Assembly (NCBI GenBank): GCA_016178155.1
Contig: JACOTZ010000262.1
Coordinates: 1 to 37,851 of the forward strand
Direction of reading: 5' to 3'
Length of the DNA: 37,851 nt
Origin: Acidobacteriota bacterium
Lineage (GTDB): Bacteria > Acidobacteriota > Terriglobia > Bryobacterales > Bryobacteraceae
Below, one piece after another: positions 1 through 37,851 of the stretch (within the stretch, counting starts at the first letter, position 1; the number at the start of each line of letters is the position of its first letter). The position numbers and the translations under genes were made by a program. Below the pieces are notes generated by a model. It ran no database searches. It saw only the letters and a list, made by a program, of their open reading frames with translations, and was not told the origin of the DNA.

Positions 1-1
1 G

Positions 2-370
2 CCCATTCGCTGGCCCGACAATTTTCCGGCAACACATTTCCCCGTCGGGATGGTGGAGAAGTACCGCGCGCAACTGGCGGCGCAGCGGGTCCTCACCATG
101 GACCAGTGGGGCGATTACCTGATTTTCCGGTCGTACCCGCAACAGAAAGTATTCGTCGATGGCCGCAGCGATTTCTACGGCCAAGACCTGGGCAAAGAGT
201 ATCTGCAAATGAGCCAGGGCGGGCATCCCTGGCGCACGCTGCTCGAGAAATACAAATTCGACATGGTGCTCGCGCCGGTGGAGTGGCCGCTCGCCGAGCT
301 CTTGAAGACGCAGGCGGACTGGAAGATTCTCGCCGACGACGGCAAGGCGGTCCTGTTCGCCCGACGCTAG
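2..370 (+). CDS. C-terminal part of a large membrane protein, 5' end outside window
   Basis: The reading frame is open from the first bases, so the ATG at 50 is probably internal and the gene begins to the left of the window. The visible part is about 122 codons. It carries the pattern 'WGDYLIFR...VFVDGRSDFYG', which I recognise from the soluble C-terminal tail of multi-pass membrane proteins (often glycosyltransferase-like or of unknown function) common in Acidobacteria and related phyla. No membrane helix is present in the visible part. The stop is TAG at 368-370. The function cannot be set from this fragment. It is probably transcribed separately from the Tad genes, since 310 bp separate them. 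Confidence 0.7.
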   Translation, partial: PIRWPDNFPATHFPVGMVEKYRAQLAAQRVLTMDQWGDYLIFRSYPQQKVFVDGRSDFYGQDLGKEYLQMSQGGHPWRTLLEKYKFDMVLAPVEWPLAELLKTQADWKILADDGKAVLFARR

Positions 371-680
371 CTCAGTTGTGCGTTTCCCTGAATACGGCAA
401 AGTGTCCTGCGACGGCCGAGCCGGCTAAAGAGAGCGCCCACACCGCGGCAGGATATCTCATTCTTTTGCCACTGTCCGCGCGGGGAAAGCAGGGCGTGAA
501 ATCTGGCGGGAGACAGGCGCATACGCCTCGGAAAAACCCGACCAAGACTAATGAAAGAAACTGCAACCGCCGAAAGTACTAGGAGGGTAGACAACATATG
601 CGCCGCTGTTGGGCGCGAAAACATACGTGCTTGCGCGCGTTGAGGTGTAGGCGTTTCGGCAATCAGGAGAGTTCACGCAA
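371..680. other. 310-bp gene-free leader before the Tad operon
   Basis: No convincing gene is seen here. The stretch holds a nested inverted repeat (396-470), a small hairpin with stem AGGCG (515-519) and CGCCT (524-528), and a strong Shine-Dalgarno AGGAGG at 581-586 followed by an ATG at 598 that opens only a 38-codon frame. No Flp pilin is encoded in any frame: the glycine-glutamate processing site and hydrophobic stretch expected of a pilin are absent. The region probably contains the promoter and 5' untranslated leader of cpaB, but I could not fix a promoter by eye. Confidence 0.5.
396..470 (+). other. Candidate structured RNA element in the Tad leader
   Basis: Two nested perfect stems can be drawn: GGCAAA (396-401) with TTTGCC (465-470), and inside it TCCTGC (405-410) with GCAGGA (448-453). 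Within these lies a small hairpin, GCCG (415-418) with CGGC (422-425). No T-run follows the outer stem, so a terminator for the upstream gene is unlikely. The arrangement could be a leader RNA controlling the Tad operon, but it matches no riboswitch family I can confirm. The evidence is base-pairing potential only. Confidence 0.25.
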
Positions 681-714
681 ATGGATCGCAGATTTATCAC
701 TGTGCTGGGGGTGA
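598..714 (+). CDS. Doubtful 38-codon ORF behind a strong Shine-Dalgarno
   Basis: AGGAGG at 581-586 lies 11 bases before ATG 598. The frame runs 38 codons and overlaps the first 34 bases of cpaB in another frame. The peptide is rich in Arg and Cys and has no signal peptide, membrane segment or pilin feature. It could be a leader peptide coupling translation into cpaB, a remnant of a lost upstream gene, or chance. I report it because such a good ribosome-binding site facing no proper gene is unusual. Confidence 0.15.
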   Translation: MRRCWARKHTCLRALRCRRFGNQESSRKWIADLSLCWG

Positions 715-1568
715 GCTTAATGTTCGCCCTGGTGGTGTCAACCATCTTCTACAGGATGACCATGGCTCCGGCCAGCGGCGCGAAATCGGAGCCGACGGAC
801 ACCAAGGACGTGGTGATCGCCGCCAAGCCATTGCCGGTGGGAGTCACCATCAAGCCGGCAGATCTGAAGCTGGCCAAGGCGCCCGCTGACCAGTTCCCCA
901 AGGGAGCGTTTTCCAAGGTCGATGAAGTGATCGATCGGCCCGTGGTGAGCAACATTCTGATGGACGAGCCCGTTCTGGAGGGCCGGCTGGCGGCGCGTGG
1001 CAGCGGCCTGGGCCTGGCGCCGATCATCCCGGTGGGCATGCGCGCGGTGACGGTGCGGGTCAGCGACGTAGTCGGCGTGGCCGGCTTCGTGCTGCCGGGC
1101 CTGCGCGTGGACGTGCTGGCGACCGGGCGTCCCCCGGCCCAGGGTTCGGAGACGATGACCACGACGGTGCTGCAAAACATCCTGGTGCTCTCGGCCGGCC
1201 AGACGATTCAGCCGGACTCGCGCGGCCAGGCGATCAACGCGCCCACGGTCACGCTGCTGGTTACGCCGGAGCAGGCTGAAATTCTGACGCTCGCGGGCAA
1301 CGAAGGACGGATTCAGCTGGTGTTGCGCAACGGCAGCGACCAGGAATTGCAAAATACGCCGGGCGTGCTGACGACGGCGCTCTATCGGAGCAACCGGCCA
1401 CCGGTGAAACCGGCCGCGCCGAGCCCGAGCCCGAAGCCGAGGCCGGTCAGGACAGTGATTGCACAAGCGGCGCCCGCGCCACCTCCGCCGCCTCCTCCGC
1501 CGGAAGTAATCGTGATTCGGGGCAACCAGCGCAGCGTGGAAGTTGTGGGGCAGGCGAAGACGAACTAA
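681..1568 (+). CDS. cpaB: Tad/Flp pilus assembly protein CpaB (RcpC)
   Basis: A 295-residue protein of the CpaB/RcpC family, a periplasmic component of the Tad pilus secretion system thought to work with the secretin. An N-terminal membrane anchor occupies about residues 7-24. It is followed by an SAF domain at about 42-105 (AAKPLPVGVTI... pattern) and the RcpC domain to about 235. The C-terminal third is unusual: a Pro/Ala/Lys-rich linker with an unbroken run of prolines near residue 270, then a short charged end, which suggests a flexible tail. The start is supported by AGGAGA at 665-670. It is the first gene of a six-gene operon with the order expected of a tad locus. Symbol and family are confident; the role of the tail is unknown. 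Confidence 0.93.
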   Translation: MDRRFITVLGVSLMFALVVSTIFYRMTMAPASGAKSEPTDTKDVVIAAKPLPVGVTIKPADLKLAKAPADQFPKGAFSKVDEVIDRPVVSNILMDEPVLEGRLAARGSGLGLAPIIPVGMRAVTVRVSDVVGVAGFVLPGLRVDVLATGRPPAQGSETMTTTVLQNILVLSAGQTIQPDSRGQAINAPTVTLLVTPEQAEILTLAGNEGRIQLVLRNGSDQELQNTPGVLTTALYRSNRPPVKPAAPSPSPKPRPVRTVIAQAAPAPPPPPPPPEVIVIRGNQRSVEVVGQAKTN

Positions 1569-1583
1569 ATCGGGTACGCATCC

Positions 1584-3011
1584 ATGACATCGCTCATACG
1601 GACAAGGCTTTTGAAGAAGCTGCCGGTGCCGGCCGCGGTTGCATTCGCGTGCCTGGCGATCACAGGCGCCGTTCAGGCGCAGTCGGTTGAGGAGCTGCGG
1701 CTGACGGTCGGCCGGAGCATCGTGCTCGACTATCCGAACGACATCCGACAGATCTCGACCAGCGACCCAGCGGTTGTGGACGCGATCGCAGTCACCACGC
1801 GCGAGATCCTGCTGCATGCGAAGGCGGCTGGTTCGGCGACGGTCATCATCTGGTCGAAGACGGGCCAGCGGACCATCTACAGCATCACGGTGGAGCAGAA
1901 CCTCGAGCCGCTGCGGCGGCTGCTGAAGGAGACGTTCCCGAAGGAGACCATCCAGGTGCAGTCGACGCGCGACTCTCTGTCGCTCACCGGCCGCGTCTCG
2001 ACCAAGGACGTGGCGGACAAAGTGGTCGCCATGGTCACGCCGTTCGCGAAGAGTATCGTCAACAACCTGCAGGTGGCGCCCGCGCCGGTGGACAAGCAGA
2101 TCATGCTGCGGGTCAAGTTCGCGGAGCTGAACCGCAACGCCAGCGTGGCGCTGGGCGCAAACGTCGTGTCCACGGGCGCGCTGAACACGATCGGCCGCGT
2201 CGCTACGGGGCAGTTTTCGCCGCCACAGACGAGCGAGCTGCGCGGCGGAATTCCGGCGGGGAACTCCGCGACCGCGAACTTCACGATCACGGACGCTTTG
2301 AACGTGTTTGCCTTTCGCCCGGACATCAATCTGGCGGCGTTCATTCGCGCGCTGCAGAGCCAGGGATTGCTGCAGATCCTGGCCGAGCCCAACCTGGTGA
2401 CGACCAACGGGAAGGAAGCGGCCTTCCTGGTGGGCGGCGAGTTTCCGGTTCCCGTCCTGCAGGGCGGGGGCAATGCCGGAGCGGTCACGATCCAGTTCCG
2501 CGAGTTCGGCATCCGGCTGCGGTTCAATCCGCTGCTGACGGAAAACAACACGGTCAAGATGTTCGTCCAGCCCGAGGTCTCCACCATTGACCTGGCCAAT
2601 GCCGTGACCTTTTCGGGATTCGTGATCCCGGCGCTGGCGTCGCGGCGCATGGAGACCAATATCGAGCTGAGTGAGGGCCAGAGTTTTGTGATCGGCGGCC
2701 TAATCGATGACCGCCTGACGGAAACCGTGCAGAAGATTCCGGGGCTCGCGAATATCCCGCTGCTGGGCGCGCTCTTCCGCAGCCGCGAGGAACGCAAGAA
2801 CAGGACCGAGCTGGTGGTGATCGTCACGCCCGAGGTGGCGCGTCCGCTGAATCCGGGAGAGCCGGCGCCACTGCCGGTGATGCCGCGCGAATTCCTGAAG
2901 CCGTACGCGCCGTCCGGCGCCTCGGGAGAGAAGCGCTCGCAGGCCGAGCCGGCGTCGCCGGCGGTGAAAGCGGGCAAAAAAGGCGCGGCAAAGAAGGAGT
3001 CGAAGAGCTAG
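1584..3011 (+). CDS. cpaC: Tad pilus secretin CpaC (RcpA)
   Basis: A 475-residue outer-membrane secretin forming the channel for the Tad pilus. A signal peptide ends near residue 33 (VQA followed by QS). The pilus-formation N-terminal domain spans about 38-105 (LTVGRSIVLDYP, then TSDPAVVDA), followed by a BON-like region to about 170 and the secretin core at about 240-425. The core contains LAEPNLVTTNGKEAAFLVGGEFPVPV and ends with the typical GLIDDRL...IPLLGALFRS and ELVVIVTPEVA blocks. The last 30 residues are Lys/Ala-rich and probably disordered. It starts 15 bp after cpaB. The multimeric channel location is established for the family. Confidence 0.95.
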   Translation: MTSLIRTRLLKKLPVPAAVAFACLAITGAVQAQSVEELRLTVGRSIVLDYPNDIRQISTSDPAVVDAIAVTTREILLHAKAAGSATVIIWSKTGQRTIYSITVEQNLEPLRRLLKETFPKETIQVQSTRDSLSLTGRVSTKDVADKVVAMVTPFAKSIVNNLQVAPAPVDKQIMLRVKFAELNRNASVALGANVVSTGALNTIGRVATGQFSPPQTSELRGGIPAGNSATANFTITDALNVFAFRPDINLAAFIRALQSQGLLQILAEPNLVTTNGKEAAFLVGGEFPVPVLQGGGNAGAVTIQFREFGIRLRFNPLLTENNTVKMFVQPEVSTIDLANAVTFSGFVIPALASRRMETNIELSEGQSFVIGGLIDDRLTETVQKIPGLANIPLLGALFRSREERKNRTELVVIVTPEVARPLNPGEPAPLPVMPREFLKPYAPSGASGEKRSQAEPASPAVKAGKKGAAKKESKS

Positions 3012-3039
3012 GCGTGAGAGGCGTTACGAGAGCGTAGCC

Positions 3040-4230
3040 ATGGCCCGAAAGGAAGAACTCACGGCGCTCCTGATCTCGCCGAGCCGCGCGCTCGCCGAGC
3101 AGTTCGCAGCGAGCCTGCAGGTTTCGCGCGCGTTCCGCATTCTGGCGGACGTGCCGCAGTACCTGAGCCCGCATCAGATTGACGGAAAGCTGCACCAACT
3201 GCGGCCGGACGTGCTGCTGCTGGACGTCGGCACGAGCCTGGATGCCGCGTGCGAGCTGATCCGCTTCGCCACGTCGCTGCGGCCGCCGGTGCACGTGATC
3301 GGGCTGCACCTGCACAACGACTCCACGGCGATCGTGAAATCGCTGCGCAACGGCGCCAGCGAGTTTCTTTACGCGCCCTTCGAAATTTCGGTTCAGGAAG
3401 CGGCGGTCTCGCGCATTCAAAAGCTGTTGCAGCCGGAGACGGGCAGCGACCGCGACCAGGGCAAGCTGGTGGTCTTCTCCAGCGCGAAGCCCGGATCAGG
3501 CGCTTCGACGCTCGCGGTGCAGACCGCCTTTGCCCTGCAGCGGTGCTCCAAACAGCCGGTGCTGTTGGTTGATCTCGACCTGATGTGCGGCAGCCTGGGC
3601 TTCTATCTCAAGCTCGAACCGCAGTACTCAATCGTGGATGCGCTGAGCAACTCCGAGCGGCTGGAGCCGGACTTCTGGTCATCGCTGGTGAGCAGCAACG
3701 GCGGCGTCGATGTGCTGGCGGGTCCGGAGCTGCCGCACCCGGAGCCGCTCGATCCGGCGCGCCTGCACGAGCTGCTGCAATATGCGCGGCGGCGCTACGC
3801 CTGGGTCGTCACCGATCTGCCCTCGATCTTTCATCGCGTAAGCCTGATGGCGCTCTCGGAATCCGACCGTGCGTTCCTGATCTCCACCTCCGAGCTGGGC
3901 AGCCTGCACCTGGCGCGCAAGGCGGTGCGAATGCTGACGCAGCTCGGTTTTGAGCCGAGCCGGTTTCAGTTGCTGGTGAACCGGATCAACAAGAACGACG
4001 GCATCAACACGGGCGGCCTGAGCAAGCTGTTCGACTGCAAGGTGGATGCCAGCCTGCCGAACGATTATTTTTCTCTGCACCGGGTGGTAGCGATGGGCGA
4101 GCCGCTGGAGGCCGATACGGAGCTGGGCCGGGCGATTGACGGCCTGGCGAGCAAGCTGGCCGGAGCGCTGCCGCCACAGACGGCGCTGCGCCGCCTGGGG
4201 CCGGCGCGGCCGGTGCTGTCGCTGCTGTAG
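3040..4230 (+). CDS. cpaE: Tad pilus localisation ATPase CpaE/TadZ
   Basis: A 396-residue protein with a response-regulator-like N-terminal domain (about 7-130, with Asp62 in LLLDVG) followed by a MinD/ParA-type ATPase domain (about 142-370). TadZ proteins place the pilus machine at its site in the cell. The P-loop reads SSAKPGSGAST. The signature lysine of deviant Walker A motifs is present (Lys150), but the lysine normally preceding Ser/Thr is replaced by Ala155. Such atypical P-loops are known in TadZ proteins and may mean weak or absent ATP hydrolysis. It lies 28 bp after cpaC and ahead of cpaF, as usual in tad operons. Confidence 0.9.
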   Translation: MARKEELTALLISPSRALAEQFAASLQVSRAFRILADVPQYLSPHQIDGKLHQLRPDVLLLDVGTSLDAACELIRFATSLRPPVHVIGLHLHNDSTAIVKSLRNGASEFLYAPFEISVQEAAVSRIQKLLQPETGSDRDQGKLVVFSSAKPGSGASTLAVQTAFALQRCSKQPVLLVDLDLMCGSLGFYLKLEPQYSIVDALSNSERLEPDFWSSLVSSNGGVDVLAGPELPHPEPLDPARLHELLQYARRRYAWVVTDLPSIFHRVSLMALSESDRAFLISTSELGSLHLARKAVRMLTQLGFEPSRFQLLVNRINKNDGINTGGLSKLFDCKVDASLPNDYFSLHRVVAMGEPLEADTELGRAIDGLASKLAGALPPQTALRRLGPARPVLSLL

Positions 4231-4242
4231 GGATGAGTGGAT

Positions 4243-5604
4243 ATGCTGCCAACGTTTGAACAAAAAATGCCGGCCCAGTTGACCTGGGAACAAAGGCTGC
4301 TGAAGAACGCGGCTCAGCCGCGGGTGCATCTCAAGCCCGAATATCAGGAGCTGAAGTTCACGCTCCACCGCAAGCTGCTCGACAAGATCAACCTGGAAGC
4401 GCTCGCGACCATCGACAACCAGCGGGTCCGCTCCGAGGTCCGGCAGGCTTTGATCACGCTGATCGACAACGAGCCCACCCTGCTGAGCTCGCTCGAAAAG
4501 CAGCAGATCTGCGATGAGGTGCTGGACGAGGTTTTCGGTCTCGGGCCGCTCGAGCCGCTGCTGCAGGATGCGACCATTTCCGACATCCTGGTGAACGGCA
4601 GCAAGCTGGTGTTTGTCGAGCGCCGCGGCATTCTGGAGCCGACCAGCGTTACGTTTCGCGACGACCAGCACCTGCTACGGATCATCGACAAGATTGTTTC
4701 CCAGGTCGGGCGCCGCATCGACGAATCCAACCCCATGGTGGATGCGCGCCTGAGCGACGGCTCGCGCGTCAACGCCATCATCCCGCCGCTCGCGCTCGAC
4801 GGGCCGCTGCTCTCGATCCGGCGTTTCGCGCAGGACAAGCTGATGGCGCCGGACCTGGTCGACCGCAAGTCGATGACTCAGGGCATGATGGAGCTACTGG
4901 AGGCGGCCGTCAGGGCGCGGCTGAACATCATCGTTTCCGGGGGCACGGGCTCGGGAAAGACGACGCTTTTGAACGCGCTTTCGGCATTCATCAACAAAAA
5001 GGAACGCATCGTCACCATCGAGGACGCGGCCGAGCTGCAGCTCAAACAGCCGCACGTGGCGCGTCTCGAGACCCGGCCGCCCAATCTTGAAGGTCAGGGC
5101 GCGGTGCGGCAGCGCGAGTTGCTGATCAACAGCCTGCGCATGCGTCCCGACCGGATCGTGATCGGCGAGGTTCGCGGGGGTGAGGCTCTGGACATGCTGC
5201 AGGCGATGAACACGGGCCACGACGGCTCGCTCACCACGATTCACGCCAACAGCCCGCGCGACGCCATCTCGCGCCTGGAAGTGATGGTCTCGATGGCCAA
5301 TGCGAACATGCAGCTCATCTCGATCCGGCAGCAGATTGCCAGCGCCGTTCAGGTGATCGTGCAGGCGAACCGCTTCAGCGACGGCACCCGGCGGACGGTG
5401 GCGATCACGGAGGTGACCGGCATGGAGGGCGAGATCGTCACCTTGCAGGACATCTTCGTATTCGAGAAGCGCGGCGTCAGCCCCGAGGGGCGGATCCTGG
5501 GACGCTTTGCCGCCACCGGCATCCGTCCGAAATTTTACGAAAAGCTGCTCGCGGCCGGCATCCGGCTGCGGCCGGACCTGTTCGACGAAGTTCTGGAAGT
5601 CTGA
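4243..5604 (+). CDS. cpaF: Tad pilus assembly ATPase CpaF/TadA
   Basis: A GspE/VirB11-type hexameric secretion ATPase of about 453 residues that powers Tad pilus extension at the inner membrane. The Walker A motif [10 protein letters not shown] lies near residue 235, followed by the acidic box ([10 protein letters not shown]), the Walker B-like stretch with [12 protein letters not shown], and the His box ([14 protein letters not shown]). The N-terminal domain carries the LGPLEPLL and DILVNG blocks typical of the family. I chose ATG 4243 because GGGA at 4230-4233 is well placed for it; an in-frame GTG at 4237 would add two residues. It follows cpaE by 12 bp and is followed by tadB after 7 bp. 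Confidence 0.95.
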
Positions 5605-5611
5605 GGCGCTC

Positions 5612-6589
5612 ATGAGTGGTTTTGCCATTATTGTCGTGCTCATCTGGCTCGGCGCCGTAGCCGCCTGGTGGTTTCTGACGCGCGTGCTGCGCACGGCGGA
5701 CATCGAGAAGATGCGCAATCGCCTGCTCGGCACGCAGCCGCGAAAGAAGGGCAAAGGAGAGCCTTCCAAGCCGGCATTGTTTGAAAGCGAGCCGGTGGGC
5801 AAAGGTCCCATCGTGCAGCGCCTGCTCAAGAAATACGACCTGATGGAGCGCACGCAGGCGCTGATCGAGCAGGCCGGTCTGAAGTGGCACGTGGCCCGCT
5901 TCGTGCACGGCTGCATGGCCGGATTCATTTTGGCTTACCTGCTGGCCTGGGTGTTCCTGCCGCCGTCCTTCCGTCCCTGGGCGCTGCTCGTGGCCGCCGC
6001 CGGGGGGGTGTTGCCGCTGATGTACGTGGTACGGCTGCGCAAGCGGCGGTTACGGGCGTTCGAGGAGATTTTCCCGGACAGCCTGGAATTCATTTCCCGC
6101 TCGATGCGGGCGGGGCACGCCTTCTCGGTGTCGCTCGAGATGATCTACCGTGAGTTCCAGGAACCACTGGCGGGAGAATTCCGGCGTACGTTCGAGGAAC
6201 ACAACCTCGGCCTGCCGCTGGACGTGTCGCTGCAGAAGCTGTCCACGCGCGTGCCTCTGCTCGACGTGCAGTTCTTTGTCTCGGCGGTGCTGCTGCAGAA
6301 GCGCACGGGCGGCAACCTCGCGGAAATCCTGGACAAGCTCGCCTACGTCATCCGCGAACGCTTCAAGCTGCGCGGGAAGATCCGCGCCGTCAGCGCGCAC
6401 GGGCGCATGACCGGTATTGCGCTGACGTGCATTCCCATTGTGGTGGCGATCCTCATGTTCTTCACGAATCCGGATTACGTGAAGTTCTTCTTTCTCGACG
6501 AGACCGGCAACATCATGGCCGGGGTAGCGGTCGCGCTGCAGTTGCTCGGCTACCTCTGCATCAAGAAGATCGTGGCGATCGAGGTCTGA
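5612..6589 (+). CDS. tadB: Tad pilus inner-membrane protein TadB
   Basis: A 325-residue polytopic protein of the type II secretion F family, the inner-membrane platform for the CpaF ATPase. It has an N-terminal membrane helix (about 3-22), a basic cytoplasmic stretch, a central helix pair (about 101-142), the conserved F domain with FPDSLEFISRSMRAGHAF...SLEM (about 150-290), and two C-terminal helices. The ATG at 5612 is chosen because GAGG (5603-5606), overlapping the cpaF stop, sits just before it and because the protein then begins with a membrane segment. The frame is open further left inside cpaF, but that part is not pilus-like. It probably pairs with TadC. Confidence 0.92.
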   Translation: MSGFAIIVVLIWLGAVAAWWFLTRVLRTADIEKMRNRLLGTQPRKKGKGEPSKPALFESEPVGKGPIVQRLLKKYDLMERTQALIEQAGLKWHVARFVHGCMAGFILAYLLAWVFLPPSFRPWALLVAAAGGVLPLMYVVRLRKRRLRAFEEIFPDSLEFISRSMRAGHAFSVSLEMIYREFQEPLAGEFRRTFEEHNLGLPLDVSLQKLSTRVPLLDVQFFVSAVLLQKRTGGNLAEILDKLAYVIRERFKLRGKIRAVSAHGRMTGIALTCIPIVVAILMFFTNPDYVKFFFLDETGNIMAGVAVALQLLGYLCIKKIVAIEV

Positions 6590-6592
6590 GGC

Positions 6593-7516
6593 ATGGCGCA
6601 GATCATTCTTACCGCATTGTTGTTCATGGTGGTGATGGTCGTGATTACCATGGCCGGAATGCGGCTGTGGGTGCGGCCGAAGGAAGCGATGGAGCGCGTG
6701 GCGGGGACCTCGATGCAGCATCGCGAAGCGGCCCCGGTGCACCCGAGCCTGGCGTTCCGCGAGATGCTGCAAAGGCTGGGAAACATCATCCCGGCGTCGC
6801 CCAAAGACGCCAGCGTGATGCAGCGGCGGCTGATCCGTGCCGGCATCCGCAACCAGAAGGCGCTGAAGATTCTGTACGGCTCGAAGCTGGTGTTGGGCAT
6901 CCTGTGCCCGCTGCTGATGACGTTCGCGGTCAGCAGTTCGTCGGCCGACCCCTCCAACAAGGTGATGGCGGTGCTGTTTGCCGCGGTCCTGGGATTTTTC
7001 GGTCCGAATGAATACATCAAGATCCGCTCGCGGCGGCGGCAGAAGGAGGTTCGGCGGGGGCTGCCGAATGCTCTTGACCTCATGGTGGTGTGCGTTGAGT
7101 CCGGGCTCGGGCTTGACCAGGCAATTCTCCAGGTTTCGAAGGAGCTGGAGCATGCGCACCCGGAAATCAGCGAGGAGTTCGCGCTGGTGAACCTGGAGCT
7201 GAAGGCGGGCAAGCGCCGCACCGAGGCTCTGCGCAATCTGGCGGAGCGAACATCGGTCGACGACCTGAAGAAGCTGGTGGCCGTGCTGATCCAGGCCGAC
7301 CGCTTCGGCACGGGGATCGCGCAGAGTTTGCGGGGGCACGCCGATTATATGCGTGTGCAGGCCAGGCAGACGGCCGAGGAGAAAGCGGCCAAGCTCGGTG
7401 TCAAGCTCGTGTTTCCGATCTTCTTTTTCATTTTGCCGACGCTCTTTGTGGTGACCGTCGGTCCGGTGGTGGTGAAGATCATCCGCGAGCTGCTCCCGAT
7501 GATGAATTCGATTTGA
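6593..7516 (+). CDS. tadC: Tad pilus inner-membrane protein TadC
   Basis: A 307-residue type II secretion F-domain protein, the second inner-membrane platform subunit. There is an N-terminal helix (about 5-23), a helix pair around 98-137, the F domain with LPNALDLMVVCVESGLGLDQA (the GLGLDQA pattern is typical of TadC), then QTAEEKAAKLGVKLVFP and a final hydrophobic helix ending near residue 298. It starts 3 bp after the tadB stop, so the two are probably translationally coupled. It is the last recognisable tad gene: tadD-tadG, pilin and prepilin peptidase genes do not follow. Confidence 0.92.
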   Translation: MAQIILTALLFMVVMVVITMAGMRLWVRPKEAMERVAGTSMQHREAAPVHPSLAFREMLQRLGNIIPASPKDASVMQRRLIRAGIRNQKALKILYGSKLVLGILCPLLMTFAVSSSSADPSNKVMAVLFAAVLGFFGPNEYIKIRSRRRQKEVRRGLPNALDLMVVCVESGLGLDQAILQVSKELEHAHPEISEEFALVNLELKAGKRRTEALRNLAERTSVDDLKKLVAVLIQADRFGTGIAQSLRGHADYMRVQARQTAEEKAAKLGVKLVFPIFFFILPTLFVVTVGPVVVKIIRELLPMMNSI

Positions 7517-7522
7517 GCAATG

Positions 7523-7546
7523 GCGGCGCACGCTCGCCGGCGCCGC
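7523..7546 (+). other. GC-rich hairpin after tadC
   Basis: GCGGCGC (7523-7529) pairs perfectly with GCGCCGC (7540-7546) across a 10-base loop, 6 bp after the tadC stop. No T-run follows, so it is not a classical intrinsic terminator. It may slow transcription or protect the 3' end of the tad message, setting the level of the small ORF that follows. Confidence 0.35.
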
Positions 7547-7579
7547 GGAGTAATGGACCTTGAATGAAAGGAGAACGTC

Positions 7580-7672
7580 ATGGACCAGTCAATGATCCGG
7601 ATCGTATGCACCGTCCTGGCAGTCATTCTGCTTGGGGTGATCGTGTTGCGGCGTAAGAAACGCGCCGAATAG
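7580..7672 (+). CDS. Candidate 30-residue single-helix membrane protein
   Basis: A short frame of 30 codons with an excellent Shine-Dalgarno (AAAGGAGA at 7567-7574, six bases between AGGAG and the ATG). The product has a polar start (MDQSMIR), one hydrophobic helix at about residues 8-23, and a basic end (RRKKRAE), which predicts one membrane span with a cytoplasmic C-terminus. It lies 63 bp downstream of tadC, between two hairpins. I do not recognise it. It could be a small accessory of the Tad machine or an independent regulator of a membrane complex. It lacks the pilin processing motif, so it is not a Flp pilin. Confidence 0.5.
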   Translation: MDQSMIRIVCTVLAVILLGVIVLRRKKRAE

Positions 7673-7704
7673 CGGGTTCGCGTTCCCCAAAGGGTTCGAT
7701 CGCG

Positions 7705-7730
7705 GGGGCTGGGCGCGGTGCTTCAGCCCC
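7705..7730 (+). terminator. Possible terminator hairpin after the tad operon
   Basis: GGGGCTG (7705-7711) pairs with CAGCCCC (7724-7730) over a 12-base loop, between the 30-codon ORF and the propeller gene. A T-run is lacking, so this is a hairpin of terminator strength without the usual tail. It plausibly separates the tad operon from the next gene. Confidence 0.35.
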
Positions 7731-7826
7731 GGCGCGGACACTTCGCTATGCGGCCGGAGAGGTAGAGGTGTCAGGTCCCTGCATGGGATCGAGAGGATTG
7801 CATCAGGTGATCGAGGTGTTGCTTTT

Positions 7827-10802
7827 ATGAATCGCAGACGTTGGTTGTCGAAAACCGCTCTTATCTTTCTGCTCGCGGCCGGGGCGCCGCTGCTGGCAGC
7901 CACTTTCGGCAAAGTGGTCGCCATTGGCGGCCACGCGGCGGACCTGGCGCTCGATGAAGGCCGGGGCGTGCTCTACGTCGCCAATTTCACGGCCAATCGC
8001 ATCGAGGTGATGTCGCTTGCCGACTACACGGTGCAGCGCTCCATCAACGTGGCGGCGCAGCCGAGCGGGCTCGCTCTGTCGCCCGACGGCCGCTACCTGG
8101 TGGTGGTGCATTTCAGCAACTTCGCGGCTCCGGCCACGCCGAACAACGCGATCACCGTGATCGACCTGAGCGCCGACTCCCGCCAGACGTTCGCTCTCGG
8201 GAACCCGCCGCTCGGGGTGGGCTTCGGCATCGACAACAAAGCTCTCATCGTCACCACCAAGGAAATCATCATCTTCGATCCGGCGAGCGGCGCCACTTCC
8301 GTAGCGGGCACGATCACCGAGATCGCGGCCAAGACCCTGCCGCAGCCACCCGCCACGTTCCCGAACACCATCAAGTCGGCCTCCATCGGCGTGTCGGGCG
8401 ACGGGCAGCGCATGTATGTTTTCGGCGACGGCATCACGTTCAGCTACGACGTCAACAGCAAGTCGATCACGCCGGGCGGGTTCGTCTTCGGCGGCGGTCC
8501 GGTCGGCCCGCGAGTAGTGAGCGTCAACCACGACGGTTCCCGCTGGATGGGCGCCTGGATGTTGATCGATGATCGCAGCACGTTCATCAGTTGGCTGGAC
8601 AACACGGCGCAATCACTCGACATCGGCACCTCGGTGTTCGATTCGGCGCGCGGTCTGATCTATGCCCAAGTGCAGGAGCGCGGCGAAACTCCCCAGAGCG
8701 CGCCGGTGCTGAAGATCCTCGACACCGACAACCTGCTGCTGCGGGACAAGATCCGGCTGCCCGAGCACTTCCAGGGCAGGAGCGTGCTCTCGGCCGACGG
8801 CAGCACCATGTTCGGAGTTTCGGAAAGCGGCATTATCGTGCTGCCCGTGGGTGACCTCGAGCGCGCGGCCCGCGTGAACGCGGTGCAGGAAGACCTGGTA
8901 TTCCGCGGGAACTTCTGCGATCGCGCGGTAGCCACCCAGACGCTCACCATCGTGGATGCCGGAGGAGGAAATACGCCTTTCACCGTCAGCACGACCCAGG
9001 CGGGCGTGCGGCTGTCGCCCGCCTCGGGCGTGACTCCCGCGGTGGTGCGCGTCACGGTGGACCCGGGCGCCTTCGCCAACCTGAAGGGCACGGTGGCGGC
9101 GAACATCACGATCAAGTCGCAAGCGGCCGTGAACATTCCCCGGGACGTGCGCGTGCTGATCAACTCCCGCGAGCCCGACCAGCGCGGAAGTTTCGTCAAC
9201 ATCCCGGGAACTCTGGCCGACATCGCCGCCGACCCGGGCCACGACCGTCTGTTCGTTCTGCGCAAGAGCCATAACGATGTGCTGGTCTTCGACGCGAACA
9301 CGATGAGCCAGGTGGGGGTGCTGCGGACGGGCAATGCGCCCACGGGGATGGCGGTCACGTTCGACCGGCGTTATCTGCTGGTTGCGAACTCGGCCTCCTG
9401 GGTGGTCGGCGTGTGGGACCTGGAAACGCTCGAGAGCCTGCCGCCCATCCGTGTGCCGATGTCTCCGCACTCGATCGCGGTCTCGAGCAACGCCATCCTG
9501 ATCCATGGTGTGGACCACCAGAACAAAGGCTGGCTGTTGCGCGCGGACCTGTTCAGCCGGCAGGCGGAGAAGTTCGCCTCGCTGGGGATCTTCGAGAACG
9601 GCAATCTCGCGCCGGACGGGCGCCTGGTGGCAACGCCGAACGGCTCATCCATTCTCTATGCCCAGCCCGACGGGACGCTGTTGCTGTACAACGCGAACCA
9701 GAACACTTTCACGGTCGGCCGCAAGGATGCGGCGATCCAGGGAGCGATTGCCGCCTCCAGCTTTGATCAGTTCGTCGCCGGCAACCGCCTGCTGAACGCA
9801 TCGCTGGTTCCGACGGCGCAGTTTGAGACGGCGACCGGCCAGACCGCCGGCTTCGCTTTCAGCGACGAAGGCGGCATCCGCTTCAGTGCGCCGAACGCGT
9901 CCAGCCCGGGCGTGCTGCAGCGCGTGAATCTGCGCAACGGCGACAGCATCCGGCCGACCCGCACCATCGAGGCGCCGGTACTCAGCAGCACCGAAATCCC
10001 GCTGACGCACGCGCTCGCAATTCTTCCGAACCGGACTGGCCTAGTGTCCCTCAGCACATCGGGCATGACCGTGTTTCCCTGGACCTACGACGAAGCCGTG
10101 GCGCCGCCGCGGCTGGAAAGCGTCGTCAATGCCGCCGATCTCTCCCAGCCGGTCGCGCCCGGGGGGCTGATCAGCGTGTTCGGGCAGAACCTCAGCCCGG
10201 TCACCCAGGCGTCGCGCCAAAACCCGCTGCCGACCCAGCTTGGCGATAGCTGCCTGACGGTGAACGGGGTCGGCGTGCCGGTCCTGTTCGTCTCGCCACG
10301 GCAGATCAACGCCCAGCTCCCATTCCAGGTCGACGGCAACACGACTCTGCGGCTGAACACGCCGGGGGGCGTCAGTGATAACTTCAACCTGACGATCCTG
10401 GCGGCGGCGCCCAGCATCTTCCGTACCGGCAGCGCCGGACCGATGACGGACATCCCGCTGGTCATCCGGACAAGGAACAATGAGCTGGTGACCGTGTCGA
10501 ACCCGATTCACCACGGCGACGTGATCACGATTCTGGCCACGGGCCTCGGACGCACCACCCCGTCGGTCGAGACCGGGACGCCGGCTCCGGAGGACACCCT
10601 CACGTCGGCCATCATTCCGCCGACGGTGACCATCGGGGGCGCCGAGCTCGAAGTCACATTCGCGGGGCTGGTGCCCGGGCAGATAGGCGTGTACCAAATT
10701 AACGCCATCGTGTATGGCACTGTACCTCCGGGCATGGACTTGCCGCTCGAGATCAAGCAGGGCGGCGCGTCCACCGTCGTCAGCGTCAGAGTAGTCGAAT
10801 AG
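7827..10802 (+). CDS. Secreted beta-propeller protein with Solibacter C-terminal domain
   Basis: A 991-residue exported protein. The signal peptide covers residues 1-25 (RRR, hydrophobic core, LLAA|TF). Two stretches of YVTN-like beta-propeller repeats follow (about 27-350 and 460-640), with phrases such as LYVANFTANRIEVM, SPDGRYLVVVH and RYLLVANSASWVVGVWDL. Between them lies an immunoglobulin-like segment (about 360-450). The end (about 760-991) is the Ig-like domain known as the Solibacter C-terminal domain (TIGR03437 type; SVVNAADL...PGGLISVFGQNL, then INAQLPF). The start is supported by GAGG at 7813-7816. The protein is probably surface or periplasmic; the ligand is unknown. The domain is a strong lineage marker, and such proteins exist in many paralogues in Solibacter. 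Confidence 0.85.
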   Translation: MNRRRWLSKTALIFLLAAGAPLLAATFGKVVAIGGHAADLALDEGRGVLYVANFTANRIEVMSLADYTVQRSINVAAQPSGLALSPDGRYLVVVHFSNFAAPATPNNAITVIDLSADSRQTFALGNPPLGVGFGIDNKALIVTTKEIIIFDPASGATSVAGTITEIAAKTLPQPPATFPNTIKSASIGVSGDGQRMYVFGDGITFSYDVNSKSITPGGFVFGGGPVGPRVVSVNHDGSRWMGAWMLIDDRSTFISWLDNTAQSLDIGTSVFDSARGLIYAQVQERGETPQSAPVLKILDTDNLLLRDKIRLPEHFQGRSVLSADGSTMFGVSESGIIVLPVGDLERAARVNAVQEDLVFRGNFCDRAVATQTLTIVDAGGGNTPFTVSTTQAGVRLSPASGVTPAVVRVTVDPGAFANLKGTVAANITIKSQAAVNIPRDVRVLINSREPDQRGSFVNIPGTLADIAADPGHDRLFVLRKSHNDVLVFDANTMSQVGVLRTGNAPTGMAVTFDRRYLLVANSASWVVGVWDLETLESLPPIRVPMSPHSIAVSSNAILIHGVDHQNKGWLLRADLFSRQAEKFASLGIFENGNLAPDGRLVATPNGSSILYAQPDGTLLLYNANQNTFTVGRKDAAIQGAIAASSFDQFVAGNRLLNASLVPTAQFETATGQTAGFAFSDEGGIRFSAPNASSPGVLQRVNLRNGDSIRPTRTIEAPVLSSTEIPLTHALAILPNRTGLVSLSTSGMTVFPWTYDEAVAPPRLESVVNAADLSQPVAPGGLISVFGQNLSPVTQASRQNPLPTQLGDSCLTVNGVGVPVLFVSPRQINAQLPFQVDGNTTLRLNTPGGVSDNFNLTILAAAPSIFRTGSAGPMTDIPLVIRTRNNELVTVSNPIHHGDVITILATGLGRTTPSVETGTPAPEDTLTSAIIPPTVTIGGAELEVTFAGLVPGQIGVYQINAIVYGTVPPGMDLPLEIKQGGASTVVSVRVVE

Positions 10803-10906
10803 CAAGCCCAGGACCGAGTCCCAGGGCACTTCAACACGAGAGCGATATCGCGCGGCAGATCGCATAGAGCCGAAGTGCGCGTCGGCCGCCGAGCGAAGAG
10901 GAGCAT

Positions 10907-11542
10907 ATGCAAAGACTGTTGCTTGCGCTGGGGGTGGCCCTGGCCGCCCCGCTCGCCATTGCGCAAAAATACGAATTCGCCGTCGCGGGCGGCGGCAGCT
11001 TTCACAACTCAAAGGACGTGTCGGGGCCGAGAGGGTCCGCGAGCGCGGGGTTCGAGAACGGCTGGGCGGCGTCGGCGGGTGTCGGCCACGATATGTACAC
11101 CCATCTTGGCGGCGAGATCCGCTATATGTTCCAGCAGCACGACATGAAAGTATCCTCCGGCGGGACGAAGGCCACGTTCGGCGCCCAGTCGCACATCATC
11201 CACTACGATCTTGTGATACACGGCGCCCCGCGCGGCGCCAAGATGCGGCCGTACGTCGCGGGCGGTGGCGGCGCGAAGATTTACCGCGGCACCGGCGCCG
11301 AGCGTGCCTTTCAACCGCTCAGCAACGTCGCGATCCTTACCAAAACACAGGAAACCACGGGGCTGGTTTCGGTCGGGGGCGGCGTCAAGTTCGAGCTTTC
11401 CGCCAACGTCCACCTTCGCGTGGATGTGCACGACTACCTCACGCCTTTCCCAAAGAAGGTCATCACGCCCGCAACGGGGGCGAGCGTCAGTGGCTGGCTC
11501 AACAACATCGTGCCGACCGTCGGGATCTCGTTCACATTCTGA
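10907..11542 (+). CDS. Small outer-membrane beta-barrel protein
   Basis: A 211-residue protein with a clear signal peptide (cut after AIA, before QKYEF) and alternating hydrophobic strands separated by Gly-rich turns. It ends in an aromatic residue in the pattern GISFTF, the usual sorting signal of outer-membrane barrels. It resembles the OmpW/OmpA-like eight-stranded barrel group (PF13505 type). The start is backed by AGAGGAG just before the ATG. It stands 104 bp after the propeller gene and 221 bp before the cytochrome operon, so co-transcription is uncertain. No enzymatic motif is visible. Confidence 0.75.
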   Translation: MQRLLLALGVALAAPLAIAQKYEFAVAGGGSFHNSKDVSGPRGSASAGFENGWAASAGVGHDMYTHLGGEIRYMFQQHDMKVSSGGTKATFGAQSHIIHYDLVIHGAPRGAKMRPYVAGGGGAKIYRGTGAERAFQPLSNVAILTKTQETTGLVSVGGGVKFELSANVHLRVDVHDYLTPFPKKVITPATGASVSGWLNNIVPTVGISFTF

Positions 11543-11763
11543 GCGGGCGCTGGCGGGGGGCACGTCCGAACCAGCCGGCCGTGCAGGGCGCGCACAAGCG
11601 TCGCGGAGGCGAGAGGCGCGAAACCCGCTGTGGGCTTGTGAGGCAGCCGCGCAGCGCCGCGGACGCGGCGAACGAGGCGATTTCGACGTGACTGAGCGCG
11701 GACAACGGGCCGGTTGCGGCGTCCGCAGGGCCGGATGTAACGCGAGCGGACGCGCGGAACTCC

Positions 11764-12750
11764 ATGGTCGAGTGGAAGGTTGTCCGATATAGTGTGAAAG
11801 TGCACGCCGCAAGCCGCCGAATGGCCGCGCTGTTCGTGTTGGCGCTCGCGGCTTGGGGTCAAACGGGCCCACTCACGACTCCAGCCAATCCGGCGCAGCC
11901 GCAATACGTCGGCAGCTCGGTCTGCCGCGGCTGCCATCCCAACGTTTGGGTGAACTTCTACAAGAATCCGCATTACAAGCTGCTGGCGAGCGGCGACGAG
12001 CCGCCCGAGCGGGCGGGTTGCGAAGGCTGCCACGGACCGGGCAAGGCGCACGTCGAAGCCAGGGGCGGCAAAGCGACCATCCGCGCCTTCTCGGTGATGA
12101 CGCCGAAGCAGGTGCTCGATAGCTGCCTCGCATGCCATAGCCGGGACTTCCCGCGCGCGAACATCCGCCGCTCCGAGCACACGCTCAACAACGTTGTCTG
12201 CGCGAACTGCCATTCCATCCACCGGGCCGCGACGCCGAAGTTCCTGCTCGCCAAAGTGCAGCGGGAAGTCTGCTACGGCTGCCACACTTCGGTGCGCGCG
12301 CAGTTCTCCATGCCATTCAAGCACCGCGTGAATGAAGGTTTGATGCAGTGTTCGGATTGCCACAACCCGCACGGCGCGCCCTCGCCGGCGTGGCGCACGG
12401 GTTTGAGGCCGCGCATGACCAGCCAGGCGCTCGCCAACGAGGAGGCCTGTATGAAATGTCATGTCGACAAGCGCGGGCCGTTCCTGTTCGAGCACGCGGC
12501 GGTGCGCGCCGACGGCTGCGAAGTTTGCCACCAGCCGCACGGCTCCCCCAATCCGCGCCTGCTGCGGCGGCCGGTCGTTTTCACCGTGTGCCTCGAGTGC
12601 CACAACGGCGCGGGCAATTTCGGCCGCGAGGGCGACGGCATCACGGTCCAGTCACCTTCGCACAACATGGCTGATCCGCGCTTTCACAACTGCACGACCT
12701 GCCACGTGCGCATCCACGGCTCCAACGCCGATCCACGGTTCCTGAGATGA
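11764..12750 (+). CDS. mtrA: Decaheme cytochrome c, MtrA/DmsE/PioA family
   Basis: A 328-residue periplasmic cytochrome with ten CXXCH heme-binding motifs, at about residues 54, 86, 121, 146, 170, 196, 229, 252, 276 and 310. Ten hemes in about 330 residues is the size and count of Shewanella MtrA. Family landmarks are present: EGLMQCSDCHNPHG, KRGPFLFEHAAV and CHVRIHGSN near the end. MtrA-type proteins sit inside a barrel partner and pass electrons across the outer membrane. The next gene is such a barrel and overlaps by 4 bp (ATGA). The start is uncertain: ATG 11764, GTG 11794 and ATG 11821 are in frame and none has a strong Shine-Dalgarno. The signal peptide hydrophobic core is at about residues 20-32. 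The physiological direction of electron flow cannot be told. Confidence 0.92.
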   Translation: MVEWKVVRYSVKVHAASRRMAALFVLALAAWGQTGPLTTPANPAQPQYVGSSVCRGCHPNVWVNFYKNPHYKLLASGDEPPERAGCEGCHGPGKAHVEARGGKATIRAFSVMTPKQVLDSCLACHSRDFPRANIRRSEHTLNNVVCANCHSIHRAATPKFLLAKVQREVCYGCHTSVRAQFSMPFKHRVNEGLMQCSDCHNPHGAPSPAWRTGLRPRMTSQALANEEACMKCHVDKRGPFLFEHAAVRADGCEVCHQPHGSPNPRLLRRPVVFTVCLECHNGAGNFGREGDGITVQSPSHNMADPRFHNCTTCHVRIHGSNADPRFLR

Positions 12751-14753
12751 TGCCGCGGATTCTGATCGCCGCAATGCTCGCCGCCGCCGCGCCGGCCCAG
12801 GAGCCGGTCGCTCCCACCAACCTGCCCGTGGGTCCGCCCCGAGGCGAGGACCGCGGCGGCTACAACCTTGTCAACTCGTTCGAGACCGGCTACCGGTTTC
12901 ATACGGTCGACGGCAACCTCGGCAAGTACCGCAGCGACGTCAACTATGGAAACGGAGTGCGCCTGCTTTCGAGCAGCTTTTCCATCCACGCGAGGGAAGG
13001 TCATGGCGCCTGGCTCGACGAGTTGCTGCTGAACACGCAGGGCCTGGGCAACGACCCGTACGAGTCAGCGTCCTTTCGCGTCCAGAAGAACCGCGTGTAC
13101 CGCTACGACCTGTTGTGGCGGCGCAACGAGTACTACAATCCCGGGCTGAATATCGCGCTCGGCCAGCATTTTCTGGACACCACGCGCGCGCTGCAGGACC
13201 ACAGCTTCACACTTCTGCCGCAGTCGTGGATCAAGTTCTTCGCCGGCTATTCACGCAACCAGCAACATGGGCCGGGCCTGTCCACCATCCAGGTGTTCGA
13301 CATCCGCGGCGACGAATTCCCGCTCTTCAGCAACGTGCGCCGCAGCCAGGACGAGCTTCGCATCGGCAGCGAGATCGCGCTGGGCGGCCTCAAGCTTTCC
13401 TGGATGCGCGGCTGGGAATGGTTCAAAGACGACGACGAACAGGCCATCACAGGCCCGCTCGCAGGAAATCACCCAGATGACGCGACCACGCTCACTTCTT
13501 TTCGCCGTGCACAGCCGTATCACGGCGGCACGAACCGCTGGCTCGTGAACGTGCTCTACGACCGCGACAGGCTCTATTCGCTGAACGGCCGCTTCACGTA
13601 TGCGGGCGGCCGGCGCCGGTTCATTTTCGACGAACTGCTCTCGGGCACCGACCGCTTCGGCGCCGCGCGGGCGAGGCAATTGCTCGTTTTCGGCGATGCG
13701 CGCCGGCCGGTGTTGGCGGCCAACCTGACGACGAGCATTTTCCCGGCACGGACGATTACGGTGGTGAATCACACTTCCATCCATCACACGCGCATGGAAG
13801 GCGACGGTTCATTCCGCGAGATGAGTCTGCTCGGTTTGTTCACCGAGCGCGTGAACTTCCGGTTTCTGGGAATCCGGACGATCGCCAGCACGACCGATCT
13901 CGACATCCGCGTGCACGATCGCGTCAATTTCCGGGCCGGCTATCACGCGAGCACCCGGCGCATCCGCTCGATCGCGCAGGAGTTGTTCGAGAGCGGCCCG
14001 CCCGAGCGCGCCGCCGCCGAGCAGAGTAACGTGACCCATACGGGCCTGTTCGGCATTCGGGTGCGGCTCGCCTCACCGCTGACCTTGAATCTGGATTCGG
14101 AAATCGGCCGCGCCAATCGCCCGTTCTTCCCGGTCAGCGACCGCGATTACCACCTGCTCGGCGCGCGCCTGCAGTACCGCGCCCGAAACCTGCAGTTTTC
14201 CGCCGCCGCGCGCTCGCATTACAACTTCAACTCGGCCTCGCTGGCGTCCCATAGCTCGAGGGCGCGCAGCTACTCGGCTGATGCCTCCTGGTCGCCGCGG
14301 CCGTGGGCCGGCGTGGATGGGGGCTACAGCAAACTCCACCTGGACACGCTCTCCGGGATTGCGTACTTCGCGGCGGGCGACCTCATCAGCGGCCGTTCGC
14401 TCTACATCAGCAACCTGCACTTTGGCCACGCGACAGTGCGGCTCAGCTTGCGGCAGCGGGTCGATGTGTTTGCCGGATACAGCCGTGTGCAGGACACTGG
14501 CGACGGGAGGCGGGCCGGCGGCACCTTGCTCGGACGCCGCGTCACACCTCAGGAGGCCGCCGCGGCCGCTTTCAGCGCAGCCCGGACCTACCCGCTCGCT
14601 TTCTCAACGCCGATGGCGCGGGTTTCCATTCGGCTCCGGCAGAATGTACGCTGGAATATCGGGTACCAACGATACGAATATGCGGAGGAGTTCGGAAGGG
14701 CACAGGACTATCGTGCCCACACGGGATACACGAGCCTGACCTGGTCATTCTGA
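12747..14753 (+). CDS. mtrB: MtrB/PioB-type outer-membrane beta-barrel of a porin-cytochrome complex
   Basis: A 668-residue protein with a signal peptide (cut near APAQ|EP) and a long series of amphipathic beta strands ending in LTWSF, the aromatic C-terminal signature of outer-membrane barrels. Size (MtrB is about 700 residues), position immediately after a decaheme cytochrome and the 4-bp overlap all fit the MtrB/PioB decaheme-associated outer-membrane family (TIGR03509 type). Such barrels sheath the decaheme wire. The short N-terminus lacks the CXXC motif reported for Shewanella MtrB. The assignment rests on context and barrel features more than on sequence identity. No outer-surface cytochrome (MtrC/OmcA type) is encoded next to it. 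Confidence 0.82.
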   Translation: MMPRILIAAMLAAAAPAQEPVAPTNLPVGPPRGEDRGGYNLVNSFETGYRFHTVDGNLGKYRSDVNYGNGVRLLSSSFSIHAREGHGAWLDELLLNTQGLGNDPYESASFRVQKNRVYRYDLLWRRNEYYNPGLNIALGQHFLDTTRALQDHSFTLLPQSWIKFFAGYSRNQQHGPGLSTIQVFDIRGDEFPLFSNVRRSQDELRIGSEIALGGLKLSWMRGWEWFKDDDEQAITGPLAGNHPDDATTLTSFRRAQPYHGGTNRWLVNVLYDRDRLYSLNGRFTYAGGRRRFIFDELLSGTDRFGAARARQLLVFGDARRPVLAANLTTSIFPARTITVVNHTSIHHTRMEGDGSFREMSLLGLFTERVNFRFLGIRTIASTTDLDIRVHDRVNFRAGYHASTRRIRSIAQELFESGPPERAAAEQSNVTHTGLFGIRVRLASPLTLNLDSEIGRANRPFFPVSDRDYHLLGARLQYRARNLQFSAAARSHYNFNSASLASHSSRARSYSADASWSPRPWAGVDGGYSKLHLDTLSGIAYFAAGDLISGRSLYISNLHFGHATVRLSLRQRVDVFAGYSRVQDTGDGRRAGGTLLGRRVTPQEAAAAAFSAARTYPLAFSTPMARVSIRLRQNVRWNIGYQRYEYAEEFGRAQDYRAHTGYTSLTWSF

Positions 14754-14756
14754 GCC

Positions 14757-15068
14757 ATGTTTCGCGCCACGAACTTCACAGTCACGCTGCTTCTGCTGCT
14801 GGCGTTCACCATCTTCATGGCGGGATTCCGGCAGAGAAAGCCGCTCGAGAACAACTGGCCGCTGCTCTACTGGCTGCTGGTCGTGTTCTTTACCCTGGTG
14901 CGGCCCGAGGAGACGTTCAATTTCAGCATCATCCTGGTGGGACTCGCCTGCGGCATGCTGCTGCGCTTCGAGTTCATGAACGACTTCTTTGTGAAGACGG
15001 TGAAAGTGGTCGAGATGCTGGTCTGGCTTTACATTCTGTGGCGCGGCTTCGAGATGATCATCCTGTGA
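14757..15068 (+). CDS. Small four-helix membrane protein, third gene of the cytochrome operon
   Basis: A 103-residue, very hydrophobic protein starting 3 bp after the mtrB stop, so almost surely translationally coupled. Four membrane helices can be drawn (about 8-24, 36-47, 56-71 and 84-101), separated by short charged loops (RQRKPLENN, RPEE, RFEFMND). It contains no histidine and a single cysteine, so it cannot be a typical heme b or heme c protein. I do not recognise the family. The tight link to the electron conduit suggests a role in assembly of the complex or in the inner membrane, but that is inference from position alone. Confidence 0.75.
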   Translation: MFRATNFTVTLLLLLAFTIFMAGFRQRKPLENNWPLLYWLLVVFFTLVRPEETFNFSIILVGLACGMLLRFEFMNDFFVKTVKVVEMLVWLYILWRGFEMIIL

Positions 15069-15090
15069 CCGGCGCCGGCCGCCGCGTGGA

Positions 15091-15477
15091 CTACTTCTCG
15101 ACGGGCAGCCCGGCCGCCTGATAAGCTCTCCAGCCTCCATCGACTGAGATCACGCCGGTATAGCCCATCTGCTGCAAGGCGTCAGCGGCGAGCGCGGAGC
15201 GGAATCCTCCGCCGCAATACAGCACGATGCGAGCCGAGGTGTCAGGCACCGTGTTCTCGATGTCGCGCTCGATGACGCCCTTTCCGAGATGAATGGCGCC
15301 CGCGGCGTGTCCGGCAGCCCACTCGCTCTCTTCGCGCGTATCTACGAGCAGGAAAGGCTCGCCGCGCTCGCGCATGCGCCGGAGCTCGTCGATATCGATT
15401 TGGGGCACGCGCGTCTTGGCGTCTTTCACCAACGCCAGAAACCGTTCACTGTGCCGTTTCCCCGGTTGGGCCATCAC
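15091..15477 (-). CDS. Single-domain rhodanese-like protein
   Basis: A 128-residue protein with one rhodanese domain (about 25-125). It has the N-terminal block LLVDTREESEWAAGHAAGA and the active-site loop around Cys88 (YCGGGFRSA), with a CGGGFR hexad loop. An intact Cys predicts sulfur transfer from a persulfide, although the physiological donor and acceptor are unknown. It is the last gene of a minus-strand run; its start overlaps the murA stop by 4 bp (ATGA), so it is probably translated from the murA message. No signal peptide is present, so it is cytoplasmic. Confidence 0.9.
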   Translation of the reverse strand: MMAQPGKRHSERFLALVKDAKTRVPQIDIDELRRMRERGEPFLLVDTREESEWAAGHAAGAIHLGKGVIERDIENTVPDTSARIVLYCGGGFRSALAADALQQMGYTGVISVDGGWRAYQAAGLPVEK

Positions 15478-16736
15478 TCCTCCAGCCTGCGGATTTTCGC
15501 GCCGGCCAGCGCCAGCTTGGACTCTATGCTCTCATAGCCGCGGTCGATGTGGTACACGCGGTCGATTACGGTCTCTCCCCGCGCGACGAGTCCGGCGAGC
15601 ACCAGCGACGCGCTCGCCCGCAGGTCGCTCGCCATGACCGTAGTGCCGGACAGGGCGGCGGGGCCGGCCACGATCGCCTGCCGGCCCTCAATGCGGATAT
15701 TCGCGCCCATGCGGATCAGCTCCAGCGCGTGCATGAAGCGGTTTTCGAAGATGGTCTCGGTGATGAAGGCGATGCCCTGGGCCTGGGTCATCAGCGCCAG
15801 GTACTGCGCCTGGAGGTCGGTCGGGAAGCCCGGGTGCTCTTCGGTGATCAAGTCGACCGCCTGGAGCGGCCGTGGCGCCCGCACGCGCAGCGCTGCGGCA
15901 CCGGCCGGCTCCACCTCGGCTCCGGCTTCCCGGAGCTTGCCGATGAGCGCTCCCAGGTGATCGAGTTCGCAGTTCGCGACCACCAGGTCGCCCCCAGTGA
16001 TCGCGCCCGCCAGCAGGAATGTGCCGGCCTCGATGCGATCAGGAATGATGGTGTGCTCCGCCCCGCCGAGGCGGCTGACGCCCTGCACGCGCATGACGGA
16101 TGTGCCCGCGCCTTCGATCTTCGCGCCCATCTTCACGAGCAGCGCGGCGAGGTCCCCCACTTCCGGCTCGCGGGCTGCGTTTTCGAGAACCGTTTCGCCC
16201 TCGGCGAGCACGGCAGCCATGAGCACGTCCTCGGTGCCGGTCACCGTGATCCGGTCGAAGTTGATGCGAGTGCCGCGGAGGCCGTTGGGGGCGCGCGCTT
16301 CAATGTAGCCGCCCTCCTGCGTCAGGGTTGCCCCGAGCTGCTCGAGCGCGTGCACGTGCAGGTTGATGGGACGCGCGCCGATCGCGCATCCGCCCGGCAT
16401 TGACACCCTGGCGCGTCCGGTCCTGGCGAGCAGCGACCCCAGGACAAGGCTCGAAGCGCGCATCGTCTTCACCAGCTCGTAAGGCGCCGTCGGGTCTTGT
16501 ATGACGGCGGCGCGGACATGGAGCGGACCGTTCGGCTCCAGCACCAGCTCGGCGCCGATGTAGGCAAGCAGCTTCTCCATGGTGCGGATGTCCCGCACTC
16601 GCGGGACACGGCGCAACACCACGGCCTCGCCGGTAAGCAGGCAAGCTGCGAGCGCCGGCAGGGCCGCGTTCTTCGACCCGCTAGCGGGGATCTCCCCTTC
16701 CAGGCGCGCGCCGCCCTGGATGACGAAACGTTCCAT
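15474..16736 (-). CDS. murA: UDP-N-acetylglucosamine 1-carboxyvinyltransferase MurA
   Basis: A 420-residue enzyme, the usual MurA length. It transfers enolpyruvate from phosphoenolpyruvate to UDP-GlcNAc, the first committed step of peptidoglycan synthesis in the cytoplasm. Lys22 (ASGSKNAALP) and the catalytic Cys117 (MPGGCAIGARPINLH) are present; the Cys means the fosfomycin target residue is retained. Later blocks include EEHPGFPTDLQAQYLAL and ENRFMHALEL. It follows murQ by 31 bp on the same strand and overlaps the rhodanese gene downstream. Placing a recycling gene directly before murA suggests joint control of wall synthesis and recovery. Confidence 0.97.
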   Translation of the reverse strand: MERFVIQGGARLEGEIPASGSKNAALPALAACLLTGEAVVLRRVPRVRDIRTMEKLLAYIGAELVLEPNGPLHVRAAVIQDPTAPYELVKTMRASSLVLGSLLARTGRARVSMPGGCAIGARPINLHVHALEQLGATLTQEGGYIEARAPNGLRGTRINFDRITVTGTEDVLMAAVLAEGETVLENAAREPEVGDLAALLVKMGAKIEGAGTSVMRVQGVSRLGGAEHTIIPDRIEAGTFLLAGAITGGDLVVANCELDHLGALIGKLREAGAEVEPAGAAALRVRAPRPLQAVDLITEEHPGFPTDLQAQYLALMTQAQGIAFITETIFENRFMHALELIRMGANIRIEGRQAIVAGPAALSGTTVMASDLRASASLVLAGLVARGETVIDRVYHIDRGYESIESKLALAGAKIRRLEE

Positions 16737-16767
16737 TTTTGTGGATCGGTTTGAACCTGGCCGGCAG

Positions 16768-17667
16768 CTAGCCGGCCTTCTCCGATTGTAAGGCTTTGCT
16801 CAGCATGCCTCCGGCGGCCGCGAGCCTCCGCTCCGCTTCTTCGCGGCCGACGCCGAGCCGCGCCATCACCACGGCCGCCTTTACCTGTTTGGTCTCGTCA
16901 ACCAGCGCCGCCGCCCGCTCGTAGCTCACGCCCGCGATCTCCGCCACGATCCGCGCCGCCCGGTCGCGCAGCTTCTCGTTGCGCGGCTGCACGTTCACCA
17001 TGAGGTTGCCACAAACGTATCCAAGGCGAATCATCGTGCCGGTGCTGATCATGTTCAGCACGAGCTTGGTGGCCGTGCCAGCCTTCATGCGGGTCGAGCC
17101 GGTCACGACCTCTGGCCCGACGAGCAGCTCGATGGGCAGGTCCACCGCCCGGGACAGCTCCGAGTCGGGTGTGCAACTTATGCCCACGGTCAACGCGCCC
17201 AGCTCGCGTGCCTGGCGGATGGCGCCGAGCACGTAGGGCGTGCGCCCGCTGGCGGCGATTCCCGTCAAGGCATCCTTCGGGCCGAAGCCCCGCTCAATCA
17301 GGTCGCGCGCTCCGGCGGCGGGATCGTCCTCCGAGGCCTCGGTGGCGCGCGCCAGGGCTTTCTCGCCGCCGGCCAGGATGCCCTGCACTAGATCGTGGTG
17401 TACGTTGTAGGTCGGCGGACACTCGGCGGCGTCCAGCACCCCCAGCCGGCCGCTGGTGCCTGCGCCGATGTAGAACAACCGCCCACCGCACTCAAGGCGC
17501 TCGACGATGGCGTCCACTGCCCGGGCGATTGCTGGAATTTCACGCCCGACCGCGGCCGCCACTTTCGCGTCCTCGGCATTAATCACGCGCAGCAGTTCAT
17601 CGGTTGACAGTGTGTCGATGGAGGCGGATTGAGGGTTGCGCTGCTCGGTGAGCAGATGGCGGAACAT
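16768..17667 (-). CDS. murQ: N-acetylmuramic acid 6-phosphate etherase MurQ
   Basis: A 299-residue SIS-fold enzyme that cleaves the lactyl ether of MurNAc-6-phosphate to give GlcNAc-6-phosphate and lactate during peptidoglycan recycling. The signature GAGTSGRLGVLDAAECPPT is at about residues 68-86. Acidic residues Glu82 and Glu113 match the catalytic pair known in E. coli (Glu83, Glu114). The block VTGSTRMKAGTATKLVLN is also typical. The C-terminal part (about 240-295) is the small helical domain of the family. It heads a minus-strand operon with murA and the rhodanese. No MurNAc kinase or permease gene is adjacent. Confidence 0.96.
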   Translation of the reverse strand: MFRHLLTEQRNPQSASIDTLSTDELLRVINAEDAKVAAAVGREIPAIARAVDAIVERLECGGRLFYIGAGTSGRLGVLDAAECPPTYNVHHDLVQGILAGGEKALARATEASEDDPAAGARDLIERGFGPKDALTGIAASGRTPYVLGAIRQARELGALTVGISCTPDSELSRAVDLPIELLVGPEVVTGSTRMKAGTATKLVLNMISTGTMIRLGYVCGNLMVNVQPRNEKLRDRAARIVAEIAGVSYERAAALVDETKQVKAAVVMARLGVGREEAERRLAAAGGMLSKALQSEKAG

Positions 17668-17817
17668 GGAACCACGATTCTACCGCGCGGGCCGTATGAG
17701 CCATGGGCGCCGAAACGCATCTCGTGCGCGGGGCAGGGGCAGACCCCCCCTCCATGCTTTAAGCCAGTCCGGGGACAGCGGTGCAATCAGGCAGGTACCG
17801 ACGTATGAAACATCCGC

Positions 17818-17857
17818 GGGGTTATTAACCCCCGGCGGGTAAAGAAAAGCGCCCGCC
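17818..17857. terminator. Two adjacent inverted repeats between erpA and murQ
   Basis: GGGGTTA (17818-17824) and TAACCCC (17826-17832) form a nearly perfect 15-bp palindrome. Directly beside it, GGCGGG (17834-17839) pairs with CCCGCC (17852-17857). They lie downstream of the erpA stop and upstream of murQ, both on the minus strand. No T-run follows on that strand, so they may be a weak terminator for erpA. The AT-cored palindrome could instead be a protein-binding site upstream of murQ. Confidence 0.4.
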
Positions 17858-17899
17858 AGCCGTCTTCGGCGGAGGGGTGCATCCTGGCATTTGAGACAT

Positions 17900-18223
17900 T
17901 CAGGCGTTGAACGAGCTGCCGCACCCGCACGTGGACTTCACGTTGGGGTTATTGAACTTGAAACCGGAGCCCTCGAGGGTCTCGACGTAATCCACTTCGG
18001 CGCCTTCCAGGTAGAGCAGGCTAGCCTGGTCGACGAAGACCTTCAAACCATTGAAGCTGTAGGTCTTGTCGAGCAACCCAGGGCTGCTTTCGAATGCCAT
18101 TGAGTAGGTGAAACCCGAGCAGCCGCCACCGACGACCGCGATGCGCAGCCCGGCCGGCTTCGGATCCTGCGTGTCGAGGATCTCCTGCACCTTCGAAACC
18201 GCGTTCTCTGTCAACTGAATCAT
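17900..18223 (-). CDS. erpA: Iron-sulfur cluster insertion protein, ErpA/IscA A-type carrier
   Basis: A 107-residue A-type carrier that delivers Fe-S clusters to apoproteins in the cytoplasm. The three cluster-ligand cysteines are present: Cys35 in GGGCSGFTYSM and the C-terminal pair Cys99/Cys101 (STCGCGSSF). I chose ATG 18223 because GGAGGG lies 10 bases before it and the protein then starts like its relatives (MIQLTENAV); a longer frame to 18286 is open but not family-like. It stands alone, with its own candidate promoter. ErpA, IscA and SufA cannot be separated safely by eye; the symbol is the best fit for a stand-alone gene. Confidence 0.9.
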   Translation of the reverse strand: MIQLTENAVSKVQEILDTQDPKPAGLRIAVVGGGCSGFTYSMAFESSPGLLDKTYSFNGLKVFVDQASLLYLEGAEVDYVETLEGSGFKFNNPNVKSTCGCGSSFNA

Positions 18224-18565
18224 GCGCCCAAACCCTCCGGGAAATGGATTGCTTCCATTGTAATGCACTGATACCCCGGTATCCACTTGCCGGTACCGAG
18301 TTATCCACCTGATGGATGCCGGGGGTGCTTTGCGGGATGCAGAAACCCGAGCTCGGCTCTTTGGGGCGGGAGGCGACTTTCAGCGGGAGTTGGGAATCTG
18401 TTATGTTGAGGATCTATGTGCCTGAGAACGCCCGAGGCCATCTCCCGTGCCGCCCGAGCCCGGCAGAATGGATGCGGGGCCGGTCAGGCTCCGGTTTCGG
18501 GCGACACCGGGAGAGAGCCCGTAAATCATTGGAACCGTTGAACCCAGTGGCACGTCGCATTGGAT
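18224..18565. other. Divergent intergenic region between erpA and the sigma factor
   Basis: A 342-bp region between two divergently read genes. Near erpA it holds a candidate promoter (18257-18285), the palindrome GATACC-CC-GGTATC (18270-18283), a second palindrome CGGTACCG (18291-18298) and a single DnaA-box-like TTATCCACC (18301-18309). Toward the sigma gene, I see no clear promoter; TTGGGA near 18390 has no good partner. No gene is supported in the region. Confidence 0.5.
18257..18285 (-). promoter_or_regulatory. Candidate erpA promoter with overlapping palindrome
   Basis: On the minus strand, TACAAT (18262-18257) is a good -10 box. Seventeen bases upstream lies TGGATA (18285-18280), a weak -35 box. 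The perfect inverted repeat GATACC-CC-GGTATC (18270-18283) sits across the spacer and -35, where a repressor could block RNA polymerase. The leader to the erpA ATG would be about 27 bases and includes GGAGGG. Confidence 0.4.
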
Positions 18566-19246
18566 ATGAACAGCTTGAGCGGCGTGCTAACCTTCCCCGC
18601 TTCCGGCGAAAACACTCAGGCCGAGAAAACTCAGGCAAAGAAACGAGTGGATCACCGAAACTCTGAGGAAGCGGCGCTCGTCAGGCGCGTCCAGGCCAGA
18701 GACGAAATGGCGTTCCGCGAAATCGTGGAGCGCTACCAGGCGAAGGTCTTCTCGATCATCTACGGCATTTTGCGCAACCACAACGACGCCGAGGACATTG
18801 CGCAACAGGTCTTCGCCAAGATCTACTTTTCGATTCAGAACTTTGACTTCCGCAGCTCGCTGCTCACCTGGATCTACAAGATTACGGTCAATGAATGCTA
18901 CGATTACCTGCGCAAGAAGCGGGTACGTAAGCTCGTCTACGAGAGCGACTTCTCGGAGGACGATGCGCTTTTGATGGAGAATTCCGAAGCTGCGATGGAG
19001 CAGCGCCCGGGCGCGGATACGACGCTGGAGAAGCGCGATCTCGTGCTCAAGCTACTGTCAAAGGTGTCGGAAGAGGACCGGACCCTGATCCTCCTGAAGG
19101 AGGTGGAGGGTCACTCCGTGGAGGAACTGGCGCAGATGACGGGAATGAACGAGAATACGATTAAGGTCAAGCTCTTTCGCACCCGTCAGAAACTGCTCAA
19201 GGCGGCGCAGCGGCTCAGCCGCGGAAGCGGGCTGCTGACGGCGTGA
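18566..19246 (+). CDS. ECF-type RNA polymerase sigma factor
   Basis: A sigma factor of about 226 residues. Region 2 spans about 40-105 (FREIVERYQAKVFSIIYGIL...DAEDIAQQVF, then LLTWIYKITVNECYDYLR). Region 4 spans about 160-215 (EEDRTLILLKEVEGHSVEELAQM, helix-turn-helix to KVKLFRTRQKLL). Region 3 is absent, as in ECF sigmas, and the linker between is acidic. The N-terminus has a Lys/Gln-rich extension of about 30 residues. ATG 18566 is preferred over TTG 18560; neither has a strong Shine-Dalgarno. It is followed by a zinc-finger anti-sigma gene and a CpxP/Spy-like gene, suggesting an envelope-stress regulon under its own control. The target promoter sequence is unknown. Confidence 0.93.
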   Translation: MNSLSGVLTFPASGENTQAEKTQAKKRVDHRNSEEAALVRRVQARDEMAFREIVERYQAKVFSIIYGILRNHNDAEDIAQQVFAKIYFSIQNFDFRSSLLTWIYKITVNECYDYLRKKRVRKLVYESDFSEDDALLMENSEAAMEQRPGADTTLEKRDLVLKLLSKVSEEDRTLILLKEVEGHSVEELAQMTGMNENTIKVKLFRTRQKLLKAAQRLSRGSGLLTA

Positions 19247-19346
19247 AATGGCGGCCTGAGGAATGAAGGCGAGGGAGACAGCCGTTGCCTCGTGAGACGA
19301 AAGCGAACATAGATTCGCGAGCGTTGTGAGTTTTGGGGAAGAAGCC

Positions 19347-19802
19347 ATGCATGAGCCTGTGAAAGGGAACCTCGAAGCGTACCTGCAGGGTGGCAGTCTG
19401 CCGCCTGTGGAAGAGCACTTGAAGCAGTGCCTGTCGTGCCGCGAGAAGGTGGCGGCGATGAAAGCTCAGCAGCCGTTGCTGCGCGCCGTGAAGACGAGCG
19501 ACAATATCGACCCCCGACCCGGGTTTTATTCCAGGGTGATAACCCGAATTGAGAGCCAGGCCAGACCTTCGGTCTGGAGTCTCTTCGGCGAATCCCCGTT
19601 TGCGAAGCATCTCGCTTACGCATCTTTCAGCTTCGTAGTCCTGTTCGGTTCGTATTTCGTATCCTCGACCATGCCCCGGGACCTGAGCCAAACGGCGCCC
19701 GAAGCAATTATGGCCAGTGCCGACTCCGAGGTCGTCGTCGGTGACAATCCCGAGCGGGACAGGGAGACTCTGCTGGTAACGCTCGCCACCTACGAAGAGT
19801 AA
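19347..19802 (+). CDS. Membrane anti-sigma factor with zinc-finger motif
   Basis: A protein of about 151 residues. The N-terminal domain carries HLKQCLSC, the H-x3-C-x2-C part of the ZAS anti-sigma motif, with the upstream His2 a possible fourth ligand. One membrane helix follows (about 88-106, FVVLFGSYFV), then an acidic outer segment of about 40 residues. Such proteins hold the ECF sigma at the membrane until a signal releases it. I prefer ATG 19347, which has GGGGAA eight bases before it, over GTG 19326. It lies 100 bp after the sigma gene and 6 bp before the next gene. Role inferred from motif and position. Confidence 0.82.
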   Translation: MHEPVKGNLEAYLQGGSLPPVEEHLKQCLSCREKVAAMKAQQPLLRAVKTSDNIDPRPGFYSRVITRIESQARPSVWSLFGESPFAKHLAYASFSFVVLFGSYFVSSTMPRDLSQTAPEAIMASADSEVVVGDNPERDRETLLVTLATYEE

Positions 19803-19808
19803 TTCGAC

Positions 19809-20189
19809 ATGAATCGCGCTCTGTGGCAGAACCCGCGCATTGTGTCGACTTTTCTCTTCGTGTTTCTGTCCGGCGCCGTGGCCGGTGCGATCACCATGCG
19901 CTTCGGTTTTCCGATTGAGCGGCACCGGCAGGGACCCTACTGGAGCGAAGGCGGGCGCGACATTTCGCTGCAGCGGTTCAAGAAAGAATTGAACCTCACC
20001 CCCTCCCAGGCAGCGGAGATCGAGCTGGTACTCGATGATTTCGTGAAATACTACCAGACTCTGCAGGCGCAGATGGACGACGTCCGCTCGACCGGCAAGA
20101 ACCGCATCACGCGTCTTCTCAACGAGGAGCAGAAGCTCAAATTCGAGCACATGATGACGGAACTGCAAGCACGCCAACAGCTCCGCTGA
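19809..20189 (+). CDS. Membrane-anchored periplasmic CpxP/Spy-like protein
   Basis: A 126-residue protein with an N-terminal membrane helix (about 12-30) and a mostly helical, charged domain facing the periplasm. The segment LNLTPSQAAEIELVLDDF contains the LTxxQ motif typical of the Spy/CpxP and periplasmic heavy-metal sensor group, followed by a second long helix (LLNEEQKLKFEHMM). Proteins of this fold act as periplasmic chaperones or stress sensors. It is the third gene of the sigma/anti-sigma unit, so it could modulate the anti-sigma factor or be part of its output. The usual second LTxxQ is changed to LNEEQ. Confidence 0.72.
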   Translation: MNRALWQNPRIVSTFLFVFLSGAVAGAITMRFGFPIERHRQGPYWSEGGRDISLQRFKKELNLTPSQAAEIELVLDDFVKYYQTLQAQMDDVRSTGKNRITRLLNEEQKLKFEHMMTELQARQQLR

Positions 20190-20300
20190 GCGGAGACGAC
20201 CTCTTTCCCAACAAAACGCACCGCGTGCTCTGCAACGCTGCCGGGCCGCGAGCGTGAGCGAGCGGGTGGGAGGCGCGAGCAGGATTTTTGCGCCAGGAAA

Positions 20301-20316
20301 CCGCTAGCGCTAGCGG
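20301..20316. terminator. 16-bp perfect palindrome across a stop codon
   Basis: CCGCTAGCGCTAGCGG is its own reverse complement. It includes the stop codon (20310-20312) of the minus-strand copper protein and, on that strand, is followed by TTTCC. It could be a short hairpin terminator for that gene, which converges with the sigma operon, or a protein-binding site. With no spacer the RNA hairpin loop would have to open two to four bases. Confidence 0.4.
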
Positions 20317-21638
20317 GCCTCCGCCGATTGCACCGCCCGCGGCTTCGGCCGTGCGATATCGACCGGATTCATGTCCACGGGGATGGCGAGGTCGACGAAG
20401 CCCGCCAGCATCTCGTCCCAGCTCTGATCGCCCCAGAGAACCTCCGCCTTCGAATCGGGATTGTGCGGATTGTTGGGCGAGTTGTCGTACCAGGCCGTGG
20501 CCTCGAGCTGCGTGCCCTTGGGCAGCAGCAGCGGCTCGTCCAGCAAATATGTCATCTGCCAGTTGAAATCGTATTTCGGTACGCGCAGCAGCATCCGTGT
20601 CTCACCGCCGGGGACAGTCGCGCGGTACTCGAATGCCTTGCCGCGCAGGTGCATGTGCGGGAACAGCGACTGCAGCTTCACGTCTTCGTGCAGCACTACT
20701 CTTGCGTCGACGCGGTGCTCAGCCGCGCCCGGCGGGATGCGGAGGCTCCCGTTCATGATGAACGTGTTGACCACCCGCTCGCGCGGCGGCTCCTTGGAGA
20801 ACACGATGCCCACGCGCGTGCGATCCACGGCCTGCCGGCCATTGGCGGTGTAGTGCATTTGAAAGACGAGGTCGGAGCCCGCTCGCACCAGCCGTCCCTG
20901 CCCCGGCTTCGTGACATATGCGTGCCCCCCAGGCACGTACGTGGAGATCATCTCGTTGGCGCCGGTGAGGCCGTACAGCACACCACGGTCTCCTTGCGAC
21001 GGACGCTGGGATCCCGGCGGCGGGTCGCGGCGCGACGGAACGTACGGCGCGCCCGGCTTCGCCTCCGCCACAAACTTCGATCCGGGGGGCCGCACGAACA
21101 GCACAACGTGGTGCACCACTGAGCGCTTGCCCGGCCGCACTTCGATCTTCTCGATCCACTTGTCTTCGGTGAAGCCGGCCGGCGCCACGAAATACGTGTA
21201 CTCGATCGTGCCGCTCGCCTGCACGGTGTAGTCCGCTTCCATGTCGATCACGACGTCCGGCTCGCCGATGGTCCAGCCCTCGGCGAACTTGACCGGCTTC
21301 GGTGCGTCCTTGGGGTCACCCTCCTTGGCACCGGATTCGGCCCAGCCGGCCAGGGTGTCAATCTCGGCCTGTGTCAGGCGGCGGTCATTGATAAATTTGC
21401 CGACGTGCGGGTCGGCATGCCACGGCGGCATCTTGCGTGTGAGTACCGCTTCGCGGATCGCCTTGGCCCAGGGACGGGTCTCCTTGTAAGTGGTGAACGC
21501 CATTGGCCCGATCTCGCCGGCGCGGTGGCACTCCTGGCAATGCTTCTGGAGGATCGGGAGCACATCTTTGTTGTACGTGGGAGTGGCGGCATACCCGCCG
21601 GCACAAGCGAGGACGCCCAAAGCAAGCGCGCGAACCAT
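20310..21638 (-). CDS. Exported cytochrome c / copper type II monooxygenase-like protein
   Basis: A 442-residue exported protein joining two redox domains. A signal peptide ends near residue 17 (GGYA|ATP). A monoheme cytochrome c domain follows (Cys34, Cys37, His38 in CQECH; Met70 is the likely sixth ligand). The rest resembles copper type II, ascorbate-dependent monooxygenases: His176-His177 (VVHHVVLF), His262 (MHY), His328 and His330 (HMHLRGKAFEYR) and Met410 (SWDEM) match the ligands of the two copper sites of peptidylglycine monooxygenase. With all visible ligands retained it is probably active, the cytochrome perhaps supplying electrons. The substrate is unknown. Such fusions are frequent in Acidobacteria and Planctomycetes. 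It stands alone and converges with the sigma operon. Confidence 0.82.
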   Translation of the reverse strand: MVRALALGVLACAGGYAATPTYNKDVLPILQKHCQECHRAGEIGPMAFTTYKETRPWAKAIREAVLTRKMPPWHADPHVGKFINDRRLTQAEIDTLAGWAESGAKEGDPKDAPKPVKFAEGWTIGEPDVVIDMEADYTVQASGTIEYTYFVAPAGFTEDKWIEKIEVRPGKRSVVHHVVLFVRPPGSKFVAEAKPGAPYVPSRRDPPPGSQRPSQGDRGVLYGLTGANEMISTYVPGGHAYVTKPGQGRLVRAGSDLVFQMHYTANGRQAVDRTRVGIVFSKEPPRERVVNTFIMNGSLRIPPGAAEHRVDARVVLHEDVKLQSLFPHMHLRGKAFEYRATVPGGETRMLLRVPKYDFNWQMTYLLDEPLLLPKGTQLEATAWYDNSPNNPHNPDSKAEVLWGDQSWDEMLAGFVDLAIPVDMNPVDIARPKPRAVQSAEAR

Positions 21639-21837
21639 GATTCCCTCCCGAGACGCGATTCTCCTCAGGATAACAGTTCCGCCGGAAGCTGCGCGCCTGC
21701 GGCAAGCCCGTGCGGGCCAGAACAGGCACGGAACGATACAGGGCTATGGCATCGAGTCTGGATGCCGCCTGAGAAGTTTCCGCAACCCGTTCCGGGGGCC
21801 AGCCTCAGGCGTGAACACAAAAAAGCATCAGCGGACG

Positions 21838-22416
21838 CTAGGCGGCGCTGCCGTTGCCGCCGTGGCCGTCGCCCGCGGTCAGCATTCGGGTCACCGGTGT
21901 GGGAGAGTCGCCGATCTCTTCGAGCGTCTCCATGCCTTTTATGGTCAGGGCAAAACGGCCATTATCCGTGCGGGTGATCCGGCCCGATTCGCGGAGATAC
22001 CAGAGGCTGAGCTCGAGGTGCTCGCGGGCAACGCCGAGCAGGTTTTCCAGCTCGATAATGTTCAAGGCCGGCCGGTCCGGATCGACGATGCGCTTGCTGT
22101 AGAGCAACGAGAGGATCGCCGTGCGCTTCCGCCGCTCCGCCTCGAAGCCCTGGACGGCGCCGGCCTGATCAATGATCCGCCACCGGACGCCGCGCGCGAG
22201 ACCGTGCTCGACGTCGTAGGCGGCGCGCCGCTCCGGGTCGCTCAGAACTTTATAGGCTTCGAGCACGAGCGCAAATTGCTCCTGGTCGCCCGTGTCCTTG
22301 TTGTCCGGGTGATACATCTGGGCGAGCAGCCGGTATACGCGCTGGACCGTCTCCGCCCGCGCGTTCGGGCTGATTTGAAGAACTTCGTAGTAGTCGATAA
22401 ATGAGTCTTGCGCCAC
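21838..22416 (-). CDS. J-domain protein with a distinct C-terminal domain
   Basis: A 192-residue cytoplasmic protein. The N-terminal J domain (about 7-68) has the essential HPD motif (His36-Pro37-Asp38) and should stimulate an Hsp70 ATPase. The Gly/Phe-rich and zinc-finger parts of classical DnaJ are missing. The C-terminal part (about 95-165) is helical and ends in a pattern like a winged helix (LGVAREHLELSLWYLRESGRITRTDNGRFALTI...), suggesting a specialised co-chaperone with its own binding partner. The start is GTG at 22416; GGGA lies about ten bases before it. No dnaK or grpE is nearby. Confidence 0.82.
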   Translation of the reverse strand: MAQDSFIDYYEVLQISPNARAETVQRVYRLLAQMYHPDNKDTGDQEQFALVLEAYKVLSDPERRAAYDVEHGLARGVRWRIIDQAGAVQGFEAERRKRTAILSLLYSKRIVDPDRPALNIIELENLLGVAREHLELSLWYLRESGRITRTDNGRFALTIKGMETLEEIGDSPTPVTRMLTAGDGHGGNGSAA

Positions 22417-22776
22417 TGCGATTGCGTCCCGATCAACGTATCGTCGCTAATCCGGAATCCCGCTAACACTAATATTTCGGTCCCAAGCGACGCGAGGTGT
22501 AGGCAGAGCGCAAAATACATTTACCTGTAACAGGCGATACAGTCTCCACGGCTGCTTCCGGCGTCACGGTTTGATCTGAGGCACTGGCTGTTGTGCTCGT
22601 GCAACACCGGGATGAGCCTGGTGGAACAGGCATTTGCACCCGCGGGGCGGCCAGCCGCCGTTTTCCGCGGCGTCAAGCGAACTTTTGTTCCCGCAGATCG
22701 TCTAGCTCTTCGAACCTGGCGGAGGGGAAAGACTGTTGGTTTGGGTTACCCGCCGGTAACGGCACCGGAGGGTTTC
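22417..22776. other. 360-bp divergent region between J-domain and TPR genes
   Basis: The left part is relatively AT-rich (about 22440-22535) and includes the small inverted repeat CCTGT-A-ACAGG (22524-22534). The right part is GC-rich, with several short hairpins. The frame of the TPR gene is open through most of the right part, but the peptide there is not protein-like and a good ribosome-binding site lies at 22767-22772, so I treat it as leader. No RNA gene or further ORF is supported. Confidence 0.45.
22745..22760 (+). promoter_or_regulatory. Hairpin just before the TPR gene ribosome-binding site
   Basis: GTTACC (22745-22750) pairs with GGTAAC (22755-22760) over the loop CGCC. The stem ends six bases before GGAGGG (22767-22772) and 16 bases before the ATG. 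It could influence access of ribosomes to the message; there is no direct evidence for regulation. Confidence 0.25.
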
Positions 22777-23934
22777 ATGAAACTGGTTTTTCTAACTCTG
22801 ACCTGTGTGATCTGGCTGGCGGCGATGGCAGCCGCCTGTTTCCCGGTTGATGCCTCGCCGGCGGCGCCGGAGGAAACCGACGCCCGACCCAAACGCAAGA
22901 GCGCGGGCGAGCTCAACCGCAAAGCTTTGGAGGCATACAAGGCGGGCGAGTATTCCGTCGCCGAACGGTACGCTCGCCAGGCCGTCGAGGCCCAGAAACC
23001 GGACCAGGACAAAGCAGACTACGGCGCCATTCTCAACAATCTGGCGGTGGTGCTGCAGGCCCGCGGCAACCTGGCGGAAGCCAAGGAAGTGGGCGCCGAA
23101 GCTCTCTCGGCGCAGGAGAGGCTGTTGGGCCGGGACCACCTTGCGCTCGGGCCGACGCTAAACAATATGGCCCTCATCCTGCGCGCTGAAGGCAGGCACT
23201 ATGAAGCACGGGCCCAGCTCGAGCGCGCGCTCCGCATTCAGCGCGGCTCGCACCTGACGGCGAACGTCTCGGTTGCCATTACACTGCACAACCTCGGCTC
23301 GGTGTACTTCGAGCAGGGACAACAGACGATGGCGCGCCGCTATTTTGACGAAGCGGTCGAGATCATCGAGCAGCGCCTGGGGCCGAACGCGCAGGAACTC
23401 GCGGCTACGCTTGGGTATCTGGGGAGGATCGCGCTCGACCGCGGCGACCGGGACACTGCCGAACGCCTCTTCGCCCGAGCGCTTGAGATCCGCGTCGCCG
23501 CCCTCGGGCCCAGGCATCCCAGGGTCGCCCTTTGCTGGTCCGACATGGGCGAATTGCATCGCACTGCACGTGATTTCGTGCGCGCCGAAGCCGCGCTCAC
23601 AAAAGCCGCGGCAATTCTCGATGATCGTCTCGGCCGAGATCATCCCTTTTCCACATCCACGTTGCTTCAGTTGGCCGCGCTTTACGAGCAGACGGAGCGC
23701 GCGCGCGAAGCCATCTCCTGTTACCGGCGCGTGATCGACATTCTCGATCGGGCACTTGGCCCCGGCAATCCCCGCGTGGCAAACGTACTCGATGGTTATG
23801 CCCGCCTGCTGCGCAAGAACGGACGGAAGAAGGAAGCCGAGGCAGCGGAGCGCCGCGCCGGCCGCCTGCGCGAGGATAATCCCGGGTTTCTACACACGCG
23901 CCACACGATCGACGTCAGTTCGTTCCGGAACTGA
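22777..23934 (+). CDS. Exported tetratricopeptide-repeat protein, kinesin-light-chain type
   Basis: A 385-residue protein with a signal sequence (about 1-22; AAMAAACF might be a poor lipobox, so a lipoprotein is possible but doubtful). After it come roughly seven TPR units of about 42 residues, the spacing of the kinesin-light-chain subtype, with repeating phrases such as ILNNLAVVLQARGNLAEA, TLNNMALILRAEGRHYEA and TLHNLGSVYFEQGQ. TPR arrays bind partner proteins; no catalytic domain is attached. The start is fixed by GGAGGG five bases before ATG 22777. The neighbours give no functional clue. Confidence 0.82.
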   Translation: MKLVFLTLTCVIWLAAMAAACFPVDASPAAPEETDARPKRKSAGELNRKALEAYKAGEYSVAERYARQAVEAQKPDQDKADYGAILNNLAVVLQARGNLAEAKEVGAEALSAQERLLGRDHLALGPTLNNMALILRAEGRHYEARAQLERALRIQRGSHLTANVSVAITLHNLGSVYFEQGQQTMARRYFDEAVEIIEQRLGPNAQELAATLGYLGRIALDRGDRDTAERLFARALEIRVAALGPRHPRVALCWSDMGELHRTARDFVRAEAALTKAAAILDDRLGRDHPFSTSTLLQLAALYEQTERAREAISCYRRVIDILDRALGPGNPRVANVLDGYARLLRKNGRKKEAEAAERRAGRLREDNPGFLHTRHTIDVSSFRN

Positions 23935-24049
23935 TGGGAACCGGCGCGGGCCCGTGCGAGTTTCCACTCGGCGGCGTGCGAGCGGCCGCGGCCCGGCGGA
24001 GGGTGTCTACGGTGTTCCGCGCCGCCCGTTATCCTGAAAGCGGAGCCGC

Positions 24050-25048
24050 ATGAAAGCATGTCTCCTGCGCGCGCCCGCACGCGTTGAGTCGCAGCCACTC
24101 GAGCTGGCTGACGTGCCCGTACCCCGGCCCGGGCCTGAACAGGTGTTGATTCGCGTGCTGGCCTGCGGTATCTGCCGCACCGATCTGCACGTGGTCGAGG
24201 GAGAGCTGCCGCCGCGCGGGCAACCAGTCATTCCGGGCCACCAGGTGGTTGGCATCGTGGAGCAGAGCGGCGCCGCCGGACTCGCGACTGGCAGCATGGC
24301 TGGCGTCCCCTGGCTGCATCGCACCTGCGGCGCCTGCGAATACTGCCGCGACGGCAAGGAAAATCTCTGCGAGCGCGCGGATTTCACCGGGTACACGGTG
24401 AATGGCGGCTATGCCAAATACATCGTTGCGCCTGCCGCGTTTGTCTACCCGGTGCCGGCCGGCTTCAGCGAGCTGCAGGCGGCGCCGCTGCTGTGTGCCG
24501 GCATCATCGGATTCCGAGCGCTCCGCCTGAGCGGCATTGCGCCGGGACAGAAGCTCGGGCTGTACGGGTTCGGCGCCGCCGCACACGTCGGCATTCAAGT
24601 CGCCCGACATTGGGGCATCGAGGTGTACGTGTGCACCCGTGACGAGCGCCACCGTAGTCTCGCGCGGGAGCTCGGTGCGGTGTGGGCGGGCGCAGCCGCG
24701 GAGGAGCCGCCCGAGAAGCTGCATGCTTCGATCATCTTTGCGCCCGCCGGCGAGCTGGTCCCGCCCGCGCTCGCGGCGCTCCGCAAGGGCGGCTCGCTGG
24801 TGCTCGCGGGTATCCACATGAGCCCGCTGCCGCCTCTCGAATACGGGTTGCTGTATCACGAGCGGATCATCCGCAGCGTCGCCAATAATACGCGGCGGGA
24901 CGGCATCGATTTTCTCGAGCTGGCGGCCCGCATCCCGATTGAGACGCAGATCCAGATCTTTCCGCTCGACCAGGCAAACGAGGGTCTTCTCAAGCTCAAG
25001 CGCGACGCCATCCGCGGCGCCGCGGTGCTGCAGGTAGCCTCCCGGTAG
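24050..25048 (+). CDS. Zinc-dependent alcohol dehydrogenase family protein
   Basis: A 332-residue medium-chain dehydrogenase/reductase. Catalytic zinc ligands are Cys42 (GICRTD), His64 (PGHQVVG, with Gln instead of the commoner Glu) and probably Cys149. The structural zinc lobe is complete: Cys93, Cys96, Cys99 and Cys107 ([15 protein letters not shown]). The Rossmann motif [12 protein letters not shown] lies near 169-180. It fits the TIGR02822-type branch of zinc alcohol dehydrogenases. It probably oxidises alcohols or reduces aldehydes with NAD(P); the substrate cannot be told. GGAG lies just before the ATG. It converges with the MBL gene. Confidence 0.87.
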
Positions 25049-25103
25049 CCGTCCGCATGTCATGAGCGGGGCCGGTGCGGCGCGGCCTGGGGGCAGGTTG
25101 GGC

Positions 25104-25838
25104 TCACAGGCAATTCGGACCGGGAACGATCTCCAGACCGTCGTAGGCCAGGGCGACACGGACACCCCGCGCCGCGCCTTCGCGCCGCAATCGCGATTCC
25201 ACCGTCTCGTGATCTGCTTTGACGATTTCCGAGCCGCAGTGCGTGAAGACGGCTTGCGGCACTCCCTCGCGCTCGCACCACCCGATTTGCGCCAGAACGG
25301 GCGCATGCCCGATCAGATTATTGCCGCGTTTGCGCACGAGCGGCCTCGATATGCTGGCGCCATCGCCAATGTATAACTGAACACCCGAGAGGGCTTCCCG
25401 CCGCGCATGAATGTACACCAGGTCGGGCACATAAAAGATGGTCTGGCGAGGAGCGGAAATGCGGTATCCGACGGCCGGCGCAAGTAGCGAGTGTTCCACG
25501 GTAAAAGCTTCAAACGTAATGCCTTCGATGACGGCCGGGGTGCGCGGGCGTACGACCTGGCGCCGTTCTATATCAAACTTCCGCAGCCGGTCCCATGTCT
25601 CCGGGGTGGCATAGACCGGACACGGCGCGCCTTGCCGCAGCCCGCCGGCGTGATCCGGATGAGCGTGCGTGAGTACGACCGCATCGAGCGCCAGCTCGCG
25701 CAGGCGATTGCGCCAGTCGAGGCCGCAGTCGATCAGGATGCGTTTGCGAGCGTGCTCGAGGAGCAGAGACGTGTGCCTGCGGTGGCGGCGAGTCCGTGCT
25801 TCGATCTCACCTCGCGTGCCGAGAAAGGTAAGCCTCAT
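25104..25838 (-). CDS. MBL-fold metallo-hydrolase
   Basis: A protein of about 244 residues with the metallo-beta-lactamase fold. The metal motif HAHPDHAGG starts at His58 (His58, His60, Asp62, His63), and further His residues in VEHS, IGHAP and FTHCGSE could complete a two-metal site. The opening MRLTFLGTRGEIEAR and compact size place it in the RNase Z/PhnP-like branch rather than among true beta-lactamases. It is cytoplasmic and its substrate is unknown, perhaps a phosphodiester. ATG 25838 gives a family-like start; GTG 25844 is two codons upstream and closer to AGGAGA. Confidence 0.83.
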   Translation of the reverse strand: MRLTFLGTRGEIEARTRRHRRHTSLLLEHARKRILIDCGLDWRNRLRELALDAVVLTHAHPDHAGGLRQGAPCPVYATPETWDRLRKFDIERRQVVRPRTPAVIEGITFEAFTVEHSLLAPAVGYRISAPRQTIFYVPDLVYIHARREALSGVQLYIGDGASISRPLVRKRGNNLIGHAPVLAQIGWCEREGVPQAVFTHCGSEIVKADHETVESRLRREGAARGVRVALAYDGLEIVPGPNCL

Positions 25839-26058
25839 TCGCACGCAGCGGAATTATCTCCTGAATACGATTTGCCGGCTCATGCTTCATCCGCGAGCAG
25901 CCACCGCCGCCCGGCAGTGCACGCCTGGAAATGTTCCGCATGCCACCTTCCTTGCCGGGGAGATTCGTGCGGCGCCCGTCACTGAGCCGGTGAGTCACGG
26001 TAACAAAAACGTATCGACTGCTGTCCAACTGAGGGCACGTCACCGCGCGGCAGCCGTC

Positions 26059-26565
26059 ATGTCCCGGATCCCACAGGTCGGCGACCTTCAGATTCATCAA
26101 AATCTGGAACATTCCAAGCGCGAGGCGAAGGTGGAACGGGTGGCCTGGGCTTTCTTCCTGCTGATTCTCGCGGCGGCGGTAGCCGGAATACTCGGTCCCG
26201 GACCCCTCAGCCATGCTGTCGCGGGTACGCGCGACTCGGCGCTCTGGATCGAGTACAACCGGTTTGAGCACAGCCGGCGTCCGGGAGAACTAGTGGTGCA
26301 CATAGGCCCGTCGGCGGGCGGCAAGGTGGGGCTTTCCCTGAGCCGCGACTACTTTGAGCGCGTGCAGATCGCGAACATCGAGCCCGCGCCCGAGCGCACC
26401 GTCCTCACGCCCGAGGCTTACATCTACGAATTCGCGCGGGGCGATCCGGCGCGTCCCGCCGCCGTGATCTTGCACTTCGAAGCTCGCCGCGCGGGCTTCA
26501 CGCGCGTGCGCATGCGGCTCGACTCGGGAGCGCAGGTGGGGTTCACCCAGTTTTTCTTCCCGTAG
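26059..26565 (+). CDS. Membrane-anchored protein paired with a DUF421 gene
   Basis: A 168-residue protein with a polar N-terminus ([27 protein letters not shown]), one membrane helix (about 31-52) and a beta-rich outer domain of about 110 residues ([21 protein letters not shown]...). I recognise the layout from unnamed proteins often found immediately before DUF421 genes. The open frame extends left of ATG 26059, but that part is low-quality coding. No Shine-Dalgarno is evident, so the start is tentative. It lies 25 bp before the DUF421 gene and is probably co-transcribed. The function is unknown. Confidence 0.68.
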
Positions 26566-26590
26566 AAAACAATTCGTCCAGGAGGCAAGC

Positions 26591-27034
26591 ATGGATGCAG
26601 TTGTTCGCGGTTTAGTGGTTTATTTCTTTCTGCTGCTCGTGTTCCGGTTGTCCGGCAACCGCACGCTCAGCCAGGCCACCGCTTTCGATCTCATTCTGCT
26701 GTTGATCATCAGTGAAACCGTGCAGCAGGCAATGGTCGGCACGGATAACTCGATCACGCAGGGATTGCTGCTTGTATTGACGCTGGTGACCACGGATATC
26801 CTGCTGTCGGTGCTGAAAGAACACTCCCAGGTGCTCGACAGATGGATCGACGGCGCGCCGCTCGTGGTGATTGATAACGGCAAACTGCTGCACGACCGAA
26901 TGGCGAAGCTGCGCGTCGACGAGGGTGACATTCTGGCCGCCGCGCGCTCGCTGCAAGGGCTCGAGCGTCTCGACCAAATCAAGTACGCAGTGGTGGAGCG
27001 TAGCGGCGAGATCACCATCGTGCCGCGAAAATAG
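26591..27034 (+). CDS. DUF421 (YetF-type) membrane protein
   Basis: A 147-residue protein with two or three membrane helices (about 3-20, 30-46 and 57-75) and a small cytoplasmic domain with [31 protein letters not shown], the recognisable DUF421/YetF C-terminal pattern. AGGAGG stands six bases before the ATG. The molecular role of the family is not settled; relatives have been linked to envelope or spore functions. It is slightly shorter than many YetF homologues. It probably acts with the anchored protein encoded just upstream. Confidence 0.85.
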
Positions 27035-27182
27035 CGCTCTCCGCCGCCGCGGGTGCGGTTCTCGCCGAGCTCATGCACTGCATTCGGCAATCCAGAGCAT
27101 TCGCGCGTTCCGGCCGCGGACAAGCCCGGCCGGAGCAAGATCACGGGCCGCCGCCGAGCGACAGGCAGCAGCTCGGGGTTGA

Positions 27183-29594
27183 CTATTCGGCCCGCAGTAC
27201 CCGCGCCGGATCCACACGCGCCGCGCGCCAGGCCGGAAGGCAGGAGGCGGCCAGCACACTGGCAACGAGAGCCAGAACCGCGCCGGCAAGGCTGATCGGG
27301 TCGGTGGGACGGATGCCGTAGAGAAACGAGGCGAGCAGCCGTGCGACGGCCAGGTAGCACAGCAGTCCTGCCGCGATGCCGCCCCCGCTGATCAGAAACG
27401 CCTCCCGCGTCATCAGCCACACGATGTCGCCCCTGCCGGCGCCCATCGCCATCCGCACGCCGATTTCCCGTGCCCGCCGCGAAGTCGCGTACTCGGTGAC
27501 GCCGTACACCCCGACCAACGCGAGCACCAGTCCGACCGCCGCGAACGTGCTCAGCAGCACACTGTTCCATAGCGACGGAGCATTGACCCGTGCCAGCTCA
27601 TCCTCGACCCAGCGCGGCTCCGAGGGCGCGATGTCGGGCTCCACGCGCCGCACCGCCGCCCGTACCCTGGCCACCTGCTCCGAACCTGCATGCCTCGACA
27701 GGCGCACAAAAAACAACAGGTGCGGCCAGTTGGTCTGCCGGAACGGGAGGTAGACGTCGGGCAAATCTTCGCGGGGCGCCGTTGGATAGCGCACATCGCC
27801 GGCGATGCCCACGATCTCACGGGGAATATCCACGGGGCCGCGCCCGGCCGGGCTGCTGATCACCACTTGTTTGCCGAGCGCGTCGCCGCCCGGCCAGTAG
27901 CGCCGCGCGAAGCTCTCGCTGACGATCAGCACGGCCGGTGTGTTCTCGCGATCGCGCTCGGTAAACGCGCGGCCGCGCAGCAGCGGGATGCGCAGCACTC
28001 GCAGGTAATCGGGGCTGACCAGGTTAGTCATGGCGGTGGGCCGCTCGGCGCCGGCCCGAGCGGTGAGACCCTCAATCGCGTAGTGCATGCTGAAGAGGCG
28101 CACGCCGTCCACGGGCACGCCGGTGCTGGCGGCGACGGCGTCCTCCCCTGCCACCGCCTTCAGCTCGTTGAGGATGCGCTCGTAGCGCTCGATCGTGCGC
28201 ACTACCGGCTCCTGCCGCGGCAGATAGACCTGGAAGGTGAGCAACCCGTGCGGGTCGTAGCCGCGTTCGGTTTGAAGCACCGTACGCAAGCTCTTGACCA
28301 GCAGCAGCGCGCCGGTCACGAGCACCAGCGAAAGACCGACCTGCGCCGCCACCAGCACGGCTCGCGACCGGCTGCTGCCGGCCGCCCCCGTACCCCCCCT
28401 GGCGCCGGCGTCCTTTAGCGTGTTCGCCACCTCGAGCCGCATTCCATGGCGCGCCGGCGCCAGCCCGAACAGGATTCCCGTGGCTGTGGAGATCAGGAGC
28501 GCATACCCGAGCACCGTGGCATCGATCACCGCCGCCGGCAGGCTCGCGGGTCCGAACCGGGCGATGAGGCCGACGCCACCCCAGGCGATCAGGATTCCGA
28601 GCGCTCCTCCGATGGCGGCGTACAACAGGCTCTCGGCGAGGAGAAGCCGTGCCAGCCGCCCCGGGGTTGCCCCTAGCGCGGTCCGCAGCGCGAGCTCGCG
28701 GCTGCGGCCGAGCGACCGCGCCAGCAGCAGGTGGGCGATGTTGGCGCAGGCGATCAGCAGCAGCATGCCCGCAGCCGCGAACAGCAGGAGCGTGATGTTG
28801 CCAGTGTTGCCGTTCAGCTCCTCGCGCAGCGAGATCACGTCCACGCCCCAGCCTTTGTTAGTGGCCGGACGCGCCCGCTCGAGCCGGCCCGCGATCGCCC
28901 GCATTTCGGCGGTGGCTTGCGCGCGCGCCACCCGGTCGCGCAACAACGCACAGGCGACCAGATTGTGTTTATCCATCCCGCCCGGATCGTCAAACGTCCG
29001 TGGCACCCACATGCTCGCCTGGGCATGGTTGAAATCAAAACCGGCCGGCAGGACGCCGATAATCGTGTAGGGGGTCCCACTGAGAACGATCGACTGACCG
29101 AGCGCGGAGCGATCCCCTCCGTAGCGCCGCAGCCAATAGGCGTGGCTGAGCACGGCGACTTTGGATTTTCCCGGCTGTTCCTCATCGGCGGCGAACCCGC
29201 GGCCCTCGGCGGCGCCGACACCGAGAATCGTGAAGAAGCTCGGCCCGACGACGCCCACCTTCACATGTTCGACCACGCCAGCCGCAGCCACGCTCGCCAC
29301 ACCGATACTGACTGCCGCCATCTCCGAGAACGATTGCGCCTGCCGCCGCCATTCGAGGAGGTCGCGCGCCGAAACCAGATTCGGTGCCCCCGACGGCGGA
29401 ATCGTCTGCCGGATGACGAGCACTCGCTCGCCGTTGGGATATGGCAGCGGGCGCAGCAGCACGGCATTCAGAACGCTGAAAACCGCGATATTTGCGCCGA
29501 TGCCGAGCGCCAGTGTGCTGATGAGGGTCAAAGAAAAGGTCGGGTTACGCAACAGCGTACGCCCGCCGTATCGAAGCTCCTGGAGCGCGCTCAA
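27183..29594 (-). CDS. Acidobacterial duplicated orphan permease (FtsX/MacB type)
   Basis: An 803-residue membrane protein made of two FtsX-like permease units. It opens with LRYGGRTLLRNPTFSLTLISTLALGIGANIAVFSVLNAVLL, the standard start of the ADOP group (TIGR03434 type), followed by a MacB-type periplasmic domain (about 45-240). A first three-helix FtsX unit lies at about 270-385, then a second start helix near 410-430, a second periplasmic domain and a second FtsX unit at about 680-795 (VYGVTEYATSRRAREIGVRMAMGA). No ATPase gene is next to it, as is usual for these 'orphan' permeases. Relatives are antibiotic/lipoprotein exporter subunits; the cargo is unknown. Acidobacteria carry many paralogues. 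Confidence 0.9.
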   Translation of the reverse strand: MSALQELRYGGRTLLRNPTFSLTLISTLALGIGANIAVFSVLNAVLLRPLPYPNGERVLVIRQTIPPSGAPNLVSARDLLEWRRQAQSFSEMAAVSIGVASVAAAGVVEHVKVGVVGPSFFTILGVGAAEGRGFAADEEQPGKSKVAVLSHAYWLRRYGGDRSALGQSIVLSGTPYTIIGVLPAGFDFNHAQASMWVPRTFDDPGGMDKHNLVACALLRDRVARAQATAEMRAIAGRLERARPATNKGWGVDVISLREELNGNTGNITLLLFAAAGMLLLIACANIAHLLLARSLGRSRELALRTALGATPGRLARLLLAESLLYAAIGGALGILIAWGGVGLIARFGPASLPAAVIDATVLGYALLISTATGILFGLAPARHGMRLEVANTLKDAGARGGTGAAGSSRSRAVLVAAQVGLSLVLVTGALLLVKSLRTVLQTERGYDPHGLLTFQVYLPRQEPVVRTIERYERILNELKAVAGEDAVAASTGVPVDGVRLFSMHYAIEGLTARAGAERPTAMTNLVSPDYLRVLRIPLLRGRAFTERDRENTPAVLIVSESFARRYWPGGDALGKQVVISSPAGRGPVDIPREIVGIAGDVRYPTAPREDLPDVYLPFRQTNWPHLLFFVRLSRHAGSEQVARVRAAVRRVEPDIAPSEPRWVEDELARVNAPSLWNSVLLSTFAAVGLVLALVGVYGVTEYATSRRAREIGVRMAMGAGRGDIVWLMTREAFLISGGGIAAGLLCYLAVARLLASFLYGIRPTDPISLAGAVLALVASVLAASCLPAWRAARVDPARVLRAE

Positions 29595-29728
29595 CCGAAA
29601 AACTTATATCACAGTGCGGGCGCGCAGCTGCAGCCCGGCAGTGAACAGGGGCGGCCCGGCGCCGCAGGACAGAGTCACACACCCAGGCATGGAATACGGC
29701 TCAGAGTTCCCCGCGCGGGCCTCCGGCG

Positions 29729-32143
29729 TCAATGCAGGGATTGTTCGATGGCTGCGTCGAGCCACTCGGGCCGTTTGAGCACTTCGCGCGGGCGGCTGCC
29801 GTCGGGCGGTCCAATGATGCCCTCGCGCTGCATCATGTCGAGGATCCGGGCGGCGCGTCCGTAGCCGAGCCGCAGCCGCCGCTGCAGGATCGAGGTGGAT
29901 GCCTTGCCCATCTCCAGCACGACGCGCACGGCGTCCACATACAGCGGATCCGCCTCGCCATCCAACTCATCGCTCTGCCCTTCCTCGTCGTCTTCCGGAG
30001 GCTTGACCAGGAACGTCTGGTCGTAGTCAGGGGCTGCCTGCTGTTTCCAGAAGTCGACCACGGCCTCGATCTCGCGCTCTGTCACGAAGGCCCCATGCAC
30101 GCGGGTGAGCCGCGACGAGCCAGGCGGCAGGAACAGCATGTCGCCTTTTCCGAGCAGGTGCTCCGATCCCATGACGTCCAGAATGGTGCGGGAGTCTACC
30201 CGTGTGGCCACCCGGAAGCTGATTCGCGCGGGGAAGTTTGCCTTGATGAGACCCGTGATCACGTCCACGCTCGGCCGCTGAGTCGCGAGCACCAGGTGCA
30301 TGCCGACGGCGCGCGCCATCTGCGCGAGGCGGGTGACCGCCTCCTCCACACCGGCGCGCTCGATCATCATCAGATCGGCCAGCTCGTCGATCAGGATCAG
30401 AATATAGGGGAGCGGCTGGAGATCCTCGGGCCCGGCCTCTTCGTCCTCGAACAGATTGCGCGGAACCTGCTGCAGTTGCCGCACTTTGCGGTTGAACTGC
30501 TCGATATTGCGGACGCCCTGTTCGGCCAGCAGCTTCAGGCGGCGCTCCATTTCGAGCACCGCGTTTTTCAAGGCATTGGTCGCCTTGCGAGGATCCGTAA
30601 TCACCGGCGTGAGAAGGTGCGGGATGCCCTCGTAGATGCCCAGCTCGACGCGCTTGGGATCGATCATGATCATGCGCACGTCGTTCGGCGTCGACTTGAA
30701 CAGCATCGACATGATCATGGTGTTGAGCATCACGCTCTTGCCCGAGCCCGTCGAGCCTGCGATCAGCAGGTGCGGCATCGAATCGAGGGGAGCCACCTTG
30801 ATCCGCCCGCTGATGTCTTTGCCGAGCGAAATCGTGATCGGCGAGTTGGAATTGTAAAACTCCTCGGACTCGAGCACCTGGCGCAGGCTGATCACCTCGC
30901 GCACGCGATTCGGCACCTCGATCCCGACGGTCGGCTTGCCCGGAATGCGCTCGATCAGCACGGACTCGGTCTGAAGGCCCAGGCACAGGTCCTCGTTGAG
31001 CGCCGTGATCCGGTTGTACTTGATCCCCGCTTCGGGCTTGAACTCGAACGTGGTGACCACGGGACCCGGGTTGATCTGCACCACGGACCCCAGCACGTTG
31101 AATTCTTCGAACTTGGCCTTAATGCGGGCGGCGGTTTCTTTCAGTTCGACGCTGTCATAGGGAGGCCGCCCCGAAGGCTCGGCGAGAAGATCGGTCGAGG
31201 GCAGCCGGAAATGCGAAGCGGTTTTCCTGGCGTCTTTCTTCGCGGCTGCCGGAGGAGGCGGCGGTGGCGCGGCCTTGCGCGCTGGCACGAAATCTTCGAG
31301 CGACCGGATGGGAATTTCACCGTCCGCCGCCTCTGTGGCGGCAGACGCCGGCGCTTCGGGTGGAGGAGGCGCGGGTGCGCGCGTCGCGCGGGCGGGCTCG
31401 GGCGCGTGAAGGATGACTTCCGGGGGCGGCGCCGCCTGCCGGGCCTGCTCGCGCTCCTTTCTTTCACGCCGCTTCGCTTCCCGGGCGCGGATCTTTTCGA
31501 GCCTGCGATGCCGCCGCATGTCCTGCCAGACCAGCCAGCGCGAGCGCACGCGCCGAGCCACCGCGAGCGGGCCCGCAAACCACCGCGCGAGTTTTGCCAT
31601 GGAAAACGTCGATACGAGATAGATCGAGACAAACAGCGCCGCCGCGGTCGCGAGCACCGCGCCCGTGCGGTTGAGGTTCAACACCAGCCAGTCGGCGAGC
31701 AGAATCCCGGCGACTCCGCCCGGGCTGATCGTGCCCGAGAAGACCCGCCAGCCGGGGCCGAGCGACAGGGCCGTGCAGAATCCAAACAGCAGCACGACCG
31801 CGCCCGCGCTCTTAATGAACTGCGCCTCGATCAGTTCGCAGCGCAGCCACTTCCACGCGAGCGCCACGATCAGCGCCGGAATCACAAAGGCGCCAAGCCC
31901 GAGCATCTGCAGGCTCAAGTCGGCAAGCTGGGCGCCGCGCAGGCCGATCAGGTTGAAAGAATCGTGGGAACCAGTCGCGGTGTTAAGTGACGGGTCGGCG
32001 GGGTGGTACGAGACGAGACAGAGAATATAGCCGAGTGCGAGCAGCATGTACACGCCACCCGCGACCTCATTGAGGCGTACGTGCCGGGTCGGACCCAATA
32101 ACTTCATCCGCTGGGCGGAAGAAGCAAGCCAGAGCATTTTCAT
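29729..32143 (-). CDS. ftsK: DNA translocase FtsK/SpoIIIE
   Basis: A septal DNA pump of about 804 residues. The N-terminal part has four membrane helices (about 25-165), followed by a basic and Pro/Ala-rich linker (about 190-300) and the alpha/beta motor. The Walker A motif GSTGSGKS is near residue 460 and the Walker B motif ILILIDELADLMM near 585. The C-terminal gamma domain (about 733-804, LRLGYGRAARILDMMQREGIIGP) normally reads polar DNA motifs (KOPS/SRS). It clears chromosome ends at division and activates dimer resolution. I chose ATG 32143; the open frame runs to 32344 but the extra residues are not family-like. No strong Shine-Dalgarno is seen. Confidence 0.93.
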   Translation of the reverse strand: MKMLWLASSAQRMKLLGPTRHVRLNEVAGGVYMLLALGYILCLVSYHPADPSLNTATGSHDSFNLIGLRGAQLADLSLQMLGLGAFVIPALIVALAWKWLRCELIEAQFIKSAGAVVLLFGFCTALSLGPGWRVFSGTISPGGVAGILLADWLVLNLNRTGAVLATAAALFVSIYLVSTFSMAKLARWFAGPLAVARRVRSRWLVWQDMRRHRRLEKIRAREAKRRERKEREQARQAAPPPEVILHAPEPARATRAPAPPPPEAPASAATEAADGEIPIRSLEDFVPARKAAPPPPPPAAAKKDARKTASHFRLPSTDLLAEPSGRPPYDSVELKETAARIKAKFEEFNVLGSVVQINPGPVVTTFEFKPEAGIKYNRITALNEDLCLGLQTESVLIERIPGKPTVGIEVPNRVREVISLRQVLESEEFYNSNSPITISLGKDISGRIKVAPLDSMPHLLIAGSTGSGKSVMLNTMIMSMLFKSTPNDVRMIMIDPKRVELGIYEGIPHLLTPVITDPRKATNALKNAVLEMERRLKLLAEQGVRNIEQFNRKVRQLQQVPRNLFEDEEAGPEDLQPLPYILILIDELADLMMIERAGVEEAVTRLAQMARAVGMHLVLATQRPSVDVITGLIKANFPARISFRVATRVDSRTILDVMGSEHLLGKGDMLFLPPGSSRLTRVHGAFVTEREIEAVVDFWKQQAAPDYDQTFLVKPPEDDEEGQSDELDGEADPLYVDAVRVVLEMGKASTSILQRRLRLGYGRAARILDMMQREGIIGPPDGSRPREVLKRPEWLDAAIEQSLH

Positions 32144-32379
32144 TATGACAGAAACCGGTGTGCAGTTCACCGAGGCCAGAGGTGCAAGATCGTGCCGCCG
32201 CCCGCTGGGTCGCAGATTTCTGTTGATCGCGGTGGTGCCGGGCCGCGGGATTGATGGAGTGTGGCGTGCCGCCCGCTTGCCTACGCACACGGCTCGAAAG
32301 CCTTCATTCCGAGCCGCGACGGTAAGGAGCGGAGCGGTTGTCAAATATCAAGGGTGGCGGCACGCGGGCCTTGGAGCTG

Positions 32380-33201
32380 CTACTTGAGGCCGGCCGCCGC
32401 CAGCCCGAGCACCACCACGCCGAAGATAATTCGATACCAGATAAAAACTTTCAAGCTGTGGCTGCGCAGGTACTGCAAGAGCAGCCGAATTACAACGCAG
32501 CCGACCGCGGTGCTCACCGTGACCCCCACCACGAACGCCCAGCCCTTGCCCGCTGGAATCCCGCCGTGCTTCCAGAGATCGTAAGAGGCCTTCAAGGCCG
32601 CGCCCCCGATCGCCGGAGTTGACAACAGGAAGGAGAATCGAGCGGCTGCGTGCCGGTCGATGTTGCGGAACAGCGCCGCGGTAATGGTGATGCCGCTGCG
32701 CGAGGTCCCCGGCACCACTGCGATCGCCTGTGCCAGCCCGATCACGCCTGCGTCGGCGACTCCCATGCCCGCCATATTGCGTTCGCGTCTGCTGATGTGA
32801 TCGGCCACGGCCATGACGATTCCCACGGTAATCAGCGACACGCCGATCACGTACGGGCTCCGCCAGGAAGTCTCGGCCAGATCTTGAAAGAGCAGCCCGG
32901 TAATGCCGACGGGGATCGAGCCGAGCGCGATCAGCCAGAGCAGGCGGGGGTTTGCGCGCAATTCGGGATCGCTGCCCCAGGTCCGGCCGAAACCGTTCGC
33001 CAGCACCTGCATCCAGTCACGCGCGAAATAGATCAGCACCGCCGCGAGTGTGCCGAAATGCAGAGCGATGTCGAAGATGAGCCCCTGGTCCTCCCAGCCG
33101 AACAGCCAGGGCGCGAGCGCCAGGTGCGCCGAGCTGCTGATCGGCAGGAACTCGGTGAGAGCTTGGACGACGGCGAGGATCACCACCTGGTAGAGCGCCA
33201 T
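32380..33201 (-). CDS. uppP: Undecaprenyl-diphosphate phosphatase UppP (BacA)
   Basis: A 273-residue polytopic membrane enzyme that removes a phosphate from undecaprenyl diphosphate, regenerating the lipid carrier of cell-wall synthesis. Both signature stretches are present: TEFLPISSSAHL near residue 18 and VVPGTSRSG near 165. About eight membrane helices are visible. The ATG at 33201 gives the usual family start (MALYQVVILAVVQALTEF); ATG 33219 would add six residues. It is divergent from pyk with only 34 bp between the start codons, so the two promoters must overlap each other or the coding regions. Confidence 0.95.
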   Translation of the reverse strand: MALYQVVILAVVQALTEFLPISSSAHLALAPWLFGWEDQGLIFDIALHFGTLAAVLIYFARDWMQVLANGFGRTWGSDPELRANPRLLWLIALGSIPVGITGLLFQDLAETSWRSPYVIGVSLITVGIVMAVADHISRRERNMAGMGVADAGVIGLAQAIAVVPGTSRSGITITAALFRNIDRHAAARFSFLLSTPAIGGAALKASYDLWKHGGIPAGKGWAFVVGVTVSTAVGCVVIRLLLQYLRSHSLKVFIWYRIIFGVVVLGLAAAGLK

Positions 33202-33235
33202 AATGGACGAATCAGCCATCGTAGCGTACGCCCGC

Positions 33236-34651
33236 ATGCGGACTACGAAAATTGTTGCAACGCTGGGTCCCGCCACCGACGCTTCCGGTGTGCTTGCAAA
33301 GCTTTTCAGGGCCGGCGTCGATGTCTTCCGGCTCAATGCTTCCCACGGTACCCACGAGGACCACGCCCGCCGCATCGAGGACGTACGCCGTGTCGCGGGC
33401 GAACTGGGAATGCTGGCCGGCGTGCTTCTCGACCTGCAGGGACCCAAGATCCGGCTCGGCCGCTTCGAGGGCGGGGTGGCAGAGCTTGAAACCGGCGCTA
33501 CGTTCGCGATTACCACCGACGCGATCACCGGTACCGCCGAGCGCGCTTCCACCAACTACAACGAGTTCGTCGCCGAGGTGAAGCCTGGCGATCGCGTCCT
33601 GCTCGCCGACGGCGCCGTCGAGCTCACAGTTCTGCGCAAGACCGCGACCGACGTGATCTTCGGAGTGGTTTCCGGCGGGCGCATCGGTGACCGCAAAGGC
33701 ATCAACCTCCCCGGCGTCGAGCTGAGCACGCCGTCATTGACCGGTAAAGACATCGCGGACCTGCGCTTCGGCCTCGCCGCGGGCATCGACTTCATCGCGC
33801 TCTCGTTTGTACGCCGCCGCGAGGACGTGCTCCGCCTCCGCGCCCATCTCGAGGAAGCCCAGGCCAGGGTGCCCGTGGTCGCCAAAATCGAAAAGCCGGC
33901 GGCGCTGGCCAACCTCGAAGCCATCCTCGAGGAGAGCGATGGCGTGATGGTGGCCCGCGGCGATCTCGGTGTCGAGATCCCGGTCGAGAAAGTGCCTTTC
34001 GTGCAGAAATCGATCATCGAGCGCGCCCGCCGGCACGGCAAATTCGTGATCACCGCGACCCAGATGCTCGAGTCGATGATCGAGAATCCGTACCCTACGC
34101 GCGCCGAAGTCAGCGACGTCGCCAATGCCATCTGGGACGGCACCGATGCGGTGATGCTTTCGGGCGAGACCTCGGCGGGAGCGCACCCGGTGGAGGCCGC
34201 CCGCATGATGGCGCAGATCGCGGTCGAAGCCGACACTTCGATCCGCGAGCAGGGCTACAAGGAGCCGCCCAAGCGGGACCGCCCGACCGATGCCGACATT
34301 ATCGCCGACAGCGCCTATCATGCCGCCCGCTTGATGGATGCCAAAGCCATCGTGGTGTTTACCGCCACCGGCTACAGCGCGCGGCTCGTCTCCCGCTACC
34401 GCCCGCCCGTGCCGATCTACGCATTCACCCCGAACCCGCCCGTGATCCGCCAACTGCAATTGAGCTACGGGGTTGAGCCCGTGCTCGTTGATGACCTGCG
34501 GCACACGGATGACATGCTGGCCCGGATGGACCGCGTCCTGCTCGAGCGCGGCTGGCTCGCCCGCGGCGACGGCGTAGTGTTCGTCGCCGGCCAGCCCATG
34601 GGTCGCGCCGGCACGACCAACCTGTTGAAGCTGCACCGGGTGGGTACGTAG
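33236..34651 (+). CDS. pyk: Pyruvate kinase
   Basis: A 471-residue glycolytic enzyme converting phosphoenolpyruvate and ADP to pyruvate and ATP. It starts MRTTKIVATLGPATDASG, the standard N-terminus; an in-frame ATG at 33203 would add eleven residues. Active-site blocks include FRLNASHGTHEDH, VAKIEKPAALANLEAI, the signature VMVARGDLGVEIP and TATQMLESMI. The B domain (about 75-170) and the C-terminal allosteric domain (about 345-471) are both complete. The gene is followed 112 bp later by the BMC operon, but an intervening promoter suggests separate transcription. Confidence 0.97.
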   Translation: MRTTKIVATLGPATDASGVLAKLFRAGVDVFRLNASHGTHEDHARRIEDVRRVAGELGMLAGVLLDLQGPKIRLGRFEGGVAELETGATFAITTDAITGTAERASTNYNEFVAEVKPGDRVLLADGAVELTVLRKTATDVIFGVVSGGRIGDRKGINLPGVELSTPSLTGKDIADLRFGLAAGIDFIALSFVRRREDVLRLRAHLEEAQARVPVVAKIEKPAALANLEAILEESDGVMVARGDLGVEIPVEKVPFVQKSIIERARRHGKFVITATQMLESMIENPYPTRAEVSDVANAIWDGTDAVMLSGETSAGAHPVEAARMMAQIAVEADTSIREQGYKEPPKRDRPTDADIIADSAYHAARLMDAKAIVVFTATGYSARLVSRYRPPVPIYAFTPNPPVIRQLQLSYGVEPVLVDDLRHTDDMLARMDRVLLERGWLARGDGVVFVAGQPMGRAGTTNLLKLHRVGT

Positions 34652-34742
34652 CCGGCACATCGATGAGCGTGGGCGTCTCGCCGGCGGGCGCCCGCGGACC
34701 ACCGGGCCTGGGGAGAAGCGCCGTGGCGGGCGGCCTGCGCTC

Positions 34743-34751
34743 TGCTACAAT
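34743..34751 (+). promoter_or_regulatory. Extended -10 promoter before the BMC operon
   Basis: TG at 34743-34744, one base, then TACAAT (34746-34751) form an extended -10 element; the -35 position (GTGGCG) is poor, as often with extended -10 promoters. Transcription would begin near 34758, only about six bases before the aldolase ATG (34764). The message would thus be nearly leaderless, consistent with the lack of a Shine-Dalgarno there. Confidence 0.45.
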
Positions 34752-34763
34752 CGAACCTTCAGA

Positions 34764-35537
34764 ATGGCCGTATCCGAGAAAGAGCTTCGACTGCAGATCG
34801 TCGAAGTGGGCCAGCGCGTCTATCAGAAAGGTTGGGTAGCCGCTAACGACGGCAACATTACGATCCGGCTGGACGGCGGGCGCATTCTCGCCACGCCCAC
34901 CGGCGTAAGCAAGGGCATGATGCACCCCGACGATCTGATCATCTGCGACCTCGAAGGCAATAAAGTCGAGGGCCGGCGCGATCGCACGAGCGAGATCGAG
35001 ATGCACACGACGATATACAAGCTGCGTCCGGATGTGCAGGCGGTCGTGCATGCGCACCCGCCCGTGGCCACGGGCTTCGCGGCGGCCGGCCGCAGCCTGA
35101 ACCTGGCGCTGCTGCCCGAAGTCGTCATCAATCTCGGCTGCGTGCCGCTTGCGGGCTACGGCTTGCCGGGGACGCCTGCGCTCAGCGACAGGCTCGCGCC
35201 CTACATTCCCAAGTACGACGCGCTGCTCATGGCGAACCACGGAGCCGTTTGCTACGGCGAGGACGTGTGGCGCGCGTTTTTCAAAATGGAGACCGTGGAA
35301 CATACCGCGCGTATCACGCTGGTCGCCGAATTGCTCGGCGGTCCTACGATCCTGCCGCGGACGGAAGTCGAGAAGCTGTTCGAATCGCGCTCGCGGTATG
35401 GCGTCAAGTCGAATGCAGCGCAGGCGCCGGGATGCCCGGTAGTCGCCGAGGATCTGGGCGGCGAGGAAAAGTTCGAAGTGACCCGCGACGAGCTGATCGC
35501 GCTTGTCAACGAAGCGGTGCGCGCCCGGGTCGGCTGA
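34764..35537 (+). CDS. Class II aldolase, probable BMC cargo enzyme
   Basis: A 257-residue class II aldolase/adducin-family protein. Zinc ligands His96, His98 (VVHAHPP) and His159 (ANHG) and the catalytic Glu77 (SEIEMH) match L-fuculose-1-phosphate aldolase, which gives dihydroxyacetone phosphate and lactaldehyde. In PVM-type compartments such an aldolase feeds the aldehyde to the shell-enclosed pathway. The enzyme fold ends near residue 211. A linker rich in Gly, Pro and Ala follows, then a short amphipathic helix (about 240-255, RDELIALVNEAVRAR), the look of an encapsulation peptide. It is first in an operon with four shell genes; substrate specificity is inferred. Confidence 0.87.
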   Translation: MAVSEKELRLQIVEVGQRVYQKGWVAANDGNITIRLDGGRILATPTGVSKGMMHPDDLIICDLEGNKVEGRRDRTSEIEMHTTIYKLRPDVQAVVHAHPPVATGFAAAGRSLNLALLPEVVINLGCVPLAGYGLPGTPALSDRLAPYIPKYDALLMANHGAVCYGEDVWRAFFKMETVEHTARITLVAELLGGPTILPRTEVEKLFESRSRYGVKSNAAQAPGCPVVAEDLGGEEKFEVTRDELIALVNEAVRARVG

Positions 35538-35564
35538 GCAAGTGGACCGAAAGCTGGAGGATGA

Positions 35565-35864
35565 ATGGGTGAAGCGCTAGGAATGATCGAGACGCGCGGT
35601 CTGGTGGCCATGATCGAGGCCGCCGACGCTTCCGTGAAAGCCGCCAACGTCGTCATCGTGGGTTGGGAGAAGATCGGATCCGGCTACGTGACCGTGCTGA
35701 TGCGCGGCGACGTGGCGGCGGTGCGCGCCGCCACCGACTCCGGCGCCGCGGCCGCACGGCGCGTCGGCGAATTGATTGCCGTGCACGTGATTCCGCGTCC
35801 GCACCCGAGCCTCGAAGACGTGCTGCCGATCGGCAGAGCCCAGGCCGCCGCGCCGGCCAAGTAG
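35565..35864 (+). CDS. BMC-H hexameric microcompartment shell protein
   Basis: A 99-residue single-BMC-domain protein forming hexameric tiles of a bacterial microcompartment shell. It starts [29 protein letters not shown] and carries the central pore loop EKIGSG, as in PduA/EutM/CcmK. A short Ala/Pro tail follows the domain. GGAGG at 35556-35560 stands just before ATG 35565; an out-of-frame ATG at 35561 is closer but gives three codons only. It is the only BMC-H in the window and no BMC-T gene is present, so either the shell is simple or further shell genes lie elsewhere. Confidence 0.95.
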
Positions 35865-35871
35865 GCTTCGC

Positions 35872-36144
35872 ATGATCCTCGCCCGAGTCGTGGGCACCGT
35901 GGTCGCCACGCGCAAGGACCCGCGCCTGGAAGGCAAGAAGCTCCTGATCCTCAAACCCGTCTCGCCCGAGGGCCAGGAGGAGTCCGGCTACGTAGTGGCC
36001 GTGGACACCGTGAGCGCCGGCGCGCGCGAGCTGGTGATCGCGGTGTCCGGCAGCTCCGCCCGTATGGCCGAAGACTGCAAGGACCGGCCGATCGACATGG
36101 CCATTATCGGGATCGTTGATACGGTCAGACTCGACAGGACATAG
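35872..36144 (+). CDS. BMC-P pentameric vertex protein 1 (EutN/CcmL family)
   Basis: A 90-residue EutN/CcmL-type protein; pentamers of this family cap the vertices of the shell. It has the family opening MILARVVGTVVATRKDPRLEGKKLL and ending IDMAIIGIVDTV. It lies 7 bp after the BMC-H gene and 3 bp before the next BMC-P. It shares the same plan with the two following genes yet differs widely in the middle, so the three are old paralogues rather than a recent duplication. Confidence 0.93.
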   Translation: MILARVVGTVVATRKDPRLEGKKLLILKPVSPEGQEESGYVVAVDTVSAGARELVIAVSGSSARMAEDCKDRPIDMAIIGIVDTVRLDRT

Positions 36145-36147
36145 CCC

Positions 36148-36420
36148 ATGCAGTTGGGACGCGTGGTCGGATCGGTCTGGGCGACCCAGAAGAACGCGAG
36201 CCTCGAAGGCCAGCGGCTGCTCGTCGTGCAGCCGCTTTCGGCCGCACTGCAGCCGAGCGGGCAACAGCTCATCTGTCTCGATTGCGTGGGAGCCGGCGCC
36301 GGCGAGATGGTCTACTGGTGCCGCGGCCGGGAAGCGAGTTTCCCCTTCCTGCCGGCTGAAATCCCGACGGAAGCGACGATCGTAGCCATCGTGGATCGCG
36401 TGCGCCAGGGAGGGCAGTAG
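36148..36420 (+). CDS. BMC-P pentameric vertex protein 2 (EutN/CcmL family, divergent)
   Basis: A 90-residue EutN/CcmL-type protein that starts MQLGRVVGSVWATQKNASLEGQRLLVVQPL. It is the most divergent of the three: the usual IDMA...G-IVD end is replaced by PTEATIVAIVDRV, and an extra aromatic/arginine loop (WCRGREASFPF) lies before it. It has no Shine-Dalgarno of its own and starts 3 bp after the previous stop, so it depends on translational coupling. It may form separate or mixed pentamers; that is inference. Confidence 0.88.
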   Translation: MQLGRVVGSVWATQKNASLEGQRLLVVQPLSAALQPSGQQLICLDCVGAGAGEMVYWCRGREASFPFLPAEIPTEATIVAIVDRVRQGGQ

Positions 36421-36520
36421 CGGTGCGAGCGGGGAGCTTGGCGGCGCCGTCAGCACTCGAACGAAGCGGCTGGGGCGGCCGCGCACGCGTCAGCGGCAAA
36501 CGCCGAGAACAGGAGCCGCC

Positions 36521-36946
36521 ATGTTGATTGCACGCGTGGTCGGGGAAGTGATCGCGACCGAAAAGCACGCGACGCATCGCGGCCGCAAGGCGCTGCTGGT
36601 ACAACCCTTGAACCTCGACGGAACCGACCGCGGGAATGCCGTGGTCGCATTGGATGCGGTCGATGCGGGCATCGGTGATCGCGTCCTGCTGGTTACGGAA
36701 GGTTACAGTGCGATGACCAGCGTCGGGCGGCCCCAGTCACCGATCGACATGGCTGTCATCGGGGTTATTGACTGCATCGACGGGCTGTTCGACAGTGGTG
36801 GGTCCGTGCAGGTCACCGGTGAGCGGGGTGCTTCGCCGTCGGCGCCGTTGCGTGGTCTTGCTGGCCGGGGCGAGGGGCAGGAGTTTCTGCTTCCATCCGT
36901 ACCGGTCAAAAAGAAGCCTGGCCGCAAGACTGAGTCCCAGCAGTAG
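36521..36946 (+). CDS. BMC-P pentameric vertex protein 3 with C-terminal extension
   Basis: A 141-residue protein whose first 87 residues are a typical EutN/CcmL domain (MLIARVVGEVIATEKHATHRGRKALLVQPL ... IDMAVIGVIDCI). The remaining 54 residues are Gly/Ser/Lys-rich and probably disordered, which is unusual since family members are normally 85-100 residues long. The gene has its own good Shine-Dalgarno (AGGAG, six bases before the ATG) and is set apart from the second BMC-P by 100 bp. Its last 210 bp overlap the end of a membrane-protein gene on the other strand, so the tail may simply be read-through past a lost stop. Confidence 0.88.
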   Translation: MLIARVVGEVIATEKHATHRGRKALLVQPLNLDGTDRGNAVVALDAVDAGIGDRVLLVTEGYSAMTSVGRPQSPIDMAVIGVIDCIDGLFDSGGSVQVTGERGASPSAPLRGLAGRGEGQEFLLPSVPVKKKPGRKTESQQ

Positions 36947-37417
36947 CTTCAGAACCTCCATCACGAGGTAGGTCAGGTGATAGCTGGCGTGGTTGGCGCG
37001 GTCGACCGGCGCCGCGGCAAGCGGCAGGAAGTCGAAGGAGCGGCCGAGCACGTTCATGGTCGGCAGAATGTAAAACGTGCTGATCGCTACCAGCACCATC
37101 ATAAGCGCCGACACCAGGATCAGAAATTTGCTCCGATGCGAGGTCAGCACCGAGGCGGACAGAAAAGCCGCACCCATTCCGAGCTGCACCACGCCCCAGG
37201 TCTCGAACAGAAACCGGTTCAGCTCGGAGGCCTGGTACCGCAGCAGTTGCCATGTGATGTCGCTGCCCAGGTCCTCCATATCCTTCGCCACCGGAGAAGG
37301 CGGATTATTCATAATCCGTTCGACGTTCGCGAAACTCTGCGATGCGATGAACGCCGTGAACAGGCTGCCCAGCAGCCAGGCGCCCAGAATAAACGACGAA
37401 AGCCGGCGGGTATGCAT
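36737..37417 (-). CDS. Four-helix membrane protein of unknown function (DUF4149-like)
   Basis: A protein of about 226 residues. Membrane helices can be drawn at about 7-26, 75-91, 97-117 and 146-167, with an outer loop containing FANVERIM and ASELNRFLFETWGVVQ. The layout recalls DUF4149/TMEM205-like proteins, but the match is by eye and weak. ATG 37417 (MHTRRLSSF) gives a normal membrane-protein start; the frame is open to 37489. After the last helix come about 55 polar residues (QRRRRRS...) encoded antisense to the third BMC-P gene; this tail is probably not conserved. Nothing links it to the BMC. Confidence 0.6.
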   Translation of the reverse strand: MHTRRLSSFILGAWLLGSLFTAFIASQSFANVERIMNNPPSPVAKDMEDLGSDITWQLLRYQASELNRFLFETWGVVQLGMGAAFLSASVLTSHRSKFLILVSALMMVLVAISTFYILPTMNVLGRSFDFLPLAAAPVDRANHASYHLTYLVMEVLKLLLGLSLAARLLFDRYGWKQKLLPLAPASKTTQRRRRRSTPLTGDLHGPTTVEQPVDAVNNPDDSHVDR

Positions 37418-37772
37418 GCTTTGTACCAGCATACAGGAACCCAAATGGCAGGCCAGCTTTGTGTTATTTGTGAAAATTTTCGCCGCCATTTGTGCCGGGG
37501 AGAGCGGGAGCGAGGCGCTTCGCTGCCCGGGTTGACCACACGGCTCAATGACGGTTGCTTGCGCCGCTCCAGGCCGGCGTCGCGAACAGTATTCACGGCA
37601 GGAGCAGCTCGCTTACGTGCCTCGCCGCAGAAAACACGCCACTATCTCACATTGGGCAAGCGATCCCCACTCCGCGATTCAGGAAGGGGTTGTGCGAGCG
37701 AAGGCGTGAACTAGTCCGAAGTTCTGACTCTGAATAAGTGGAAGGTTGTTTGTTTTGATGGGCCAAGCGGTT

Positions 37773-37801
37773 TTGACCCTTCATCTATGTAGGCATGTAA
37801 T
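37773..37801 (+). promoter_or_regulatory. Sigma70-type promoter, upstream one of a tandem pair
   Basis: TTGACC (37773-37778) and TGTAAT (37796-37801) are separated by exactly 17 bases; each hexamer differs from consensus by one base. Transcription would start near 37808, upstream of the second promoter's -35 box. Confidence 0.65.
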
Positions 37802-37816
37802 TGTCTGTTGGTACAC

Positions 37817-37845
37817 TTGACAGCCTGCATTAAGCGCGGTATGCT
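37817..37845 (+). promoter_or_regulatory. Sigma70-type promoter, downstream one of a tandem pair
   Basis: A perfect -35 TTGACA (37817-37822), a 17-base spacer and TATGCT (37840-37845). The start point would be just at or past the right edge of the window. This is the strongest promoter-like sequence I found; its gene lies outside. It is 44 bases from the first promoter, -10 to -10. Confidence 0.75.
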
Positions 37846-37851
37846 GTAAGC

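Follow-up and report, generated by a model that had tools for sequence, protein, structure and literature searches.

Genes at the locus

The window analysed here (37,851 nucleotides) is one entire contig, C128, of a draft acidobacterial genome (5.6 Mb, 477 contigs, 87% complete), so linkage can be followed only as far as the contig ends. A decaheme cytochrome gene is directly followed by the gene of a large barrel protein ending in LTWSF, and the two reading frames overlap by 4 bp (Table 1), as the preliminary description had stated. Genes of an Flp/tad-type pilus are located upstream of the pair, and they hold the same upstream position in many relatives. The promoter scan found no sites. No other multiheme cytochrome was called in the window, and the contig contains no MtrC/OmcA or CymA-like gene.

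Table 1. Coordinates of the features in the window (contig C128) and in the second cluster on contig C84.
Feature	Location	Positions	Strand	Remarks
Flp/tad-type pilus genes (RcpC/CpaB, secretin, T2SSE ATPase, T2SSF proteins)	window	720-7516		upstream of the pair
Small outer-membrane barrel gene	window	10907-11542	+	211 aa; flanking, upstream of the pair; PF13505, E 4.5e-8
Decaheme cytochrome gene	window	11764-12750	+	328 aa; alternative start 11821 possible
Barrel gene	window	12747-14753	+	668 aa; MtrB-like predicted fold
Small membrane-protein gene	window	14757-15068	+	103 aa; flanking gene
Barrel gene of C84	C84:17001-37000 piece	7899-9831	-	split over two frames
Octaheme protein with a fused cytochrome b561-type domain	C84:17001-37000 piece	13905-15542	+	divergent from mtrC
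Pentaheme NapC/NirT-family protein	C84:17001-37000 piece	15606-17063	+	divergent from mtrC

In each of the 43 named relatives with sufficient sequence, the decaheme gene is directly followed by a barrel-sized ORF, and this pairing is far beyond chance. The divergence of the cytochrome and that of the barrel are also correlated (r = 0.84); the correlation was not used as evidence of contact, because shared descent alone would give the same value. The named relatives are titled Bryobacterales, Solibacter, Terriglobia, Acidobacteria or similar in 46 of 47 cases, with one exception that is almost certainly a mislabelled MAG, and the cytochrome has its close relatives in MAGs with the names Bryobacterales, Solibacter, Sulfopaludibacter and subdivision-3 Acidobacteria. 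These titles place the organism in the Acidobacteriota, most likely in the order Bryobacterales. A public MAG titled Bordetella parapertussis (CALQCC020000007.1) has the same acidobacterial locus, and its title is most likely wrong.

The family of the window, Bryobacteraceae, was surveyed in 121 genomes, in which barrels of 38% identity or more were counted as window-type. The preliminary description had drawn the locus from 11764 to 15068. The pair stands within this range; whereas the third gene (14757-15068) belongs to the flanking locus and is not an obligate partner. Its product had no significant match in Pfam or NCBIfam and belongs to a membrane-protein family without description, which has the motifs NxPL and LLRFEF and is present in 70 of the 121 genomes. 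Of the 71 places of the small membrane gene, 45 adjoin a window-type barrel and 26 lie elsewhere. Many relatives also have the 211-residue barrel gene before the pair and the gene of the 103-residue membrane protein after it, which might suggest additional subunits, but neither is obligate. Three relatives (G391, G376 and G321) have the genes of tad-type secretion, of a protein of ~1000 residues, of the small barrel and of the small membrane protein in this order, with no mtrAB between them. The 103-residue protein was also considered as a new conduit subunit, which was rejected because of the 26 copies located elsewhere and the same flanks kept without mtrAB. Since the flanks are intact without mtrAB in these relatives, mtrAB looks like a two-gene unit that was gained or lost at its site.

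The cytochrome and the barrel

The cytochrome contains exactly ten CXXCH motifs, and the DmsE/MtrA landmarks named in the preliminary description are both present, KRGPF at residues 236-240 and IHGSN at residues 317-321. Among 22 homologs, the cores of these landmarks (GPF and HGS) and the ten heme-binding His are invariant. Exactly ten further His columns are conserved at 82-100% in these homologs, as expected for ten bis-histidine hemes. The search with the profile TIGR03508 (DmsE/MtrA family), which had been proposed as a check, gave 266.8 bits against a cut-off of 192.2 (E = 1.9e-79), and the alignment spans positions 1-257 of the 258 in the profile. The best PDB match is 6r2q_A (E 2.4e-35), which we take to be MtrA of the Mtr complex from PMC7198977 and general knowledge, as the molecule name in the PDB is unhelpful. 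An AlphaFold2 model of the lone cytochrome, built without hemes, was poor (pLDDT 60) and was set aside.

The match of the barrel to the MtrB/PioB profile, the lack of which had been named in the preliminary description as refuting, was not obtained. With E values of up to 1 admitted, neither TIGR03509 nor PF11854 matched the window barrel, and neither had a match over the cut-off anywhere in the genome. The PDB sequence search with the barrel found no match. NF041027 did not match the barrel itself, which contains no Cys and no CXXCH; some distant homologs match this model weakly.

The predicted structure points to a different outcome. The AlphaFold2 model of the barrel (pLDDT 84, pTM 0.75) has 26 predicted strands (our count), of which the initial ones are short, and a helix at residues 58-64 that links strands 1 and 2. 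The crystal structure of MtrB likewise has 26 strands, of which the first four are shorter, and its capping helix lies between strand 1 and strand 2 (PMC7198977). In the Foldseek search against the PDB, the top match of the model was MtrB (6r2q_B, E 6.1e-14, TM 0.66/0.68); all the others among the matches listed had TM of 0.45 or less, and TonB-dependent receptors ranked lower. The region of strands 1-2 contains a well conserved motif, K-Y-R-S-D-x-N-Y and variants.

Sequence comparisons agree weakly with such a fold through a chain of matches: the window barrel matches the barrel of a second mtr cluster on contig C84 (E 2.1e-16), and the N-terminal half of the latter scores 22.7 bits with PF11854, for which the cut-off is 23. 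A profile match of the barrel family to MtrB (6r2q_B, E 2e-5) was rejected as evidence, since the first alignment contained a true MtrB member and the match vanished once this member and several other distant rows were removed. When the barrel family was compared with this true MtrB, profile against profile, the result was not significant (a control barrel was also run). One locus (G291:C20:125000-143000) has two tandem decaheme-barrel pairs; one of the barrels is a true MtrB by TIGR03509 (283 bits), and the other belongs to a family related to the window barrel. Because the fold comparison outweighs the profile test, the window barrel is judged MtrB-like despite the profile failure, and we conclude from the model that it is probably an MtrB-type barrel too divergent for the curated models. 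The MtrAB-like conduit first described for this acidobacterium is therefore upheld by the cytochrome family and by the predicted 26-strand fold, but not by a profile match of the barrel.

A second mtr cluster and the two conduit types in the family

The multiheme proteins of the genome were sampled via family searches, which do not give an exhaustive list. The preliminary description had stated that no MtrC/OmcA or CymA is encoded nearby. This holds for the contig; however, the statement was incomplete, as OmcA/MtrC-family and NapC/NirT cytochromes are encoded, unlinked, on contig C84. The OmcA/MtrC-family decaheme protein of C84 has 681 residues and a lipobox-like N-terminus (TIGR03507, 527.9 bits), and the cluster encodes another MtrA (253 bits) and another barrel as well. 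A tetraheme gene is absent from this cluster. At the break in the C84 barrel gene, most of eight relatives align across with up to ~29 residues, against ~28 bases in C84; with its two frames and the missing stretch, the gene is either damaged or mis-assembled. Another contig, C180, encodes a 930-aa protein (1477-4269) that combines 19 CXXCH motifs with a weak cytochrome b561-type domain.

The counts in the family are estimates among the matches listed; many contigs are short, and some places are fragments on contig ends. Window-type barrels were found at 92 places in 89 of the 121 genomes; a separate set comprises barrels of a second, distant type, mostly at 24-36% identity. MtrC was detected in 92 of the 121 genomes. 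It lies within 6 kb of a window-type barrel at 1 of the 92 places, and close to a distant-type barrel at 44 of the 56 places among the matches listed. Window-type pairs are thus separate from MtrC. About 69 genomes have both the window type and MtrC (three unlisted genomes counted in), and about 20 have the window type without detected MtrC. The only window-type pair found with OmcA/MtrC alongside (PMTT01000161.1 / G361:C584, probably one record) is arranged as mtrA, barrel, mtrC. At several MtrC-linked loci of the family, the barrel gene is followed by a tetraheme gene.

A quick tree was reconstructed from 60 MtrA sequences. In it, 26 window-type rows grouped together (SH-aLRT 99), and another clade (SH-aLRT 99) comprised ten MtrC-linked rows of the family. 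Judged from this tree, both clades of MtrA are old and separate. The window pair as a recent duplicate of the C84 pair was rejected, since the two fall in separate clades. Across the phylum, 155 of 297 genomes had MtrA-family cytochromes, 46 had OmcA/MtrC and 29 had both (hand count); MtrA without MtrC is therefore the common state.

Proposed function and comparison with known systems

The pair is very probably an MtrAB-type porin-cytochrome conduit, which would conduct electrons through the outer membrane. Hemes would be attached in the periplasm, and the decaheme protein would then be threaded into the 26-strand outer-membrane barrel to form one complex, in which the bis-His heme chain of the cytochrome could carry electrons across the membrane. 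Since no surface cytochrome is encoded with the pair, either the outermost heme might act directly on soluble or chelated acceptors, or the pair might dock an unlinked surface protein, e.g. MtrC of C84. Electrons would most likely pass from quinol to a NapC/NirT protein or another multiheme quinol dehydrogenase, then to periplasmic cytochromes and the conduit, and would end on Fe(III), humic or similar acceptors. The full explanation, an MtrAB conduit without a surface tip and most likely with outward flow, is considered likely. With regard to direction alone, outward flow is cautiously favoured over inward flow.

The same conduit may also work inward and take up electrons from Fe(II) or another extracellular donor, as PioAB and MtoAB do, also without MtrC; this we regard as unlikely. 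The mtr clusters without MtrC were noted especially in Fe(II) oxidizers (PMC4245776), homologs of PioA/MtoA have been reported from Acidobacteriia (PMC10654088), and the window-type pairs have no adjoining MtrC at 91 of the 92 places. However, PioA/MtoA form no function-specific clade on published trees (PMC8805035), so the absence of MtrC does not show the direction. The HiPIP (PioC; PF01355) had no match in the 87%-complete genome, in which its absence is not proven. Electron uptake in the manner of PioAB, which the preliminary description had offered, therefore gained no positive evidence.

The pair might also be a spare or alternative core for the MtrC of C84, with a single surface cytochrome and a single quinol dehydrogenase serving both mtrAB modules, and it may replace the disrupted C84 barrel. 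OmcA/MtrC and NapC/NirT each have a single match over the cut-off in the genome, both on C84, and the C84 barrel gene is frame-disrupted. The coexistence of the window type with MtrC in about 69 genomes and the one relative with MtrC beside a window-type pair would also suit this explanation. It is nevertheless improbable, as about 20 genomes of the family have a window-type pair and no detected MtrC, both MtrA clades are old and distinct, and the break in C84 may stem from misassembly.

A conduit of the DmsEF kind, which would supply an exported molybdenum reductase with electrons and not a cytochrome, is very unlikely. The cytochrome belongs to a family named after DmsE. A DMSO-reductase type II alpha subunit is encoded on contig C440; it scores 1116.7 bits against a cut-off of 984.75, and its N-terminus has twin-arginine-like and lipobox-like motifs. 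This enzyme is, however, unlinked to the pair and sits in a cluster (~3590-12883) with a b-type cytochrome, a probable Rieske-like protein and a six-heme cytochrome. Unlike the DmsEFAB systems, the genome has no DmsA molybdenum reductase over the cut-off of TIGR02166 (best 197.7 against 777.7 bits). TonB receptors have 22 strands, and an ordinary transport barrel, with the decaheme protein alone in the periplasm, is hardly credible: the failure of the MtrB/PioB models and the TonB-dependent receptors lower in the fold search would fit it, but the 26 predicted strands, the wide margin of MtrB as the best fold match and the invariant pairing with the decaheme gene in relatives argue against it.

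The favoured explanation, the tipless MtrAB conduit, may be part of a wider pattern. Tentatively, Bryobacteraceae might have two genetically separate outer-membrane wires, one tipped with MtrC and the other regularly tipless with a barrel outside the MtrB/PioB models, which would differ in substrate or direction (soluble or chelated acceptors, or uptake). MtrAB-like genes in Acidobacteria are already known: decaheme cytochromes of the phylum (PMC3669403), a porin-cytochrome pair of Holophaga (PMC7399161) and MtrCAB of Bryobacterales (PMC8805035) have been published. In the open literature searched (with few subscription papers), no conduit was found that occurs family-wide without MtrC, has a barrel family to itself and coexists with MtrCAB. 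Surveys for MtrCAB, or those using the MtrB/PioB models, would miss the window-type conduit, although about three quarters of the genomes sampled from this family, which is common in soil, peat and groundwater, have it. The tipped and the tipless wire in the same genomes make the role of MtrAB without MtrC, and its direction, testable, and they bear on the suspected role of Acidobacteria in the iron cycling of wet soils.

Among the known systems, the GSU2203/GSU2204 families of Geobacter (NF041028 and NF041027) resemble the pair in that the window cytochrome scores 222 bits with NF041028; whereas all scores with these two models are under the curated cut-offs, and the barrel is not matched by NF041027. 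GSU2203/2204 were up 1.5- to 2.7-fold with iron oxides (PMC4070692). PioAB of Rhodopseudomonas and MtoAB of Sideroxydans are also MtrAB-type pairs without MtrC (PMC10654088, PMC4245776). The window differs from PioAB in the HiPIP, which was not found, and the long N-terminal extension reported for the Rhodopseudomonas PioA (PMC10654088) is absent from the 328-aa cytochrome. In contrast to MtoAB-MtoD-CymA, no MtoD or CymA is encoded beside the window pair, and the sole NapC/NirT match of the genome is on C84.

The MtrCAB Group 5 (Acidobacteriia/Bryobacterales, PMC8805035) is from the same order as the window organism. Its clusters have a tetraheme gene after the barrel, and no quinone oxidoreductase was seen nearby (Baker et al. 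2022, PMC8805035). The tetraheme feature is shown by several MtrC-linked loci of the family; whereas the C84 cluster shares only the MtrC-MtrA-barrel core. In C84, the octaheme/b561-type and NapC/NirT genes adjoin the MtrC cluster, unlike the Group 5 clusters of Baker et al. The window pair differs from Group 5 in having no MtrC and an MtrA in a separate, strongly supported clade. Paludibaculum fermentans, a species from the order of the window organism, reduces Fe(III) (PMC8407742), which fits the favoured explanation.

The Shewanella MtrCAB complex (6R2Q, S. baltica) differs from the window in that the window barrel is below detection by the MtrB/PioB models, and the contig has no MtrC or CymA gene. 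The MtrAB core is nevertheless alike: both have a decaheme MtrA-family cytochrome and a barrel, in the window a predicted one, of 26 strands, of which the first are short, and a helix that links strand 1 to strand 2. Moreover, the Shewanella MtrAB without MtrC reduces soluble Fe(III) chelates (PMC7198977).
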